A program made the translations under genes and the position numbers. A model generated the notes under the pieces. That model did not search any database, was not told the origin of the DNA, and was given only the letters and a program-made list of their open reading frames with translations. Below, in pieces: positions 1-64,000 of a DNA stretch of 64,000 nucleotides; the first letter of the stretch is position 1; every line of letters starts with the position of its first letter. The stretch comes from Arachidicoccus sp. BS20 (GTDB lineage: Bacteria; Bacteroidota; Bacteroidia; Chitinophagales; Chitinophagaceae), in NCBI RefSeq assembly GCF_001659705.1, contig NZ_CP015971.1, positions 1,426,001-1,490,000 of the forward strand, read 5' to 3'.

Positions 1-1
1 T

Positions 2-409
2 GACAGTGCATTTTCGATGAAAGCTGCACACACAGGCTTTGCCATTGTTCATGCAACAAAAGCAGCCGTTGCACTTGTATATGTGATTGACCAATCCAAA
101 GAAGTCGTCAATGCCGATTTGGGCATCACGCCTGAGCAAAGCCAATCTGCTTTACTGAACGAAGCCGAAAGAACGATACAGCAATACATTCAACTATACG
201 ACGGCGAAGACGAAGTGTTGCGCTTTACGCCCACAGGCATTCCCGAAGAAGAAATCATCAATATTGCCAACCAGTGGGAAGCCGATTTAATTGTGATGGG
301 AACACACGGGCGCACAGCAATCGGACGAATATTAAGCGGCTCAAAAGCCGAGTATGTTGTTCGCCATGCAACAGTTCCCGTGCTGCTGACGCCGCCAAGG
401 ATGCAATAA
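2..409 (+). CDS. Universal stress protein (UspA family), 5' end outside window
   Basis: The reading frame is open back to the first bases of the window (Asp-Ser-Ala-Phe-Ser precedes the first Met codon at 17), so the N-terminus with the usual first strand lies outside; the ATG at 17 is not a credible start. The visible part is an alpha/beta Usp domain. Near the C-terminus it carries the nucleotide-binding signature of the family (VMGTHGRTAIGRILSGS), then a final strand VPVLLTPP. ATP-binding Usp proteins share the G-2x-G-9x-G(S/T) pattern, which fits here. Known role of the family: cytoplasmic stress and energy-starvation response; the exact target is unknown. Sure of the family, unsure of the function. 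Confidence 0.85.
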   Translation, partial: DSAFSMKAAHTGFAIVHATKAAVALVYVIDQSKEVVNADLGITPEQSQSALLNEAERTIQQYIQLYDGEDEVLRFTPTGIPEEEIINIANQWEADLIVMGTHGRTAIGRILSGSKAEYVVRHATVPVLLTPPRMQ

Positions 410-507
410 ATTTAAAAAAAGGTAATGGCATTCTACCTTATCAACCGCCTTTAAGAAGGACGATGATGCCTGTAAAAATTAATCAAAAAGATTAATCATT
501 TATAGGT

Positions 508-1707
508 ATGGATATCAACAAAAAGAAAGCTACCACATTTGTAATCCTGCTTGGCTGCATCAGCCTGTTTGCCGATATGACTTACGAATCGGCGCGAAGT
601 ATTAACGGACAATATCTTGAAGTGCTTGGCACGTCAGGAACAACCGTAGGTTGGGTTGCCGGTTTAGGCGAATTGCTTGGTTATGGTTTAAGAATTGTTT
701 CCGGTTACTTCGCCGACAAGACAAAAAAATATTGGCTTATTGCCATTTCGGGTTATATCATCAATTTACTTTCCGTGCCGTTGCTTGCGTTAGCTGGTTA
801 TTGGCAACTCGCCGTTGTTTTAATGATTTTGGAAAGAATAGGCAAAGCCCTGCGCACGCCTTCGCGCGATGCAATGCTGTCGTTCGGCGCAAGCCAAATG
901 GGCAGCGGCTGGGGCTTTGGCTTGCACGAAGCAATGGACCAAACAGGCGCCACAGTTGGACCATTGCTGATTGCTTTGGCGTTGTATGCACACAACAATA
1001 ACTACAAAATTGCTTACGCTTTTTTGGCAATTCCCGCAATTATTGCTATCACTATTTTATTAGTTGCAAGCTCATTATATCCCAATCCTTCCAATCTTGA
1101 AATAAAGAATACAAGTCTTGTTACAAAAGGTTATCCCAAACTTTTTTGGCTCTATATTTTATCGACAGTTTTTATTGCTTTGGGCTACGCCGATTTTCCT
1201 TTAATGGCTTATCATTTCAAAAGTCATTCAATAATGAATGATGAAACCATTCCGATATTTTACGCCATCGCAATGGCTGCCGAAGGACTTGTTGCGCTGT
1301 TGCTGGGCAAATTATTTGACAAGCTGGGCATCACTGTTTTAATTGTTGCAAGCTTTATTGCATTCTTTTTTGCACCGCTTGTTTTTCGCGGCAATTTTTT
1401 CATGGCGCTAATCGGCGTTATTATTTGGGGTATTGGCATGGGCGCGCAGGAATCGGTGATGAAAGCCATTGTTGCAGAAATGCTTCCAGCACAAAATCGC
1501 GGCAAAGGCTTCGGATTGTTCAACACGGCATTCGGCACTTTTTGGTTTACGGGAAGTTTTATCATGGGTCGGCTGTACGACATTTCTATCAACAGATTAA
1601 TCCTTTTTTCGGTCATTACGCAATTAATCGCCGTTATCCTCTTAGTGTTTCTTATTGACGGCAAGGCATTGAAAATATTGAAGGTAAAACAGAACATACA
1701 TACTTAA
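508..1707 (+). CDS. MFS transporter
   Basis: A 399-residue, very hydrophobic protein with about 12 predicted membrane helices, the standard size for the major facilitator superfamily. After the second helix it has a loop resembling the MFS motif (SGYFADKTKKYW), and it repeats this after helix 8 (GKLFDKLG). The region around residues 105-150 (RIGKALRTPSRDAMLS, then GFGLHEAMDQTGATVGP) resembles the drug:H+ antiporter/sugar branch seen in many Bacteroidota MFS proteins. It probably moves a small solute across the inner membrane; the substrate cannot be read from sequence. It lies 98 bp after the stress protein and 33 bp before enolase on the same strand. Confidence 0.85.
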   Translation: MDINKKKATTFVILLGCISLFADMTYESARSINGQYLEVLGTSGTTVGWVAGLGELLGYGLRIVSGYFADKTKKYWLIAISGYIINLLSVPLLALAGYWQLAVVLMILERIGKALRTPSRDAMLSFGASQMGSGWGFGLHEAMDQTGATVGPLLIALALYAHNNNYKIAYAFLAIPAIIAITILLVASSLYPNPSNLEIKNTSLVTKGYPKLFWLYILSTVFIALGYADFPLMAYHFKSHSIMNDETIPIFYAIAMAAEGLVALLLGKLFDKLGITVLIVASFIAFFFAPLVFRGNFFMALIGVIIWGIGMGAQESVMKAIVAEMLPAQNRGKGFGLFNTAFGTFWFTGSFIMGRLYDISINRLILFSVITQLIAVILLVFLIDGKALKILKVKQNIHT

Positions 1708-1722
1708 CAAAACAAATTTTAA

Positions 1723-3051
<1,329 letters not shown>

Positions 3052-3057
3052 TATTTT

Positions 3058-3115
3058 GCCACAAAGACACAGAGAACACGAAGAAAAACCTCTGTGAACT
3101 TTGTGCCTCTGTGGT
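3058..3115. repeat. Dispersed intergenic repeat (CACAGAG/CTTTGTGGC type)
   Basis: Between eno and ppa. The left part, CCACAAAGACACAGAG (3059-3074), and the right part, CTCTGTG...CTTTGTGCCTCTGTGG (3090-3114), are imperfect inverted copies of each other and could fold back. Read on the minus strand it contains GTGTCTTTGTGGCAAA, which matches GTGTCTTTGCGGCAAA at about 38117-38132 apart from one base. Short repeats of this wording are scattered between genes in many Bacteroidota genomes (recollection, not searched here). Confidence 0.6.
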
Positions 3116-3139
3116 GAAAAAAATTAAACAACTTTAATT

Positions 3140-3691
3140 ATGGAAATTATTAAACAAGTAGTGCATCCGTGGCACATATCTATCGGCGATAAAGCACCGG
3201 AAATCGTTAAAGCCGTGATTGAAATTCCAAAAGGCAGCCGCATGAAATACGAGCTGCACAAAGAATCGGGATTACTGCAATTAGACCGCGTTATTTATTC
3301 GTCCACGCATTATCCCATGAATTACGGATTAGTACCGCAAACTTATTTTGATGACGGCGACCCGCTCGATATTCTCGTTATGTGTTCGTTTGAAATACAG
3401 CCGCTTTGCGTGGTGGATACAAAAGTTATCGGCATCATGCACATGGAAGATGAAAACGGCATCGACGACAAAATTTTGTCCGTAGCCGCGAACGACCCTG
3501 CATTTGCACACATCAGCGACATTACAGACATTCCGCAACATTTGATGAATGAACTGAAAAACTTTTTTGAAAGCTATAAAGCGCTGGAAAATAAAACCGT
3601 GAAAGTCGGCGATATGTACGGCAAAAAAGAAGCATGGAAATGCGTACAACGAAGCATAAAATTATACAATGAGAAATTCGGAATAGCATAA
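3140..3691 (+). CDS. ppa: Inorganic pyrophosphatase (family I)
   Basis: Hydrolyses pyrophosphate to phosphate and so drives biosynthetic reactions; soluble, cytoplasmic, Mg2+-dependent. The 183-residue length is typical of bacterial family I enzymes. The signature DDGDPLDILV carries the metal-binding Asp cluster. Further family blocks are EIPKGSRMKYELHKESG (substrate Lys and Arg), HYPMNYGLVPQTY and the C-terminal KVGDMYGKKEAWKCV region. The stop codon shares one base with the ATG of the next gene (TAATG at 3689-3693), so translation of the two is probably coupled. Confidence 0.97.
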   Translation: MEIIKQVVHPWHISIGDKAPEIVKAVIEIPKGSRMKYELHKESGLLQLDRVIYSSTHYPMNYGLVPQTYFDDGDPLDILVMCSFEIQPLCVVDTKVIGIMHMEDENGIDDKILSVAANDPAFAHISDITDIPQHLMNELKNFFESYKALENKTVKVGDMYGKKEAWKCVQRSIKLYNEKFGIA

Positions 3692-4464
3692 TGAAAATAG
3701 CCGTATTCAGTGATGTTCACGCGAATTTGCCTGCGCTTCAAGCCGTGTATGCACACATTTTGAAGCAAGGCGTGGACGGCATTTATTGCCTCGGCGACTT
3801 GGTCAATCAAAATGTGTGGAGCAATGAAGTGATTGATTTTATAAAAGAACACAACATTCCATGCGTGCGTGGCAATCACGACGAAGGCATCGGCAACGAT
3901 AAATACAATTTTAATTTTTCTTTCGGCACGGACGATGAATTGAAATGGGGCAAAGAAGCGATTGCATACACTTTACAGCGCACAAATGCTTCAAACAAAG
4001 AATGGCTCAAACAGTTGCCTTTGAAGTTGCAACTGAAAGTAAAAACAAATTTTGGCGAACTGAAAATCACGCTTACGCATGGAACGCCGCAAAGCAATAC
4101 AGAACGCATTTACAGGTTTTATCCTTCGTCGCAATTATTGAAAATCCTGGATGAAGAAGACACTCATATTTTGCTCATCGGCAATACCCACGCATCTTTT
4201 CACAAAGAGATTATTAAAGAAAACAACGGGCAAATCTTTTACAAGCACATCATCAATCCCGGTTCGGTAGGATGCCCGAAAGACGGGAGCTGGCACGCCT
4301 GCTACGCTATTGTTTCGATTGATGAACAAAAAGATTTTCATACGGAAAGCGATGCCGTTGAAGTACAGTTTTTTCGCCTGGATTATGACATTAATACCGT
4401 TATCAGAGAAATTAAAAAAAGCGGGTTGCCCATTTATTACGGAGGGCGATTATTAAAATATTAA
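3691..4464 (+). CDS. Metallophosphoesterase, calcineurin-like (copy 1)
   Basis: A 257-residue calcineurin-fold phosphoesterase of the small YfcE/ApaH-like type. The dimetal-site motifs appear in order: D8-x-H10 (FSDVHANLPAL), D36 (LGDLVN), G61-NHD (N62, H63, D64) and H130 (THGTP). The last motif, normally GHTH, reads G164-N165-T166-H167 here, so one metal-ligand His is Asn (codon at 4183). The gapless paralogue next door keeps GHTH at the same positions, so this copy may have changed metal use or activity. The likely substrate is a phosphodiester or phosphomonoester of a nucleotide, but sequence does not settle it. It overlaps ppa by one base. Confidence 0.88.
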   Translation: MKIAVFSDVHANLPALQAVYAHILKQGVDGIYCLGDLVNQNVWSNEVIDFIKEHNIPCVRGNHDEGIGNDKYNFNFSFGTDDELKWGKEAIAYTLQRTNASNKEWLKQLPLKLQLKVKTNFGELKITLTHGTPQSNTERIYRFYPSSQLLKILDEEDTHILLIGNTHASFHKEIIKENNGQIFYKHIINPGSVGCPKDGSWHACYAIVSIDEQKDFHTESDAVEVQFFRLDYDINTVIREIKKSGLPIYYGGRLLKY

Positions 4465-4497
4465 AAGCCTCCCTAAATCCCTCCAAAGGAGGGACTT
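4464..4497. repeat. 34-bp dispersed repeat with CCCTCC/GGAGGG hairpin, copy 1
   Basis: A 34-base element starting at the last base of the upstream stop codon, identical base for base to 14074-14107. Its core is a perfect hairpin: CCCTCC (4479-4484), loop AAA, GGAGGG (4488-4493). Both copies begin at a gene's stop codon, which suggests a transcript-end or mRNA-stability role, or insertion preference. No coding content. Confidence 0.85.
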
Positions 4498-4528
4498 TAA
4501 GAAAGCAAAGAAAAATTAAAAATAAAAA

Positions 4529-5305
4529 ATGAAGCTTGCATTTATCAGCGACATTCATGCGAATCTTCCGGCGCTGGAAACGACGCTTAGATTTATAGAA
4601 CGCCAAAAGCCCGATGGCATCTACTGTTTGGGCGATTTGGTAAATTTTGCGTGCTTCGATAATGAAGTAATTGATTTGCTCAGAAAGAACGATATTCCTT
4701 GCATTCAGGGCAATCACGACGAAGGCATCGGCAATCATAAAAACGATTTTTCTTTTTCTTATGCCAATAAAGAACAGAAAAAATTCGGCTTGCATTCTAT
4801 CAAAAGAGTAAATAAAATTATCACGGACGAGAACAGAAAATATTTGTCCACGCTGCCTTTTATGTTGCAGTTGGAATTTCGTTTTCCGTTTCATCATTTA
4901 CGTTTGGCAATGGTGCATGGCAGCCCTTTTTCCAACAACGATTATGTTATGGAAGCCACGCCGGACGAGCTTTTGAACGAAATGATGGACAATGTAAATG
5001 CAGATATTTTATTGATGGGACACACGCACGTTCCTTATCACAAAACCATTTTTTGCGAAGAAGAAAATAAGAAAATTTATCGCCACGCAATCAATGTTGG
5101 TTCAGTTGGAAAGTCAAAAACGGGCAGCACAGATGCTTGTTGCTGCTTTGTAAACATCAACCACGAAACAACTTTGGAATCGCCTGAATCTGTTGAAGTG
5201 CATTTTGAATTTTTGCCTTATGACAAGGCGCGTGTTGTGCAAAAAATTCATGATGAAGGTTTATCTCATGCGTATGATAATTATTTTAAAACAGGAAAAA
5301 ATTAA
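4529..5305 (+). CDS. Metallophosphoesterase, calcineurin-like (copy 2)
   Basis: A 258-residue paralogue of the preceding gene, alignable without gaps through the metal motifs: D8-x-H10 (ISDIHANLPAL), D36 (LGDLVN), N62-H63-D64 (QGNHDEG), H130 (VHGSP) and a complete G164-H165-T166-H167. All family ligands are therefore present, unlike in copy 1. Both copies share the stretches ANLPAL, DGIYCLGDLVN and GNHDEGIGN, so this is a local tandem duplication followed by divergence. The predicted job is hydrolysis of a phosphate ester in the cytoplasm (no signal peptide), next to pyrophosphatase and a Nudix enzyme. The ATG follows an AT-rich leader. Confidence 0.9.
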   Translation: MKLAFISDIHANLPALETTLRFIERQKPDGIYCLGDLVNFACFDNEVIDLLRKNDIPCIQGNHDEGIGNHKNDFSFSYANKEQKKFGLHSIKRVNKIITDENRKYLSTLPFMLQLEFRFPFHHLRLAMVHGSPFSNNDYVMEATPDELLNEMMDNVNADILLMGHTHVPYHKTIFCEEENKKIYRHAINVGSVGKSKTGSTDACCCFVNINHETTLESPESVEVHFEFLPYDKARVVQKIHDEGLSHAYDNYFKTGKN

Positions 5306-5312
5306 TACGATT

Positions 5313-5726
5313 ATGAAAAAAGTTCTTGCTGCAGGCGGCATTGTTATCAATCAGGACAAAGAATTATTAATGATTTTCAGAAGGCTTCTTTGGGACTTGC
5401 CAAAAGGCCATCTCGACAAAGGCGAAACGCTTGAAGGTTGCGCCATTCATGAGGTTCAGGAAGAAACGGGTTTGAAAAATTTGCAGTTAAAAGGCTTTGT
5501 CGGCAAAACGGAACATATTTATTATGAAAGAAAATTTCGCGAAGAAGCCATTAAAGAAACGCATTGGTTTGAGATGCTCGGTGACAAAAATGAGCAGCTT
5601 ATTCCGTTGGAAAAAGAAAGCATCGAGCGCGCTGAGTGGGTGCCGAAAAGCAAGCTGAAAAAATATTTGTTTAATACGTTTGAAAATGTAGAAGAAATTA
5701 TTAAGAAATCTTCGATTTATAACTAA
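5313..5726 (+). CDS. Nudix hydrolase
   Basis: A 137-residue protein with a Nudix box, GHLDKGETLEGCAIHEVQ followed by EETGL. Spacing matches G-x5-E-x7-(R)E-U-x-E-E-x-G-U, but His stands where the box usually has Arg; the metal-binding Glu residues are intact. Nudix enzymes hydrolyse nucleoside diphosphates linked to another group, using Mg2+. The open frame extends back to 5193 inside the previous gene, but the ATG at 5313 gives the usual N-terminal start (MKKVLAAGGIVIN) and only a 7-base gap, so I chose it. The stop is 2 bases before the next start, suggesting an operon. Confidence 0.9.
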   Translation: MKKVLAAGGIVINQDKELLMIFRRLLWDLPKGHLDKGETLEGCAIHEVQEETGLKNLQLKGFVGKTEHIYYERKFREEAIKETHWFEMLGDKNEQLIPLEKESIERAEWVPKSKLKKYLFNTFENVEEIIKKSSIYN

Positions 5727-5728
5727 AA

Positions 5729-7143
5729 ATGTCGTTCAAAAGTATTTTATATAAAAATTCAGACGTTCAATCGCACGTTGAAAACACGCCTGAAATTTTT
5801 GTCGATTTGCATTTAGACCAAGTCGTAAATAAAATTACAGAAGACAAAGCGCAGTATGATTTGAAGCCGTTTTTTTATTTGCCTTTGCAAGACAAAGACG
5901 AAATTATGTATCGTCAAAATGTGATGAAAGATTTGGAAGATGCAACGCTGATGAATCTTATAAAATCTTTCGCCGCCGCGATGAATGATATGCGCACCTT
6001 ACTGCAAAAACAGGAAAAATATTTTTATCCTTATCAAAAAGAAAGAACATTCTTGGACGCTGTAATCCTTTACTGTCAAGGCGTTCAGACTTTATCTAAA
6101 AATATTTCTTCTTACAATTTGTCTTCCGAAGGATTGCTCTCTTTCAAAAATTATTTGTCGGAATACATGGCGTCGCAAACATTTATTTCTCTAAATGATG
6201 ATGCTGAAAACCTGCTTTCCGATTTGGAAAAAATAAGATACAATGTACTCATCAACGGGCTTACCATCAACGTAAATGCGCATCATTCCGAAAGCGATTA
6301 CAGCAGCGAAATTGCACAGATATTTGACAAATTCAAATTCAATCCTGCGCACGATTACACGGAAAAAACTTTTGACAGCAAGGACATTAATTTGACAGGG
6401 AAGTGCAATTTTATGCTTCTTACCTCGATTATATCAACGCCATAAAACAAAAAGATTTAAAATTTTGCTATCCCGAATTATCCGACAGCAAAGAAGATAT
6501 TTACGCTTACGACACTTTCGACATGGCGCTTGCGCACAAATTGTCGCAGCAAAACAAAACGGTTGTGTGCAACGATTTTTCCCTGAAAGGTAAAGAACGC
6601 TTCATCATTGTAACGGGACCGAATCAAGGCGGCAAAACAACTTTTTCAAGAACATTCGGGCAGACGCATTATCTCGCCTCACTCGGTTGCGCCGTGCAGG
6701 GCAGCAAAGCAAAATTGTTTTTGTTTGACAATATTTTTACACATTACGAAAGAAAGGAAGATGTGGAAACGCATCGCAGCAAGTTTGAGGACGATTTAAT
6801 AAGAGTGCATACAATTTTGGATGAAGCTACACCGCGAAGCATCATTATTTTAAACGAAATATTTTCATCCACTTCGCTGGAAGACGCCATCTTTCTTTGC
6901 AAAAGAATTATGGAAAAAATTGTGTCGCTCGATTCACTTTGCCTGTGGGTTACGTTTATCGACGAATTAGTTAGTTATAGTGATAAAACGGTAAGCATGG
7001 TAAGTCTTGTGAACAAAGAAAATCCTGCAATACGCACATTCAAAATAATGCGCAAAACGCCCGACGGCATTGCGTTTGCGCTGTCCATTGCAGAAAAATA
7101 CAAGCTCACATACCAGCAGCTTAAAGAACGATTATCACGATGA
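5729..7143 (+). pseudogene. MutS-like ATPase (pair 1, first gene), frameshifted
   Basis: Two overlapping frames make one protein of about 470 residues. The first (from ATG 5729) reads well until about 6397, then runs into unrelated residues and stops at 6445. The second frame continues the homology from Glu-Val-Gln-Phe-Tyr at 6400. Adding one G to the GGG at 6398-6400 would restore Thr-Gly-Glu-Val-Gln, so a one-base loss (mutation or sequencing error) explains the break. The second half is a MutS domain V ATPase with P-loop GPNQGGKTTF. Its Walker B is unusual: ILNEIFSSTS, with Asn for the usual Asp of DE. The TH switch reads VTFIDEL, so that His is also missing. No mismatch-binding domain I is present. 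It sits directly upstream of a second MutS-like gene. Confidence 0.8.
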
Positions 7144-7155
7144 ATGTTTCCGCCT

Positions 7156-7205
7156 CGGTACGTGTCTCACGTACCGAAATTGCGGTTCGTGCAGACACAA
7201 ACCGC
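7156..7205. repeat. Two adjacent hairpins between the MutS-like genes
   Basis: Hairpin 1 is perfect: CGGTACGTG (7156-7164), loop TCT, CACGTACCG (7168-7176). Hairpin 2 follows: GCGGTT (7182-7187) and AACCGC (7200-7205). They lie between the stop at 7143 and the probable start at 7231 of the next gene, inside sequence that a naive ORF call would translate. The GC content is higher than its neighbours. This looks like a REP-type intergenic element. Confidence 0.7.
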
Positions 7206-7230
7206 GGCGTTGGAAAATAAAAAAGAACGC

Positions 7231-8718
7231 ATGAACGCACATCTTTTATACCGCAACAAAGACTTCAATATTGAGCAATCAATATTGTGGAACAGCGAAT
7301 TGCTCCTGCAGGATTTCGGGTTGAAAATATTGTTCGATTGTATGTCTGGCGGCGACGATTTAATCTTTACAGTTGCCAAAAAAGTAATCCTTTCTTCCAC
7401 GTTCATTGACGAAGCAACCATTCATTACCGGCAGGAAATTTTGAAAGATTGTCTGACAAACAGTTCCGTTATTGAAGCCATGTATAAGCTGTCGATTGAA
7501 GCTGTCGAAAGCCGCAAACACACGTGGTACAGCATTTTCACGAAACACCCGACGTCCGTCCTTTCGGGTTCGGTCGGGCTGATGAACATTTATCTTGATT
7601 ACCTGAAATCGTTGCGCGATTATGTAAAACAACACGAAGGAAGATTTTCTTCCGAAGGTTTTGTCAATTTATTTTCTGTATTGAAAAAAGAAATTTCAGA
7701 CGAATACATCGATGAAGTAAAACAGCAACTTTTGCAGCTCAAATCCAAAGACGGCATATTGATGAGCGCGCAGTTGGGCGCGGGCAACAAAGGCGTAAAT
7801 TATACGCTGCATTCGTTCACGGCAAAGCGTTTGAATTGGTTACAAAAAATGTTTCCGCCGAAATTGCCGGGCTATACTTTTCAAATCAATCCGCGCGACG
7901 AAAGCGGCGCGCGCGCCGTTGCGGAACTCAACGATAACGCCGTTAGAAAAGTCGCCAACATTGTTGCAGATGCCAACGAACATATTTTAAATTTCTTTAC
8001 CGTTTTGCGAAACGAGTTAGCGTTTTGGCTTGGAAATATCAGGCTGCATCAGCGTTTCAGCGAATTGGGCTTGCCGTTTTGTTTTCCAAAAACTTATTCA
8101 TCAACCCATAAAAAACATAACTGCAAAAATTTGTACGATGCTTGTTTGGCTTTGAGTATGAACAAAAAAATTGAAACGAATGATTTAATCGCGGATGATA
8201 AAAACCTCATCATTATTACAGGTGCCAACAAAGGCGGCAAGTCCACTTTCCTCAGAAGCATTGGCACGGCACAGTTGATGATGCAGTGTGGAATGTTTAT
8301 GGCAGCCGAAAAGTTTGAAGCAAATCTTTGCAGCGGTGTGTTCACACACTTCAAAAGAGAAGAAAACAACACGATGGAAAGCGGCAAGTTCGATGAAGAG
8401 CTGAAACGCATGGACGACATTACCAATCATCTAAAACCCACATCGTTGCTGCTTTTCAACGAATCGTTTGCAGCGACAAATGAAAGAGAAGGCTCTGAAG
8501 TGGCAAGGCAAATTATTAACGCATTGCTTGAAAGCGATAATAAAATTTTCTTCGTTACACATTTGCACGATTTGTCAAACGGGTATTTCAAAAACAATCA
8601 GAATAACATTTTATTTCTTCGTGCAAACGACGACAATAGTTTTAAATTAAAAGAAGATGCGCCGCAAAAAACAAGCAACGGCGTGGAATTATATAGAAAA
8701 ATATTCAATAAGAAATAA
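7231..8718 (+). CDS. MutS-like ATPase (pair 1, second gene)
   Basis: An open frame starts at 7144, but its first 29 codons translate the hairpin element. The ATG at 7231 (MNAHLLYRNKDF) gives a 495-residue protein and follows an A-rich leader, so I prefer it. A helical core of about 320 residues is followed by a MutS domain V ATPase: P-loop TGANKGGKSTF and a Walker B region LLLFNESFAATN, again with Asn in place of the canonical Asp of the DE pair. The TH switch is intact (FVTHLHDL). There is no domain I, so it should not recognise mismatches as MutS does. Such MutS-core proteins are often found in Bacteroidota; their job is unknown. It ends 2 bases from the convergent DUF1345 gene. Confidence 0.82.
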   Translation: MNAHLLYRNKDFNIEQSILWNSELLLQDFGLKILFDCMSGGDDLIFTVAKKVILSSTFIDEATIHYRQEILKDCLTNSSVIEAMYKLSIEAVESRKHTWYSIFTKHPTSVLSGSVGLMNIYLDYLKSLRDYVKQHEGRFSSEGFVNLFSVLKKEISDEYIDEVKQQLLQLKSKDGILMSAQLGAGNKGVNYTLHSFTAKRLNWLQKMFPPKLPGYTFQINPRDESGARAVAELNDNAVRKVANIVADANEHILNFFTVLRNELAFWLGNIRLHQRFSELGLPFCFPKTYSSTHKKHNCKNLYDACLALSMNKKIETNDLIADDKNLIIITGANKGGKSTFLRSIGTAQLMMQCGMFMAAEKFEANLCSGVFTHFKREENNTMESGKFDEELKRMDDITNHLKPTSLLLFNESFAATNEREGSEVARQIINALLESDNKIFFVTHLHDLSNGYFKNNQNNILFLRANDDNSFKLKEDAPQKTSNGVELYRKIFNKK

Positions 8719-8720
8719 TT

Positions 8721-9392
8721 TTACTTCGACACTAATCCCGAAATAATATTCACGGAAAGCGCGATGATAAGTGCGTTGAAAGCAAATGAAAACAAACCGT
8801 GCAGCAAAGCGAAACGCCTTATATGCTTTCCGGAAATTTCGATATCCGATACCTGAAATGTCATTCCTATCGTAAAAGAAAAATATGCAAAGTCGATAAA
8901 ATCAGGCTTTTCTTTTCCCGGGAAGTCAAGTCCGCCTTTTTCGGATGAATTATTTTCTTTATCGATGGCATAATACAAATTCGCGTAGCGCAACGTAAAA
9001 ATCGTGTGAATCAAACACCAAGAAAGTATCATGCAAATAATTCCTGAAACCAAATGAAACGCTTTGCCTTCTCCGGTTTGCGAATTGGAAATTATCATAT
9101 CCACAACCGCAAACATACTCCAAACCGTTGCCAACAATGTAATGATGAATACAATAATCCGGCTACCGTCTTCACGCTGCGCCTCATTTCTTATGTCTCG
9201 CGGCGGCGTTGTAAAAAATGTAATCCAACTGAGGATTAATAAAGCGACACAAAACACATTCCATCCGAAAACCGCTCGTGGCAACGGTTTCATCGGACAA
9301 AGAAAATATGCTATAACAGCAATCATTAAACCGATGACAGCTTTTTGCGGTTCGGAAATTTTATTCAGAAAAGAAATTAATTTTGCACACAT
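8721..9392 (-). CDS. DUF1345 family membrane protein
   Basis: A 223-residue integral inner-membrane protein with about five hydrophobic helices (around residues 17-32, 44-60, 80-100, 115-135 and 190-220). The block DFIDFAYFSFTIGMTFQVSD followed by HIRRFALLHGLFSF is the hallmark of the DUF1345 family, which resembles the pore region of small channels. No enzymatic motif. Function not known. It is convergent with the MutS-like gene, with the stop codons two bases apart. Confidence 0.85.
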   Translation of the reverse strand: MCAKLISFLNKISEPQKAVIGLMIAVIAYFLCPMKPLPRAVFGWNVFCVALLILSWITFFTTPPRDIRNEAQREDGSRIIVFIITLLATVWSMFAVVDMIISNSQTGEGKAFHLVSGIICMILSWCLIHTIFTLRYANLYYAIDKENNSSEKGGLDFPGKEKPDFIDFAYFSFTIGMTFQVSDIEISGKHIRRFALLHGLFSFAFNALIIALSVNIISGLVSK

Positions 9393-9413
9393 ACCTTACA
9401 ATTGTAGCATGAA

Positions 9414-9454
9414 GATAAAAAATAGCCAAGCAATTGAAGACTACTTGGCTATTT
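9414..9454 (-). terminator. Rho-independent terminator after the GH18 gene
   Basis: Perfect 11-bp stem AAATAGCCAAG (9420-9430) with CTTGGCTATTT (9444-9454) and a 13-base loop. Read on the minus strand, the stem is followed by TTTTTATC, a U tract. It lies 30 bases beyond the stop of the minus-strand glycosidase gene. Confidence 0.7.
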
Positions 9455-9484
9455 ATCAATTAACTTTTAAAAGACAACTTTATT

Positions 9485-10750
9485 TTATTGAATCTTTACA
9501 GAAGATATTTGGTCATTGGCGTTGATAATACTGAATAACCCGGGACGTGCTGTAAGCCTTGTAAAGTCAACTGTACTCTCTGTTACAGTCCATGAAGTTC
9601 CTGAAAAATTATCGTTGGTATAAAGCACCGCCGTCCACCCCGCAGGTAGCTGAACAGAAGAAGCCCAGTCATTTACAAAGCCGTAAGCCTGCAACTGAGA
9701 CAATGTATAATTTCCTTTAGGAATTTGTTGCGTAGCCGCGCCGCCATAATTGATGTCCTGATAAAATATTGCGCCGGAACTCGGTGGAGCAAGCGTTGTA
9801 TCGGTTACATTTACTGTATTTTCGTTGTACAACACATTCGAAATACCTGATAAATAGCTTGCTCGATTCGTTGCATCAAGATTATAATATAAATAAACCC
9901 CATAGCCTCCGGAGATTGTTTGCAGCGCAAAAGAATTAGCCGTACTTTGACTTGTAGAAGTAACATCTATTGCCGCAGCGCCCAGATTGGCATTTCCCAA
10001 GCCGGGAACGCTTGGTGCAGCAAATGTTCCATAATAAGGATTCCAACTATAATTCACATAACTACCGGCTTGTGCACCATTGTAAGAAAGATGAGAAATA
10101 GATGGTCCTATATAATAAAACGAAATAATCTTGTTGGGCATTAAAGACCGGAGTTCTTCTACCAGCAACATAAAAGAGCTATCATTGGAATTCGGAAGAC
10201 TTCCATGCTGCCCGTATTCTGCATATTCATCGTCAAAGTCAATACCATCCAAGCCGTAAGTCATTACGGCATTTGACAATTGCGCTGCAAAGTCGTGCGC
10301 CGCAGCCCTGCTTGTAAAATTACTGATACCAGCACCCTGATGATTGCCCAAAATACTCAGCAAAACCTTAATTCCTTTTGCCTGCAATGGCTGAATATAA
10401 GTGCTTGCATTGGTAAGCACATTTGTTACCTGCGGATTGTCGTACAACACAGCTTTGCCTTGTGTCGCATCATAATTGATATTTGCCGCGAAAATAATTC
10501 CAATGTCAAACAACTGTTGTCCACTATTTTGGAGAACGTAATTGCCCACATTCAAAATATTGTTGCTGTTCACTTCAACATAGCACACACCGGTGGGACC
10601 GTTTTTAGAGGAGAGAGTAGCAGTTGATTGAGTATTTGCAGCAGCCGATAACTCAGGCTTAAAAGCTGTTTCGTTTACATTTTTGCTACAGCCAACGAAC
10701 AGCCATACCAACAATGCTGATATAGCGATATACATACTTGTCTTTTTCAT
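9485..10750 (-). CDS. Secreted GH18 endo-beta-N-acetylglucosaminidase with beta/gamma-crystallin-like tail
   Basis: A 421-residue lipoprotein: signal peptide with lipobox LFVGC (Cys21), then a GH18 domain and a C-terminal domain. The catalytic motif D168-G-I-D171-F-D173-D-E175, followed by YAEYG, is that of the Endo H/Endo F type, with E175 as the acid. These enzymes cut between the two core GlcNAc residues of N-linked glycans. From about residue 340, FYQDINYGG, NYTLSQL and LYTNDNFSG form two beta/gamma-crystallin-like repeats, likely for stability or binding. The start at 10750 rather than 10795 gives the clean signal peptide. It sits downstream of a truncated SusD gene and is probably all that remains intact of an N-glycan utilisation locus. 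Confidence 0.88.
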   Translation of the reverse strand: MKKTSMYIAISALLVWLFVGCSKNVNETAFKPELSAAANTQSTATLSSKNGPTGVCYVEVNSNNILNVGNYVLQNSGQQLFDIGIIFAANINYDATQGKAVLYDNPQVTNVLTNASTYIQPLQAKGIKVLLSILGNHQGAGISNFTSRAAAHDFAAQLSNAVMTYGLDGIDFDDEYAEYGQHGSLPNSNDSSFMLLVEELRSLMPNKIISFYYIGPSISHLSYNGAQAGSYVNYSWNPYYGTFAAPSVPGLGNANLGAAAIDVTSTSQSTANSFALQTISGGYGVYLYYNLDATNRASYLSGISNVLYNENTVNVTDTTLAPPSSGAIFYQDINYGGAATQQIPKGNYTLSQLQAYGFVNDWASSVQLPAGWTAVLYTNDNFSGTSWTVTESTVDFTRLTARPGLFSIINANDQISSVKIQ

Positions 10751-10814
10751 AGAGATTATATTTAAATTGTAAAAAATAATATCCACTCTAAACAATAAGT
10801 ATGGCTATTAAATC

Positions 10815-10844
10815 AAGAGACTGCCTTCGTAAAAGCAGCCTCTT
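10815..10844. other. Stem-loop between truncated susD and the GH18 gene
   Basis: A 10-bp stem, AAGAGACTGC (10815-10824) with GCAGCCTCTT (10835-10844), has one A-C mismatch and a 10-base loop. There is no U tract on either side, so it is more likely an mRNA processing or stability element between the two genes than a terminator. Confidence 0.5.
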
Positions 10845-10853
10845 ATTGATTAT

Positions 10854-12190
10854 TTAAAAATTTCCTTTTCCTGCAACATCCCACCAAACGCGTTGTCCGC
10901 CATCGTCTTTGCCATTCAGGTATTTTTGTATTGCTGCATTCACAGCATCGGCATTCTGCGTCTTTTGGTCTGAACAATAAGGAATTCTGCGAATCTGAAT
11001 TTTCGTATCAATAGTTCCGCCGCTATTGTTCACTACCACAGGAAATAACCGTGGATATCCTGTTCTTCGATAATCTGCCCACGCATCGGCGCCGTCGGGG
11101 AACATAGCTATCCATTTTTGTGTAATGATGCGTTCCAATTTTTGTTCATCGGAAGCATTTTTATCCCATTTCACTGTTATAGTACTTAATGCGGGACTGC
11201 TGTTATCTGCACCATTAGGGTCGGTGTATGCAGTTTCTTTGCCGGTAGAATTATCTAAATAACTTCCTATATTGGCACCCCATTCGTTCATAGAAACCTG
11301 AATGCCTTGCTCATAATCATTTTGCGCATCGCCTGCATTCGCCCATCCTCTGAGAGCCGCCTCGGCTTTCAGAAACCATGCTTCTGCCGCAGACATAATC
11401 AGCTGCGAAGCGCTTTGCGAAAAGGCGCCGTTTACATTCAAATTGGAATAACCAACATACGTATCGTGAGCGCCGGCACTGATATCTCCTCCTATTCTAA
11501 GTCCAATGTATTGCCCCGCTACGGAAGCATCTGTCGCAGGCAAGAAATATTTGCTTATTCTCGGGTCGCTATATCCGTTCATATAAGTAATGATGGCAGC
11601 GTTTGCTCTGGTATCGCCCCAACCTGCTACAAGGTCATAATCATTTGTACCACCATTCCAGCCTGCATATATACTCATCTTTGCAACATCGGCAGCAGTG
11701 GACAACAAGCCACCATCATCTGCCAATGCTTTTTCGCCCTGTGTTTTAGCTGTTGCAGGGTCTGCTTTTACGATACGCATAGCCAAGCGTAATCTTAATG
11801 TGTTGGCATATTTTATCCACTCTGTACAATTTCCGCCATAAACACAATCATAATTACCCACAGCAGAAGAAGAACCGTTTGCCTGAACGTGCGCTTTTAA
11901 TAAATCCAAAGCCGTATCTATCTTCAAAAACATTAAAGAGTACACATCTTGTTGCGAATCATAAGGATAACTACCTGTAACCGTGCCATCTACTTTAGAA
12001 TAAGGGATAGCTCCGAACCTATCGGTAACTCTTGCAATAGCCGTAACTTCGGTTAAGCGTGTCATTGCATATACTTCGGGATATGCTTCTTTTAATCCAG
12101 ATTTGTATAAGGCGTAGAAATCAGCCATTACATATCTGTATGCCGGGTTAAAAGAACTATTTTGCCAGTTAGGCGCAAAACTATAATTTA
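10854..12190 (-). pseudogene. SusD/RagB-like lipoprotein, 5' part deleted
   Basis: About 445 residues of a SusD-like protein of the SusD_2 kind, from SFAPNWQNSSFNPAYRY to the end. SusD proteins are outer-membrane lipoproteins that bind glycans and cap a SusC channel. The usual first 100 or so residues, including the signal peptide and lipid-anchor Cys, are absent. The frame is open to an ATG at 12227, but the extra residues (MLSAFGKICFHLL) are an out-of-frame reading of an ECF sigma gene (see the next entry). Without signal or anchor the product cannot reach the outer membrane. The matching SusC is missing from this spot. I infer a deletion that fused two distant parts of one PUL. Confidence 0.85.
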
Positions 12191-12313
12191 ATAAGTGAAA
12201 GCATATCTTACCAAAGGCGGAAAGCATAAGTCAAAAAGAGTTTTGTATGCGGTTTCACTTTCATACAAGGCTATTTCATACTTGAGTGTTTCTAATTGTT
12301 CGTTGTTCAGCAT
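12190..12313 (-). pseudogene. ECF sigma factor remnant (first ~41 codons)
   Basis: Too short for most gene finders. From ATG at 12313 the minus strand reads 41 codons before a stop at the junction. The latter part, LYESETAYKTLFDLCFPP then LVRYAFTY, is the start of sigma-70 region 2 as in Bacteroidota ECF sigma factors of SusC/SusD loci. The homology ends at about 12191, exactly where SusD homology begins in another frame. In intact loci the order is sigma, FecR, SusC, SusD, hydrolase; here the sigma 5' end is joined to the 3' part of SusD. Inference: one deletion of roughly 5-6 kb, by the usual size of the missing genes. Confidence 0.72.
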
Positions 12314-12388
12314 TACCTCTCGCGGCTTGAATAATTGAGCAAAATACAAATTTTCAAAGTATGTAGTATGATATTTACATTTTTTACT

Positions 12389-12418
12389 TTTGAAATGAAA
12401 CGATGTTATTTACTTTTG
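12389..12418 (+). promoter_or_regulatory. Bacteroidota-type promoter for the SDR gene
   Basis: TTTG at 12389-12392, 18 bases, then TACTTTTG at 12411-12418, matching the phylum's -33/-7 pattern TTTG-N19-TAnnTTTG. The SDR start codon is 20 bases further on, giving a short leader. Confidence 0.6.
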
Positions 12419-12437
12419 CTCATAATAAATTAATTCC

Positions 12438-13244
12438 ATGTCATCATTTGAAAATAAAGTGGTTGTCATCACAGGCGGTTCGGAAGGAATTGGCAAAGCA
12501 TTGGTCGAATTGTTTCTGCAACAAGGCGCAAAGGTGGCGACTTGCGGACGAAATTTTGATAAGCTATACCAACTCCAAACCCTGCATCCAAATTTACCTT
12601 TGTTCACACACACAGCCGATGTGAGTAAGCAAAACGAATGTGAATCATTTATACACGCTGTAATTAAAACTTACGGCACGATTGATGTGTTGATTAATAA
12701 CGCCGGCATTTCCATGCGCGCTTTATTTGCCGATACCGAAATAAGCACGCTGCAAAAATTGATGGATGTAAATTTTTGGGGCGCAGTTTATTGCACTAAA
12801 TATGCGTTGCCTTACATTATTCAAAACAAAGGAACTATTGTAGGAATCTCGTCTATCGCGGGTTTCAGAGGACTGCCGGGACGCTCAGGCTACTCTGCAT
12901 CCAAGCACGCACTCAATGGCTGGCTCGAAACCATTCGTACGGAGTTGAGAGAAACAGGCGTTTCCGTAATTACAGTTTGTCCGGGATTTACAGCGTCCAA
13001 CATTCGCAAAGTAGCATTGAACAAACACGCGCAGCCGGAAGACGAATCGAAACTGGATGAAGGGAAACTAATGCCTGCTGAAGAAGTGGCGCAACATATT
13101 TACAACGCTATGCTGAAGAAAAAGCGCACACTAATATTAACAACACAGGGAAAAGAAACCGTATTCTTAAACCGTTTTCTTCCATCGCTTGCAGATAAAC
13201 TGGTACACAAATTTTATTTCAGAAAAGGAGAATTGATAAAATAG
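12438..13244 (+). CDS. Short-chain dehydrogenase/reductase
   Basis: A 268-residue classical SDR, an NAD(P)-dependent oxidoreductase with a Rossmann fold. Cofactor loop TGGSEGIG (residues 12-19), the NNAG motif (LINNAGIS), catalytic Ser in VGISSIAGF, and the active-site pair in SGYSASKHA (Tyr-x3-Lys) are all present. The Arg after the second strand (CGRNFDKL) hints at NADPH preference. C-terminal residues and the family pattern resemble bacterial SDRs annotated as 3-ketosphinganine or oxoacyl reductase-like, but the substrate cannot be read. It is followed after 12 bases by the SAM-hydrolase-fold gene, probably one transcript. Confidence 0.88.
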   Translation: MSSFENKVVVITGGSEGIGKALVELFLQQGAKVATCGRNFDKLYQLQTLHPNLPLFTHTADVSKQNECESFIHAVIKTYGTIDVLINNAGISMRALFADTEISTLQKLMDVNFWGAVYCTKYALPYIIQNKGTIVGISSIAGFRGLPGRSGYSASKHALNGWLETIRTELRETGVSVITVCPGFTASNIRKVALNKHAQPEDESKLDEGKLMPAEEVAQHIYNAMLKKKRTLILTTQGKETVFLNRFLPSLADKLVHKFYFRKGELIK

Positions 13245-13256
13245 ATTTTTGCGCAA

Positions 13257-14075
13257 ATGGCTATTGTAACGCTATCAACCGATATTGGAACTTATGATTT
13301 TATTACGGGCGCTTTCAAAGGTCAGTTGCTGTCGTTGCATCCTGCATTGCAAGTAGTGGATATATCGCACGATTTGTCTTCAAGTAATTTTGCGGAAGCA
13401 GCATACATTTGTCAGAATGCTTTTAAACATTTTCCCGGCGAAACCATTCACATTGTAATCGTGAATTTGTTTGAGTTTAAACCCACACATTTTCTCATCG
13501 CAAAATATAGAAGCCAATACATTCTTTGTCCGGACAACGGCATTCTTACAATGATATACAAACAAAAGCCTGCCGAAGTGTTTAAAGTAAACATTTCGCA
13601 TCAAGCGCCATTGAATACCTTACAGTATTTATCGGCGTTTGCGGCAGCGACGAGTAAATTGGTTTTAGGAAAATATCCTTTGCAAATAGGCGAAGAATTT
13701 ACAAATTTTACAGAGCGTTATCCTATGCGTCCGAGCTTTGGCGGCAACTGGCTGGAAGGACAAATTATATTTATAGACAAGTTTGAAAACGTGGTAGTGA
13801 ATATTTCCAAAGAAGAATTTGAAGAATACCGCGATGGAAGAAATTATAAAATATCTTTCGGCAGAAACAATATTATCGACCGCATTCAGGAGAATTATTC
13901 CACAGTTGCAAGTGAAGAATTTCTGGCACATTTTAATTCCGCAGGAATGCTTGAACTCTCTGTAAAAAACGGAAATCTTGCGAGCTTATTCGGCTTACAA
14001 GGTTATAACGAAGAAAATAGTTCTCAAAAAGCAAGAACGTGGTTTTATCAGTCTATCAGAATATTTTTTGAATAA
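13257..14075 (+). CDS. SAM hydroxide adenosyltransferase (SAM hydrolase) family protein
   Basis: A 272-residue protein of the DUF62/SAM-hydrolase fold. Family blocks: N-terminal VTLSTDIGTYDFITGAFKG (the TDFG-x-D-x-x-VG-x-KG block), VDISHDL, CPDNGILT and a C-terminal beta domain with FIDKFENVVVNI. Characterised relatives split S-adenosylmethionine to adenosine and methionine with an activated water; halogenases share the fold. The usual His-containing block HxxVVDPGVG is replaced here by HIVIVNLFEF, so the active-site Arg-His of the D-R-H triad is not obvious. Activity is therefore uncertain although the fold is clear. The stop codon overlaps the 34-bp repeat. Confidence 0.82.
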   Translation: MAIVTLSTDIGTYDFITGAFKGQLLSLHPALQVVDISHDLSSSNFAEAAYICQNAFKHFPGETIHIVIVNLFEFKPTHFLIAKYRSQYILCPDNGILTMIYKQKPAEVFKVNISHQAPLNTLQYLSAFAAATSKLVLGKYPLQIGEEFTNFTERYPMRPSFGGNWLEGQIIFIDKFENVVVNISKEEFEEYRDGRNYKISFGRNNIIDRIQENYSTVASEEFLAHFNSAGMLELSVKNGNLASLFGLQGYNEENSSQKARTWFYQSIRIFFE

Positions 14076-14107
14076 AGCCTCCCTAAATCCCTCCAAAGGA
14101 GGGACTT
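14074..14107. repeat. 34-bp dispersed repeat with CCCTCC/GGAGGG hairpin, copy 2
   Basis: Identical over 34 bases to 4464-4497, again starting within the stop codon of the upstream gene. Hairpin CCCTCC-AAA-GGAGGG at 14089-14103. Confidence 0.85.
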
Positions 14108-14133
14108 AGGAAAAAACGAGGAACACGTTTGCA

Positions 14134-14158
14134 CGTCATTCCCGCGCAGGCGGGAATC
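14134..14158. repeat. REP-like palindrome (CGTCATTCCCGC type)
   Basis: Perfect 8-bp stem ATTCCCGC (14138-14145) and GCGGGAAT (14150-14157) around GCAG. The wording CGTCATTCCCGC...GCGGGAATC is a very widespread bacterial extragenic palindrome (recollection). It sits 26 bases after the 34-bp repeat in the gap before lpxB, so two repeat families are stacked here. Confidence 0.7.
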
Positions 14159-14221
14159 TCGAATAACATTTGATTATTCATAGGCAATTAAACAGTTCTT
14201 CTATGGACTATTAACTAAAAA

Positions 14222-15340
14222 ATGAAATACTACATTATAGCAGGCGAAGCAAGCGGCGATTTGCACGGAAGCAATTTAATCAAAGAATTGCAACATTTCG
14301 ACCATGACTGTATTATTCGTTGCTGGGGCGGCGACAAAATGCAAGCCACAGGAGCCACGCTGGTAAAGCATTACAGAGATTTAGCGTTCATGGGTTTTGT
14401 GGAAGTTGCGATAAACCTGCGAACCATTTTAAAAAACCTTTCTTTCTGCAAAAACGATATTATCAGTTTCCAGCCCGACGTTTTAGTATTGATAGATTAT
14501 CCCGGTTTTAATTTGCGCATTGCAGAATGGGCAAAACAACAAAATATAAAAGTTGTTTATTACATTGCTCCTCAAGTTTGGGCTTGGAAAGAAAACCGTG
14601 TGCCCAAGATGATGCAAAGCATTGATAATATGCTCGTGATTCTTCCTTTTGAAAAAGATTATTTCAAAAATAAATTCGGCTGGAATGTTGATTACGTGGG
14701 GCATCCGCTTGTAAAAGTGATTGAAGATTTTAAAAATGAAAACATCAATCATTCAGCTTTAAGCGACAAAAAAATCATTGCTGTTTTACCCGGAAGCCGC
14801 AAACAGGAAGTGGCTAAAAAATTGCCGGTTATGTTACAAACGGCAAAGCATTTTCCCGAATACCAATTCATTGTTGCACAAGCTCCTTCGCTGGACGAAA
14901 GTTTTTATCAACCTTTTTTAAGCGATTACCCGAATGTTTCGATTGTAAAAAACCAAACCTATCTCCTGCTCTCAAACGCAGTCGCAGCAATGGTTACAAG
15001 CGGAACGGCAACTTTGGAAACAGCTTTATTTGGCGTGCCGGAAATTGTTTGTTACAAAGGAAGCAACATCAGTTATCAGATTGCGAAACGATTGATTAAA
15101 GTGAAATATATTTCGCTCGTGAATTTAATTATGGATAAATTGGTAGTGAAAGAGCTAATCCAAAACGATTTAACAGAAAATAATCTTGTAAAAGAATTAC
15201 GGCTTCTTTTGACCGACGAAGCCAAACAAATGCAGCTTAAAAACGATTATCAACAATTGAAAAACATCCTCTCTGCCGGAGGCAATGCTTCGGCAAATGC
15301 AGCTAAAGAAATTGTTGATTTTTATAAAAAAAGCAGGTAG
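14222..15340 (+). CDS. lpxB: Lipid-A-disaccharide synthase
   Basis: Joins UDP-2,3-diacylglucosamine and lipid X to make the lipid A disaccharide; a GT19 enzyme at the inner face of the inner membrane. The 372-residue length is normal. Family blocks: N-terminal IIAGEASGDLHGSNL, WGGDKMQATGATL, MGFVEV, DYPGFNLRIA, YYIAPQVWAWKENR, VGHPLVKV, LPGSRKQEV and the donor-site stretch VTSGTATLETALFGVPEIVCYK. The 146-bp gap upstream holds two repeats and no gene. Confidence 0.97.
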   Translation: MKYYIIAGEASGDLHGSNLIKELQHFDHDCIIRCWGGDKMQATGATLVKHYRDLAFMGFVEVAINLRTILKNLSFCKNDIISFQPDVLVLIDYPGFNLRIAEWAKQQNIKVVYYIAPQVWAWKENRVPKMMQSIDNMLVILPFEKDYFKNKFGWNVDYVGHPLVKVIEDFKNENINHSALSDKKIIAVLPGSRKQEVAKKLPVMLQTAKHFPEYQFIVAQAPSLDESFYQPFLSDYPNVSIVKNQTYLLLSNAVAAMVTSGTATLETALFGVPEIVCYKGSNISYQIAKRLIKVKYISLVNLIMDKLVVKELIQNDLTENNLVKELRLLLTDEAKQMQLKNDYQQLKNILSAGGNASANAAKEIVDFYKKSR

Positions 15341-15428
15341 TAAAAACCACCCGCCTTTTTAGCTAAGTTTAACCAGCTTAACTAACATGAAAAACCTTAA
15401 ACAATCCTTTCTTTATATAAACCAACTT

Positions 15429-16451
15429 TTACTTCTTGATAAATTCCAAAGAAGTGGATTTTCCATTTTTATTCGTAATATTTACAAAGTAAATACCCGA
15501 AGCATACGAAGAAATATTCAGCGACAGCTCTGTTCCTGAAACGCTTCCGGACGCTGCGACACTACCCGCAACATTTACAATACGGTAGGTACTGCCCGCT
15601 TCCAGATTAGTTACGTGTAACAAACTCACTACCGGGTTTGGATACACCGAAGGCGATGAACCTGCCGTAATATACACAGACACTACCGGCGAATATTTAT
15701 AGGTATCATCACTATTAATTTCTTTCAGCCGGTAATAGCTTGTTGAAGATAATGGTGCTGCATCTGTATAGTGATAAGTCAAATCTCCGCTGCTGTTGCC
15801 GTTGCTTGATTTTGTATTTACAAATCCGATTTTAGTAAAGCTGCCTTTATTGGCGCTTCTTTCAATATCAAAACCTTTGCTGTTGATTTCACTACCGGTA
15901 ATCCAGGTAAGTGCAACGCTTTTGCCTGTTGGAGTTGCGGTAAATGATTTAAGCGTAATGGGTAAAGAAGTAGCTTTACATGATGTAATAGCAATATAAT
16001 TGGAGTTTTGTTTAATCGTATCGCCCGCATGGTATTCTTTTCCACTAATCGTTATAGATGACGACTCATCGCCTAATATGACTGTAGTTTGTCCGTTGTT
16101 ATTATACCCACTTAACGATAAATTTCCAAACACAAAAATGGTACTTGTTCCTCCAAGACTAATATTGCCAAATTTGATATTTCCTGAAGCATATATTTCT
16201 TTCGAAGTTACATTCTGCACTTGTGCAACTGTAATAGTGCCCGTAAATGATAAATAGTCCCAATTATTGATATTTACGGAATTGGAAATCGTCCCACTAC
16301 CTTCAAAACAAGTACTCCCATTATAATTTTTATTAGTTAATGTTCCACTAACGGTAACTTCGTTTGTACAATCCGGCTGTACCCAGCATTGAGCGTAAAT
16401 GTTTGCAGACAATAATGTGCTGCCAATAATTAAAGTAAAGATTTTTTTCAT
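15429..16451 (-). CDS. Secreted protein with T9SS type A sorting domain
   Basis: A 340-residue exported protein. Signal peptide at residues 1-20 (MKKIFTLIIGSTLLSANIYA). Residues 25-150 are a Ser/Thr/Gly/Asn-rich beta region with short repeats of strands, possibly a small beta-helix. Residues 165-260 resemble a fibronectin-like module found ahead of sorting domains (LTWITGSEINSKGFDIERS ... YYRLKEINSD). The C-terminal 80 residues are a type IX sorting domain (SVYPNPVVSLLHV ... ASGIYFVNITNKNGKS). It should therefore be moved across the outer membrane by T9SS and anchored or released. Function of the N-terminal region not recognised. Confidence 0.88.
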   Translation of the reverse strand: MKKIFTLIIGSTLLSANIYAQCWVQPDCTNEVTVSGTLTNKNYNGSTCFEGSGTISNSVNINNWDYLSFTGTITVAQVQNVTSKEIYASGNIKFGNISLGGTSTIFVFGNLSLSGYNNNGQTTVILGDESSSITISGKEYHAGDTIKQNSNYIAITSCKATSLPITLKSFTATPTGKSVALTWITGSEINSKGFDIERSANKGSFTKIGFVNTKSSNGNSSGDLTYHYTDAAPLSSTSYYRLKEINSDDTYKYSPVVSVYITAGSSPSVYPNPVVSLLHVTNLEAGSTYRIVNVAGSVAASGSVSGTELSLNISSYASGIYFVNITNKNGKSTSLEFIKK

Positions 16452-16886
16452 TGTAAAATTTGGGGTTTAAATTGATTTTGAACTAACACTTAGTTTAGGG
16501 TTTATGTTGATTGTTTCAAGGGTATAATAAACCTGTATAAACGTTTGTGTATTGTCGAGTGCAAAGCAATCATTATTATTACGCCAGTCAAATTTTGACA
16601 CTACTCAAATGGAAGCTAAACTTCCTATTTGGTAGTTTAACATACACCCTCCTTTTTGGAAATAATAGCGGTGTGATTATACATTTGCTTCATAAAAATG
16701 CTGAGAAGCATAAACAAAGCCTTTATTAACCCAAGAGGAGCAAACCATTACAGATGACAATAATTAATTCTGCGAAACCAACAACAGACTAAACAAAAAC
16801 ACAATCGTATTAAGCAGACTTAGGCGTTTTAATGAGCCGGAAAATTTACACATCTGTAACAGCTAATCTTACAAAACAATCAGTCG
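16452..16886. other. 435-bp gap without a gene
   Basis: No convincing coding frame; the one open stretch (16547-16729) has no recognisable protein or start context. The gap holds an imperfect hairpin (16600-16636: ACTACTCAAATGGAAG, loop CTAAA, CTTCCTATTTGGTAGT, with two single-base bulges). It also holds two copies of a TTACAGAT motif (16749-16756, and inverted at 16851-16860), which occurs again at 17773-17780 upstream of glgA. It is the upstream region for both the T9SS protein and the XRE genes. Confidence 0.55.
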
Positions 16887-17273
16887 TTGAAAGTAGGCGA
16901 ATCGATACGTGAGATAAGAGAAGTAGAAAAAAGTTTTAAGCGTACTTATGTGGCGCAAAAGCTCGGCATCTCTACACGAGCATACGCCAATATTGAGAAT
17001 AATATAGCCAACATTACCTTGAACCGGCTGGAAAAAATAGCCGTCATTCTGGAATGTACACCGCAGTATATCTTGAATTACAAAAAAATCAAAGACTCTT
17101 ACTTACATAATATTCATAACAACGGAAACGCAAATCCAGATACCGGACAAACAAACAGAGTACAGACAGAACACTCAAAAACAGAAGAACTATATAAGGA
17201 ATTACTAACTATTGAAAGAAAGCGGATAAGACTACTGGAAGCATTATTAAAAAGCTACAATATAGATTTCTAA
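16887..17273 (+). CDS. XRE-family HTH regulator, copy 1
   Basis: A 128-residue DNA-binding protein. Residues 1-68 form a helix-turn-helix XRE domain (VAQKLGISTRAYANIENNIANITLNRL in two blocks); the rest is a charged helical tail (KTEELYKELLTIERKRIRLLEALL) likely to dimerise. The start is a TTG at 16887: no ATG or GTG lies between the upstream stop (16857) and the domain, and the N-terminus aligns exactly with the next gene's (MKVGESIREIR against MEIGSNIKAIR). It is a tandem paralogue of that gene. No toxin partner is adjacent, so a simple regulator is likelier than an antitoxin. Confidence 0.82.
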   Translation: MKVGESIREIREVEKSFKRTYVAQKLGISTRAYANIENNIANITLNRLEKIAVILECTPQYILNYKKIKDSYLHNIHNNGNANPDTGQTNRVQTEHSKTEELYKELLTIERKRIRLLEALLKSYNIDF

Positions 17274-17329
17274 ATTGCAATAAAAAATGAAGACCCTTTC
17301 TACTATAAACCCGTAAAAAATCAACCCCA

Positions 17330-17677
17330 ATGGAAATAGGCAGCAACATAAAAGCAATACGTGAGAAAGAAAAAGGACTAAAAAAAGAAGATGTAGCCAA
17401 AGCATTAGGCATCAGTGCAAAAGCATATAACAACATCGAGAATAACAATACCGATATTACGCTCAAAAGGCTCTACGAAATAGCCGACATCTTCGACGTT
17501 GCGCCGGATTATATACTTACTTATCAGGACAAATCCAATGTCGTAAAGTTCAACAGTTATACAGGAATTATTATGAATACAAAATATTCCGAAATAGCCT
17601 CCTTAGAGCAACAACTGAAAGAAAGTGCAAACGAGCTGACAGCCCTTCAATCAAGAATAAGTGCAGAAAGTATATAA
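17330..17677 (+). CDS. XRE-family HTH regulator, copy 2
   Basis: A 115-residue paralogue of the preceding gene: an HTH domain at residues 1-66 (KEDVAKALGISAKAY, then NNIENNNTDITLKRLYEIAD) and a short predicted coiled-coil end (SEIASLEQQLKESANELTALQSRI). The conserved IENN...ITL(N/K)RL core suggests both read similar DNA sites. The gap between the two genes is 56 bp, so they are probably co-transcribed. The next gene on the same strand is glgA, 144 bp away, so control of glycogen genes is possible but unproven. Confidence 0.85.
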   Translation: MEIGSNIKAIREKEKGLKKEDVAKALGISAKAYNNIENNNTDITLKRLYEIADIFDVAPDYILTYQDKSNVVKFNSYTGIIMNTKYSEIASLEQQLKESANELTALQSRISAESI

Positions 17678-17770
17678 GCACCAAACAACTAAACAATTAG
17701 TCACATAAAGAAATTAATAATTATAAACCGTAAATATCTTTTTTCTTCACAATTTATTTATACTAACAAA

Positions 17771-17780
17771 TGTTACAGAT
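17771..17780 (+). promoter_or_regulatory. Candidate regulator site TGTTACAGAT upstream of glgA
   Basis: The motif TGTTACAGAT lies 41 bp before the glgA start. Its core TTACAGAT also occurs at 16749-16756 and, inverted, at 16851-16860, i.e. on both sides of the tandem XRE genes. It could be their binding site. An 8-base motif in AT-rich DNA can recur by chance, so this is tentative. Confidence 0.3.
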
Positions 17781-17821
17781 TAGGAAATAGTTCGTACATT
17801 TAACTGAACTAAGAAACTTCT

Positions 17822-19237
17822 ATGGAAATATTGCATGTAACCGCAGAATGTTATCCTGTCGCAAAGGCAGGCGGACTGGGCGATGTAGCAGGTGCACTAC
17901 CCAAATATGAACAACATCACGGGCATAATGTAAAATTGATAATGCCTTATTACTCCACAAAATTTGTTCACGAAAGTGAATGGGAAACCGATTATACAGG
18001 CCGCACCAACCTTGGAGACTATTTTTTTAGTTATAAAATCCTGAAGGAGAAAACAAATAAGCTCGGTTTTACTTTATACCTCGTAGAAATTCATGGCTTG
18101 CTGGACAGACCAAAAATCTACGGTTACGACGACGATGCGCAACGCTTTATCGCCTTTCAGATTTGTGTAGCAAACTGGTTACGTCAATGGCATCACAAAC
18201 CGGGTATTGTTCATTGCCACGACTATCACGCCGGCTTGTTGCCTTTCATTTTCAAGTATTGCTATGATTACAATTCATTGAGTGATATACCAACCATTCT
18301 TACCATTCACAATGCAGAATACCAGGGTTGGCTGGACTGGAACAAAAGTGTATGGCTTCCCCGCTACGACCTGTGGAAAACCGGCTTACTCGAATGGAAT
18401 AATGTCATCAACCCATTAGCCTCCGGCATAAAAAATGCGTGGGCAGTTACAACTGTGAGCCCAAGCTATATGCGCGAACTTCGCCATAACAGCAATGGAC
18501 TGGAAGATTTATTTGAGTACGAAAAAGGCAAGTGTACCGGCATCTTGAACGGCATTGATACGGAACTGTGGAATCCAAAAACAGATACTTATATCGAAGC
18601 TAATTATGACATTGCCGGCGCCGCAAAAGGCAAACAGGCAAATAAAGAAGTCTTATGCAACGAGTTTGGGTTGAATATTGAAAAACCCTTGTTTATCTTC
18701 ATCGGAAGATTGGTGGGCGAAAAAGCCGCCGATGTTTTACCCGATGCCGTCAAAACTATTTTATGGGAAACACAACAAGCCGCAAACTTTCTCGTTCTTG
18801 GCAGTGGCGACCCTTTTGTTGAAGACCGTTTGGAAGAAATAAAGTACATTTATCCTGAAAGTTATAATTTTTACAAAGGCTACAACGAAAGGCTTAGTCA
18901 TCAAATGTATGCGGGTGCAGATTTCCTGTTAATGCCCAGCAGGGTCGAACCTTGCGGGCTAAACCAAATGTACTCGCTTCGTTACGGAACAATGCCTTTG
19001 GTTAGACGCACAGGCGGCTTGATTGACACCGTGATTGACATAGGCGATGCAGGTTACGGCATTTGCTTTAACCACGCAAATATCGAAGACATTAAACACG
19101 CAGTCAACAGAGCAATAGGAATTTATCAGTCAAAAAAAATGTTATACGCTTATCGTAAAAAGATGATGCAGATTGACAACAGCTGGGACAACACTGTAGA
19201 AAAATACATCGATTTATATCAACAATTCATTTCTTAA
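17822..19237 (+). CDS. glgA: Glycogen synthase (GT5)
   Basis: Transfers glucose from ADP-glucose (possibly UDP-glucose) to the growing glycogen chain. The 471-residue length fits bacterial GlgA. The N-terminal donor motif KAGGLGDV (residues 16-23), the acceptor-side stretch HCHDYHAGLLPF, HNAEYQGW, TTVSPSY, NGIDTELWNP, the second-domain FIGRLVGEKAAD and the donor block MPSRVEPCGLNQMYSLRYGTMP all match. GT5 retaining enzymes share a GT-B fold. It forms a two-gene unit with glgC (21-bp gap). A weak -7-like TACATTTA lies about 24 bp upstream of the ATG. Confidence 0.96.
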   Translation: MEILHVTAECYPVAKAGGLGDVAGALPKYEQHHGHNVKLIMPYYSTKFVHESEWETDYTGRTNLGDYFFSYKILKEKTNKLGFTLYLVEIHGLLDRPKIYGYDDDAQRFIAFQICVANWLRQWHHKPGIVHCHDYHAGLLPFIFKYCYDYNSLSDIPTILTIHNAEYQGWLDWNKSVWLPRYDLWKTGLLEWNNVINPLASGIKNAWAVTTVSPSYMRELRHNSNGLEDLFEYEKGKCTGILNGIDTELWNPKTDTYIEANYDIAGAAKGKQANKEVLCNEFGLNIEKPLFIFIGRLVGEKAADVLPDAVKTILWETQQAANFLVLGSGDPFVEDRLEEIKYIYPESYNFYKGYNERLSHQMYAGADFLLMPSRVEPCGLNQMYSLRYGTMPLVRRTGGLIDTVIDIGDAGYGICFNHANIEDIKHAVNRAIGIYQSKKMLYAYRKKMMQIDNSWDNTVEKYIDLYQQFIS

Positions 19238-19258
19238 AATCTATAAAACAACAGAACT

Positions 19259-20551
19259 ATGAGCTTCATGTCAGACAATGTCGTTTCGATTATCTTAGGC
19301 GGCGGCGCAGGCACAAGACTTTATCCACTTACGGCAACACGTTCCAAACCGGCAGTACCTATTGCAGGAAAATACCGCTTGGTCGATATTCCCATAAGCA
19401 ATTGCCTCAATTCGGATATTCAACGGATGTATGTGCTCACACAATTCAATTCCGCATCATTAAACAAGCACATCAAAAACACTTACCAGTTCAATGCGTT
19501 CAGTAAAGGTTTTGTAGATATTCTTGCAGCAGAGCAGACGCCGGAAAGCAAAGAATGGTTTCAAGGTACAGCCGATGCTGTACGTCAATCGCTGAAGTAT
19601 TTGTCCACTTTAGATTATGAGTATATTCTCATTCTCAGCGGCGACCAACTTTACCAAATGGACTTTAAAGATATGCTTGACAAGCACATCAACAGCGGTG
19701 CAGAGATTTCCATTGCCACCATTCCCGTGAACGCTAAAGACGCTACCGATTTCGGGATAATGAAAACCAACGAAGAGCAGCACATTACTTCGTTTATAGA
19801 GAAACCGTCTTCCGACTTACTGCCGCAATGGACAAGCGATACAGGCGAAGCTATGCACGCACAGGGGCGCGACTTTATGGCATCGATGGGCATTTATGTT
19901 TTCAACAAAAATGTGATGAAAGATTTACTGCTAAAGATTCATCCCGAAGCAACAGATTTTGCAAAAGAAATTATCCCGTCTGCAATCGGGAAATATAAAG
20001 TAAGCAGCTATCAGTACGAAGGCTACTGGACAGACATCGGCAATATTTATTCTTTCTTTGAAGCAAACCTGGATTTAACCAAAGACATTCCTTCCATTGA
20101 TTTATACGATGCAGACAAAGCTATTTACACACGGGCGAGAATGCTGCCTGCCGCCAAGCTCAATTCCGGGTGTGTACAATCTTCCATCATCGCGGAAGGA
20201 AGCATTATACTATGTGAAAGTGTCGAAAGATGTGTAGTCGGCATCCGTGCCCGCATAGGATTTGGGACAAAAATTAAATCGACCTACATCATGGGCAACG
20301 ATTATTATGAAACTCTTGCACGCATCAATGAACAAAAAAGCAAAGGTATTCCGCTACTCGGCATCGGCGAAAATTGTGTGATTGAGAATGCCATTATTGA
20401 CAAAAATGTGCACATAGGAAATAACGTAACTATTGTCGGCGGCGCTACTTTACCCAATCAGGATACAGAATTATACACTGTTAAAGACGGTATTGTAGTG
20501 GTAAAAAAGAATGTGTACATCCACGACGGATTTACTTTGATGGCGGAATAG
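19259..20551 (+). CDS. glgC: Glucose-1-phosphate adenylyltransferase
   Basis: Makes ADP-glucose from ATP and glucose-1-phosphate, the committed step of bacterial glycogen synthesis, feeding GlgA encoded just upstream. The 430-residue protein has the nucleotide loop LGGGAGTRLYPLT, KPAVPIAGKYRLVDIPISNC, FQGTADAVRQSL, LSGDQLYQMD, FIEKP and GYWTDIGNIYSFFEANLDL, followed by a left-handed beta-helix end. Two in-frame ATG codons (19259 and 19268) are both plausible starts. It ends before a strong bidirectional terminator. Confidence 0.96.
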   Translation: MSFMSDNVVSIILGGGAGTRLYPLTATRSKPAVPIAGKYRLVDIPISNCLNSDIQRMYVLTQFNSASLNKHIKNTYQFNAFSKGFVDILAAEQTPESKEWFQGTADAVRQSLKYLSTLDYEYILILSGDQLYQMDFKDMLDKHINSGAEISIATIPVNAKDATDFGIMKTNEEQHITSFIEKPSSDLLPQWTSDTGEAMHAQGRDFMASMGIYVFNKNVMKDLLLKIHPEATDFAKEIIPSAIGKYKVSSYQYEGYWTDIGNIYSFFEANLDLTKDIPSIDLYDADKAIYTRARMLPAAKLNSGCVQSSIIAEGSIILCESVERCVVGIRARIGFGTKIKSTYIMGNDYYETLARINEQKSKGIPLLGIGENCVIENAIIDKNVHIGNNVTIVGGATLPNQDTELYTVKDGIVVVKKNVYIHDGFTLMAE

Positions 20552-20608
20552 TATCAATTCTATTGTACTTGCATTTGTATATGTTCAAGAGTATAATACC
20601 AATCAAAT

Positions 20609-20651
20609 CTTTAATAATAAAAGCCCGGTTTACGGGCTTTTATTATTAAAG
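20609..20651. terminator. Bidirectional terminator between glgC and the MutS-like gene
   Basis: A perfect 19-bp stem (20609-20627 with 20633-20651) around the loop GTTTA. The GC core AAGCCCG/CGGGCTT is flanked by A/T runs, so it works as a U-tract terminator in both directions. It separates two convergent operons. Confidence 0.9.
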
Positions 20652-20675
20652 ATTTATCTTTTGATTTTTTTATAT

Positions 20676-22001
20676 TCAACTTCCCAGCAATTCCAATATT
20701 CCTTCATTTTTTATAATCATCATTCCCTGACGGTCTTCGGTAATACCTTGCTGCATTTTGTATGTATAGCGCGGACGGTTGCCTTCCATTTCCGTAGGCA
20801 TATAGGCAAACTGTATATTTGGCGTGTCGCGCAAAGCTTCTCCTACTTCGATGATATGTGTAGATACGATAAACAAACATTCTTCGTATTCTGCAAAGGC
20901 TTCCGTTACCGCAAGCGTGCCGTCATAAGCGTCCTTCACATTGGTGCCTTTGAACAACTCATCGAACATCAGCAGCAGCCTCTGTCCGCTTGCGGCTGCT
21001 TCCGCAGCCTGCTTTACACGCACAACTTCCGCATAAAAATGACTGTAACCCAAATTGATATTATCCGCTACATTGATGGAACTATACAGACCTTCCCTTA
21101 CCGAGAACTTCATCTGCGTTGCCGCAACAGGAAAACCCATCTGTGCCAGGTAAAGATTAATGCCGACAGATTTCATTAAAGTAGATTTACCGGCCATATT
21201 GGCTCCCGTTAAAAACAATACATTATTTTTTCGGTTTAGCGATATGGCATTACCCACGGCATTATTGATACATGGATGATAAAGCCCTGCAGCTTCCAAC
21301 ATATTGTCCTGAGCCGGCAATGCCCGCGCATAGCTAAATCCTTTGTCGGCTGCCACACCGCCTACCGCGATATATACATCCAACTCGTAGATAAAAGCTA
21401 ATACTTCTTCCATTTCCTGACGGAGGCTGTTTTTTAGCAAGTGGTCATAATCAACCAGTGTCTTTACCGGAAGAGCCTTGTAAATATCTGTCTTGCGCAG
21501 CGCCGCCAACTTCCCCCCCGATAGAATGGAGTCTATATTTTTTATCTTCGGTTCGTAAACTCCTGCTGCAATTTCAGTGGACTGCATTGTTTGTAAGAAC
21601 CGGTAACATTTGTCCAGTGTTACAATCACGGATTGCAAGCCTTGTATCATTTTTTTGTAACGTTCGTCCCGGGCAAGCCATGAGAGCATTTTCTTGGTAA
21701 GGATATCTGTAAAAGAAAGCAGTTTGTTTTTACCTGTTCCCATATCAAGATAATCGCGCATTAAAATTAATTGCCGGACGTCGAACGGGAAACTAAGCCG
21801 GGCCAGTTCAAAAGAGCGAATAATGCTGCTCCGTTCATTGATAGCGGCGGCATCTTCCAGCGGGTGGTGGAACATATCATTCAGCAAACGCTCGCCGCCC
21901 GCTGTCTTTACCTTATTGAATAACCCGTACACCGAACCACTTTTAAATTTGCCCAACAGATTCAGTTCTTCCAGTGTCTGTTTGTCTGTATTAAAAACCA
22001 T
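20676..22001 (-). CDS. MutS-core ATPase (pair 2, distal gene)
   Basis: A 441-residue protein with a MutS core/lever region (residues 1-240, opening TDKQTLEELNLLGKF, SVYGLFNKVKTAGGERLL) and a domain V ATPase: P-loop TGANMAGKSTLMKS, Walker B LLLMFDELFKGTNVKDA (with the normal Asp-Glu) and the switch VSTHIIEVGEAL. It lacks the mismatch-reading domain I and the connector, so it cannot be a standard repair MutS. The closest look-alike is its tandem neighbour, and both are unlike pair 1 at 5.7-8.7 kb, which have Asn in Walker B. Last gene of a co-directional block after SusC/SusD and an ABC transporter. Function unknown. Confidence 0.85.
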   Translation of the reverse strand: MVFNTDKQTLEELNLLGKFKSGSVYGLFNKVKTAGGERLLNDMFHHPLEDAAAINERSSIIRSFELARLSFPFDVRQLILMRDYLDMGTGKNKLLSFTDILTKKMLSWLARDERYKKMIQGLQSVIVTLDKCYRFLQTMQSTEIAAGVYEPKIKNIDSILSGGKLAALRKTDIYKALPVKTLVDYDHLLKNSLRQEMEEVLAFIYELDVYIAVGGVAADKGFSYARALPAQDNMLEAAGLYHPCINNAVGNAISLNRKNNVLFLTGANMAGKSTLMKSVGINLYLAQMGFPVAATQMKFSVREGLYSSINVADNINLGYSHFYAEVVRVKQAAEAAASGQRLLLMFDELFKGTNVKDAYDGTLAVTEAFAEYEECLFIVSTHIIEVGEALRDTPNIQFAYMPTEMEGNRPRYTYKMQQGITEDRQGMMIIKNEGILELLGS

Positions 22002-22064
22002 CTTGAATGAGTTTGTAAATAATGAATTTGAAATAATTGAGTACGATGTTCACAGGTTTATTGT

Positions 22065-23369
22065 TTACTCTGCAACTCTTTTCTTTTTACCGTTTTTAAG
22101 TGTTTCTAATATGCCTTCGTTACGGATGATGAGCATACCGTGGCGGTCGTCGGTAATACCCTTTTCCAGTGTGTAGGTATATTCGGGCACATGCCCGTTC
22201 ATGCGCGTAGGCAGGTAACGGAAAAATACCGAGGGCTGCTTTTTAAGCTCTTCCCCAGCTTCCACAATATGCGAGGAAATGATGAACAGGCTGTTCTTCT
22301 TACCTGCAAAAGCGCCTGTTACGGCCACTGTGCCTTCCTGCGCATCTTTCACATTCGTACCGCGAAACAATTCGTCAAAGACTACAAATAAAGATTTGCC
22401 CTGATTAAGTTCCATCGCTACTTTTTTTACCCGCAACACTTCGTTGTAAAAATGGCTGGCGCCGATGCCCAAATTGTCCGGCAAATTAATCGTTGTATAA
22501 ATACCGTCCAGCACGGAAAATTCCATCGCTTTTGCAGCAACAGGAAAGCCTATGTGCGCTACGTACACCGCCGTGCTCACAGAGCGTAAAAAGGTGGACT
22601 TGCCTGCCATGTTCGCTCCGGTAAGAAAAACAACATTGCTGTCCGCACTCATGTCTATAGAATTAGCTACCGGATTTTTTAATTCCGGATGATACACGCC
22701 TTCAAGCCGCAAAATGCACTGTCCTTTTTCCAATGCTTTCGGAAAAACAAATTTCCGTTCCTTTGCCAGCGCAGCTATCGACAGATATACGTCTAAGTAA
22801 TAAATGTGCCTGAGCAACCGGTTTATCTTTTTATATTGCTGTTCTCTGAAAAGCGTATCATAAGCAGCAATTGCTGCATACGACGGTTTGCTCTTCGGGT
22901 TCTCTTTGAGAACGGGCAAAAAATCTGCATCTTCCACAAGAGTTTTAATCATATCCCTCTCTTTTGCGTACCCAGCAACACCGGCAATATCATTTTGCTC
23001 TATAAATATCTTAATACCTTGGATTAACTGTATGGTAGCTGTTACCCCCTGCTGTATTTCTTTCTCTCCTAATACTGACCGATGTGCTGCTGTGTTTGCC
23101 TGCTCATCTTTATCTGCGAGATATTTCTCCGTTGTATCAAACAAGGAAGCATTAAACGGGAAAGAAAGGGATTGTCCCGAAAAGTATGCGATAATGCCGG
23201 CGCGCCGGTTGATTTCCCCTTTATCCGAGAGCGGGTTCTCGAACATCTCTTTTAACACAGCTTCGCCACCGCGCGTATGTGTACGGTTATATAGCTCATA
23301 GATGCTGCTGCCGTTGCGATGGCTGAATATTCCTAAATCGTCTATCGTCTGTTTATCTGTTATGAACAC
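22065..23369 (-). CDS. MutS-core ATPase (pair 2, proximal gene)
   Basis: About 434 residues if started at the GTG at 23369 (VFITDKQTIDDLGIF), which aligns with the MVFNTDKQTLEELNLL start of its paralogue downstream. The frame is open to 23507, but that longer version overlaps the upstream permease gene by 67 bases. Domains: MutS-like lever region, then domain V ATPase with TGANMAGKSTFLRS, LFVVFDELFRGTNVKDA and FIISSHIVEAGEEL. The tail ends Lys-Lys-Lys-Arg. No domain I. The two pair-2 genes are 63 bp apart and clearly arose by duplication. Confidence 0.84.
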   Translation of the reverse strand: MFITDKQTIDDLGIFSHRNGSSIYELYNRTHTRGGEAVLKEMFENPLSDKGEINRRAGIIAYFSGQSLSFPFNASLFDTTEKYLADKDEQANTAAHRSVLGEKEIQQGVTATIQLIQGIKIFIEQNDIAGVAGYAKERDMIKTLVEDADFLPVLKENPKSKPSYAAIAAYDTLFREQQYKKINRLLRHIYYLDVYLSIAALAKERKFVFPKALEKGQCILRLEGVYHPELKNPVANSIDMSADSNVVFLTGANMAGKSTFLRSVSTAVYVAHIGFPVAAKAMEFSVLDGIYTTINLPDNLGIGASHFYNEVLRVKKVAMELNQGKSLFVVFDELFRGTNVKDAQEGTVAVTGAFAGKKNSLFIISSHIVEAGEELKKQPSVFFRYLPTRMNGHVPEYTYTLEKGITDDRHGMLIIRNEGILETLKNGKKKRVAE

Positions 23370-23440
23370 GAGTAATAAGTTATTAAGTGATACATTTTGC
23401 AATACACAACACGCGGAGATGGCATTCACACCATCGCCGT

Positions 23441-25894
23441 TTACTTTCTTTTCCTGCGAATCAATAATAATGAACCAAAAAGGAGCAATAATGCAGGAAG
23501 TACCCAAATATAAATAATCTTCAACACGCCCACGCCGTCGGTACTGATACGCACACGATTATCTTTTGAATCCGGACGGGAAGTATCTATCGGAAACTGC
23601 CCGTTGTCCAGCCAACTGAATAAGGCGGTCGCAAAATAAAAATTCGATACTCGAGGATTAGTTCGCAGCAATTCCAAATTGCCCATAAAATCTGCATCAC
23701 CACTGACAATGATACGCTGCTCTTTACCGTTAATTTTACGACTAAGCGCCAAAGCCGTGGTATATTTAACAGTTGTAACACCCAGTCGCTTTACAGTATC
23801 TACTTGTATTTTTTTTATCGCACCGGCAGTTTTGAGCGTACCAACGGAAGATGGAGATACCGACAAAGCCATACCACCACCACTTGCGGCAACAGCAATT
23901 AGCCCCGACGAATTTGTGTTATTCGTTGCACTGTCATTATCCACCAAGTCTAAATCGGGGTTACGGGCAAAGGTATTATATGCTTTACCCATCACCGTTT
24001 CCAATAACGGCTGCACGTTAAAACCTATTGTATCTACATACGTCAGTCCTGAAACACCGTTCATAGAAACAGGAAGTGTATCTATAGAGGGTTTTTCGAG
24101 AATTTTAGCAAAACTTATCGCTGTCTTTGTCATGTATGATTGTACCAATGAAGGCGGATAATCATCGCTTTTCTGTTTCAGCATACCGTTTATCATTTGG
24201 ACACCAAGCTGATGAATGACGGGATTAATAAAACTTTGCCTGCCGGGTTCTCCGGCAATGAGCAGATTTCCACCTTTAGCAATATATCGTTCTATTTTAT
24301 TAATAGCAGCAGGACTCAGCATAGTTATCGGATCTGCAATGACCAATGCAGTAATACTGTCCGGAATCGCTTGTATATCCAAATCCACAGTATCCACATC
24401 GAAGCCCTGGTTGATGAGCGCATAGCGGAAGGTTTTTTCGTAAGTCAGTGTCCTGTATGCCCTGTCGCCCTTTTTCTCCGTGCTGCGCTCACCATTGCCA
24501 GTTGCAAAAGCTATCGTCGGCATTTTAGCCTGTAACAACCTTTTGAAGGCTGCGGACACTTCAGTCTCACTTGGCCACTGCATCTGGTCATTAAACACCC
24601 TTAAAAAAGTGCTGTGTCCCCTGTATTTTAACTGCATCACAAAACGGTTCAGTTCCGGTTTAAGGTCAATCATCTGATGTATCTGCTCAGGTGTTTTAAA
24701 ATCCGATAAGCTAATATCCGATGCCTTGGCACGCTGCTCCACTATTTGCTGCATCGTTTTACCCTTATAAAAACTGAACATGTTATACCCGTTAGCGTAA
24801 GCACTATCATAATAACGCACATACCGGAATTTTATGTCCGGCTTGAATCTTAGATAAGGCTCCCACTTTGACAGATAACTATTACGTTCTTCCGGCTCTC
24901 CGAAATAATAATAATTATCCAGAAAGTTAGCATAAGCAGTTATTTCCAGTGTAGAATCGCCCAACTCATGAATAATTTTCTGGGCATTGGGTGTTAAGGT
25001 ATTGTCTTTATTAGCCGTAGTATCCAAGTAACCAATAAGGGCAGGGCGAGAACTAAGATAGCCGATAGCCAATACAGAAACAATAATTACCGCATAGCGG
25101 GCTATTTTTACGGACAGCGGCTTTGATTCTCTGCTGCCTTTAAGTTTAAAGATGGTAAAACCAAGGAACATGCACACTATAATAATAAAGTATATCACAT
25201 CTTTTGTGGTAATCAGCCCCTGAAGCATATGCTGCGTACGACCATTAAGCGAAAGAAAATAGGTCAAATCCCTGATAAAATCAATACCTTGCCAAAGCCT
25301 GCCGATATAACTAAGAATGCCGATGATAATAAAAGTACCGATGGCTGCCACTACCTGGTAACTGGTCAGTGATGACATAAACAAACCGATAGCTGAATAA
25401 GCACATAACAGAAGAAAGAAACCCAAAACAGCTGACCAAAGCAGCCCTGCATCCGCAGATTTAATATTGAATATTCCTGATACCATAAAAATACTTACCA
25501 CCGCTACCAATACCAGGCTGTATATCATCATAGCCATATACTTACCAAGAACTATCTCTCTTACCTTTACCGGAGAAGAATATAACAAACTTATCGTACC
25601 GCCGTTAATTTCCCGGCTGATAAGTCCCATTGTCAGCAAGGGAATATATAGGTACAGGTTCTGCATTACATTGGAAAATAAACCTCCCCAAGGACTGTCA
25701 AATATTTGAAATGTTAACCGGGTCATATATTGCAGGCTTATACCACCCATCTCTTGTTCCGTAGCATAAGAATGCAGCATATTGGTATATGTCAATGCAC
25801 ACTGTACTAAAAAGGCAATGGTTAAGAACCATGCAATAGGAGAATAAAACAGATTGCGGAGTTCCGTTCGCGCTATTTTGAATATAAGTTTCAT
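23441..25894 (-). CDS. Fused ABC-2 permease / GldG-like protein
   Basis: An 817-residue fusion. Residues 1-240 are an ABC-2 permease with six membrane helices, like GldF (LFYSPIAWFLTIAFLVQ, SREINGGTISLLYSSPV, GKYMAMMIYSL). After two further helices at about 245-300, a large soluble region resembles GldG/ABC_transp_aux (LTPNAQKIIHEL, DNYYYFGEPEERN, ALVIADPITMLSPAAINKIERYI, GGNLLIAGEPG). It ends with a membrane helix and Arg-Arg-Lys-Arg-Lys. GldF and GldG are separate in gliding bacteria; here one chain should do both jobs. Partner of the ATPase gene 82 bp upstream. The exported or imported substrate is unknown. Confidence 0.86.
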   Translation of the reverse strand: MKLIFKIARTELRNLFYSPIAWFLTIAFLVQCALTYTNMLHSYATEQEMGGISLQYMTRLTFQIFDSPWGGLFSNVMQNLYLYIPLLTMGLISREINGGTISLLYSSPVKVREIVLGKYMAMMIYSLVLVAVVSIFMVSGIFNIKSADAGLLWSAVLGFFLLLCAYSAIGLFMSSLTSYQVVAAIGTFIIIGILSYIGRLWQGIDFIRDLTYFLSLNGRTQHMLQGLITTKDVIYFIIIVCMFLGFTIFKLKGSRESKPLSVKIARYAVIIVSVLAIGYLSSRPALIGYLDTTANKDNTLTPNAQKIIHELGDSTLEITAYANFLDNYYYFGEPEERNSYLSKWEPYLRFKPDIKFRYVRYYDSAYANGYNMFSFYKGKTMQQIVEQRAKASDISLSDFKTPEQIHQMIDLKPELNRFVMQLKYRGHSTFLRVFNDQMQWPSETEVSAAFKRLLQAKMPTIAFATGNGERSTEKKGDRAYRTLTYEKTFRYALINQGFDVDTVDLDIQAIPDSITALVIADPITMLSPAAINKIERYIAKGGNLLIAGEPGRQSFINPVIHQLGVQMINGMLKQKSDDYPPSLVQSYMTKTAISFAKILEKPSIDTLPVSMNGVSGLTYVDTIGFNVQPLLETVMGKAYNTFARNPDLDLVDNDSATNNTNSSGLIAVAASGGGMALSVSPSSVGTLKTAGAIKKIQVDTVKRLGVTTVKYTTALALSRKINGKEQRIIVSGDADFMGNLELLRTNPRVSNFYFATALFSWLDNGQFPIDTSRPDSKDNRVRISTDGVGVLKIIYIWVLPALLLLFGSLLLIRRKRK

Positions 25895-25976
25895 TTTGTA
25901 TTTTTTATTATTTTCTGAGAACAGATGAAATTCTTTGTTGTTATTGGACTATATATTTTCAATTTTATTATCTTTT

Positions 25977-26909
25977 TTATTTTGTTGAAAAGGAAGACAA
26001 TTGCTTGAAAATTTCATCGAGTGCCGTTTTGTCGAGACTTATTTCCCGCAGATGCCACCCGTTTTGAACACTCGCTTCAATAATCCTTTCGGTTATTTCC
26101 CCATCGCCTGTGAAGTACAGCCGCAATTGCTTTTCGGTCAGGAAGTCCACTTTATCAATGCCGCTTATTTCCAGCAATTGTGCTTCCGAAGGCGGGTTTT
26201 CCATTCTGACTAATACACTATGTGGCTCCACATAATTATTAAATGCATCCATCGTGTCGGAAAATACAATCCTGCCTTGTTCAATCATCTTGATTTCCTT
26301 ACATAAGAGTTGTATCTCTGTCAGTATATGAGAAGAGAAAATGACCGCATGCTCTTTAGCAATATCTTTAATCAACGCTCTTACTTCAATAATCTGGTTC
26401 GGGTCAAGTCCGTTGGTCGGTTCGTCCAATACCACCAATTTAGGTTTGTGGATAATTGCCTGTGCAATACCCACGCGCTGGCGGTACCCGCCGGAGAGAT
26501 TTTTAATTAGCCGGCTGCTGTAATGCGTAATGCCGCACCTTTCTTTAGCTTCTTCCAGTGCCGGCTTGATTTTATCTTTGTCCATTTTTCGAAGATCTGC
26601 CGTGTAGGTGAGGTATTCATCTACGGTCAGGTCTGTATATAACGGCGGGTTCTGCGGCAGGAAGCCGATGATTTTTTTGGCTTCTTCCGGTGCTTCACGG
26701 GTATTGATGCCGTTAATGAAGACATTGCCTTCTGTCTGGTTGAGTACACCGCACACAATGTTCATAGTGGTGGACTTGCCGGCTCCGTTGGAGCCTAACA
26801 ACCCCACAATGCCCGTATTGTCTATCTCCATATTAATATCCCGTATCGCCCAGTGCGTTCCACTGTAACGGTGGGATAAATTCTTAATACTCAAAATTGA
26901 ATTTTCCAT
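25977..26909 (-). CDS. ABC transporter ATP-binding protein (GldA-like)
   Basis: A 310-residue ABC ATPase. Walker A GLLGSNGAGKSTTM (about residues 36-49), Q-loop GFLPQNPPLY, signature NLSGGYRQRVGIA, Walker B KLVVLDEPTNGLDP, and H-loop FSSHILTE are all intact. The 80-residue C-terminal extension (RMENPPSEAQLLEIS...) is typical of GldA/CcmA-like exporters. It should energise the permease encoded next. The gene starts 93 bp after the SusD stop on the same strand, so it may share the SusC/SusD transcript. Confidence 0.93.
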   Translation of the reverse strand: MENSILSIKNLSHRYSGTHWAIRDINMEIDNTGIVGLLGSNGAGKSTTMNIVCGVLNQTEGNVFINGINTREAPEEAKKIIGFLPQNPPLYTDLTVDEYLTYTADLRKMDKDKIKPALEEAKERCGITHYSSRLIKNLSGGYRQRVGIAQAIIHKPKLVVLDEPTNGLDPNQIIEVRALIKDIAKEHAVIFSSHILTEIQLLCKEIKMIEQGRIVFSDTMDAFNNYVEPHSVLVRMENPPSEAQLLEISGIDKVDFLTEKQLRLYFTGDGEITERIIEASVQNGWHLREISLDKTALDEIFKQLSSFSTK

Positions 26910-27002
26910 ATTTAATTTTATTAAAATAAAAGCTTTATTCTATATATGCATCTTACCAGGAAGTTGTGATTTAAAATACCGTTACTATCAGAAATGTATT
27001 GG

Positions 27003-28427
27003 TTAATGATAGCCGGGATTTTGCGTAAGTGTATTGTTTAATGATATTTGTGTCTGCGGTATCGGATATAAAGCTGCATTTTCTGTCCAACCATCTAATA
27101 CGGCAGGTGCTTGTGTGCTCGCCGGGTATTTGGTATCTGCGCTAGTCCTGTTCAGGTCAAACCACCGGCTGCCAAACTCGGTAAACATTTCTGTCCGTCT
27201 CTCTTTTCTAATAGCAGCTAAGACAGCAGATTGGGATGTTGGGTCAGCCGAAGTGCCGGGCAATCCCGCTCTCGTGCGAATTATATTTATATCCATTACG
27301 GCCTGGCTAAGATTATTCAATTGTGCAGCGGCTTCGGCACGGATCAGGATTATATCGGCATACCGTAGCAACATATAATCCGTTGCAGGTGTAGTCGGAT
27401 ATCTATCCTTATATTTGGCAGGATAATATACATTCTGACTATTTACTACATTTACACCCAACCAAGCTACCTTGCGCAGGTCATTAGCTTCAAATTGATC
27501 TAACAAAGAGTCCGTTATTACATAGTTTGGCGTCGTTGTATTAGAATAAGGTAAAAAATTTCCCGCTTCACTCGACCCCTGGGCAATGTTTAGGATCGGT
27601 ACCTGCCAAACCGCTTCGTTACTCCCATCCAAAAACACGTTATTGAGGTTAGATAACAAACTAAAATCGCCGGATTTAATCACCGAATCCGCTTCGTTAT
27701 ACGCAGCCTGCCATTGTCCTAAGTATAAATGAACCTTTGCCAGCAATGCCGTTGCAGTATAAAGGTTAGGGCGCATATGTCCTGCGGAAGGGAAAGTTGC
27801 CGGCAACTTTTTAACGGCATCCTCAAGGTCTGCTAAGATTTGTGTATAAACACTATCAGCGGTGGCTCTGGGTAAACGTGCATTGGTGGTATAGTCAGTT
27901 GTAGTAACCAAAGGAACACCGCCAAATAAGTTAACCATGTTAAAATAACAAAAGGCGCGTACAAATTCCATCTCGCCTGTAATTTGTCGGATGAATGAAG
28001 CCGATAAATTAGGGTTGTCCTTTATATTCGCCAGTATATCATTTACCTGGTATATCTCCTTATAATGCGCTACCCATATTGAATTAACTTCACTGTTTAC
28101 CGGTGTCACATTATAACTGTAAAATTGTCCAACATCTCCGTAACCGGCAGCATAATTTATTTCACGCCCCGAAAGCGAGGTAGCAAAAGTAAAACTCCCA
28201 TCCTGATAAGGAAGCCCCGCCCCGCCGGGCGTTAAAGAATATGCGCCTGCAACTGTTGTCATAGCCGTAGCACTGTCTGCAAATGCCTGTTGCCTGGTGA
28301 TATTTGTCGGCGGATTGCCCGGTATCTGTATTAATTTTTTACAGGAGACTAAAATACTAAAAATAAGTAACAAGCTTCCTACCGGTATTTTATATTTATC
28401 AGAAAAATTTTTTTCCATGATCATCAT
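27003..28427 (-). CDS. SusD/RagB-family outer-membrane lipoprotein
   Basis: A 474-residue lipoprotein with a signal peptide and lipobox SILVSC, so lipid-anchored on the outer membrane. SusD features: the N-terminal helical block (ITRQQAFADSATAMTTVAGAY), RQITGEMEFVRAFCYFNMVNLFGGVPLV, TPR-like helices in the middle, and a C-terminal RadB/SusD stretch (YMLLRYADIILIRAEAAAQLNNLSQAVMDINIIRTRAGLPGT, EFGSRWFDLNRT). It pairs with the SusC encoded three bases upstream. The ligand is unknown; no glycosidase or peptidase gene is linked. Confidence 0.93.
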   Translation of the reverse strand: MMIMEKNFSDKYKIPVGSLLLIFSILVSCKKLIQIPGNPPTNITRQQAFADSATAMTTVAGAYSLTPGGAGLPYQDGSFTFATSLSGREINYAAGYGDVGQFYSYNVTPVNSEVNSIWVAHYKEIYQVNDILANIKDNPNLSASFIRQITGEMEFVRAFCYFNMVNLFGGVPLVTTTDYTTNARLPRATADSVYTQILADLEDAVKKLPATFPSAGHMRPNLYTATALLAKVHLYLGQWQAAYNEADSVIKSGDFSLLSNLNNVFLDGSNEAVWQVPILNIAQGSSEAGNFLPYSNTTTPNYVITDSLLDQFEANDLRKVAWLGVNVVNSQNVYYPAKYKDRYPTTPATDYMLLRYADIILIRAEAAAQLNNLSQAVMDINIIRTRAGLPGTSADPTSQSAVLAAIRKERRTEMFTEFGSRWFDLNRTSADTKYPASTQAPAVLDGWTENAALYPIPQTQISLNNTLTQNPGYH

Positions 28428-28430
28428 TAT

Positions 28431-31400
28431 TTAAAATTTGAGGTTTAAACCAAAAGCTATGATACGTTGCAAAGGAAAGGACAGAAAATCACCCGGCTGT
28501 TCCGGATCACCAAATTTGTAATTGGTGAAAGTGAACAGGTTTTGTACATTACAAAAAATACTGCCACCTTTAATAGCGATCTTTTTCATCCAGGCATCTG
28601 GAAAGGCATAAGACAATGCTGCCGTTTTGACCCTCAGATAAGTATCGTTGGTATATGCCCCGGTTGATGACTGAAACGCGTATACACCTGCAGTGTATTG
28701 CGAATTATAACTGGTTACCAGCCGTTGAAGTGTGGCGTGCGTATCGCCGGGTCCTGTCCAATATTTCCCAAGCACATAAGCAGGCAAATTATCTTCATAA
28801 CCCGGAGGATTATTGTAGAGAGAGGAAATAGCATTAGGCTGCATACTGCTTTGAAACTGACAGAATATATAAAGACTTAAACGTTTATACGTGAAAGTAT
28901 TGCCAAAACCGCCCATATAATTAATTTCCCTGTTGCCTATTACCACTTCATCGCCACCCTGTGAAACCGGTTTATAGTTAGGATTGGAAGTAAGAGATCC
29001 GTCAGCTGCATAGTACTCAAACATGCCTGTAGTAGGATTTACATCCTTATATCTGTAACCAAATACTACCGAAGTCGGCTGGCCGATAACATACTGTGTG
29101 GCATAAGAAGAAGAAGCTAAATTAGGAAAGGCAAGCAATTTATTGCGATTGAATGTTAAGTTAAAACTGGTCGTCCAGTTGAAATTTTTACTTTTTACGT
29201 TCGTGGATGTTACTGTAAATTCAAATCCTTTGTTTTGAACAGTAGAATTTTGATTTTCAAACACAGTAGCAAAACCGGCTTGTGCCGCCAACGGATAAGC
29301 AACCAGTTGATTAGACTGGCGGTCCCTATAATAAGTAGCATTTAACAATAAGCGATCTTTAAAAAAACCGAGATCGATCGCTATGTTTAACTCTTTTGTT
29401 GTTGCCCATTGAAAATCCGGGTTATACAGGTTCTTTGGGATATTTTGCCTGATGCCTTGGAAAGGCGTAGTATTAGTATATGGATAAGGGCCGTACAATG
29501 CCTGGAATTGATAAGATTGAGAAGCGTCACTTCCTGTTGTGCCATAACTTCCGGTAAGCTTACCATAACTCATAAAAGGTAAGGCATTTTTAAAAGCTTT
29601 TTCCTCAGAAAATATCCAGCCGGCACCTACAGAACCAAAGCTACCGAACTGCCTGCCGGGGCCAAAATTACTTGAACCGTCCCGCCTGCCGCTAAGCTCT
29701 ATAATATACTTTTGATCATAAATATATTTCAGGCGGCCAAAAGCCGCTACATATTTGTTGAGGTCTTGATTATCAAAAACAGAAGTTGTGGCGGCTCCGT
29801 CAACGGAGCCAAGAAAAGCATCGTTTGAATAACCGTAAGCCTGGGTCTGGGAAGAATAAGTTGTAGTCTTTTGGTAAGTGCCTCCCAGTAAGGCTGTTAA
29901 TGTTCCCTTCCCAAGCACTGTATGATAATTTATCTGCGGCTCCACATTAAGCGCCTGATTGACAGTATTCGCAAATGCTGCACTTATATTGGGCGGCTCA
30001 TATATATCCGGTGCCTGCGAAGTTGAAGGGTTTATAGAATGTTCTGTATTCGTATTACGATTATAGCCTACATTGCCGCCAATGGTTAAGCCCTTGATTA
30101 TTTCATAATTCAGGCTTAAGGAAGTATTAAAATTATACGCTTGGAGAGTAGTGGGTTGTTTTAGGCCAGCGTAAAGATTATCATACATCTCCACTCCTTT
30201 GTAACTCCATATTAAATTACCATTCCCGTCTATCTGATCGGGAGCATTCGGAGGTAACGTTACGAACGAACTACCGCCGAAACCAGCAGAACGATTCTGA
30301 TCGTAGGAAAAGTCAGTAATGAAAGTCAGATTAAACTTTCTATTTGCCGAAGCGCTGGTTAGCGCACTGTGTAAGCTATATCTCTGATCTGCAAAGTCCC
30401 CCGGATAATTGAAGTCCGAGCGTGTATAACCACCGGAAATAATAAATGTGTTATTAGCGGACCCGCCTGAAACGGTAGCGTGTACATCTGTATTGTGGGT
30501 CGAATTTCCCTGAACGATTTTTTGCCAGTTGGTATATTTATTTTGATCATAAATGGTCAGGTCAGGCGCATAAGCGCCGGAATAATCGTTCGGATTATCA
30601 TTTGGTATTATACTGTCTGCAGCGAAAGCCTCTTTTCTTAACTGAAGATACTGTTGCGTATTTAAAAATTGTATCGGCCTGGCAACCTGGTTAAGCTGTG
30701 TATTTACAGTTAAATCGACAGATGTTCTGCCGGCTTTTCCTTTTTTTGTCGTAATCAAAACAACGCCGTTAGCGCCTTTCGAACCATAAATAGCAGTCGC
30801 GTCCGCATCCCTGAGTATAGTAATGCTTTCTATATCATGCGGGTCAATGCCGTTAAAAGCACCAATACCGGTTGCCTGATTCAATCCTCCGTTAAAAGAT
30901 TGCGCATTGGCAAGATTGCTTAATTGACTGATATTGGCATTTCCCGAAGCGAAAGGCACACCGTCCACAATAAAATAAGGCTGGTCATACGGCTTAAAAC
31001 TAAGCCTATCAGTAGCTAATGAATTTTGTCCTCGTATCTGCACCAATGTTGTTGAGCCGGGCACGCCGTTCTTAGCAATAACGGACAATCCGGGCACCTG
31101 TCCTTCCAACGCAAGTAAAGGATTGGTTACCGGCTGTTTTTCAATAGCAGAGGCATCTACCGTAGAAATTGCCCCTACACTAAAGCGCCTGGAAGTAGTA
31201 CCATAAGCTTCTACAATTGTTTTGTCAAGTTCGTTATCACTGGCACTTAACATGATGTAAAGATAATTTGTCCTTCCTCTAACAACAATCCTTTGGGTAA
31301 GATACCCTACATAAGATATAACAAGCGTGTCTCCTATAGAAATATTATCTATTTCAAATTCTCCCTTATCATTTGCATGAGTTTCAAATCCTGTTCCCTG

Positions 31401-31925
31401 CACACGAATGGTAGCGCCATCCAACGGGTTACCCACAGAATCTTTCACAAAACCCCGAATGACAAATTGTTGAGGAATTGCTGCGCCTGCATAAAATGCC
31501 GATGGATTTGCGGGTTTTGTTATTTCGACAGTTTTGTTTTTTATATAGACCACTTTACCGTGTATCTGGTAAGTAAGCGGCAAGCCATTAATACATGCTT
31601 TTACAGCTTCATTTATATCTGCATTATGAATAGACAATGTTATCGGCGATAAACCTTCAACAGCATTTTGCTGCCATAAAAAAGAGTAGCCTGTCTGCTG
31701 TCTTATTTGTTCAAATGCGGTTTCTACCGAAGCATTTTTAAGTGTAAGACTTACTTTTTGTGAATAGCTTTTAGCGCTAACAGTGATAGTGGAAATGAGG
31801 ATTAAGACGGCAGTCAAACGCATAATCTTCCTGATTTTAGTACAGACGCGCCCGAACGGGTACGCCGGTTTGTAGAAAGTAATATTTATCATACTTTTGT
31901 ACGGTTTGGATTTTGGAATAGTCAT
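28431..31925 (-). CDS. SusC/RagA-family TonB-dependent receptor with STN domain
   Basis: A 1164-residue outer-membrane channel. In order: long signal region to about residue 53, a secretin/TonB short N-terminal (STN) domain (SLTLKNASVETAFEQIRQQTG), a carboxypeptidase-regulatory-like domain (IRGFVKDSVGNPLDGATIRV), a plug (LLALEGQVPGLSVIAKNG, YFIVDGVPF, ESITILRDADATAIYGSKG), and a 22-strand barrel ending in Leu-Lys-Phe. The STN domain implies signal transfer to FecR in the periplasm, and the FecR and sigma genes lie directly upstream. The start at ATG 31925 is better than the TTG at 31928. Substrate unknown. Confidence 0.94.
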   Translation of the reverse strand: MTIPKSKPYKSMINITFYKPAYPFGRVCTKIRKIMRLTAVLILISTITVSAKSYSQKVSLTLKNASVETAFEQIRQQTGYSFLWQQNAVEGLSPITLSIHNADINEAVKACINGLPLTYQIHGKVVYIKNKTVEITKPANPSAFYAGAAIPQQFVIRGFVKDSVGNPLDGATIRVQGTGFETHANDKGEFEIDNISIGDTLVISYVGYLTQRIVVRGRTNYLYIMLSASDNELDKTIVEAYGTTSRRFSVGAISTVDASAIEKQPVTNPLLALEGQVPGLSVIAKNGVPGSTTLVQIRGQNSLATDRLSFKPYDQPYFIVDGVPFASGNANISQLSNLANAQSFNGGLNQATGIGAFNGIDPHDIESITILRDADATAIYGSKGANGVVLITTKKGKAGRTSVDLTVNTQLNQVARPIQFLNTQQYLQLRKEAFAADSIIPNDNPNDYSGAYAPDLTIYDQNKYTNWQKIVQGNSTHNTDVHATVSGGSANNTFIISGGYTRSDFNYPGDFADQRYSLHSALTSASANRKFNLTFITDFSYDQNRSAGFGGSSFVTLPPNAPDQIDGNGNLIWSYKGVEMYDNLYAGLKQPTTLQAYNFNTSLSLNYEIIKGLTIGGNVGYNRNTNTEHSINPSTSQAPDIYEPPNISAAFANTVNQALNVEPQINYHTVLGKGTLTALLGGTYQKTTTYSSQTQAYGYSNDAFLGSVDGAATTSVFDNQDLNKYVAAFGRLKYIYDQKYIIELSGRRDGSSNFGPGRQFGSFGSVGAGWIFSEEKAFKNALPFMSYGKLTGSYGTTGSDASQSYQFQALYGPYPYTNTTPFQGIRQNIPKNLYNPDFQWATTKELNIAIDLGFFKDRLLLNATYYRDRQSNQLVAYPLAAQAGFATVFENQNSTVQNKGFEFTVTSTNVKSKNFNWTTSFNLTFNRNKLLAFPNLASSSYATQYVIGQPTSVVFGYRYKDVNPTTGMFEYYAADGSLTSNPNYKPVSQGGDEVVIGNREINYMGGFGNTFTYKRLSLYIFCQFQSSMQPNAISSLYNNPPGYEDNLPAYVLGKYWTGPGDTHATLQRLVTSYNSQYTAGVYAFQSSTGAYTNDTYLRVKTAALSYAFPDAWMKKIAIKGGSIFCNVQNLFTFTNYKFGDPEQPGDFLSFPLQRIIAFGLNLKF

Positions 31926-32059
31926 CAAATAAGTAGTGGTGGTTTTTCTGATTGCCCAACGATTATACGGGTTTCGGGGTCCAGCCGAAATCCGTTTTTT
32001 TATGGTGCAACGTTTTTCCTTCTTATGTTTTTTTCATTGCATATAATTTTTAAGGTTTA

Positions 32060-33226
32060 CTAATGAGATAATACAGTTACTGTTTTCCCGTCAAAGCGGG
32101 TATGTATGCCGCCTGCATCCAATGCAGATAAAATATCCGATAAATTAGCATTACTGTTGAGCATACCGCCAAAGTTGCCTTCGGGCATATTGCCTTCAAA
32201 CTGTACATCTACATTGTACCAGCGCGATAGCCGGTTCATGAACTCGCGAACACTGTTGTTGTTCATCAACAGGAAACCTCTTGTCCATGCCACAATATCG
32301 TCGGTTTTTACCTTTTCGACCTGTATATTTGCGTTGCTGTTACCTACAATTGCTTGCTGTCCCGGTTGCAGTATTACACTTTGAGCACCTTTAACCACAC
32401 GTACTGCGCCTTCGAGCAAAGTGCTTTTTACAACCGGCTCATCATCATAAGCACTGATGTCGAAATGCGTACCAATGTCTTCTATTGCTTGCCCGCGCAC
32501 GTTTACCCTAAACGGCTTTGCAGCATCATGCACCACTTCAAAATAAGTTTCCCCCGTTACAGATACTTCTCGTGTATTGCCTGTAAATGCAACAGGATAA
32601 GTAATAGATGAAGCGGCATTCAGCCATACCTTTGTACCATCCGGCAGCACAATTTTATACTGTCTTGCCCTTGGCGTAGCCAAAGTGTTATAAGCCGGTT
32701 TAACCACACCGGCATTAGTTCCATTATAACTAAGCTGTCCATTGACACTCACAATGCGTACGCTGCCTTGCTGCGCAACTTGCTTGCGCCCCATACTCGT
32801 ACTATCCAGAACAACCTTGCTACCATCGGCAAGCGTGAGTACCGCACCATCGTGTCCCGGTGGAACATCTTTATATACAATTAAACTTTGCCTTTCGTCA
32901 GTATTATTTTTAAAAAAATAATACTTTAACCCAATGCCCAGCCCGATAACAAGCACCGCCGCAGCTGCCCAACGATAAAATTGAAACTTCTTTTTGTTTC
33001 CAACCGATATGTGTACAGTTCCGGTTTTTGCTTCTATGTTGTCTAACATAGTATCGGCAAGTTGTTGCTTGCCTGCCGCAAACCCGGGCGGCAGTTCAAC
33101 GGGATACGCTCCGTGGTCATTATACCATGCTTCCAGCTCTCCCAGCTCTGCATCTGAAATAATGCCGCGTACCCATTTATCGGCTAACGCGCGGTAATAA
33201 TCTTTATCAAAATTGTTATTTGCCAT
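32060..33226 (-). CDS. FecR-family anti-sigma factor
   Basis: A 388-residue inner-membrane protein. The cytoplasmic N-terminus (residues 1-85) binds the sigma factor (YYRALADKWVRGIISDAELGEL), one membrane helix lies at about 86-105 (WAAAAVLVIGLGIGLKYYFF), and a periplasmic FecR domain follows (TPRARQYKIVLPDGTKVWLN, VTGETYFEV, FRVNVRGQAIEDIGTHFDI). The final 80 residues (NNNSVREFMNRLSRWYNVDV) form the DUF4974-type domain that contacts the STN domain of SusC. It should hold the sigma factor inactive until SusC binds its ligand. Confidence 0.93.
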   Translation of the reverse strand: MANNNFDKDYYRALADKWVRGIISDAELGELEAWYNDHGAYPVELPPGFAAGKQQLADTMLDNIEAKTGTVHISVGNKKKFQFYRWAAAAVLVIGLGIGLKYYFFKNNTDERQSLIVYKDVPPGHDGAVLTLADGSKVVLDSTSMGRKQVAQQGSVRIVSVNGQLSYNGTNAGVVKPAYNTLATPRARQYKIVLPDGTKVWLNAASSITYPVAFTGNTREVSVTGETYFEVVHDAAKPFRVNVRGQAIEDIGTHFDISAYDDEPVVKSTLLEGAVRVVKGAQSVILQPGQQAIVGNSNANIQVEKVKTDDIVAWTRGFLLMNNNSVREFMNRLSRWYNVDVQFEGNMPEGNFGGMLNSNANLSDILSALDAGGIHTRFDGKTVTVLSH

Positions 33227-33432
33227 AAAAAATATATCGGCTGTATTTAATTAGTCATTAAAAAAATGCGTAGCACTTACAAAACCTTAATATTTTTTTT
33301 AAAATAATATAAAAATTTATTTAAAAGCTTAGATATGCAATGAGGAAATTTTACCTCTTAATCGAGACAGAGGTTTAAACAAAACCAGATGACGGGAAGA
33401 TTATCCTTTGTTCTGTCGTATAAAACACGTAA

Positions 33433-33999
33433 TTAAAAAAGGGAAAAAAAGATGGAACGCAAAGAAGCTTTCAGCACCTTAAGCGCTTTGTGTATATGGC
33501 TTTCAACCGTTTTTTCGGAAAGAGACAAACGTGCCGCAATTTCTTTATTCGACAAGTCTTCTTCTCTGCTCAGGCGAAAAATCATTTGGCAACGGGCAGG
33601 CAAAGCAGCTGTTGCAAGTTCCACCTTTTGCATCAGTTCGTCGAGAGACAGCCGGCTTTCAATCTCCGGCAGCACAAACGCATCTTCGGCAACTGTAACC
33701 GCCTTTTGAGTTTTAAGCCGGTACTCTTTTGCCAGAAAACTATATACGCGCAACTTAACGGCAGCCGCCAGATAAGTTTTAATGGAATAATTAATAGTCA
33801 GTTCTGCACGCCTGTTCCATACAGAAATAAAAATGTCCTGTATTATTTCTTTAGCATCATCGGGGCTATCGGTTTTGTTAACAGCGAGTGAAAACATGAT
33901 ATCCCAATAACGGTAATAAATTTCCGAGAAAGCCGCTTCGTCGCTTTCTTTCAGCAATTCCAGTAATTGCACATCGCTGTATTCGGAGTAGGAAGGCAT
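33433..33999 (-). CDS. ECF-type RNA polymerase sigma factor
   Basis: A 188-residue sigma-70 relative with region 2 (AAFSEIYYRYWDIMFSLAVN, DAKEIIQDIFISVWNRR) and region 4 (LPARCQMIFRLSREEDLSNKEIAARLSLSEKTVESHIHKAL in two blocks). It belongs to the Bacteroidota ECF group linked to FecR and SusC. It probably drives transcription of fecR, susC, susD and perhaps the downstream ABC and MutS-like genes. A 206-bp gene-free gap separates it from fecR; I saw only weak stem-loops there and no clear operator. Confidence 0.93.
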   Translation of the reverse strand: MPSYSEYSDVQLLELLKESDEAAFSEIYYRYWDIMFSLAVNKTDSPDDAKEIIQDIFISVWNRRAELTINYSIKTYLAAAVKLRVYSFLAKEYRLKTQKAVTVAEDAFVLPEIESRLSLDELMQKVELATAALPARCQMIFRLSREEDLSNKEIAARLSLSEKTVESHIHKALKVLKASLRSIFFSLF

Positions 34000-34140
34000 T
34001 CAGATTTTTCTCAAATTTTATTACGCGTAAAATTAACAGGATTTTTATTGATATTACCAAATTATTATTTTCTGCATACTGCAAGCTTCATTTTTCTGCC
34101 TTTCCCATTGCAGGAAAAACACCTTAAAATGCGGCAAAAA

Positions 34141-34647
34141 TCAGTTCGCCCAAGTAGCATATAGTTCGTCCCACAACAAAGTATCGTTTGCCGAAAAAAT
34201 CGCTTGAATAGATTCCAAACTTACAGACAGCCAATAACCTTCTGCAACTTCAGTTTCCAGTTGTCCGTAATCCCATCCACAATAGCCTATAAACAATTTA
34301 ATGTCGTTTCCGGTAAGCGTTCCATTGTTAATATGCACCACCACCTGTTCAAAATTTCCACCTAAAAAAGTTGTATCTGATAGTTCAATTCCGCCTTCTA
34401 TCAAATCCGGTCGCTGATGAAGAATGTATAATTTTTCGTTTTCGACCGGTCCGCCATGATACAACTGAAAAGCCAAAGAATGATTAAACTCCAGTAAATC
34501 GTTCAGCTTTAGAGGAAACAATTTATTTATCACAAAACCGGAAGTACCGTTTTTGTTATGCTCTGTAACAAAAATAACCACTTTCTCAAAGTGTTCATCG
34601 CCTATTGCCGGTGTACTGATGATAAATGTGCCTGCTCCGATATTCAT
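34141..34647 (-). CDS. YqgE/AlgH family protein
   Basis: A 168-residue protein beginning MNIGAGTFIISTP, with the family blocks FVTEHNKNGTSGFVINK, YHGGPVENEKLYILHQ, and LFIGYCGWDYGQLETEV. The family (DUF179) is widespread and conserved, but its biochemical role is not established. ATG at 34647 is used instead of the TTG at 34656, because it gives the standard N-terminus. It lies 17 bp after the pseudouridine synthase gene on the same strand. Confidence 0.93.
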   Translation of the reverse strand: MNIGAGTFIISTPAIGDEHFEKVVIFVTEHNKNGTSGFVINKLFPLKLNDLLEFNHSLAFQLYHGGPVENEKLYILHQRPDLIEGGIELSDTTFLGGNFEQVVVHINNGTLTGNDIKLFIGYCGWDYGQLETEVAEGYWLSVSLESIQAIFSANDTLLWDELYATWAN

Positions 34648-34664
34648 TACGGGCAAGTTAAAAT

Positions 34665-35267
34665 TTATAATTTAATACCCAAACTTTTTGCTATTTCTGT
34701 TTTAGAAAGTTCCAACAAACCGGAAGGTTGCAGATTGTCCGGCTCTATATTTTCAATTCGCCGCCTTATCAGCCTAAGTACCGGAAACCCGACAGCAGCA
34801 AACATTTTACGAACCTGCCTGTTTTTCCCTTCGGACAAAATTATTTTAACCCACGGCGCGGGCACTGTTTTTCTGAAACGTATCGGCGGGTTTCGTTCCG
34901 GGACATTCGGTTCTTCACTAAAAATTTCGGCGCAGCATTTTTTCGTTCGATAAATTTTCCCGTCGATATTTATGTCCACACCGCTTTTTAATTTTTCAAT
35001 TGTTTCCATCGTAATAGCGCCATCTACCTGCACCCAATATTCGCGTTCGTGTGCAAATTTCGGGTTCAACAATTGATGATTTAACCTTGCATCATTTGTC
35101 AGGATTAATAATCCTTCACTATCGTAATCCAGGCGACCGACAGGATAAACATCCTTCGGCACATCAAAAAAATCTTTTAAAGTCTGTTTATTTTCCTGCG
35201 GAGAAAATTGTGTTAGTACCTGATAGGGTTTGTAAACAATGAAGTACCGGAACGATTTCAAAAGCAA
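34665..35267 (-). CDS. Pseudouridine synthase, RsuA/RluE type
   Basis: About 200 residues, all catalytic domain with no S4 domain, as in RluE (which modifies U2457 of 23S rRNA in E. coli). The signature V-GRLDYDSEGLLILTND contains the catalytic Asp; later blocks KIILSEGKNRQVRKMFAAVG and VLRLIRRRIENI fit the family. There is no ATG. The frame opens after a stop overlapping the upstream gene, and TTG codons at 35267 and 35261 are the only sensible starts, giving tight coupling to the small gene upstream. The target base is inferred, not shown. Confidence 0.88.
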   Translation of the reverse strand: MLLKSFRYFIVYKPYQVLTQFSPQENKQTLKDFFDVPKDVYPVGRLDYDSEGLLILTNDARLNHQLLNPKFAHEREYWVQVDGAITMETIEKLKSGVDINIDGKIYRTKKCCAEIFSEEPNVPERNPPIRFRKTVPAPWVKIILSEGKNRQVRKMFAAVGFPVLRLIRRRIENIEPDNLQPSGLLELSKTEIAKSLGIKL

Positions 35268-35270
35268 GAA

Positions 35271-35522
35271 TTAATTTTTATTGAAGATAAAAACAAAGGG
35301 TTCGTCGCGCTTATCGGCAAGCGTTTTATGTATGATATACGGGGCAGTAACTACTTTGTAACGGTTAATATCAATCACTTCATTTGTTCTGCAAAAGACG
35401 TCCATACCTTCTACAAAATACAGAATAGCATTGATGTGGCGCACTTCGCGCTCAATCGCTTCCATGTCAATTGTTTCCGACCTTGTGTAAATAATTAAAT
35501 CTCTTTGCGGGCGCATCTGCAC
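35271..35522 (-). CDS. Small hypothetical protein
   Basis: An 83-residue soluble protein (no signal peptide or membrane helix), charged, with a central VEGMDVFCRTNEVIDINRYKV stretch. I do not recognise a family. It starts the three-gene run with the pseudouridine synthase (3-base gap) and YqgE. Its coding end is fixed by that tight spacing, which supports it as a real gene. Confidence 0.6.
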   Translation of the reverse strand: MQMRPQRDLIIYTRSETIDMEAIEREVRHINAILYFVEGMDVFCRTNEVIDINRYKVVTAPYIIHKTLADKRDEPFVFIFNKN

Positions 35523-35534
35523 TTCTTATTTTTG
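35504..35534 (+). promoter_or_regulatory. Bacteroidota-type promoter for the glycosyltransferase gene
   Basis: TTTG (35504-35507), 19 bases, TATTTTTG (35527-35534): an exact match to the phylum pattern TTTG-N19-TAnnTTTG. It overlaps the 5' end of the divergent small gene and lies 45 bases before the TTG start of the glycosyltransferase. Confidence 0.65.
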
Positions 35535-35579
35535 CGTGGTATGCTATAAAAATACAAATTTATTTTTTAAAACGATACC

Positions 35580-36638
35580 TTGAGTAATACAAACGATAAT
35601 TTTAAGATTTTATTTTCTGCGCTCGATTGGGGTCTGGGGCACACTACGCGCAGCATTCCCGTGTTAAAAAGCTTTGTTGAAAAAGGATACGATATTTTTA
35701 TAGCGTGCGAGCCGCACAGCGCTTCGGAAAAAATTTTGAAACGGGAATTTCCGCAGGCACATTTTCTCCCGTTGCGTGGTTACCACATCGCGTATGCGAA
35801 AAGCCCGCAATTATTTGCTTGGAAAATCGTCCGCCAGATTCCCCGAATAATTTCCTCGATAAAAAATGAAAGAAAACAAGTCGCAAAATGGTGCGACCAA
35901 TATCATTTCAACATGATTATTTCCGATAACCGCTACGGATTCTTTAATGAAAAAGTCAAATCCATTTTCATTACGCATCAGTTGCAGATAATTGCACCAT
36001 TTTCTTTTTTAAAAAAATTCATCCGGCGGCTGAATTACAACTATATCAACCATTTCAGCGAATGTTGGATTCCCGATTTTGAAAGTAAAAACAATCTCGC
36101 CGGCGAGCTTTCCCACCCTGAAAAACTGCCGGAAATTCCGGTAAAATATATTGGCGCACTAAGCCGGCTAAAGAAAACCGAAGCAGAAAAAAAATATGAT
36201 TTCCTCATTTTACTTTCCGGTCCGGAACCGCAACGAACGATTTTGGAGAACCGTTTTTTGCAAATAAAGCAGCGGTTTACAGGAAAAGTTCTGCTCGTAC
36301 GCGGCTTACCAAACGAAGTCAATGAATTGGCTTCAACTAACAATTTCGTTGTTAAAAATTATTTCGATGCAGATGATTTATCCGAAGCTATTGCGCAAAG
36401 CGAATTTGTGATTGCACGCTCAGGATATTCAACGGTCATGGATTTATTTTATTTAAAGAAGAAAGCCATTTTCATTCCTACACCGGGACAAACCGAACAA
36501 GAATATTTAGCTGAAACATTGATGAATAAAGGCTTTTCGTATTCTTTTAAACAAAACGAGAAAGATTATTATAAAAAAATTGGCGAAGCCAAAGATTTTT
36601 TAGCCTCAAATAGTACAGATTTTTTATCTGCTTTCTAA
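35580..36638 (+). CDS. MurG-like glycosyltransferase family protein
   Basis: A 352-residue GT-B fold protein, starting with TTG at 35580. The N-terminal block ILFSALDWGLGHTTRSIPV has the Gly-x-Gly-His loop of MurG/UDP-GlcNAc transferases. The C-terminal donor site is seen in EFVIARSGYSTVMDLFYLKKKAIFIPTPGQTEQEYLA, cut here into its conserved pieces: ARSGYSTVMDL and PTPGQTEQEYLA. It probably transfers a sugar from a nucleotide donor to an envelope acceptor. Not MurG itself: the lipid-acceptor region is different. Substrate unknown. Confidence 0.8.
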   Translation: MSNTNDNFKILFSALDWGLGHTTRSIPVLKSFVEKGYDIFIACEPHSASEKILKREFPQAHFLPLRGYHIAYAKSPQLFAWKIVRQIPRIISSIKNERKQVAKWCDQYHFNMIISDNRYGFFNEKVKSIFITHQLQIIAPFSFLKKFIRRLNYNYINHFSECWIPDFESKNNLAGELSHPEKLPEIPVKYIGALSRLKKTEAEKKYDFLILLSGPEPQRTILENRFLQIKQRFTGKVLLVRGLPNEVNELASTNNFVVKNYFDADDLSEAIAQSEFVIARSGYSTVMDLFYLKKKAIFIPTPGQTEQEYLAETLMNKGFSYSFKQNEKDYYKKIGEAKDFLASNSTDFLSAF

Positions 36639-36802
36639 ACGCCGGCGGCACACAGGCACACAAGTTTCATCAACAGATATACTATCTCCCGAACAACAAT
36701 TATGTACTATCTTGCAGCATCTTTTTAAGAAAATATTTTTTCACGCATAAAGTGCCGCAGGTATTTCACGCAACAACTACAAAACAAATAAACTATATAC
36801 AC

Positions 36803-38095
36803 ATGAAACATTTACCGCTCAACAATAAGTTGTTTGCAGAAAATAGAAAACGTTTTACAAAAGAGTTGAAACCCAATAGCATCGCCATTTTCAACAGCAA
36901 TGATGAAGTTCCCGTGAATGGCGATGCATTGTATAAATTTGTCCAGAACAGCGATTTGTACTGGCTTACAGGCATAGAGCAGGAAGATACGATGTTGGTT
37001 TTATTTCCCGATAATCCCGATGAAAAATACCGCGAAGTATTGGTGTTGGTTCGCCCGAACGAACTGAAAGAAAAATGGGACGGGCATCGCCTGCGCGTGG
37101 AAGAAGCGCAGGAAATTTCGGGCATTAAAACAATCGTTTGGCTCGATAGTCTGGATGCTTTATTGCAAATGTGGATTCATCTTGCCGACAATATTTATCT
37201 CAATACAAATGAAAACGACCGCAAAGGTTCAGCACTTGAAACCCGCGACTACCGCTACATTCAGCAATTAAAGCAGCGTTATCCTTTGCATAATTTTTTG
37301 CGCGCTGCAAAAATTACCGCAGCGCTTCGCGCCGTAAAAACCGCGTATGAAATCGAAGTAGTACAGCAAGCCGTGGACATTACAGAAAAAGCTTTCCGCA
37401 GGATTTTACAGTTCATCAAGCCCGGCATTTTCGAATATGAAATCGAAGCGGAAATTATACATGAATTTTTGCGCAACCGCTCAAGCGGCGAGGCTTATGG
37501 AAGCATCATCGCGAGCGGCGACAGAGCCAGAACATTGCACTATATTTTTAACAATGGAGAGTGTAAAGAAGGCGAGTTAATTCTCATGGATTTTGGTGCG
37601 CGCTACGGCGGTTACAATGCCGATTTAACGCGAACAGTGCCCGTAAGCGGCAAATTTACCAAACGCCAGAAAGAAGTATATAACGCCTGCCTGCATTTGC
37701 ATTATTATGCTGCAAGCATCTTAAAACCGGGTATTACGATAAATGATTATCATGAAAAAGTGGGCGACGAAGCAACCAAAGTTTTCCAGAAAATAGGTTT
37801 GCTTACCAAAGTCGACATAAAAAATGAATCGCCCGAAAACCGCGCGTACCGTAAGTTTCTGTATCATGGCATTTCGCATCATTTAGGAATTGACGTACAT
37901 GATTTGGGACCGAAAGCAGAACCTTTAAAAGCCGGAATGTTATTGACAATCGAACCGGGAATTTATATTGAAGAAGAACATCTTGGAATAAGAATTGAAA
38001 ACAATTACTGGCTTACCAAAAACGGCAATAAAGATTTGTTCAAAAACATTCCGATTACTGCGGATGAAATTGAAGCATTGATGAAAAGAAAATGA
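36803..38095 (+). CDS. Xaa-Pro aminopeptidase (M24B)
   Basis: A 430-residue aminopeptidase P-like enzyme that removes the N-terminal residue before proline. It has a creatinase N-terminal domain (about 1-130) and a pita-bread catalytic domain with the five metal ligands: two Asp in LMDFGARYGGYNADLTRTVPV, His in YHGISHHLGIDVHD, Glu in TIEPGIYIEEE and Glu in GIRIENNYW. The frame is open to a GTG at 36752, but the ATG at 36803 gives the normal start. It is cytoplasmic (no signal). The 164-bp gap upstream shows nothing recognised. Confidence 0.94.
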   Translation: MKHLPLNNKLFAENRKRFTKELKPNSIAIFNSNDEVPVNGDALYKFVQNSDLYWLTGIEQEDTMLVLFPDNPDEKYREVLVLVRPNELKEKWDGHRLRVEEAQEISGIKTIVWLDSLDALLQMWIHLADNIYLNTNENDRKGSALETRDYRYIQQLKQRYPLHNFLRAAKITAALRAVKTAYEIEVVQQAVDITEKAFRRILQFIKPGIFEYEIEAEIIHEFLRNRSSGEAYGSIIASGDRARTLHYIFNNGECKEGELILMDFGARYGGYNADLTRTVPVSGKFTKRQKEVYNACLHLHYYAASILKPGITINDYHEKVGDEATKVFQKIGLLTKVDIKNESPENRAYRKFLYHGISHHLGIDVHDLGPKAEPLKAGMLLTIEPGIYIEEEHLGIRIENNYWLTKNGNKDLFKNIPITADEIEALMKRK

Positions 38096-38111
38096 TATTT
38101 CAACTTTGTAG

Positions 38112-38149
38112 CTTCGTGTCTTTGCGGCAAAGACCAAGAGGACACGAAG
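38112..38149. repeat. Convergent-gene hairpin and dispersed repeat
   Basis: CTTCGTGTC (38112-38120) pairs with GACACGAAG (38141-38149). Within it, TCTTTGC and GCAAAGA form a second small palindrome. It sits between two convergent genes and may end transcripts both ways. It shares GTGTCTTTGnGGCAAA with the repeat at 3058-3115. Confidence 0.55.
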
Positions 38150-38150
38150 T

Positions 38151-38810
38151 TTACTTCAACAAATAAGGCTGAATATCTTTTTGCCAAATCTTATAACCTG
38201 CAGGTTTTAAATGCAACATATCGCTTTGATAAATATCGGTTCGTTCATTACCGTCGGCATCTTTCATATCCTTTGTAACATCTATAAACTCCGCATTTTT
38301 TTGCTTAGACAAAAACGAATTAACTAAAGAATTAGTTTCTTTCATTTTATTCCAAAACTGCTTTCGGCTCGGACTGAATTTGATGGAAACAAAACCAATA
38401 TTTGCTTTGGGCAAATGCATTCTGATTAATGAAAATAATTTTTCAAACCGCTCAAAAACAACTTTCGCAGAAACGCTTTCATCATAAGCAAAATCATTAT
38501 CGCCGCAATAAATAATCACTTGCTTCGGCTCGTATGGATAAATAATTTGAGGTGCATAATAAATTACGTTTTCCAACTGAGAGCCGCCAAAACCCCGATT
38601 GATAATTGTACAATCCGGAAAATAACTCTGTACATCTTTCCATTTTCTGAACGAAGAACTGCCTACAAAAAGTATCGCGTGTTTCGGAGGAAAATTAACA
38701 GAATCCTGATGCTTAAAAGCCGCAATTTCTCCGGCAAAAGATTCATTGCTTTGCGCAAAACCCATTTGAACACAAAAAAGCGCAACAAGAAAAACAACGA
38801 TTTTTTTCAT
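38151..38810 (-). CDS. Secreted SGNH/GDSL hydrolase
   Basis: A 219-residue exported esterase-like protein: signal peptide (residues 1-19, MKKIVVFLVALFCVQMGFA), block I LFVGSSSFRKW with the nucleophile Ser (GSSS for GDS), block II INRGFGGS (Gly), block III YCGDNDFAY (Asn) and block V DMLHLKPAGY (Asp and His). All four SGNH residues are therefore present. Relatives in Bacteroidota remove acetyl groups from sugars or act on lipids; the substrate is undetermined. Confidence 0.88.
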   Translation of the reverse strand: MKKIVVFLVALFCVQMGFAQSNESFAGEIAAFKHQDSVNFPPKHAILFVGSSSFRKWKDVQSYFPDCTIINRGFGGSQLENVIYYAPQIIYPYEPKQVIIYCGDNDFAYDESVSAKVVFERFEKLFSLIRMHLPKANIGFVSIKFSPSRKQFWNKMKETNSLVNSFLSKQKNAEFIDVTKDMKDADGNERTDIYQSDMLHLKPAGYKIWQKDIQPYLLK

Positions 38811-38893
38811 AACTAAAATTTATTAATGAAAAATAAAATTACAACATCCATTGTCGTTTCTGTGTAAAGAAATTTTAAAATCACTTGTTTAAC

Positions 38894-38923
38894 TTTCCAA
38901 GTCATGCAGATGTTTTAAATTTG
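38894..38923 (+). promoter_or_regulatory. Probable promoter for pssA
   Basis: TTTC (38894-38897), 18 bases, TAAATTTG (38916-38923): one base off the -33 element and an exact -7 element. The ATG of pssA follows 18 bases later. Confidence 0.5.
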
Positions 38924-38940
38924 AATCTTATACAAACGGA

Positions 38941-39702
38941 ATGAAAAAAAATCTCGCCAACTGTTTTACTTTATTGAATCTTGTGTTCGGGTTTCTCGCT
39001 GTGATTTATATTTTAAAAGGCTTTTCAAGCGAAACACAAAGCGAAATTTTTCCGCGCGGAGAAGTTTATTGGGCATCGGTGTTTATCTGTATTGCAGCAG
39101 TAGTGGATTTTCTCGACGGCTTGATTGCCCGCATCTGCAAAGCTGCTTCCGAGTTGGGCAAACAGTTGGATTCGTTCGCCGATTTGGTAAGTTTCGGCGT
39201 AGCACCGGGATTGATTGTTTTTCAGTTTTTAAAAATAAGCTTTGCAAAAAATCATCCTGAAATGCCGGTAAACATCTGGTATTTATTGCCGGCGGTTTTA
39301 TTGCCGTGTGCAGGTGCATTTCGCTTGGCAAGATTTAATTTATCAACTACCAAAACACTGAATTTCCAAGGACTTCCGATTCCTGCAGCAGGAATTTTAA
39401 TTGCTTCTTTTCCGGTAATTTTTATCTCGGCTACAACAAGTTTCACAGAAACCATAATGACAAATTATCTTTTTTGGTGCATCGTCATTTTACTGATAAG
39501 CTATCTCATGGTTTCCACCTTGCCGATGCTCAGCATGAAATTTAAAAGTATTTCATGGAATGGAAACTGGCATCAGCTATTGCTTGTGTTTGCAGCAATC
39601 ATATTTGCAATATTTTTCCATTGGTTAGCTGTTCCGTTGTTGTTTATCGTCTATATATTACTTTCTTTGATAGTACTGAAGAAAGAAAAAACATTATTGT
39701 AA
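38941..39702 (+). CDS. pssA: CDP-diacylglycerol-serine O-phosphatidyltransferase
   Basis: Makes phosphatidylserine from CDP-diacylglycerol and serine in the inner membrane, the first step to phosphatidylethanolamine. A 253-residue protein with about seven membrane helices. The CDP-alcohol transferase motif is complete: D56-x2-D59-G60-x2-A63-R64-x8-G73-x3-D77-x3-D81. The integral-membrane subclass is typical of Bacteroidota. No psd gene (the next enzyme) is adjacent in this window. Confidence 0.95.
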   Translation: MKKNLANCFTLLNLVFGFLAVIYILKGFSSETQSEIFPRGEVYWASVFICIAAVVDFLDGLIARICKAASELGKQLDSFADLVSFGVAPGLIVFQFLKISFAKNHPEMPVNIWYLLPAVLLPCAGAFRLARFNLSTTKTLNFQGLPIPAAGILIASFPVIFISATTSFTETIMTNYLFWCIVILLISYLMVSTLPMLSMKFKSISWNGNWHQLLLVFAAIIFAIFFHWLAVPLLFIVYILLSLIVLKKEKTLL

Positions 39703-39726
39703 TTTATTTTAATTTACTGTAAAGTC

Positions 39727-39999
39727 ATGGCTACGGTTACACTTACAAAATTATATGCGATTTTAGAAGATAAAATTGGACGTCAGCAAGCAGAGGCGCT
39801 GACAACGTATGTCGATGAAAAAATAAAAGAAGAGGCAATTGAAAGTACCAAAGAGATTGCTACCAAAGATTATGTGCGCGCCGAAATTGAGAATGTACGG
39901 GTTGAAATACACAAATCGACCGCAACACTACAACAATGGTTTATCGGCGTTATTATTGCGCTTGTGTTAAGTTTTATCGGACTTTATCTGAAAAAATAG
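39727..39999 (+). CDS. Small coiled-coil protein with C-terminal membrane anchor
   Basis: A 90-residue protein. Residues 10-60 are charged and helical (EDKIGRQQAEAL, VDEKIKEEAIESTKEI, VRAEIENVRVEIHKS) with heptad-like spacing; residues 69-88 form one hydrophobic helix (QWFIGVIIALVLSFIGLYLKK end). This is the layout of a tail-anchored coiled-coil protein, similar to small DUF1640-like proteins. Function not known. It lies 24 bp after pssA and may be co-transcribed with it. Confidence 0.75.
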   Translation: MATVTLTKLYAILEDKIGRQQAEALTTYVDEKIKEEAIESTKEIATKDYVRAEIENVRVEIHKSTATLQQWFIGVIIALVLSFIGLYLKK

Positions 40000-40036
40000 T
40001 TTGATTTTATACGCCCATTCAAACCCATTTTTCCGC

Positions 40037-40044
40037 TACCTTTG
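40037..40044 (+). promoter_or_regulatory. -7 element upstream of purS
   Basis: TACCTTTG fits TAnnTTTG and lies 19 bases before the ATG. No clear TTTG is found 19-20 bases further upstream, so only the -7 half is supported. Confidence 0.4.
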
Positions 40045-40063
40045 CCACACAAAATACTATACC

Positions 40064-40312
40064 ATGATTTATAACATTCAGATAAAAGTAATGCCGCTAA
40101 AAGAATTGCTCGACCCACAGGGAAAAGCCGTTTTGGGAAGCCTCAAAAACCTTGATATTCACAACGTGCAGGACATTCGCATCGGCAAACACATCACTTT
40201 ACAAATTGACGCCGCAAGCGAAACTGAAGCAAAGCAAATAGCAGAAACTACTGCAAGTAAATTATTGGCAAATCCCGTAATGGAATATTTTGAAATTGAA
40301 CTGGTAAATTAA
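40064..40312 (+). CDS. purS: Phosphoribosylformylglycinamidine synthase subunit PurS
   Basis: An 82-residue subunit that links PurL and PurQ in the fourth step of purine synthesis. The pattern IQIKVMPLKELLDPQGKAV, then VQDIRIGKHITLQID and KLLANPVMEYFEIEL is the full PurS fold. The open frame starts at 40001, but the ATG at 40064 gives the family's normal short N-terminus. PurL and PurQ are not in the window, so the complex genes are scattered in this genome. Confidence 0.93.
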   Translation: MIYNIQIKVMPLKELLDPQGKAVLGSLKNLDIHNVQDIRIGKHITLQIDAASETEAKQIAETTASKLLANPVMEYFEIELVN

Positions 40313-40334
40313 TTTGAGAATTTGAAAGTCAGTT

Positions 40335-40392
40335 AATTTGAAAATGTGGTGGCAGTCATTTTCAAATTTTCAAATTGCCACATTTTCAAATT
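40335..40392. repeat. Inverted repeat abutting rsmI start
   Basis: AATTTGAAAATGTGG (40335-40349) and CCACATTTTCAAATT (40378-40392) form a perfect 15-bp stem. The loop itself contains ATTTTCAAATTTTCAAATT-type tandem words. The right arm ends directly before the rsmI ATG, so folding could hide the start region. Repeats built of TTTCAAA words are common between Bacteroidota genes. Confidence 0.65.
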
Positions 40393-41064
40393 ATGTTGTA
40401 CCTCGTTCCCACCCCTTTAGGAAATCTCAAAGACATCACATTGCGCTCGCTCGAAGTGCTGCAAACCGTTGATGTGATTCTTTGTGAAGACACGAGAACA
40501 TCGTCAAAACTGTTGCAGCATTATCAGATAGAAAAGCCGCTAACGCCGTATCATCAGCACAACGAACATAAAATTTTACAGCATATTGTAACGCAGTTAC
40601 AAGCCGGTAAAAATATGGCTTTGATTACAGATGCCGGCACGCCCGGAATTTCCGACCCGGCGTTTTTGCTCGTGAGAGAATGTGCAAAAAATGATATTCG
40701 CGTAGAAACTTTGCCCGGCGCTACGGCTTTCGTTCCGGCGCTTGTGAACAGCGGTTTGCCTTGCAACCGGTTTCTTTTTGAAGGATTTCTGCCTCTGAAA
40801 AAAGGACGGCAAACTTTGTTTAAAAAATTAGCCGAAGAAGAGCGCACCATGATTTTTTATGAAAGTCCTGTGCGGCTGGTAAAAACCTTGCAGGAAATGG
40901 TTTCGTATTTTGGCGCGGAACGCCCGTGCAGCGTGAGCCGCGAGCTTACGAAAATGTTTGAAGAAAACAAACGTGGCACTTTGCAGGAAGTACATGATTA
41001 TTTCAGTCAGAAAACCGTGAAAGGCGAAATTGTGATTGTGGTGCAAGGAAAATTGCACGAATGA
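40393..41064 (+). CDS. rsmI: 16S rRNA (cytidine1402-2'-O)-methyltransferase
   Basis: Methylates the ribose of C1402 in the decoding centre of 16S rRNA using SAM. 223 residues of tetrapyrrole-methylase fold: LYLVPTPLGNLKDITLRSLEVL, DVILCEDTRTSSKLL, ITDAGTPGISDPAFLLV, LPGATAFVPALVNSGLP, FEGFLPLKKGRQTLF and FYESPVRLVKTL are the family's blocks. The ATG at 40393 is used; the longer frame to 40375 only translates the inverted repeat. Confidence 0.95.
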   Translation: MLYLVPTPLGNLKDITLRSLEVLQTVDVILCEDTRTSSKLLQHYQIEKPLTPYHQHNEHKILQHIVTQLQAGKNMALITDAGTPGISDPAFLLVRECAKNDIRVETLPGATAFVPALVNSGLPCNRFLFEGFLPLKKGRQTLFKKLAEEERTMIFYESPVRLVKTLQEMVSYFGAERPCSVSRELTKMFEENKRGTLQEVHDYFSQKTVKGEIVIVVQGKLHE

Positions 41065-41067
41065 AAA

Positions 41068-41120
41068 CGAATTACACGAATGAATTTGGTGCAATCATTT
41101 AAACAAATTCGTGTAATTCG
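41068..41120. repeat. Inverted repeat between rsmI and rnhA
   Basis: CGAATTACACGAAT (41068-41081) pairs exactly with ATTCGTGTAATTCG (41107-41120). It lies between two convergent genes and could serve as a terminator for both, although U tracts are weak. The wording ACGAAT is shared with the repeat near 59985. Confidence 0.6.
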
Positions 41121-41132
41121 ATAAAATTAGTG

Positions 41133-41597
41133 TCATAAATTCTCGCTTTCGTAGCCTTCGTCCACCAATAAATCTTTTCCATCGGCAGCGAATGTTGCCA
41201 GTTCATCGCAACGATTGTTAAACGGATTATTTGCATGCCCTTTTACCCAATAAAATTTTATACTGAAATGCCTGGCAATATTTGCATAGCGCAGCCATAA
41301 GTCTTTATTTTTTTTACCGCCTTTGAAATCAGTTCTTATCCAGTTATCCAACCATTTTTTTTCAACGCTGTTTACAACATATTGGCTATCGGTAAAAATT
41401 TTCACAGGAATATTTTTCTTCGTCAATGCTTCCAAAGCCGTAATTACAGCAAGCAATTCCATACGATTGTTGGTCGTTAATCTAAAGCCTTGCGACAATT
41501 CTTTGCGCTTATTTCCATACATTAAAATAACGCCAAATCCACCGGGACCGGGATTTCCGCGTGAAGAACCATCTGTATAAATAATTAATTCCGACAT
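41133..41597 (-). CDS. rnhA: Ribonuclease HI
   Basis: Cuts RNA in RNA:DNA hybrids, removing primers and R-loops. 154 residues with the full catalytic set: D9 (IIYTDGSSRGNPG), E47 (NNRMELLAV), D70 (KIFTDSQYV), H121 (WVKGHANN) and D131 (NRCDELA). The basic handle region (KKWLDNW, KGGKKNKDLW) is present. It is divergent from the aminotransferase gene with 34 bp between the starts. Confidence 0.96.
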   Translation of the reverse strand: MSELIIYTDGSSRGNPGPGGFGVILMYGNKRKELSQGFRLTTNNRMELLAVITALEALTKKNIPVKIFTDSQYVVNSVEKKWLDNWIRTDFKGGKKNKDLWLRYANIARHFSIKFYWVKGHANNPFNNRCDELATFAADGKDLLVDEGYESENL

Positions 41598-41616
41598 ATC
41601 GTGCGAAGATAATTTT

Positions 41617-41624
41617 TACTTTTG
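41617..41624 (+). promoter_or_regulatory. -7 element upstream of the aminotransferase
   Basis: TACTTTTG, an exact TAnnTTTG match, 7 bases before the ATG, so the leader would be almost absent. No convincing -33 element is seen. Confidence 0.35.
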
Positions 41625-41631
41625 CCTGACA

Positions 41632-42819
41632 ATGAACAATCGCCAATTATTTTTACAGCACGTAGCGCAAACTTCGCCAGCACCTATCGGCTTGGAAATG
41701 GTAAAAGCCGAAGGCATTTATCAATTTGATGTGAACGGAAAAAAGTATGTGGATTTGATTTCGGGTTTCAGCGTTTGCAACATCGGACACTCTAATCCGA
41801 AAGTGATTAAAGCTGTGCAGGAGCAAGCGGAAAAATATATGCACCTGATTGTGTACGGCGAATTTATTGAATCGCCGCAAGTGCAATATGCCAAAATGCT
41901 TGTTGATTTATTACCCGAAAATCTCAACAGCGTTTACTTTACCAACAGCGGCGCGGAAGCCACCGAAGGCGCCATGAAACTGGCAAAACGTTACACAGGA
42001 AGAAGCAAAATTATTTCATTCAACAAAAGCTATCACGGTTCTACGCAAGGCGCACTCAGCGTGATGGGCGACGAATATTTTCGCAATGCTTTTCGACCGT
42101 TGCTGCCCGATGTTTTTCATGTGGATTATAACGATGACGAAGTTTTTAGTTTGATAGATGAAAACACCGCTTGCATCGTCATGGAAACCGTGCAGGCAGA
42201 AGCAGGAATTATTCAACCGAAAAAAGACTGGTTCAAAAAAATCCGGGAGAAATGTACAGCAACAAACACCCTTTTAATTCTTGACGAAATACAGGCAGGT
42301 TTCGGCAGAACCGGCTCGCTGTGGGCGTTTCAGCAGTTTGATATTGCGCCCGATATTTTATTGCTGGGCAAAGCGCTTGGCGGCGGAATGCCTTTGGGTG
42401 CGTTTATTTCAGACATCAACATCATGAACAGTTTTACGTTCAATCCTGTGCTCGGGCATATCAGTACATTTGCGGGACATCCTGTAAGTTGCGCGGCGGG
42501 CAAAGCTGCATTGGAAGTTTTGTTAGACGGAGAATCTATTGATAATGTAAAACGAAAAGAAAAAATTATTCAGGATAAAATTGTTCATCCTAAAATAAAA
42601 AATCTTTCGACTGCCGGATTGTGGGCGTGCATTGCATTTGACAGTTTTGAAACGAATAAAAAAGTAATTGATAAATGTATCGAAAACGGATTGATTGCCG
42701 ATTGGTTTTTGTTTAACCCGGAAGGTTTGCGCGTCGCTCCACCATTGATTATTACGGATGAAGAGTTGCAAAACGTATGCGAAATAATTTTAAAAAGTAT
42801 TGATGAAGCAAAACTGTAA
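41632..42819 (+). CDS. Class III PLP-dependent aminotransferase
   Basis: A 395-residue enzyme of the acetylornithine/ornithine/4-aminobutyrate aminotransferase group. PLP site residues: the GAEA block (TNSGAEATEGAMKLA), D218 in LLILDEIQAGFGRTG, K247 in LLLGKALGGGMPLG (Schiff base), and a phosphate-binding Thr in GHISTFAGHPVSCAA. The group is usually homodimeric and cytoplasmic. Which amino donor it uses cannot be decided; it stands alone, with no arginine, lysine or GABA pathway gene beside it. Confidence 0.92.
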   Translation: MNNRQLFLQHVAQTSPAPIGLEMVKAEGIYQFDVNGKKYVDLISGFSVCNIGHSNPKVIKAVQEQAEKYMHLIVYGEFIESPQVQYAKMLVDLLPENLNSVYFTNSGAEATEGAMKLAKRYTGRSKIISFNKSYHGSTQGALSVMGDEYFRNAFRPLLPDVFHVDYNDDEVFSLIDENTACIVMETVQAEAGIIQPKKDWFKKIREKCTATNTLLILDEIQAGFGRTGSLWAFQQFDIAPDILLLGKALGGGMPLGAFISDINIMNSFTFNPVLGHISTFAGHPVSCAAGKAALEVLLDGESIDNVKRKEKIIQDKIVHPKIKNLSTAGLWACIAFDSFETNKKVIDKCIENGLIADWFLFNPEGLRVAPPLIITDEELQNVCEIILKSIDEAKL

Positions 42820-42828
42820 CAAAAATTA

Positions 42829-43164
42829 TTACAGTTCAAATTTCAATTGCTCGTTATGTCCGGAAATAGGAATCTGACGGATAAAATTGTTGTACGCTTC
42901 ATCGTAATTTAAGTTGGCGCCGTATGAATCCAAACTGTAGCCAATCACTCCGTCGTTGGTTTTGAGAACGTATAAAATGGCGGAATCATCCGGATTTGAG
43001 TCGCCTTCAAAGCGGTACGTTTTGATGATTTGCAAAGATTGCGGTTCATAATTTTTCCCGCCTGCAACCAACGAATTTTCATTCCATAAAAATTCAACAT
43101 CGCAACTTCTGTTTTTCAGATTTTCCAATACTTCACTTAAAGTATTCATTTCATTTTGTTGCAT
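42829..43164 (-). CDS. Small conserved hypothetical protein
   Basis: A 111-residue soluble protein with TLSEVLENLKNRSCDVEF and, centrally, KTYRFEGDSNPDDSAILYVL and GVIGYSLDSYGA. Similar short proteins are frequent in Bacteroidota and are often labelled phosphoribosylpyrophosphate synthetase in databases (recollection). No PRPP synthetase motif is present here, so that label should not be taken over. Function unknown. Confidence 0.7.
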   Translation of the reverse strand: MQQNEMNTLSEVLENLKNRSCDVEFLWNENSLVAGGKNYEPQSLQIIKTYRFEGDSNPDDSAILYVLKTNDGVIGYSLDSYGANLNYDEAYNNFIRQIPISGHNEQLKFEL

Positions 43165-43195
43165 GATAATTTCGTTTTATTGAAGTAAAGTTAGG

Positions 43196-43230
43196 AAATA
43201 AAAAACGAAATACAGCTGCGCTGCATTTCG
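43196..43230 (-). terminator. Terminator after the LytS-like kinase gene
   Basis: An 11-bp stem, CGAAATACAGC (43206-43216) with GCTGCATTTCG (43220-43230), has one A-C mismatch and loop TGC. On the minus strand it is followed by TTTTTTATTT. It ends the kinase transcript before the small hypothetical gene. Confidence 0.7.
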
Positions 43231-43235
43231 CCGCT

Positions 43236-44951
43236 TTACACCCAATTTTCAAACACAAACCGCACGCTTGTTCCATTATTTGAAACAATGGAAAATTTGA
43301 TTTTATAACCTTGCTTATTCAATACCTCAATTCTTTCTTTTACCAATTTAATTCCGAAACCTTTGGACGGTTGAGTCGTATCAAAACCTTTGCCGTTGTC
43401 TTTTATTTCAACAACTAAATCTTTCGTTTTCTGTTCAATATTAATTAACAAAACACCATTTTCTTTCAAAGACGAAATGCCGTGCTTAATTGCATTTTCA
43501 ATCATCGGTTGAATGAGCAAAGTAGGAATGGAAATATTTTCGGGCTGAATATTTTGCGCAACATTCAATTGATACTGAAAATTAAATCGCAATTTTTCCA
43601 AACGAATATAGCTGTCCATCGTTTGCAGTTCTTTAGATAACGGAACCATTTCCTGCTCGTTGTTGTACAAAGAATTACGCAGCAGGCTGCTGAATTCGGT
43701 TAAATACTGATTGGCATTCTCTTTATCATTATTATTGACCAAATACTGTATCGAACCTAATGCATTGAACATAAAATGCGGATTGAGCTGCGCCTGTATT
43801 GCCTGTAATTCGAGCTTTGTTTTTTGTGCTTTTTCTTTTGCTCTTTTTACTCTTACCCTGAAAATAAAATAGAAAAGAATTGCGGAAACTATCATGCCTA
43901 AAAACACATACCACAAAGGCGATGGCTTTCAAGGCGGCGTAATTTCCCAATTGATTTTTAAGATTTCAGAATTGCCCGACACAGAAGGATATCTTGCATA
44001 CAATGTATGTTTACCAACGGAAAGATTTTCCAATAAAACAGAAGGAGAATTACTCAACGAAGTTAATGACCATTGTGTTGAGGTATCTAATTTATACTGT
44101 ATTAAATCCATTTTGTCGTTTCTTAAAAGACCGCCGAAATGTGCAAAAGCAAAGAGTAAAGTGTGTTTATTTTCTCGCAATGCAGCATCTCTGTTTATCT
44201 TCATAGCGTTTAAATAAGGAATATCTAGATTGCTCGTACCGCCAAAATCATATCCCGGATTTGCTTTCTTATCATTAATAGCCCACAAAGCACTCGACTC
44301 TGTAAATACATTTATCAAAACGGGTTTAGGGAGAATCGGCTTTATGATAAACCTTCTGATTACGTTCGTAGGAGAATAGTCGCTTTTGGTTTTGCCAAAT
44401 TCAATAGTATATTCTTTCAATGGATTAATGGATATAATATTACTGTAATCATGAGTAATATCATCAAATGAAAATTGAACATTTTTAACACCTAAGCCCA
44501 TAAAATCAGGCGCATCTAATCCACCTTTTACAGTTGGCATATCACTCAATGTTTCATTCGTTGAAGTCATGTAATTTGATTTATTATCGTACACAATTAA
44601 CACGTTTTTACTTAGGTTACGAATATCTATTTCGTATGTAGTATCATCAATTTTTTTATATGTATTGTTTGTAGTTGAGTCAAAAAATCCAAGCAAGCTC
44701 GAATCTATACTTTTGTTGATAGATTTGTTTAATAGCAGCACATTAAAATCTCCATATTTAGTGGGCTTATCTACAACACGCACAGCATCTTTTTGGTTCA
44801 ATCTAAGTGTATCAATGTAAGGAATAGTTGCGTAATGCTTTTTTCCATCAGCCCAATAACCGTTGGTATAAACGTATGGATTCTTCAGGCTCAGTTGAGC
44901 GTTGAGTTTTACTGTAAAAAACGACAACGATAATAAGAATATCTTTTTCAT
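43236..44951 (-). pseudogene. LytS-type sensor histidine kinase interrupted by an in-frame TGA
   Basis: Two open frames are in the same reading frame, separated only by TGA at 43929-43931 and four codons. Joined, they give about 571 residues: signal peptide (1-18), a 320-residue extracytoplasmic sensory part ending in a Y_Y_Y-like beta domain (KHTLYARYPSVSGNSEILKINWEI), a membrane helix (LWYVFLGMIVSAILFYFIF), and a His_kinase domain with QLNPHFMFNALGSIQYLV (His phosphorylated), LIQPMIENAIKHGI and DNGKGFD. The TGA sits where the family often has Trp before the helix (ITPP-W-KPSPLW), so TGG to TGA is the simplest change. As it stands the kinase half has no signal or sensor. No LytTR regulator is adjacent. 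Confidence 0.8.
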
Positions 44952-45143
44952 AATTCAATTTTTTATTTCTCCCCAAAACTCTGCATCGTCAGCAATAAAT
45001 TTACGGGAAATGTGTAATTGGTATTGTTTTTTGTGTGAATGGTAGGAAATCGATGGTCAAAAACATTTTATTAACTTTTTAAGTCAAAGGAAAAAGTAAT
45101 TTAGCAGAGTACATTTCTGCTTTATTCACTTAAATTTTATACA

Positions 45144-46235
45144 ATGAAGAAATACTTTTTAGGAGCCTTCACGCTCATATCGTGCGCGTGTTCTTCGGCA
45201 AAAGCGCAGGACAATCATCCGCTTTCCGTAGCGCTCGCCGGTCTTAATCACGACCATGTTTACCTGATGATGCAACATTATAAAAAAGGCGATGTAAACC
45301 TCGTAGGCATTGCCGAGCCGAACAAAGAACTTGTGGCGAAATTTGAAAAAAACTTTCATATTCCCGACTCGCTTTTTTATCCCGATTTAAAAACTTTATT
45401 GGCACACAAAAAACCTGAGGTTGTTATGGCGTTCGACCCGATTAACGAACATATTGACGTAGTCAAAACCTGCGCACCGCTACACGTAAATGTAATGGTG
45501 GAAAAACCTTTGGCGACCACCGTGAAAGATGCCGAAACCATTGCCGCGCTTGCGAAACGATACAATATTCAGGTACTTACCGATTATGAAACGGAATGGT
45601 ATGCCACGAATCAGGATGTTTATAAGCAAGTAAAGGCAAATGCTATTGGCAACGTGGTAAAAATGATTGCACACGACGGTCATCAGGGACCAAAAGAAAT
45701 CGGTTGCAGCAGTTATTTTCTGGATTGGCTTACCGACCCTGTAAAAAACGGCGCCGGCGCGTTGAATGATTTTGGTTGTTACGGCGCGAATTTATTTACC
45801 TGGCTGATGGACAATCAAATGCCGGTTTCTGTGTCTGCAGTTACACATCAAATCAAGCCCGATGTTTACCCGAAGGTAGATGACGATGCAACCATACTGC
45901 TCGAATATCCTCAAGCGACGGGCATTATAGAAGCTTCATGGAACTGGCCATTCGGCATTAAAGATTGGGAAGTGTTTGGCAAAACAGGCTATTTACAAGC
46001 TGTGAACGGCAATACTTTGCGCACAAGAAACGATCATACAGATTATCAAATCCGGCAACTGCCCGCACCTGCTGCACCTTATCAGGATTATGTGCCTTAT
46101 GTAACGGCTGTTTTGCGCGGGGAAATCAATCCGGGCGATGATTTATCTTCTTTGAAAAATAACGTTATCGTGGTTAAAATTTTAAACGCCGCAAAAGAAT
46201 CGGCGAAGACCGGAAAGAAAGTATTGTTGAAATAA
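45144..46235 (+). CDS. Secreted Gfo/Idh/MocA family oxidoreductase
   Basis: A 363-residue NAD(P)-dependent dehydrogenase-fold protein with an N-terminal signal peptide (MKKYFLGAFTLISCACSSAKA); a Cys in ISCACSS may make it a lipoprotein. Rossmann-domain features: VALAGLNHDHV, VGIAEPNKELVAKF, VMVEKPLATTVKDAE (the EKP motif Lys) and the C-terminal domain with NDFGCYGANLFTWLM, giving the usual Asp/His-like catalytic area. Exported members are known from Bacteroidota, including sugar 3-dehydrogenase or glycosidase-like types. Substrate not known. Convergent with tatC. Confidence 0.86.
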   Translation: MKKYFLGAFTLISCACSSAKAQDNHPLSVALAGLNHDHVYLMMQHYKKGDVNLVGIAEPNKELVAKFEKNFHIPDSLFYPDLKTLLAHKKPEVVMAFDPINEHIDVVKTCAPLHVNVMVEKPLATTVKDAETIAALAKRYNIQVLTDYETEWYATNQDVYKQVKANAIGNVVKMIAHDGHQGPKEIGCSSYFLDWLTDPVKNGAGALNDFGCYGANLFTWLMDNQMPVSVSAVTHQIKPDVYPKVDDDATILLEYPQATGIIEASWNWPFGIKDWEVFGKTGYLQAVNGNTLRTRNDHTDYQIRQLPAPAAPYQDYVPYVTAVLRGEINPGDDLSSLKNNVIVVKILNAAKESAKTGKKVLLK

Positions 46236-46245
46236 TTTTAAAAAA

Positions 46246-46291
46246 TGTTTCGCTCGCAGTAATAATGAATAACCTTACCACGAGCGAAACA
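46246..46291. terminator. Hairpin between the oxidoreductase and tatC
   Basis: Perfect 11-bp stem TGTTTCGCTCG (46246-46256) and CGAGCGAAACA (46281-46291), loop of 24 bases, between convergent genes. Upstream A-run reads as a U tract on the minus strand, so it suits ending the tatC transcript. Confidence 0.55.
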
Positions 46292-46314
46292 ATTCTCATA
46301 TTAATTAATCAGTA

Positions 46315-47175
46315 TCAGCTCCATTCCTCTTTTTCTTTTTCCACCATATTTTTTGCTGCTCGTTTGGAAACTGCTACGCCTATTTCATACAAAGTCATTA
46401 AAGGAATAAACACAATCATCTGGCTAATCCAGTCGGGACTCGGCGTAATAAATGCTGCAATTATCAATAAAATAACCACAGCATACCTTCTTTTACTCGT
46501 TAAAAACTTTGGTGTGATAATACCAACCCGCGTCAAAATATATGCCATTACAGGCAATTCAAAAGCCACGCCGCAACCGAGAATAATATCCGTAAGATTG
46601 GAAAGATAATCGTGCAGCGTAGGATGCGTAACCATGATGGATAAATCGCTGCTGATTTGAAACCCTGCGAGAAAATTAAACGTAAACGGCGCTAATACAA
46701 AATATCCGAAAGCTGCACCGAGAAAGAAAAAAAATGATACCCAAAAGATAGCAAATCGTGTATTTTTCAGTTCGCCATCTTTCAACGCCGGCTTTGTAAA
46801 CTTCCAAAATTCCCAAAAGATATATGGAAACGCAGCAATGAAAGCGCCTACAAATGCAATGGTAAACGTGCCGAGAAACTGTCCGCCGAATGTTGTGGAT
46901 TGCATTTCTACACGAACAGGCGTCATACACAAACTCTTAATATGTGTGATTTGCGACAGCTTGCAAAACATTCTGTAACTGATAAAATCCGGATTTACGG
47001 GACCGGCAATTACTTTTGCAAATACCCAGTTATGGAAAGAAAATACCACAACAGCCAAAACAAGTATTGCAAGCGCAGAACGTATAATGTGCCATCTTAA
47101 TGCTTCTAAATGGTCAACAAACGGCATTTCCGCATCAGGATTGGAACTTCTATTTCTAAGAAACCTTTGTAACAT
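46315..47175 (-). CDS. tatC: Sec-independent protein translocase TatC
   Basis: The core receptor of the twin-arginine pathway, which exports folded proteins over the inner membrane. 286 residues with six helices. Typical features: cytoplasmic N-terminus MPFVDHLEALRWHIIRS (the Glu and Arg that bind the RR signal), FWEFWKFTKPALKDGELKNTR, and GVAFELPVMAYIL. A long loop after helix 1 (residues 60-100) with two Cys residues is common in Bacteroidota TatC. tatA and tatB are not in the window. Confidence 0.96.
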   Translation of the reverse strand: MLQRFLRNRSSNPDAEMPFVDHLEALRWHIIRSALAILVLAVVVFSFHNWVFAKVIAGPVNPDFISYRMFCKLSQITHIKSLCMTPVRVEMQSTTFGGQFLGTFTIAFVGAFIAAFPYIFWEFWKFTKPALKDGELKNTRFAIFWVSFFFFLGAAFGYFVLAPFTFNFLAGFQISSDLSIMVTHPTLHDYLSNLTDIILGCGVAFELPVMAYILTRVGIITPKFLTSKRRYAVVILLIIAAFITPSPDWISQMIVFIPLMTLYEIGVAVSKRAAKNMVEKEKEEWS

Positions 47176-47197
47176 GAGCGTTTAAAAAATTGAGTGC

Positions 47198-47205
47198 CAA
47201 AGGTA
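47198..47205 (-). promoter_or_regulatory. -7 element upstream of tatC
   Basis: On the minus strand TACCTTTG fits TAnnTTTG, 22 bases before the tatC start. No clear -33 TTTG at the right distance, so support is partial. Confidence 0.35.
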
Positions 47206-47246
47206 AATTTTGTTATCTGTTATTCGTTGTTGGTTATCTGTTATTT

Positions 47247-47897
47247 TTATTTTTCGCGGCTCACAACTTTCTCAAAATATTTACACGCTTTTGTAATGCC
47301 GCATTCATCGCATTTCGGCTTACGCGCCACACACACGTACCGCCCGTGCAAGATGAGCCAGTGATGCGCTTTGTGAATTAATTCCTTCGGAATAAATTTG
47401 ACTAATTGTTTTTCAACCGCCAAAGGCGTTTTTGCATTTAAGGTAAGTCCAACACGGTTTGAAACCCGGAAAACATGCGTATCCACAGCCATGTTGGGCT
47501 GTTGGTCTATCACGGAAGTAATTACATTTGCTGTTTTTCTGCCGACACCCGGAAGCGTTATTAATTCGTCCACCGTCATGGGTATTTCACCGTTGAACTT
47601 TTCTTCAATTATTTGTGCAGCCGCAATAAGATGTTTAGCTTTATTATTAGGATAAGAGATACTTCTGATTAACGGAAATAAATCGTCAAACTTGGCTTTG
47701 CTTAATTCTTTTGCCGATGGAAATTTATGAAAAATTGCAGGCGTGGTAAGGTTTACACGTTTATCGGTACACTGCGCAGAAAGTACAACGGCAACGAGCA
47801 GTTGATACGGATTGTCGTAAATCAATTCCGTTTCGGCATTGGGTGCGTGTTCCTGAAAATAATGAATGATATAATCGTAGCGCTCTTTTCGTGTCAT
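47247..47897 (-). CDS. nth: Endonuclease III
   Basis: DNA glycosylase/AP lyase removing oxidised pyrimidines in base excision repair. 216 residues: helix-hairpin-helix LPGVGRKTANVI with the catalytic Lys, a downstream Asp (MAVDTHVFRVSNR), and a C-terminal 4Fe-4S cluster C-x6-C-x2-C-x5-C (CVARKPKCDECGITKAC). The ATG at 47897 is preferred to a GTG at 47918 because it gives the standard start MTRKERYDYI. Confidence 0.96.
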   Translation of the reverse strand: MTRKERYDYIIHYFQEHAPNAETELIYDNPYQLLVAVVLSAQCTDKRVNLTTPAIFHKFPSAKELSKAKFDDLFPLIRSISYPNNKAKHLIAAAQIIEEKFNGEIPMTVDELITLPGVGRKTANVITSVIDQQPNMAVDTHVFRVSNRVGLTLNAKTPLAVEKQLVKFIPKELIHKAHHWLILHGRYVCVARKPKCDECGITKACKYFEKVVSREK

Positions 47898-47991
47898 AAT
47901 CTTTTTGAATAATGACACGAATTTACATCGTTGTTATGTTTTTTGACAACAACAAAAATTATTTATTGCAAATCCCGTTTTACGATGGCAT

Positions 47992-48216
47992 CTAATGCGC
48001 TGCGTACTTCAAAATATTATTTACCAAAGACTTGCGGGGACGCTGAACATGAAGATATTTCGCCATCAGCCGGCGCCCTTCTTTAAGACGGCAGTACAAT
48101 TCCTCTGCCTCCGAATCGGATTCCAACAAACGTTTTGCACGCAGTGCAGATGTCTCACTTGTCTCGTTGTATAAATAACGAAGTAGAAGATTGGAGTAAA
48201 AATCTGTCATAAACAA
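47992..48216 (-). CDS. Small anti-sigma-like helical protein
   Basis: A 74-residue protein (or 72 from the second Met). FYSNLLLRYLYNETSETSALRAKRLLESD, in two helices, and a C-terminal LVNNILKYAA resemble short N-terminal anti-sigma/FecR-like helical domains that are common as stand-alone proteins in Chitinophagaceae (recollection). No membrane helix. It stands 101 bp downstream of the sensor kinase on the same strand. It could be a small partner of a regulator; function not established. Confidence 0.55.
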   Translation of the reverse strand: MFMTDFYSNLLLRYLYNETSETSALRAKRLLESDSEAEELYCRLKEGRRLMAKYLHVQRPRKSLVNNILKYAAH

Positions 48217-48317
48217 TTATTCTATTTGATAACGATAAAATAACGCAGGCTTTTTCCTGTTATTGCATAAGAGACAGCTAATATTTATGCACCGTTTATC
48301 CACTTAAAAACAAACGA

Positions 48318-49364
48318 TTATTTACCTTTCAACTGTAGCGTAAAACCGACAGTTGTTCCTACCGTCGGCTTGCTGCGAATATGAATGGTTTGATTGTGCG
48401 CTTCCACAATGTGCTTACAAATGGCAAGTCCGAGCCCTGTGCCGCCGCTGTTGCGGCTTCTTCCGGTATCGGTACGGTAAAAACGCTCAAAGATGCGCGG
48501 CAAATGCTCTTCGGCAATGCCAATGCCGTCGTCGCTCATTTCTATCAGCACCCGCGAGTCGCCCATTTTGTAAACGCTCGCTGTAATATGTCCGTTTTGC
48601 GTGCCGTACTTTATGGCATTTACCACCAAATTCGTCAGCACTTGCCGTATTTTTTCATGGTCGGCGACAACGGTTATGGGCGCTTCACAGCCTTTTTTTA
48701 TGGAAGACTTAATTGCTTTTTCCGACATTGGCATTTGCAGGCTTTCAAATACTTCTTTTATCAAATCCTGAATCACAAAACCGGTTTTATGCAATGGTTG
48801 CGTACCGGATTCGAGACGCGAAATTTCGTCAATATCGTTTACCAGATTTACCATCCGGTCGATATTTCGTGCAGCATTGGTAAGGAACTTTACAGACAGC
48901 TCTTCATCCTCCAAAGCGCCGGACAACAATGTATTGAGATAACCCTGAATGGAAAAAATAGGCGTTTTGATTTCGTGCGAAAAATTCTGTAAAAATTCTT
49001 TCCTGTATTGTTCATTGGCACGGAGCAATTCCATTTCCTCATGGTTTTTATTTGCCCACTCCTGTACATCTTCTTCTACCTCTTCAATAGTTTTTTGCGG
49101 AAGTACATTTTTGTAAAAAAATTCTTCGCGCTTATTAGCTTTGGTCTGATAAATGAATTTATAAATGAGTTTTATCTTTCTGTAAACAAAGCGGCGCAAC
49201 ACTTCTCGAAATACCAGGAAACTGCATAGAAACACAAATGCTTCCGCGATGAGCGCGTGCCACCACAGTATCCGGAAAAATAAAAAACAAATGCCTACGG
49301 CAACACTTACAAGCAATGCCGTGATGAGCGCTAACTGTGCAGGAGAATAATTTTTGCCAAACAT
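48318..49364 (-). CDS. PhoR-type sensor histidine kinase
   Basis: A 348-residue inner-membrane kinase. Two N-terminal helices (about residues 12-30 and 35-52) with almost no periplasmic loop, then a linker/coiled coil (IEEVEEDVQEWANKNHEEMELL), the dimerisation/phosphoacceptor helix with H130 (FLQNFSHEIKTPIFSIQGYL), and a HATPase domain: N box VLTNLVVNAIKYG, G1 DDGIGIAEEHLPRIFERFYR, G2 GGTGLGLAICKHIV. It probably phosphorylates the response regulator encoded upstream on the same strand. With so small an outer part it may sense the membrane or a partner protein. Confidence 0.93.
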   Translation of the reverse strand: MFGKNYSPAQLALITALLVSVAVGICFLFFRILWWHALIAEAFVFLCSFLVFREVLRRFVYRKIKLIYKFIYQTKANKREEFFYKNVLPQKTIEEVEEDVQEWANKNHEEMELLRANEQYRKEFLQNFSHEIKTPIFSIQGYLNTLLSGALEDEELSVKFLTNAARNIDRMVNLVNDIDEISRLESGTQPLHKTGFVIQDLIKEVFESLQMPMSEKAIKSSIKKGCEAPITVVADHEKIRQVLTNLVVNAIKYGTQNGHITASVYKMGDSRVLIEMSDDGIGIAEEHLPRIFERFYRTDTGRSRNSGGTGLGLAICKHIVEAHNQTIHIRSKPTVGTTVGFTLQLKGK

Positions 49365-49464
49365 ATTTTATCAAATGTACAATGAACGAAAATACGAAGC
49401 GCAGCAGTTTTTATCAAAGTTATGCAGGAAAGCAATGTTAAGTTATCTTTATTTTTAAAATAAA

Positions 49465-49490
49465 AACAGGCTTCCAAAAGAAAGCCTGTT
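49465..49490 (-). terminator. Terminator between the response regulator and kinase genes
   Basis: Perfect 9-bp stem AACAGGCTT (49465-49473) with AAGCCTGTT (49482-49490), followed on the minus strand by TTTTTATTTT. It lies between the response regulator (upstream) and the kinase (downstream), so the kinase probably has its own promoter or receives only read-through transcription. Confidence 0.7.
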
Positions 49491-49579
49491 ATATATCGTC
49501 AAATAATATTCAGCAATTCCAGTGCAACCCTTTACTGCTCTCTATTAGTAAAATTAATATCACAAAAATTATACATAAA

Positions 49580-50263
49580 TCACAACACAAACTTATACCC
49601 CACTCCTTTCACAGTTGCAATGCAATCGAGATTTAATTTCTGGCGGATTTTCCGGATGTGAACATCGATGGTTCTGTCGCCTACAATTACTTCTGCGCCC
49701 CACACTTTATTAAGAATCTCGTTGCGCAGAAAAACACGACCGGGAGCAGAAGCCAGCAGGTACAATAACTCAAATTCTTTCTTTGCCAATACCACTTCCA
49801 CGCCATCGACAAATACAAGAAATTGTACAGGGTCTATTTTGATATTATCGATTTGAAGCACTTTGTTCACTTCTTCATCTTTACTGTTTCTCCTGAATAA
49901 AGCGTTGATACGGCTTGTAAGCACTTTAGGAGAAATGGGCTTGGTAATATAATCGTCCGCACCGGTTTCAAAACCCTTAATCTCGTTGTTATCGTCGTTG
50001 ATAGCGGTAAGAAAAACTATTAAGGTGTTTTCAAAAACCGGCTGCGCCCGCAGTATTTCACACACTTCCATACCGTTGCGATAAGGCATCATCATATCAA
50101 GAATAATGAGGTCGGGCTTTATTTCCTTGGCTTTCACAATGGCTTCGTTGCCGTCTTTGGCTGTGTGTACTTCGTAGTCTTCGCGCTTCAGATTGTATCC
50201 GATTATTTCCAAAATATCAGGTTCATCATCGGCTATGAGAATTTTTTTAGGCTTGTTATCCAT
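49580..50263 (-). CDS. OmpR/PhoB-family response regulator
   Basis: A 227-residue two-domain regulator. The receiver has the acid pocket (ADDEPD), phospho-acceptor D56 (LIILDMMMP), Thr (FLTAIND) and Lys (GADDYITKPIS). The C-terminal winged helix has EFELLYLLASAPGRVFLRNEIL, GDRTIDVHIRKIRQKL and VKGVGYKFV. It should bind DNA as a dimer when phosphorylated. The likely partner kinase is encoded 215 bp downstream, across a terminator hairpin. The regulated genes are not visible here. Confidence 0.95.
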   Translation of the reverse strand: MDNKPKKILIADDEPDILEIIGYNLKREDYEVHTAKDGNEAIVKAKEIKPDLIILDMMMPYRNGMEVCEILRAQPVFENTLIVFLTAINDDNNEIKGFETGADDYITKPISPKVLTSRINALFRRNSKDEEVNKVLQIDNIKIDPVQFLVFVDGVEVVLAKKEFELLYLLASAPGRVFLRNEILNKVWGAEVIVGDRTIDVHIRKIRQKLNLDCIATVKGVGYKFVL

Positions 50264-50366
50264 TTAAAATCTAACAATTTGGTTACGCAAAAATAATTTC
50301 GCCTTAAAGATACCGCGCATTTTCGGGATTATATAATTGTTAAGTGTATTTGCACTTAATTGGTCG

Positions 50367-50374
50367 TATTTTTG
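50367..50374 (+). promoter_or_regulatory. -7 element upstream of the 750-residue secreted protein
   Basis: TATTTTTG matches TAnnTTTG; the nearest TTTG (50349-50352) is only 14 bases upstream, shorter than usual. The ATG follows 30 bases later. Confidence 0.4.
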
Positions 50375-50404
50375 CAGTAGCAAACATTTTAGAACCGTGT
50401 AAAT

Positions 50405-52657
50405 ATGAAAAAACTTTATAGCCTTGTTTTGATTTTCCCGTGCATTGTTGCAAGTGTGAACGCTCAAAACATTCCCTTTTCAAGACAATCATTTCACGAC
50501 GCAGTAAACAAAGCACAACTTACAATATGTGCTGCCGACGGAAAAACCGATGGAGAATTTGCTCCTTATACTGATAATGATAAACTGAACAAAGCCGCTA
50601 ATAATGCAGCTACTGAACAAGTGGATGCGTTGCAGGCATATATCGAAAAACAGGATTTTGACAATAATACAAAAATCAAATACCTGCGCGGATTGTATGA
50701 GCTACTGTTTACTTACAGAAATTATTTTGTAATGAAACAAATTAGCGGCGCGCAGCTCGTAAATCTCGTCAAAGCATACAAAGAAAGTATTCAGCTGGAT
50801 GCGCAGGGCGAAGACGCATTGCCGGTAATAGAAAAATACCATGCGGTTATCGGCATAATACTTACTCAAAATTTTGCACTCAAAAATAATCCCGGAAAAG
50901 ACAACTTTAACAACGTTGTCATAAGAAAGCAATTGGCAGAAAATCCGTCACAGGCAATGCTGATTTTGCAAAAAAATCCCAACTTCCCTGCAACGGACAG
51001 CGTTATCAATGCTATTGCTCATGACAATTCCGACGCTATCTATAATTATGCAAGCTCCTCTACACAGTTAGGCGAACGCATTCGTAAAAGCAGCAATCCA
51101 CTGGTGCAAACTATCAGCAGAATCGCCAATGCACAGGGACTTGACGGCTCTCATACAGGAAGGTTTTATATGCCTTTTCTCGACGATTTGTACAAAGGCA
51201 ACCTGACAATGGACCAGATAGACGATGCTATGCAAGACGCATCTAATGTGAAATACTACAAATTATTGGTAAATACAGAAATAAACTACGCGGAAAGATC
51301 TATTCATAAAGATACTGCTTTGGCTTGGCAAATATTAAAGGGAAAACTGACAGAAGTTGCAACGGATAAATTTGTAGGTATTGTCAACAGCCTGCACGAA
51401 AAGTCCAACGATATTCGCTACGCTTGTCTTAAACCTTTATCTGCAATTGATTTATATTATTTAGTAGTTACGCCGATAGAGGAAAACATTTACACGTCTT
51501 CTTATGTTAATGGTAAAGACTATGGTTTATATCGTTTACTTTGGCAAAAAGGCGGTAAAGAACTTACCGGCGATTCGCTGATGATGGCTGTAAAATTTGA
51601 CTATTTTAAAAAATGGATTAAAATGGCTGCCAATTACAATACGCTGGACGACTTTTTAGGCAGAATGCAGCCCGGCAATGCGCAGCAACTAATGAAAGCA
51701 TTTGTAAGAAACCTCGATAAAAGCAACAGCCCGGATAGTCTTGAAGATGCCGTGAATGTCGCGGCAAGCTACTCCAGCATAGACCAGCCGGAAATGAGAC
51801 AATTAGTACTAAACGAAGTTCAGTCGTGCCTTACACAGGCAAAACGAACCCACAACACAAAAGCATACAATATTTATTATATTCTGAACACGCTGTTTCT
51901 TTCCATGGATTCGACCAACAACATTGATGTATCTGCAAGATTGGGCATAGAACCGGTTTACTTTATGCCTATTGACAAACTGAAAGACAGCACAGGCAGA
52001 ATTGTAATACAACAAACAACTTACGGCGACCTGGACGGCAGAACCAATTATGAAAATTTCATGGGCGAATTTGCAAGCCTCGGCTGGAAAGAAACATCCA
52101 ATAAATATTGGTCAACAGTTTCATCAACAAAAGGAACGCCCATAACCATTTATACCAACAAGCCTTTGGATGAAAATCAACACTTGGACGATGATGCGCA
52201 AAATGCACTGAATGATTACCTGGACGAAAATAATATTCATCCCACACTCATGTTTCATCGCGGGCATAGTTATTACTTAAAATCATCTATCGCTCAAATG
52301 CAATCATCGGAAAAAATAGTGTTTCTTGGCAGTTGCGGCGGTTTCCAAAGCCTTAGCGATGTGTTTACAAAAGCACCCGGCGCACAAATTATTTCCACCA
52401 AACAAACCGGTGCAGGAGACCTCAATCTGCCTATGATTACAGGCATTGTGCTTACGTTGCAGAAAGGTAAAAACCTCGATTGGGTAAATATGTGGAAAGG
52501 CTTTTCTCAATCGTTGAGCAAAGACACCCGCTTTGCAGATTATGTACCACCTTATGAAAATCTTGGCGCTGTATTCCTTGTTGCTTATCAAAAACTACAG
52601 GATAAGGAAAAAGAACAGGAAGACACAAAGGATATTGCGAAAATTCAAAGCAACTAA
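50405..52657 (+). CDS. Large secreted protein with possible caspase-like C-terminal domain
   Basis: A 750-residue exported protein: signal peptide MKKLYSLVLIFPCIVASVNA, then a long helical region of about 520 residues with no family I know. From about residue 610 comes a Rossmann-like stretch: a strand ending in H618-R-G-H621-S (TLMFHRGHSYYL), a helix, and a strand ending in G-S-C644-G-G (EKIVFLGSCGGF). This order resembles the His and Cys dyad of clan CD peptidases (caspase, gingipain, separase, CHAT). It lacks the usual HG after a hydrophobic strand, so I call it a candidate only. It stands alone, between the two-component regulator and a basic protein. Confidence 0.7.
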   Translation: MKKLYSLVLIFPCIVASVNAQNIPFSRQSFHDAVNKAQLTICAADGKTDGEFAPYTDNDKLNKAANNAATEQVDALQAYIEKQDFDNNTKIKYLRGLYELLFTYRNYFVMKQISGAQLVNLVKAYKESIQLDAQGEDALPVIEKYHAVIGIILTQNFALKNNPGKDNFNNVVIRKQLAENPSQAMLILQKNPNFPATDSVINAIAHDNSDAIYNYASSSTQLGERIRKSSNPLVQTISRIANAQGLDGSHTGRFYMPFLDDLYKGNLTMDQIDDAMQDASNVKYYKLLVNTEINYAERSIHKDTALAWQILKGKLTEVATDKFVGIVNSLHEKSNDIRYACLKPLSAIDLYYLVVTPIEENIYTSSYVNGKDYGLYRLLWQKGGKELTGDSLMMAVKFDYFKKWIKMAANYNTLDDFLGRMQPGNAQQLMKAFVRNLDKSNSPDSLEDAVNVAASYSSIDQPEMRQLVLNEVQSCLTQAKRTHNTKAYNIYYILNTLFLSMDSTNNIDVSARLGIEPVYFMPIDKLKDSTGRIVIQQTTYGDLDGRTNYENFMGEFASLGWKETSNKYWSTVSSTKGTPITIYTNKPLDENQHLDDDAQNALNDYLDENNIHPTLMFHRGHSYYLKSSIAQMQSSEKIVFLGSCGGFQSLSDVFTKAPGAQIISTKQTGAGDLNLPMITGIVLTLQKGKNLDWVNMWKGFSQSLSKDTRFADYVPPYENLGAVFLVAYQKLQDKEKEQEDTKDIAKIQSN

Positions 52658-52674
52658 AACAATTTAAATCTAAT

Positions 52675-52721
52675 AAATATTGAATGCCCTTGTTGTTGCA
52701 GAACAAGGGCATTCAATATTT
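52675..52721. terminator. Long perfect hairpin terminator after the 750-residue protein
   Basis: A perfect 20-bp stem (52675-52694 with 52702-52721), 7-base loop GTTGCAG, core TGCCCTTGTT/AACAAGGGCA. It begins 17 bases after the stop codon. The stem's A/T-rich base supplies a partial U tract. Confidence 0.85.
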
Positions 52722-52911
52722 TAGATGCAATATTATCTTTACAAGACGAATGATCGAATAGCATGCCGGGCGCTAACTCTCTACACGAAAACCAACAGCG
52801 AATTACTTGACACTTATCTGCAACCGGGTTATAACAATAAATTATATTATCGAAAAATTTTCAGACAATAATTTGTCAATAATTTTATTCTTTAAACAAA
52901 AATCAAATAAA

Positions 52912-53319
52912 ATGAAAAAAGCATTATTCGGTTTGTTTATGTTCGTTTCTTTCATAATTTTTTCAAATGTTTCCCATGCACAACAGGTAACAACTTCTGC
53001 GGCCACCACAGCGGTAAAAGCAAAGAAAAAAGTAAGGAAAACAAAAGCAACTGCCGACTCTACGGCAAGCGTAGCAAAAGCAATTAAAACAAAATCGACA
53101 AAAAAAGCTAAAACAACGGCAGCAGCAACAAAAGCTGCACCCACAAAAGCAAAGACGAAAGCAACAAAAAAAGTTGCTGCAGTAAATCCGGTAAACAAAT
53201 CTGCGGACAAAGCCATCGGAACTGATGCCAAAGGTCGTACAATTTACCAAGGACCGAAAGGCGGCAAATACACACTTTCGCCAAGTGGCAATAAAGAATA
53301 CATCGAAAACAAAAAGTAG
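52912..53319 (+). CDS. Exported Lys/Ala-rich basic protein with PBCV-type basic-adaptor-like end
   Basis: A 135-residue protein. The open frame goes to 52807 but the ATG at 52912 gives a signal peptide (MKKALFGLFMFVSFIIFSNVSHA). Residues 30-100 are almost only Lys, Ala, Thr and Val, histone-H1-like (KKKVRKTKA, KTKSTKKAKT, KAKTKATKKV). Residues 103-135 form a short block: KGRTIYQGPKGGKYTLSPSG then NKEYIENK. Its GPKGG-K-Y-x(7)-NKxYI pattern resembles the PBCV-specific basic adaptor domain. A secreted basic protein of this sort could bind DNA, anionic polysaccharide or cell wall; unproven. Confidence 0.7.
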   Translation: MKKALFGLFMFVSFIIFSNVSHAQQVTTSAATTAVKAKKKVRKTKATADSTASVAKAIKTKSTKKAKTTAAATKAAPTKAKTKATKKVAAVNPVNKSADKAIGTDAKGRTIYQGPKGGKYTLSPSGNKEYIENKK

Positions 53320-53334
53320 AATTCCCCTGCCTGA

Positions 53335-53365
53335 AACAAAGGAACGCATAATGCGCTCCTTTGTT
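53335..53365. terminator. Bidirectional hairpin between the basic protein and DUF1543 genes
   Basis: AACAAAGGAACGCAT (53335-53349) pairs with ATGCGCTCCTTTGTT (53351-53365) with one mismatch. It lies between two convergent genes and is followed by TTGTTTT on the plus strand. Confidence 0.6.
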
Positions 53366-53368
53366 GTT

Positions 53369-53917
53369 TTACAACTCGTTTAATTTTACGTAACCGATAT
53401 GCAATTCATCTTCTTTACCCGCCATGCCGTGAGAAATTTTCAAAGCATATTTTTCTTTTAATTGTGCAGGTAAAATTTCTTCCACATCATAAATATCATC
53501 CACATCCACGCCGTACTTGTCATCGATATGAGGCGACATTTTTTGTTTATAAAAAACCGTCTCTTTCACTTGCTGAATTGCCAAAGATTTTTCCGCGTTA
53601 ACCGCTAAAACTTTATAATGAAACTCTTCAAACTCATTCGGCTTGTAACCGCCGAGATTGATGAAAAATAATTTTTCGGGCTGCTCAATAAATGACTTTC
53701 GCTCTACAATTTCTATTGCGTTATTATTTACACTTGTTACTTCCCGCCAAGAATCGATATGAATCTTGCTGGCATCTTTCCAAAAATCATTTATTTGCGG
53801 AATCAAATCTTTTAGCGACGTTCCGATAGCAAACAAAATATCGTGCTGTTCCGTATGCCTGCCATCTGGTTTGCAACCTAACAACAGCATATATAATTTG
53901 GGATAAATCATTGTCAT
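53369..53917 (-). CDS. DUF1543 domain protein
   Basis: A 182-residue soluble protein with the family signature near the N-terminus (LLGCKPDGRHTEQHDILFAIG, broken as LLGCKPDGRHTEQHD and ILFAIG) and HIDSWREVT, FINLGGYKPNEFEEFHYKVL. Two copies of the DUF1543 unit are usual (residues 1-90 and 95-180). No catalytic motif is known. Function unknown, typically a single cytoplasmic protein in Bacteroidota and Proteobacteria. Confidence 0.88.
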   Translation of the reverse strand: MTMIYPKLYMLLLGCKPDGRHTEQHDILFAIGTSLKDLIPQINDFWKDASKIHIDSWREVTSVNNNAIEIVERKSFIEQPEKLFFINLGGYKPNEFEEFHYKVLAVNAEKSLAIQQVKETVFYKQKMSPHIDDKYGVDVDDIYDVEEILPAQLKEKYALKISHGMAGKEDELHIGYVKLNEL

Positions 53918-54040
53918 ACATTTTTGTTACACCAATTTCTTAGAAAGAAAATTCGGCAGAGTCAATAATACGAATAATCCGCTTATTTTTATTGAAGAAA
54001 GAAATTTGTGCAATTTATTTTAATTCCATTTATCGGTAAA

Positions 54041-54556
54041 ATGAAAACAGAACATCATCCATACGAACCGTTTATTCCCGAGAACCTCGAAATACTGATT
54101 GTGGGTAGTTTTCCGGGCAAAGAACAAACGCAATCGACTGAACTTTTGAATAACTGGTTTTACGGTGCACCCCGCAACCAGTTTTGGAAAATTATAGAAA
54201 GCGTATTTGAAAAAGAACTGAAAACCAGAGAAGCAAAGCAGCAGCTATTTTATTCGTTAAACATAGGACTTGCCGATGTAATTCTGAAAGCAAAACGAAC
54301 TGCAAACACCAATCTCGACCAGAACCTTGACATAGTAGAATGGAACGACAAAGCGCTGAAAATAATTTTACTGCAATATCCGAATGTATGCGTGCTATGC
54401 ACAAGCAAATTTGTAGAAAAACATTTCAGAAAACTATTTCCCTATTTCAAAAACATCCGGTCGCTCCCATCGCCATCGCCGCGATACGCAACTATGAGCC
54501 TAAAAGAGAAAGTCGAAGCCTATAAAAAAATGCTCGCAATCTTTGATCACTTATGA
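54041..54556 (+). CDS. Uracil-DNA-glycosylase superfamily protein
   Basis: A 171-residue protein of the UDG fold. [16 protein letters not shown] (motif like GSxPS), [15 protein letters not shown], and C-terminal [21 protein letters not shown] fit the family close to DNA-deoxyinosine glycosylases. It would remove damaged (deaminated) bases. Catalytic Asn in PRNQFW region; activity type not certain. The ATG at 54041 is preferred to the GTG at 54008. Its 3' end overlaps the convergent prfC gene by 10 bases. Confidence 0.8.
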
Positions 54557-56130
54557 ATCTCGCTCGTAAAGTGAAATTGTATATCAGGATTGTTGGTAAT
54601 TTCTGTGTTTAAAAACCATTCGCTTTGCGCCAGATAAACAGGATTTCCGTCTTTGTCTTCCGCAGCATTTTGTTGTTTAAACCGAAGAAAATCTTCCAGC
54701 GTTTTCGGACTTTCCGAAGTGAGCCAGCAAGCTTTATAAAACGGCAATGTCCGGAACTCAACAGCCGCGCCGTACTCTTGCAACAAACGGTATTGTATCA
54801 CTTCAAATTGCAGTTCGCCCACACAACCGATAATCTTTTTATTGCCGCCAAACTGTGTAAAAAGCTGCGCCACACCTTCGTCTGTTAACTGTGCCACGCC
54901 TTTCTCCATTTGCTTCGTTTTCATCGGGTCTTTATTGACCAGCTCTTTGAAAATCTCGGGCGAAAAAGATGGTATTCCTGTGAAATAAAATTTCTCTCCT
55001 TCGGTCAGCGTGTCGCCTATTTTAAAGTTGCCTGTATCGAACAAACCAATCACATCGCCGGGGTAAGCATCTTCGATAATATCTTTACTACGCGCCAAAA
55101 AACTGTACGGATTGTTGAATCGAATATCTTTATCCAAACGCACGTGTTCATAATATTTTCCACGCTCGAATTTGCCGCTGCATACGCGCAGAAACGCAAT
55201 GCGGTCGCGGTGTTTCGGGTCGAGATTGGCATGAATTTTAAATACAAAGCCACTGAATTTTTCTTCATTCGGTTCAACAATTCTTGTCGTCGTTTCTCTG
55301 TGTTGCGGGTTTGGCGCGATGCGTATAAATGTGTCCAACATCTCTTTCACACCGAAATTATTTACCGCGCTGCCAAAAAATACAGGAGCCGTTTTTCCGC
55401 TTAAATAATCTTCAACATTCAATTCGCCGTAAACGCCGTCAACCAATTCAACGTCTTCACGTAAAGTATTTGCATCACTCTCGCCTATTTTTTGAGACAA
55501 AATTTCGTTGTTCAAATCTTTAATTTCAACACTGTCTTCATCGGCTTTGGTATTGGCAGTAAAGAGCAATAAATTTTTATCGTGCAGATTATAAACACCC
55601 TTGAAATCCTTGCCGCTGTTGATAGGCAGCGTCATAGGATGCAGGTCTATTTTTAATTCTTTTTCAATTTCCTCTAATAAATCAAACCTATTTTTTCCAT
55701 CGCGGTCCATCTTGTTGATGAACACAATTACAGGCGTGTCGCGCATACGGCACACTTCCATCAGGCGGCGCGTTTGGTCTTCCACACCGTTCACACTATC
55801 GACTACAAGAATTACGCTATCCACCGCCGTGAGCGTGCGATAAGTATCTTCGGCAAAATCTTTGTGTCCCGGCGTGTCAAGCAGATTAATTAAAAAATCT
55901 TTGTACTCAAATGTCATCACAGAAGTCGCCACCGAAATACCGCGCTGTCGCTCGATTTCCATAAAGTCGCTCGTAGCGTGCTTTTTAATCTTGTTACTCT
56001 TAACTGCGCCCGCCGTTTGAATAGCGCCGCCGAATAGTAACAGCTTTTCTGTCAAAGTGGTTTTACCCGCATCCGGGTGGGAAATAATAGCGAAGCTTTT
56101 TCTGCGACTGATTTCTTTTTCGTAACTCAT
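54547..56130 (-). CDS. prfC: Peptide chain release factor 3
   Basis: A GTPase that recycles RF1/RF2 from the ribosome after termination. 527 residues with G1 [16 protein letters not shown]2 [11 protein letters not shown]3 DTPGHKDF, G4 FINKMDRDG and G5 region, and domain [22 protein letters not shown]. The C-terminus [16 protein letters not shown] matches RF3. Length is normal. Its 3' end overlaps the convergent glycosylase by 10 bases. Confidence 0.96.
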
Positions 56131-56145
56131 AATTTCAAGTCAATT

Positions 56146-56190
56146 GTCAATAGTCAATATATTATAAAAATGACCGATTGACTATTTGAC
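56146..56190. repeat. Inverted TCAATAGTC repeat upstream of prfC
   Basis: GTCAATAGTCAAT (56146-56158) is repeated inversely, with one extra base, at 56177-56190 (ATTGACTATTTGAC). It starts 16 bases before the prfC start codon. This is the only structure I see in the 282-bp gap 56131-56412. Confidence 0.5.
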
Positions 56191-56412
56191 CTAATCATTT
56201 TTTTAGTGCGCAAAGGTAAGTATATCTGCAAAATATCATACACATGAAATGAGCCATAAGAACTTTGCATACCCAAAGAGATGATTATTTGGCGAAACAG
56301 AGTTCGGCGCAGCTAATTCCATCTGACCGTTAAAAACAATTAAAAAATAAACAGATGAAAAACAGCTAATCAAGCGCATTCCAGAACTTTTAAAAAGCTG
56401 CACAAAAAGAAA

Positions 56413-57192
56413 TTATTTTTCTCCTTTGAAAAATCCTTCGTAAGTCAAAATGTCTTTCAATGTTTTTTGTAAAGATTCCTGAGATGCAGTTGCAGCAATG
56501 CTTTCAGCATTGATAACAAAAAAATAAATGTGCTTATTTTCTTCGATCCAACCGAGCGCCCAACCAATATTTTTGTTCCAGGAAGTTTTGTAAGAAAATG
56601 AATACGCTGTGTTGCTTTCTCTAAGCATCATGTCGCGTACAATTTGCTGTGTACGTTTTTGGAAAGGCAAGGAAGAGGCATATAATTTTTCGATAAAACC
56701 CAATTGCTCGTCAGCTGTGATTTTCAGTGAATCATTCGACCAGAAATTATCGTTATCGGAAAGGATTTTAACCTTGCCATAATGCAAACTGTCGAGCCAA
56801 AATTGCAGCGTGTCTTTCCCGACGGACGAAGCAATGGTTGCAAAAACGGCGCTATCGCTATTTTTAAAAGCGTCTTTAAGAATTGCAGTTTTTGATGTAT
56901 CCGGCAATGTTTTTACAAGCGAATTTTGATCATTTACTCTCCCTGTTTCAATGGCTATTAATGAGCTTACAATATCAAAACTTCCACCGGGCAAATAAGA
57001 AGAATCTTTATAGCGATGCAAATCGTACACCGTAAACGTTTGGTGCGAATTGTCGTACAAAGCAAATGTTCCTTTTAAACCATTATCGGTAAAATATTTT
57101 TGAAGACTATCGTCAACCGTTACATTGTTGAGCGTACAACCGCTAAATACAAATATGATTGCGCATAACAAAATACTGTAATTTCTCATCAT
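56413..57192 (-). CDS. Class D beta-lactamase-like lipoprotein, active site lost
   Basis: A 259-residue lipoprotein (lipobox VFSGC, Cys19) of the serine beta-lactamase/transpeptidase fold, class D branch. Conserved: S-A-V in NSDSAVFATIASSV, the FWSNDSLKITADEQLGFIEKL region, and GWALGWIEE. The nucleophile motif, normally PASTFKI, reads P68-G-G70-S71-F-D73-I, so the Ser and Lys are Gly and Asp. The YGN motif is YGK and KTG is KTS. It cannot be a normal beta-lactamase; a penicillin-binding or sensor role, or decay, are options. It lies downstream of the uronate operon, 24 bp from the NTF2-like gene. Confidence 0.8.
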   Translation of the reverse strand: MMRNYSILLCAIIFVFSGCTLNNVTVDDSLQKYFTDNGLKGTFALYDNSHQTFTVYDLHRYKDSSYLPGGSFDIVSSLIAIETGRVNDQNSLVKTLPDTSKTAILKDAFKNSDSAVFATIASSVGKDTLQFWLDSLHYGKVKILSDNDNFWSNDSLKITADEQLGFIEKLYASSLPFQKRTQQIVRDMMLRESNTAYSFSYKTSWNKNIGWALGWIEENKHIYFFVINAESIAATASQESLQKTLKDILTYEGFFKGEK

Positions 57193-57216
57193 TAAAATTT
57201 TGGCAAATGTAAGGCT

Positions 57217-57735
57217 TTATTGCTGCGGTTTCACAGCCTGCCGAGCGAGCAAACGCCATTTTCCACCCTGTTTTACCCAAACCAATAAGATGGCAAGTTT
57301 TACGCTGCCGGGAACTTTATTGTCAAAAGTTTTTGCGGTAAGAATATGGCGCACACAAGCCGTACTGTCAATAATATCAACGGTTTGGTCAGACAAATCA
57401 ATACTTAAAAAATCGGAACGACCGGAAGTAATACCATCCACAAATTCTTTTTGACTTTGCACCAAGCCTGTCGAATGTGCATATTTTAAATTCCGGTAAG
57501 TCAATGCGTATAATTGAGAACTGTCCGCATCAATCATGGCTTTGGTCAGTTGCTGAACAGCAATTTCCACTTCACGTGTTTCTTCTAAATATTGTTTATA
57601 ATGCTCCGGTAACGGCGGCTTTTTATATTTTTGTATTTGTACATCCTGCACTTTGAAAACTTTTGCTTGTGCCTTAGTTCGCTGCGTAATGCCTGCCATA
57701 CAAAGTATCAGCAATACAACTATAAAACGTTTCAT
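57217..57735 (-). CDS. Secreted NTF2-like (SnoaL/DUF4440-type) protein
   Basis: A 172-residue protein with a signal peptide (residues 1-22). Residues 55-170 form a cone-shaped NTF2-like fold (VEIAVQQLTKAMIDADSSQLYALTYRNLKYAHSTG, in helix then strand, and KLAILLVWVKQGGKWRLLARQAV). Proteins of this type occur in uronate and pectin loci in Bacteroidota, possibly as binding or auxiliary enzymes. Function unproven. It overlaps the upstream DUF4861 gene by four bases (ATGA at 57732-57735), implying coupled translation. Confidence 0.8.
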   Translation of the reverse strand: MKRFIVVLLILCMAGITQRTKAQAKVFKVQDVQIQKYKKPPLPEHYKQYLEETREVEIAVQQLTKAMIDADSSQLYALTYRNLKYAHSTGLVQSQKEFVDGITSGRSDFLSIDLSDQTVDIIDSTACVRHILTAKTFDNKVPGSVKLAILLVWVKQGGKWRLLARQAVKPQQ

Positions 57736-59033
57736 TTTTTGTTTTTTATTAATGTAATGATTGGATTGGAAAATTTTTCTGCTTCCGAATGAAGAAAATT
57801 TACAAAATTATTTTCATCTTTAAACAACGTATTTGTTTTATTCCAGCACGCGAAATATCGATAAACAGCAGGTTTCAGCGAATTTACTTTTTCTTCGCTA
57901 AGATAAGTTTGCGTAATATCAGATGCAGCCGTTACTTCTTTTCCAATCGACCAAAATTTGGAAAAGTCTTCCGCTCTGGAAAAAATTGCCATGCCTAAAT
58001 CATCTTTTATTTCTGATTGTTTTCCAAAACTGTACAAGACTTTTGTATTTCCTGAAGAAAAATTGCCGCTGCGATTATCATAAAAATTTGCAATGCCCAT
58101 ATCCACTTTTAAATCTTTAGGAAGGTGATGTCCCTTGACAAATATTTTACTTTGATAAAAATATTGCCCGCCCCAGATGCTGATGTATTCAACCACTTCA
58201 ACAGGCTGATGATTTAATTCCCAATGATAATCCATTTTAAAAATTGCTCGAATAGGTCCGTCCGCAATTTCATCATAAGATTCGGATTTAATGTTCAATT
58301 CGCCCAAACGTACCAACGTATCTTTACCGTTTTCCAACTTATAAGAAAATGCCAAACCGCCCGCCCCGAGCGACTTTCCGACGGCGAGTATGTCCATTCC
58401 CCAGGCTGATAATTTGTGATAACTGTTCTTAGGATTTGCGCCAACGGTGTCCATGACCATGCCCGGAATGCGTTTGCCGTAAATATCTTTTGCATTGCGC
58501 GTATCGAAATACAGGCGAAAAGCAACTTTATCATTTTCCCAGCCGGGACCTTCCGTGAGATAAGTCGGAAGCGCGTGTTTTGAAAAATCTGTCGGCTTGT
58601 TTTGGTAAGGCATATCCACGTGCTTTACTGATGGACCGAATTTGTCATCGGCATTTTTCAACTTCATACGCACATGAGCAAGTGGCTGGACATTAGTATC
58701 CATCAATGTTTCAGACTTTTTTAATTTTAGTGTTACGGTTTCTTCCGGTTTGAAAGAATATAAAAAAACAGCTTCGTCCCAAATGCCATCTTGATTTATA
58801 TCATCAAATTGCACAACAAGCGGAGTGGCATTTTCTTTATAAATTCTTACATATTCATTCGGTTGCAACTTGCCAATTTTACTTTCAATTTTTTTTCTTG
58901 AAAGTACAATCAACTCGCTGTCGCGTTGTAGGTTCAACGGATTTTTCAAGACAATAAAACTTTTATCCGCTTGCGCAAAAAGATTTAACGAAAGAGAAAT
59001 CAATACAACTAAAAGAATAGTCTTCTGTTTCAC
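57732..59033 (-). CDS. DUF4861 family secreted protein
   Basis: A 433-residue exported protein. Start is probably GTG at 59033 (VKQKTILLVVLISLSLNLFA, a clean signal peptide) rather than the ATG at 59087. The middle reads VAFRLYFDTRNAKDIYGKRIPGMVMD and KDLKVDMGIANF, typical of the DUF4861 family. Members are found next to GH88/GH105, KduI and KduD in pectin, ulvan or glycosaminoglycan loci, and some relatives act as polysaccharide lyase or hydrolase partners. The exact activity is not established here. Confidence 0.82.
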   Translation of the reverse strand: MKQKTILLVVLISLSLNLFAQADKSFIVLKNPLNLQRDSELIVLSRKKIESKIGKLQPNEYVRIYKENATPLVVQFDDINQDGIWDEAVFLYSFKPEETVTLKLKKSETLMDTNVQPLAHVRMKLKNADDKFGPSVKHVDMPYQNKPTDFSKHALPTYLTEGPGWENDKVAFRLYFDTRNAKDIYGKRIPGMVMDTVGANPKNSYHKLSAWGMDILAVGKSLGAGGLAFSYKLENGKDTLVRLGELNIKSESYDEIADGPIRAIFKMDYHWELNHQPVEVVEYISIWGGQYFYQSKIFVKGHHLPKDLKVDMGIANFYDNRSGNFSSGNTKVLYSFGKQSEIKDDLGMAIFSRAEDFSKFWSIGKEVTAASDITQTYLSEEKVNSLKPAVYRYFACWNKTNTLFKDENNFVNFLHSEAEKFSNPIITLIKNKK

Positions 59034-59130
59034 CTGTTTATTTTTATTGTTTTTTAATTGCCAGATGGAATGAGCCAAAATAATCATCGCCTTGTGTATG
59101 CAAAATGCTTATGGCTCATTTCATCATGCT

Positions 59131-59961
59131 TTATTTTAAATCTTTAATGTCCACCATATCCATATCCTCATAGGTATAATTTTCGCCTGCCATTCCCCAC
59201 ACAAATCCGTAGTTTGATGTGCCGCAACCCGCATGAACAGACCACGGCGGCGAAATAATCGCTTCATTATTGTTCACAACTAAATGCCTCGTTTCAGTCG
59301 GCTCGCCCATCAAGTGCAGCACTCTTTGGTTTTCAGGAACATCAAAATAAAAATACGCTTCCATGCGCCGCGTGTGCGTGTGCGCAGGCATGGTGTTCCA
59401 AACGCTGCCTGTTTCCAAAATAGTTAACCCCATAACTAATTGACAACTTTGTATTCCTTTCTCATGAATGTAACGATAAATGGTTCTTTTGTTCGCCGTT
59501 TCCGCGCTACCCATTTCGCCGCCCGATGCCTGTTCTTTGTGATACAATGTGGTTTCATATCTCCGATGCGCCGGCGATGACAACATATAAAATATTGCAG
59601 GCTGTGTTGAATCTTTTGAAGAAAAGAAAACTTCTTTGGTGTCTTTGCCGATATACAAACAAGATAATTTTTCTAATTCATAAATAATACCATCCGCTTC
59701 TACAATGCCCGCGCCACCTAAGTTTACGACGCCCAATTCTCTTCTTTGTAAAAAGAAATCGGCTTTTAATTCTTCTTCATTTTGCAAAAATATTTTTTCG
59801 TTTACAGGTCTTATACCGCCGACAATCACGCGGTCGTAATGACTGTAAACGAGTTTCAACACATCGTTTTGTATTAAATTTTCAATTAAGAAATTTTCGC
59901 GCAATGCAGCCGAATCCATTGCTTTAGTTTCTTTCGGGCTGTTTTGAAATCGTACTTCCAT
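59131..59961 (-). CDS. kduI: 5-dehydro-4-deoxy-D-glucuronate isomerase
   Basis: Converts 5-keto-4-deoxyuronate to 2,5-diketo-3-deoxygluconate in uronate breakdown. 276 residues of double cupin fold. Zinc ligands: His, His and Glu in PAHTHTRRMEAYFYF and a downstream His in PWSVHAGCGTSNYGF. Other family blocks RVIVGGIRPV, FFLQRRELGVVNLGG and YDMDMVD-like end (YEDMDMVDIK). Cytoplasmic. Feeds KduD encoded upstream. Confidence 0.96.
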   Translation of the reverse strand: MEVRFQNSPKETKAMDSAALRENFLIENLIQNDVLKLVYSHYDRVIVGGIRPVNEKIFLQNEEELKADFFLQRRELGVVNLGGAGIVEADGIIYELEKLSCLYIGKDTKEVFFSSKDSTQPAIFYMLSSPAHRRYETTLYHKEQASGGEMGSAETANKRTIYRYIHEKGIQSCQLVMGLTILETGSVWNTMPAHTHTRRMEAYFYFDVPENQRVLHLMGEPTETRHLVVNNNEAIISPPWSVHAGCGTSNYGFVWGMAGENYTYEDMDMVDIKDLK

Positions 59962-59983
59962 AATATTGTTTTATTGTTTTTTG

Positions 59984-60040
59984 TGCCACGAATGCACGAA
60001 TTTTTTCTCACGATTCACGCCTCACTACTCACGATTTTTA
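59984..60040. repeat. Dispersed CACGAAT/CTCACGA repeat between kduI and kduD
   Basis: The gap contains GCCACGAATGCACGAATT and, further on, ACGATTCACGCCTCACTACTCACGA with repeated CACGA words. The wording resembles the CACGAAT repeat at 41068-41120. It breaks the otherwise tight operon spacing. Confidence 0.5.
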
Positions 60041-60808
60041 CCGCGCCATCCAGCCGCCATCGATATTTAAAATCGTTCCATGCACATAATCAGATGCTCT
60101 GGATGCGAGATAAAGTACGGCGCCTTTCAAGTCGTCCGGTTCGCCCCAACGACCGACGGGAATCCGCTCCAATATTGACTTTGAGCGAATCGGGTCGTTG
60201 ATTAAATTTTTTGTATTGTCAGTAGCAATGTAGCCCGGCGCAATGCCGTTTACGTTCACGCCTTTGCCCGCCCATTCATTTGCCAATGCTTTTATTAAAC
60301 CTGCTATTGCCGATTTGCTCGCTGTGTAACTTGGAACATTGATACCACCTTGATATGACAACATCGATGCCGTAAAAATGATTTTCCCGTTGCCACGCGC
60401 AATCATTTCTTTGCCAAATTCTCTTGCCAAAATAAACGGCGCATCCAGATTTATTTTTAAAACTTTATCCCAGTATTCATCGGGATGCGTGGCAGCAGGC
60501 TCGCGCATGATTGTTCCTGCATTATTTACGAGAATATCAATTTGTTTAAAATCATTTTTTACTTTGTTTATAAAATCATACAGCGTTTCGCGCGAGGAAA
60601 AATCGGCATTGTATTTTGTAAATTTTCTTCCCAAACTTTTTATCGTTGTTTCTGTTTCCGACTCATCGGGAAAACTTGATGAAACACCAATAATATCAGC
60701 ACCCGCTTCTGCGAGCGCAATTGCCATTGACTTCCCGATTCCTTTGTTGGAACCCGTTATCAGTGCAGTTTTTCCTTCGAGATTAAAATATGAATCGAGT
60801 AAGCTCAT
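60038..60808 (-). CDS. kduD: 2-dehydro-3-deoxy-D-gluconate 5-dehydrogenase (SDR)
   Basis: A 256-residue SDR that reduces 2,5-diketo-3-deoxygluconate to 2-keto-3-deoxygluconate. Cofactor loop ITGSNKGIGKSM (residues 13-24), NNAGTI, catalytic Ser in FTASMLSYQGG, Tyr-x3-Lys in PSYTASKSA, and C-terminal IAPGYIATDNT. The C-terminal end GTILNIDGGWMAR is characteristic of KduD. Twelve bases separate it from GH88 upstream. Confidence 0.93.
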   Translation of the reverse strand: MSLLDSYFNLEGKTALITGSNKGIGKSMAIALAEAGADIIGVSSSFPDESETETTIKSLGRKFTKYNADFSSRETLYDFINKVKNDFKQIDILVNNAGTIMREPAATHPDEYWDKVLKINLDAPFILAREFGKEMIARGNGKIIFTASMLSYQGGINVPSYTASKSAIAGLIKALANEWAGKGVNVNGIAPGYIATDNTKNLINDPIRSKSILERIPVGRWGEPDDLKGAVLYLASRASDYVHGTILNIDGGWMAR

Positions 60809-60820
60809 TGTTTTATTTTT

Positions 60821-62002
60821 TTATAAATACCATTCTTTATATCTGTGTAATGCTTCGAGAAAATAATAATCGGCATACGTGAGCGGCACATCCACTTCTG
60901 AATGCGCAGGCAACGAGCCGACACTATGCTTCAAAATGAAACCGCCGTTTTCGCCCAATTTCGCACGGTATTCCGGCGACGATAAATTGCGGATAATTTT
61001 TTTTGCATCAGCAACATATTGCTTACGTTCTTTTTCATCTACATATTGTCCAAGCTCCAGAAATGCAGACGCCATCACACTTGCAGCCGATGCATCGCGA
61101 GGCGCGTCGGGAAGATTGGGTGCATTATAATCCCAATACGGAATTAAATCTTTCGGCAAATTGGGATTGGTCAAAATAAAATGTGCGATGTGCTTTGCCT
61201 GATTCAAATATGCTGTGTCTTTTGTGAAACGATACATCATTGTATAACCATATAAACCCCAAGCCTGCCCGCGACTCCAAGCCGATGAATCATTCGCACC
61301 TTGCGCTGTAACTCTTTTAATAATTGCACCTGTTTCAGGATTATAATCCACCACATGAAAAGAGCTGTAATCTTTTCTGAAATGGTTTTTCATAGTTGTA
61401 TTAGCGTGCAATTCTGCTATTTTTTGAAAACGTTTACTCCCGCCGTGCTGCGCATCCCAGCACAGCAATTCAAGATTCATCATATTGTCAATAATAACCG
61501 GGCAACGTAATTTTTTGCTGGAATCCCAAGATTGAATTGCCGGAATCTTCGGTCTGAATCTTGTCGAAAGAGCAGCAGCAGAAGTGTCTATAACAGCTTT
61601 GTACAAAGGGTTGTGCGTAATTCGATAAGCATTGCCAAAACTCGTAAACATCATAAACCCCAAATCGTGCGTATGCGTATTATGGTCTTCTTTTTGCAGT
61701 ATTTTCAGCCGTCTTTCTGCCTCATTCAACGCAAATGTATCTTTCGTATTTTCATAAATGTACAAAAGACTTCCGGGATAAAACCCGCTACACCACCAGT
61801 GCGTATCGCTTGTTTCCCACTTATTGTCTTTCGCATAATATGTTTTGGGCATTCTGTTTTCGGGTGTATGCTGTTGCAAAATTTTATATTGCTTGTCGGC
61901 AAATTCAAACTGCTTCTTTATCAACTTACGCATATTTTGCGCGTTCAAAAAGCCAACCGTAAATAATAAAATCAATAAAATAGGAAAACGTTTTCTTATC
62001 AT
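60821..62002 (-). CDS. GH88 unsaturated glucuronyl hydrolase
   Basis: Releases unsaturated uronate from lyase-made oligosaccharides; the product opens spontaneously to the KduI substrate. 393 residues with a signal peptide (residues 1-21), so periplasmic. The alpha6/alpha6 barrel signatures are present: D113 (THDLGFMMFTSFGNAY) and D172 (IDNMMNLELLCW), the two catalytic Asp positions of the family, and SRGQAWGLYGYTMMYR. Relatives act on glycosaminoglycan or ulvan fragments; the substrate is not decidable. No lyase is in the window. Confidence 0.93.
   Translation of the reverse strand: MIRKRFPILLILLFTVGFLNAQNMRKLIKKQFEFADKQYKILQQHTPENRMPKTYYAKDNKWETSDTHWWCSGFYPGSLLYIYENTKDTFALNEAERRLKILQKEDHNTHTHDLGFMMFTSFGNAYRITHNPLYKAVIDTSAAALSTRFRPKIPAIQSWDSSKKLRCPVIIDNMMNLELLCWDAQHGGSKRFQKIAELHANTTMKNHFRKDYSSFHVVDYNPETGAIIKRVTAQGANDSSAWSRGQAWGLYGYTMMYRFTKDTAYLNQAKHIAHFILTNPNLPKDLIPYWDYNAPNLPDAPRDASAASVMASAFLELGQYVDEKERKQYVADAKKIIRNLSSPEYRAKLGENGGFILKHSVGSLPAHSEVDVPLTYADYYFLEALHRYKEWYL
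61984..61995. promoter_or_regulatory. Candidate second LacI-type palindrome at the GH88 start
   Basis: GAAAACGTTTTC is a perfect 12-bp palindrome in codons 3-6 of the GH88 gene. It has the AACGTT centre of the site upstream of lacI. It may be a chance result of the coded Lys-Arg-Phe, so evidence is thin. Confidence 0.3.
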
Positions 62003-62032
62003 TTTATAAATTGTTTTTGCATAATAAATTTT

Positions 62033-63070
62033 TTACGCAGAAAATCTTCTTATCAGTTGTACCGGGATAACAGTCGGCTCTTGCAAAACATCCTCTGTGT
62101 TTGTTCTGCTTAAGATGGACATCAACACTTTCACAATTTTTTCGCCCATTAAGTCGGGATATTGTTCAATTGTCGTGATTGAAGGACTGATAATAGCACT
62201 GCGAGGGTCATTGGAATAACCGATTATTTTTAAATCTACAGGCACATTCAGTCCTATTTCTTTTGCATATTCCAAAGCAGCAATTGCCGATGTATCATTG
62301 TCCGCAACAATACCGTCGGGTACTTTTGATTTTTTAAATATCTTCTCCAAATCTCTGCGCGCATTATCATAAGTAAGCTCGTGATGAAATATCCAGTCTT
62401 TGTTGACGGGAATATTATTTTGCTTCATCGCTTTTTCAAAACCGGCAGTTCTGTCGAGATACAAATTACACGACAACAAGCCGGATATATGGGCAATTCT
62501 TTTACAACCTAACTCAATCAGATGATTTGCCGCAAGATAACCGCCACGGACATCATCGCCTTTTATCAATATAGCCGAAGTTTTTTGCATAGGTACGCGG
62601 TCGTAAAAAATAACCGGAATGCCGCTTTTCATCAACAAATCAAAATGACTAAAATCAGTTGTCTGCAAAGTGCAGGCTGCAATCACTGCATCCACTCTTG
62701 TGGAATGTAATGTCTTTACCAAATCTTTTTCCATTTGCAAAGAGTCATTCGACTGGCAAATCATCACATTGTATCCTTGCTTGTATAAATGATTTTGCAC
62801 CACAGTAATTACCGCTGCATGAAAAAACATGGAAATACGCGGCACAATTAAACCAATAGTTTTAGTCTTGTTGCTTCTCAATCCGGAAGCAACATTATTG
62901 CGATGATAGCCCAATTTTTCAATCGTATCCAATACACGTTTCTTGGTTTCTTCTTTCACGTAAGGATGATTGTTCATCACGCGCGAAACAGTCGCTGGCG
63001 ACAATCCCGAAGCCTCAGCCACATGAAGTATCGTATTACTTCCCATCTTATCCTTTACAGCTTTCTTCAT
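62033..63070 (-). CDS. LacI-family transcriptional regulator
   Basis: A 345-residue repressor. N-terminal HTH (VAEASGLSPATVSRVMNNHPYVKEETKKRVLDTIEKLGY, in the usual HTH and hinge order), then a periplasmic-binding-protein-like sugar domain (GLIVPRISMFFHAAVITVVQ, VIFYDRVP, IGYSNDPRSAIISPSITTIEQYPDLMGEKIV). It heads the uronate operon and lies 30 bp before GH88. It likely binds a uronate or unsaturated-sugar inducer. Confidence 0.95.
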   Translation of the reverse strand: MKKAVKDKMGSNTILHVAEASGLSPATVSRVMNNHPYVKEETKKRVLDTIEKLGYHRNNVASGLRSNKTKTIGLIVPRISMFFHAAVITVVQNHLYKQGYNVMICQSNDSLQMEKDLVKTLHSTRVDAVIAACTLQTTDFSHFDLLMKSGIPVIFYDRVPMQKTSAILIKGDDVRGGYLAANHLIELGCKRIAHISGLLSCNLYLDRTAGFEKAMKQNNIPVNKDWIFHHELTYDNARRDLEKIFKKSKVPDGIVADNDTSAIAALEYAKEIGLNVPVDLKIIGYSNDPRSAIISPSITTIEQYPDLMGEKIVKVLMSILSRTNTEDVLQEPTVIPVQLIRRFSA

Positions 63071-63139
63071 TATTCGCTTTTATTTTAAAGAAAAGATATT
63101 GAAAAATTTAGTTTTCACAAATAAATGCTTTCAATATAT

Positions 63140-63147
63140 CAAAAATA
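63140..63147 (-). promoter_or_regulatory. -7 element upstream of lacI
   Basis: On the minus strand TATTTTTG, an exact TAnnTTTG match, 69 bases before the lacI start. The -33 region at the right distance falls inside the operator at 63157-63174. Confidence 0.5.
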
Positions 63148-63156
63148 AAGAATTTT

Positions 63157-63174
63157 TGTGAAAACGTTTCCACA
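63157..63174. promoter_or_regulatory. LacI-type operator upstream of the uronate operon
   Basis: TGTGAAAAC/GTTTCCACA is an 18-bp palindrome with one mismatched pair and an ACGT centre, the hallmark of LacI/GalR operators. It lies 87 bp before the lacI start codon and on top of the expected -33 region for the TATTTTTG element, so bound repressor would block transcription. Likely autoregulation. Confidence 0.75.
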
Positions 63175-63242
63175 AAATACCATCAAAATATAAACAACAA
63201 AATCTAATCACAAAAAGTGGAGAATGTTTTGGGCAACAGGTT

Positions 63243-64000
63243 TTATTCCCAAGAAAATTTTACTCCTAAGCCGGCATATCCCGATAAAGAAACAACACCG
63301 TTTTTAATATTCAAGCCCTCGGGTTTATTGGTTTTTAAAAGCAAAGGACCATCCACATCCACCAAATCGAGCTGAGGCAGAAAATTTGCAACCGCAGCAG
63401 AGCCTATTTCGGTTTCATTCATGCTGCCCATCATCACTTTTAAGTTGAGTTCACGGGCGCGTTTTATCATACGCAACGCAGGCGTAATGCCGCTGCATTT
63501 TGTAAGCTTGATATTGATGCCGTTAAAATGATTGAAACATTTTTCAACATCGTTTTCAAATACACAGCTTTCATCGGCAAACAATGGAATGGGAGATTCT
63601 TTGTATAAAATTTTCATGCCTTCCCAATTATCTTTTGCCAAAGGTTGTTCAATCATTTCAACGCCAAGTTCTTTCAGCTTTGGTATTTTTTGCAAGGCTT
63701 CGTACAAAGTCCAGCCGGCATTTGCATCTACGCGGAAAGTCGCATCTGTCAAGGTTCGGAGCGATTGCACGATTTCAATATCTTCATCTGTGCCTAATTT
63801 TATTTTATAAACCGGATAAGGATTTGCCTTGATTTTTTCTTGCATTTTTTCAATCGAATCTATACCGATGGTATAATCGCAAAGCGGAACATTTTTCCAT
63901 TCGGTTTGCCATAATTTATACAAAGGTCGCCCTTTTAATTTTCCATACAAATCCCAACAAGCCATGTCTAATGCACAAACCAAAAACGGGTTTTGCGGAA
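63243..64000 (-). CDS. Dipeptide epimerase (enolase superfamily), 5' end outside window
   Basis: The C-terminal 252 or so residues of a mandelate racemase/enolase fold protein; the coding frame is open through the right edge (Pro-Gln-Asn-Pro-Phe-Leu precede Val-Cys-Ala-Leu-Asp), so the start is outside and the TTG at 63983 should not be used. Features: ALDMACWDLYGKLKG, the K-x-K pair in VYKIKLGTD, Asp in RVDANAGWTL, Glu in MIEQPL, Asp/Glu in FADESCVF, and the second base Lys in INIKLTKCSG. This set fits L-Ala-D/L-Glu or related dipeptide epimerases of peptidoglycan recycling. Confidence 0.88.
   Translation of the reverse strand, partial: PQNPFLVCALDMACWDLYGKLKGRPLYKLWQTEWKNVPLCDYTIGIDSIEKMQEKIKANPYPVYKIKLGTDEDIEIVQSLRTLTDATFRVDANAGWTLYEALQKIPKLKELGVEMIEQPLAKDNWEGMKILYKESPIPLFADESCVFENDVEKCFNHFNGINIKLTKCSGITPALRMIKRARELNLKVMMGSMNETEIGSAAVANFLPQLDLVDVDGPLLLKTNKPEGLNIKNGVVSLSGYAGLGVKFSWE

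Follow-up and report, generated by a model that had tools for sequence, protein, structure and literature searches.

An earlier note on the window (the whole stretch of 64,000 nucleotides analysed from Arachidicoccus sp. BS20) had described eight genes in one direction, from an ECF sigma factor to two MutS-core ATPases, and all were found in that order and where it had placed them, on the minus strand (Table 1). The short gaps that it reported from susC to the last gene (3–93 bp) agree with those computed from the coordinates: 3 bp for SusC–SusD, 93 bp for SusD–GldA, 82 bp for GldA–GldFG, 71 bp for GldFG–MutA and 63 bp for MutA–MutB. Longer gaps lie upstream, with 131 bp between FecR and SusC and 206 bp between the sigma factor and FecR. 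The longest MutA open reading frame starts at a TTG at 23507, within GldFG; because homology places the start at the ATG at 23369, MutA is taken as 22065–23369.

Table 1. Genes and terminator-like site of the locus at 20676–33999.
Feature	Position	Strand	Basis
ECF sigma factor, TIGR02985 family	33433..33999	-	TIGR02985 126.4 bits, equal to its cut-off
FecR anti-sigma	32060..33226	-	FecR and FecR_C domains
SusC/RagA TonB-linked outer-membrane protein	28431..31928	-	TIGR04056 658 bits; STN and Plug
SusD/RagB surface lipoprotein	27003..28427	-	PF07980
GldA-like ABC ATPase	25977..26909	-	TIGR03522 268 bits, below cut-off 402.6
Fused GldF/GldG-like ABC-2 permease (GldFG)	23441..25894	-	PF12679 and PF09822
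MutA, MutS-core ATPase (domains III and V only)	22065..23369	-	PF05192 and PF00488
MutB, MutS-core ATPase, MutA partner	20676..22001	-	PF05192 and PF00488, family matches only
Terminator-like hairpin, 20 pairs	20608..20652	both strands	Separates MutB from convergent glgC

The hairpin directly 3′ of MutB is the strongest terminator-like site among those listed, and none of the listed minus-strand sites falls in a gap between SusC and MutB. Promoter scans showed no excess of sigma-70 matches (36, against a shuffle mean of 35.3), and the TTTG/TAnnTTTG pattern occurred eight times in the window against 6.1 expected and not once in the gaps. The block from 33999 to 20676 is operon-like.

Composition of the encoded proteins

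Both receptor components score above their curated cut-offs (SusC 658 against 368.25 bits for TIGR04056, SusD 111.6 against 23.1 bits for PF07980), and with their adjacent genes and 3-bp gap they form a TonB-linked importer pair of the SusC/SusD type. SusD matches RagB weakly (E 2.5e-05). The gene set for FecIR-type surface signalling is complete, comprising the ECF sigma factor, FecR and the STN-bearing receptor.

The Walker A, signature, Walker B and H-loop patterns of GldA are intact, and its ABC motifs are kept in 79 of 79 cassettes. GldFG has six hydrophobic stretches up to residue 282, followed by about 500 residues, presumably periplasmic, and one further hydrophobic stretch. None of the NCBIfam equivalog cut-offs for gliding proteins is reached (GldA 268.3 of 402.6, GldF 80.9 of 288.5 and GldG 21.5 of 389.85 bits), and the ABC ATPase also matches drrA (186.8 bits) and galliderm_ABC (175.6 bits), both below cut-off. 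At the thresholds applied, no sequence relatives in the PDB were found for the GldFG profile, a DUF4843 protein or a PKD_2 lipoprotein.

The intact ATPase motifs that the earlier note had reported were borne out by a pattern check. In MutA and MutB alike, both Walker patterns, A and B, are conserved across 79 of 79 cassettes. In the domain search, MutS_III and MutS_V were the only MutS-type domains of either protein. The predicted MutA structure aligns to E. coli MutS from residue 266 onward (domains III and V only); the model is about 95 residues shorter than the corresponding MutS stretch, contains no clamp and forms no strand longer than two residues ahead of residue 211, so that MutA is predicted to lack MutS domains I, II and IV (mismatch, connector and clamp). 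MutB and MutA miss the mutS1 cut-off of 641.7 bits (102.4 and 103.9, respectively), the mutS2 cut-off of 400 bits (75.9 and 63.6, with the Smr nuclease domain not among the matches listed) and that of KamC, NF052383, of 300 bits (109.4 and 109.1). A role in DNA mismatch repair was rejected on the lost domains and the sub-threshold scores. MutA and MutB form two paralogous groups in a tree whose 14 outgroup sequences are not monophyletic and whose rooting is uncertain. Structure prediction of a fused MutA–MutB without an alignment was uninformative (pLDDT 36.8), and a mixed alignment for the fusion, in which MutB rows apparently fell on the N-terminal half, was left out.

Another MutS pair in the window, at 6403–8718, was considered as KamBC and rejected on a score below the KamC cut-off. 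Genes for enolase, pyrophosphatase and two YfcE-like phosphodiesterases lie near it, and a search of open-licence PMC literature for a KamBC lysine-fermentation link returned nothing relevant.

Recurrence, linked genes and co-evolution

The host genome has exactly four PF09822 matches, and a MutS pair follows immediately after each. Besides the copy studied here there are three: two read FecR-SusC-SusD-GldA-GldFG-MutA-MutB, one of them with an extra gene after SusD, and the third is broken. Gene order around the MutS-core pair was then compared among the best 80 of at least 581 confirmed loci, which are not independent (13 come from one species) and were found with a profile whose first row is MutA minus its last 46 residues. 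SusC, SusD, GldA and GldFG all lie upstream of MutA in 69 of the 74 loci with enough upstream sequence. GldFG is directly upstream of MutA in 75 of the 78 that have upstream sequence; the three exceptions are L046, with two ORFs in between, and the permuted loci L104 and L108, where GldFG lies further on. In 78 of the 80, MutA is followed by MutB as a gene or as a fused half (71 directly, five as fusions and two with a TlpA-like gene in between), and the other two are interrupted by contig ends. L026 with L130 is likewise permuted, and SusCD is absent upstream in L042 and L068.

In a sample of the host's family, GldFG and cassette-type MutS occurred in the same 11 of 98 genomes; in two further genome samples, only 4 and 2 candidates per genome were scored. 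One species reaches 36 GldFG and 49 cassette-type MutS matches; in P. rhizosphaerae, GldFG was absent within 4 kb of one of 22 MutS pairs and of three of five single MutS matches. MutAB is not obligatory for the SusCD-GldAFG core: L132, L133, L142–L144, L146 and L147 carry SusCD-GldAFG-like loci without it, and in L131 the 15 kb inspected contain GldA-GldFG but no MutAB and no SusCD. All GldFG loci inspected outside the host's family (L127, L142–L147) adjoin SusCD.

Chance association is ruled out by this recurrence: the arrangement is beyond chance because it is repeated in the host genome and in many species, whereas SusD genes number no more than about 41 in the 3.49 Mb of the host (42 matches, one frame being matched in two pieces). 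The earlier note's suggestion of a possible undescribed system thus stands as a real and recurrent association, and its alternative of accidental neighbours fails on the comparison that it had itself proposed, since the MutS pair is normally found with SusCD and the ABC genes.

Genes behind the MutS genes were classified in a set of 66 co-directional genes (at most three per locus, linked by gaps within 120 bp, for L033–L112, and at most two, within 250 bp, for L009–L032), two of which sit between MutA and MutB (L051, L061); GldFG, MutA and MutB matches were removed before counting. The control comprised the first 66, in locus order, of 90 genes drawn from a pool of 294, one of them inside a cassette (L046). 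Counts cover the families listed, 25 of 44 in the test and 25 of 81 in the control, rarer families being uncounted in both. Within that scope, the 66 genes gave 31 matches to peptidase families (20 S41, seven M16, two trypsin-like, one S9 and one Met-zincin), ten to Thioredoxin and one glycoside hydrolase family (GH39); no nuclease family appears. A paralogous host copy, L011, has an M16 gene 261 bp after MutB. According to the earlier note, glycosidases or peptidases are the usual last genes of SusC/SusD loci, which fits the many relatives ending in S41, M16, S9 or trypsin-like peptidases but not the studied copy, which has no peptidase of its own and ends at the terminator-like site and convergent glgC.

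Distance correlations were calculated, with no significance test, for 79 unique cassettes of 90 complete ones, assigned to genomes by record title, P. rhizosphaerae supplying 91 of the 120 within-genome pairs. For all pairs and within genomes, respectively, they were highest for SusC–SusD (.94/.94), MutA–MutB (.91/.93) and GldA–GldFG (.90/.80), followed by MutA–GldA (.74/.69), MutA–GldFG (.75/.54), MutA–SusC (.60/.38), MutA–SusD (.57/.46) and GldFG–SusC (.54/.17). Receptor and ABC genes thus appear to be separately evolving modules, with MutAB in an intermediate position, in most comparisons closer to the ABC side. Co-evolution between MutAB and the ABC components is not clear-cut: in the 91 P. 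rhizosphaerae pairs alone, MutA–GldFG (.44) falls below MutA–SusC (.47) and MutA–SusD (.53), with MutA–GldA at.66.

Proposed function and alternative explanations

We propose, with a probability of about one half, that the genes of the locus are transcribed as a single unit and serve, on induction, to take up and process an extracellular peptide or protein, with GldA-GldFG acting at the inner membrane and MutAB as a non-DNA partner ATPase; ligand, direction of transport and MutAB role are given as we infer them. Judging from the families concerned, SusD and SusC would capture the ligand and import it over the outer membrane powered by TonB, and the STN domain of SusC would signal through FecR to the sigma factor and switch the operon on. 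The operon of many relatives also encodes a secreted peptidase, a thiol-disulfide protein or both, which may cut or reduce the ligand. The GldA-GldFG complex, with its large periplasmic domain, would then handle the product at the inner membrane, import or membrane extraction being thought likelier than secretion; ABC-2 type permeases are mostly exporters, and this step could therefore run outwards. MutA and MutB may form a cytoplasmic heterodimeric ATPase serving the ABC complex or its substrate in a mechanical or regulatory way rather than as a mismatch sensor; gene linkage, natural fusions and the loss of domains point to such a role, with a weaker indication from co-evolution. Tentatively, MutA-MutB might be a MutS-fold motor of a new, transporter-linked class, a heterodimeric ATPase of the ABC type that has shed its DNA-gripping domains and is the dedicated second engine or gate of a GldAFG-type complex, one GldAFG-MutAB effector module being paired with many exchangeable SusCD receptors.

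Defence against antimicrobial peptides would explain several of the same features: a toxic peptide would be sensed by the receptor and degraded by secreted peptidases, and the Gld-type ABC complex, helped by the ATPase MutAB, would expel it or extract it from the inner membrane. The sub-cut-off matches to drrA (drug) and galliderm_ABC (lantibiotic protection) models, the ABC-2 permease domain, the inducible sigma/FecR control, the peptidases and thiol enzymes encoded nearby and the very high copy number with diverse receptors are all compatible with it. We nevertheless consider it unlikely, as importing a toxin would be odd for a SusC/SusD pair; to our knowledge, such pairs are nutrient importers in every described case. 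A PADLOC scan of one lipoprotein and six proteins of the locus, all but the sigma factor and FecR, also gave ATPase-domain matches only (nine models for GldA, best mad3, E 3.7e-27; one for MutA, PtuA, E 0.00063; none for the rest). A gliding-motility or type IX secretion accessory with SusCD as passengers, as similarity to GldA, GldF and GldG might suggest, is very improbable given scores below all three curated cut-offs, up to 36 GldFG copies in one genome, and identified linked genes that are receptors, peptidases and thiol enzymes.

The earlier note had placed the last step of the system on nucleic acid or another substrate. Membership of MutA and MutB in the MutS family speaks for import or handling of nucleic acid with MutAB acting on it, yet we judge this highly unlikely and do not retain that step: MutA appears to lack the mismatch and connector domains and its model the clamp, the linked downstream genes are often peptidase- or thioredoxin-like with no nuclease among the families listed (25 of 44), and the calculated pI medians of 7.3 for MutA and 6.8 for MutB (range 5.7–9.2) are weak evidence in the same direction. 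That SusCD and GldAFG-MutAB are independent operons lying side by side by accident is scarcely credible. The 93-bp SusD–GldA gap, the partly independent evolution of receptor and ABC genes, the permuted loci and the loci without SusCD upstream (L042, L068) or in the stretch seen (L131) would fit such an arrangement, but it recurs in many species, the SusD–GldA gap contains no terminator-like site among those listed, the equivalent gap is 21–138 bp in 16 insert-free loci (among the best 80 of at least 581), and GldFG adjoins SusCD outside the host's family too.

The cassette matters for several reasons. Bacteroidota genomes encode many SusCD importers (about 41 SusD genes in the host), but for most of them little is known of the fate of the cargo at the inner membrane. 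Here a SusCD receptor is linked with one specific inner-membrane ABC complex and, among relatives, with secreted peptidases as well, making ligand, processing and inner-membrane step all testable within one operon. It also offers a second setting for working out the function of Gld-type ABC complexes, and, if the reading is true, would place MutS-fold ATPases in transport. The 36 GldFG and 49 MutS matches in one species suggest that the cassette is likely important to such bacteria.

Comparison with known systems

No published description of the cassette was found in open-licence PMC papers, searched for the whole combination and for SusCD/peptides, Fus, GldAFG and lanthipeptides. RagAB and other peptide-importing SusCD systems share the SusC barrel, SusD lid and TonB-dependent import; RagAB loci are not known to carry genes for an ABC transporter or a MutS-like protein. 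In Fus ferredoxin uptake and its relatives (Pectobacterium FusA/FusC, E. coli YddB/PqqL), a protein is imported and cut by a TonB-dependent receptor and a periplasmic protease, in many cases of family M16, whose genes lie together, and FusA homologues are reported in Proteobacteria (PMC6793856). The main text of that paper makes no mention of MutS, SusD or "ABC transporter"; SusC and Bacteroides appear only in one supporting-figure legend, which treats SusC as another highly divergent receptor family. Receptor–peptidase linkage in many cassette relatives and in the paralogous copy L011, though not in the studied copy, resembles Fus, whereas the cassette differs in its SusC-family receptor with SusD, sigma/FecR, several unrelated peptidase families, the GldAFG-type ABC complex and MutAB.

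With the GldAFG of gliding Flavobacterium, the cassette shares an ATPase, an ABC-2 permease domain and a PF09822 domain, but its GldF and GldG are fused, its scores are sub-cut-off and its gene context is different; PMC10202324 describes GldAFG as having no clear function in gliding bacteria. MutA and MutB resemble MutS, MutS2 and KamC in the domain III and V fold and intact ATPase motifs, but fall below the equivalog cut-offs, MutA apparently lacking domains I, II and IV. They also divide into two paralogous groups, whose members stand as a pair or as a fusion in 78 of the best 80 of at least 581 loci; contig ends interrupt the remaining two. Set beside these systems, the locus is a conserved cassette of some Bacteroidota, often in multiple copies, that probably serves peptide or protein uptake and cutting, and its paired MutS-like ATPases seem to have lost their DNA-gripping parts.

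Gene order of the cassette and its recurrence

The eight genes lie on the minus strand at the positions claimed in the earlier note and encode an ECF sigma factor, FecR, SusC, SusD, a GldA-like ABC ATPase (GldA), a fused GldF/GldG-like permease (GldFG; together GldAFG), and two MutS-core ATPases, MutA and MutB (together MutAB). The claimed short gaps of 3–93 bp from SusC to MutB were measured as 3, 93, 82, 71, and 63 bp, with the MutA start set by comparison with paralogues at the ATG at 23369 rather than the TTG that opens the longest ORF. Among the terminator-like hairpins listed for the window, the strongest (20 pairs) is 3′ of MutB, before the convergent glgC, and no minus-strand terminator-like site is listed in the gaps from SusC to MutB. 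The layout of this stretch is operon-like.

Coordinates of features in the window and in individual loci (L)
Location	Positions	Strand	Feature
Window	20676–33999	−	Eight-gene cassette
Window	22065–23369	−	MutA
Window	20676–22001	−	MutB
Window	20608–20652		Hairpin
Window	6403–7143, 7144–8718	+	Adjoining MutS-domain-V pair (246, 524 aa)
L012	4924–6420		MutS_V protein (498 aa)
L051	11332–12486		TlpA/ResA-like thiol-disulfide gene
L061	11268–12380		TlpA/ResA-like thiol-disulfide gene
L010	5930–8717		MutA–MutB stretch
L011	5797–8584		MutA–MutB stretch
L113	6132 onward		~440-aa MutS paralogue locus
L131	6923–14999		Three similar large genes (914, 917, ≥855 aa)

A scan of named genomes gave at least 581 loci, of which we analysed the 80 best; these come from Chitinophaga, Pseudoflavitalea, Niastella, Niabella, Pedobacter, Mucilaginibacter, Sphingobacterium, and others and are not independent (Pseudoflavitalea rhizosphaerae alone gives 13). 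Among these best 80, both the cassette and the MutA–MutB pairing recur. MutB directly follows MutA in 71 (median gap −4 bp), the two are fused in five (L092, L098, L106, L107, and L112), contig ends interrupt two, and in L051 and L061 the two are separated by a thiol-disulfide gene that overlaps the MutA end. Upstream sequence is available for 78 loci, and in 75 of these MutA immediately follows GldFG; two ORFs separate them in L046, and L104 (contig identity inferred from coordinates) and L108 are permuted, with MutAB first and GldFG beyond the fetched stretch. The earlier note had proposed comparing gene order around MutS-core pairs, and SusC, SusD, GldA, and GldFG were found upstream on the same strand in 69 of the 74 loci whose upstream sequence exceeds 7.5 kb, the exceptions being L042, L058 (cut), L068, L104, and L108.

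Across 98 genomes of the family, the MutS-pair query gave two score classes, a higher one (>520 bits) confined to 11 genomes and a lower one, a paralogue at 208–344 bits; GldFG is present in exactly those 11. Cassette-type MutS occurred in 3 of 395 genomes of a phylum-wide sample (only four candidates scored per genome) and is therefore rare outside certain groups. The paralogue (~440 aa, mostly one per genome) is found in most of the 98 genomes; at the 14 loci inspected (L113–L126) it is not beside SusCD, and in 13 it adjoins an amidohydrolase-cluster gene (two members Pfam-tested).

A wider core and its copies

GldFG was detected in 7 of 395 genomes of a class-wide sample (only two candidates scored per genome), five of which (G450, G466, G788, G116, and G099) are without cassette-type MutAB; the GldFG loci inspected in these five (L142–L144, L146, and L147) adjoin SusCD and GldA. 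Within the family, L132 and L133 likewise have SusCD and GldA–GldFG with MutAB absent, and L131 has GldA–GldFG with neither MutAB nor SusCD in the 15 kb seen. The MutAB-free SusCD–GldAFG loci therefore mark SusCD–GldAFG as a wider core and MutAB as an addition, seen mostly in the window's family and some Sphingobacteriaceae-type genera. The large genes of L131 stand in a row adjoining its sigma–GldA–GldFG unit.

The P. rhizosphaerae genome has 36 GldFG matches and 49 cassette-type MutS among 51 matches, forming 22 pairs and five singles, some partial at contig ends. GldFG lies within 4 kb of 21 of the 22 pairs and ~10 kb further on the same strand for the remaining one, an arrangement like that of the permuted loci. 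No GldFG lies within 4 kb of three singles (two at contig starts), and four of the 36 GldFG have no MutS within that distance.

The window's own genome (3.49 Mb, single contig) contains 12 PF00488 and four PF09822 matches; each PF09822 match immediately precedes a MutS pair, four pairs in all. Copies L009 and L011 are complete from FecR to MutB, L009 with one additional gene after SusD; in the fourth copy, L010, only the GldFG end and the MutS pair remain (the GldFG front is missing), next to transposase, relaxase, and coupling-protein genes. The MutA–MutB stretches of L010 and L011 share 99.57% identity over 2788 bp, which, across two distant cassettes, suggests recent gene conversion or duplication. 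In local alignments, the window copy and L009 share 69% identity in the ABC ATPase, 50% in GldFG, and 51–53% in the MutS proteins, but just 29% in SusD and 28% in SusC (495 aligned residues); against L011, SusC and SusD share 47 and 43%. The receptor may therefore differ while effector genes stay alike, though not in every pair.

Pairwise distances among 79 unique complete cassettes correlate most within SusC–SusD (0.94), MutA–MutB (0.91), and GldA–GldFG (0.90), and within genomes (120 pairs, 91 from P. rhizosphaerae) GldFG–SusC reaches only 0.17; receptor and ABC genes are therefore clearly separate modules. Within-genome values for MutA are higher with GldA (0.69) and GldFG (0.54) than with SusD (0.46) and SusC (0.38), and in P. 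rhizosphaerae alone MutA–GldFG (0.44) is no higher than MutA–SusD (0.53). MutAB are likely part of the ABC module, a placement that these correlations do not settle. In a tree of uncertain rooting, all 85 MutA or N-terminal halves form one clade (support 0.238) and all 85 MutB or C-terminal halves another (0.946), and the six fused forms do not make one clade.

Peptidases linked to the cassette in relatives

Peptidase genes are linked to the cassette in its relatives. Among 66 same-direction genes from behind the MutS genes, matches comprise 20 S41, seven M16, two trypsin-like, one S9, and one Met-zincin peptidases and 10 Thioredoxin; 66 control neighbours gave one Met-zincin among the matches listed. 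By eye, the N-termini of the five peptidase and thiol-enzyme proteins inspected are signal-peptide-like or lipoprotein-like. At least one further ORF separates SusD from GldA in 56 of 72 loci from the 80 best (of at least 581), including relatives of PKD_2, DUF4843, and Peptidase_Mx1, additional sigma factors, and a 42-member family (one member tested, with a sub-threshold DUF4397 match). The window copy has no peptidase or thiol gene behind MutB and no SusD–GldA insert.

The MutS pair and the proposed function

Only MutS domains III and V were found in MutA and MutB by family matches, which are the basis for the domain content of MutB. Window MutA was modelled with high confidence (pLDDT 90.5, alignment of 58 sequences); the model aligns from residue 1 to E. 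coli MutS residues 266–788 (1e3m; Z 34.6, 393 residues, 3.7 Å), is ~95 residues shorter than that span, and has no strand of at least three residues before residue 211. We take MutS domain III to begin at about residue 267 and the clamp domain to span about 444–503; read against these boundaries, the modelled MutA has no mismatch, connector, or clamp domain. The earlier note's intact ATPase motifs hold throughout, with Walker A and B patterns retained in 79/79 MutA and 79/79 MutB and the GldA motifs in 79/79. Domain loss in MutA and conserved Walker motifs together argue for a working ATPase pair and against MutS-style DNA gripping, which speaks against the nucleic acid that had been put forward as a substrate.

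Other MutS-domain proteins were observed. The adjoining pair elsewhere in the window scores below the MutS, MutS2, and KamC cut-offs and is near two YfcE-like phosphodiesterases, a pyrophosphatase, and an enolase; the L012 protein is of a different type, with a trigger factor gene nearby.

Judged by their families, SusCD would serve import and sigma/FecR induction. The ligand of the cassette would be a peptide or protein, processed by the linked peptidases outside the cytoplasm; GldAFG would handle the product at the inner membrane, a step that MutAB may power or control. A MutS-fold ATPase as transporter partner is the bolder reading, which we put forward tentatively and at less than even odds. 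The co-evolution argument for MutAB came out weaker on checking but, as one of several supports, does not change these odds.

In gliding bacteria, GldAFG is described as being without clear function, yet it appears critical for gliding (PMC10202324). No description of SusCD, GldAFG, and MutS-like ATPases together was found in open-licence PMC full texts. We file the cassette as a variant on SusCD loci and protease-associated import, both already known, and the nearest described principle is the protease-associated import of Fus systems (PMC6793856).
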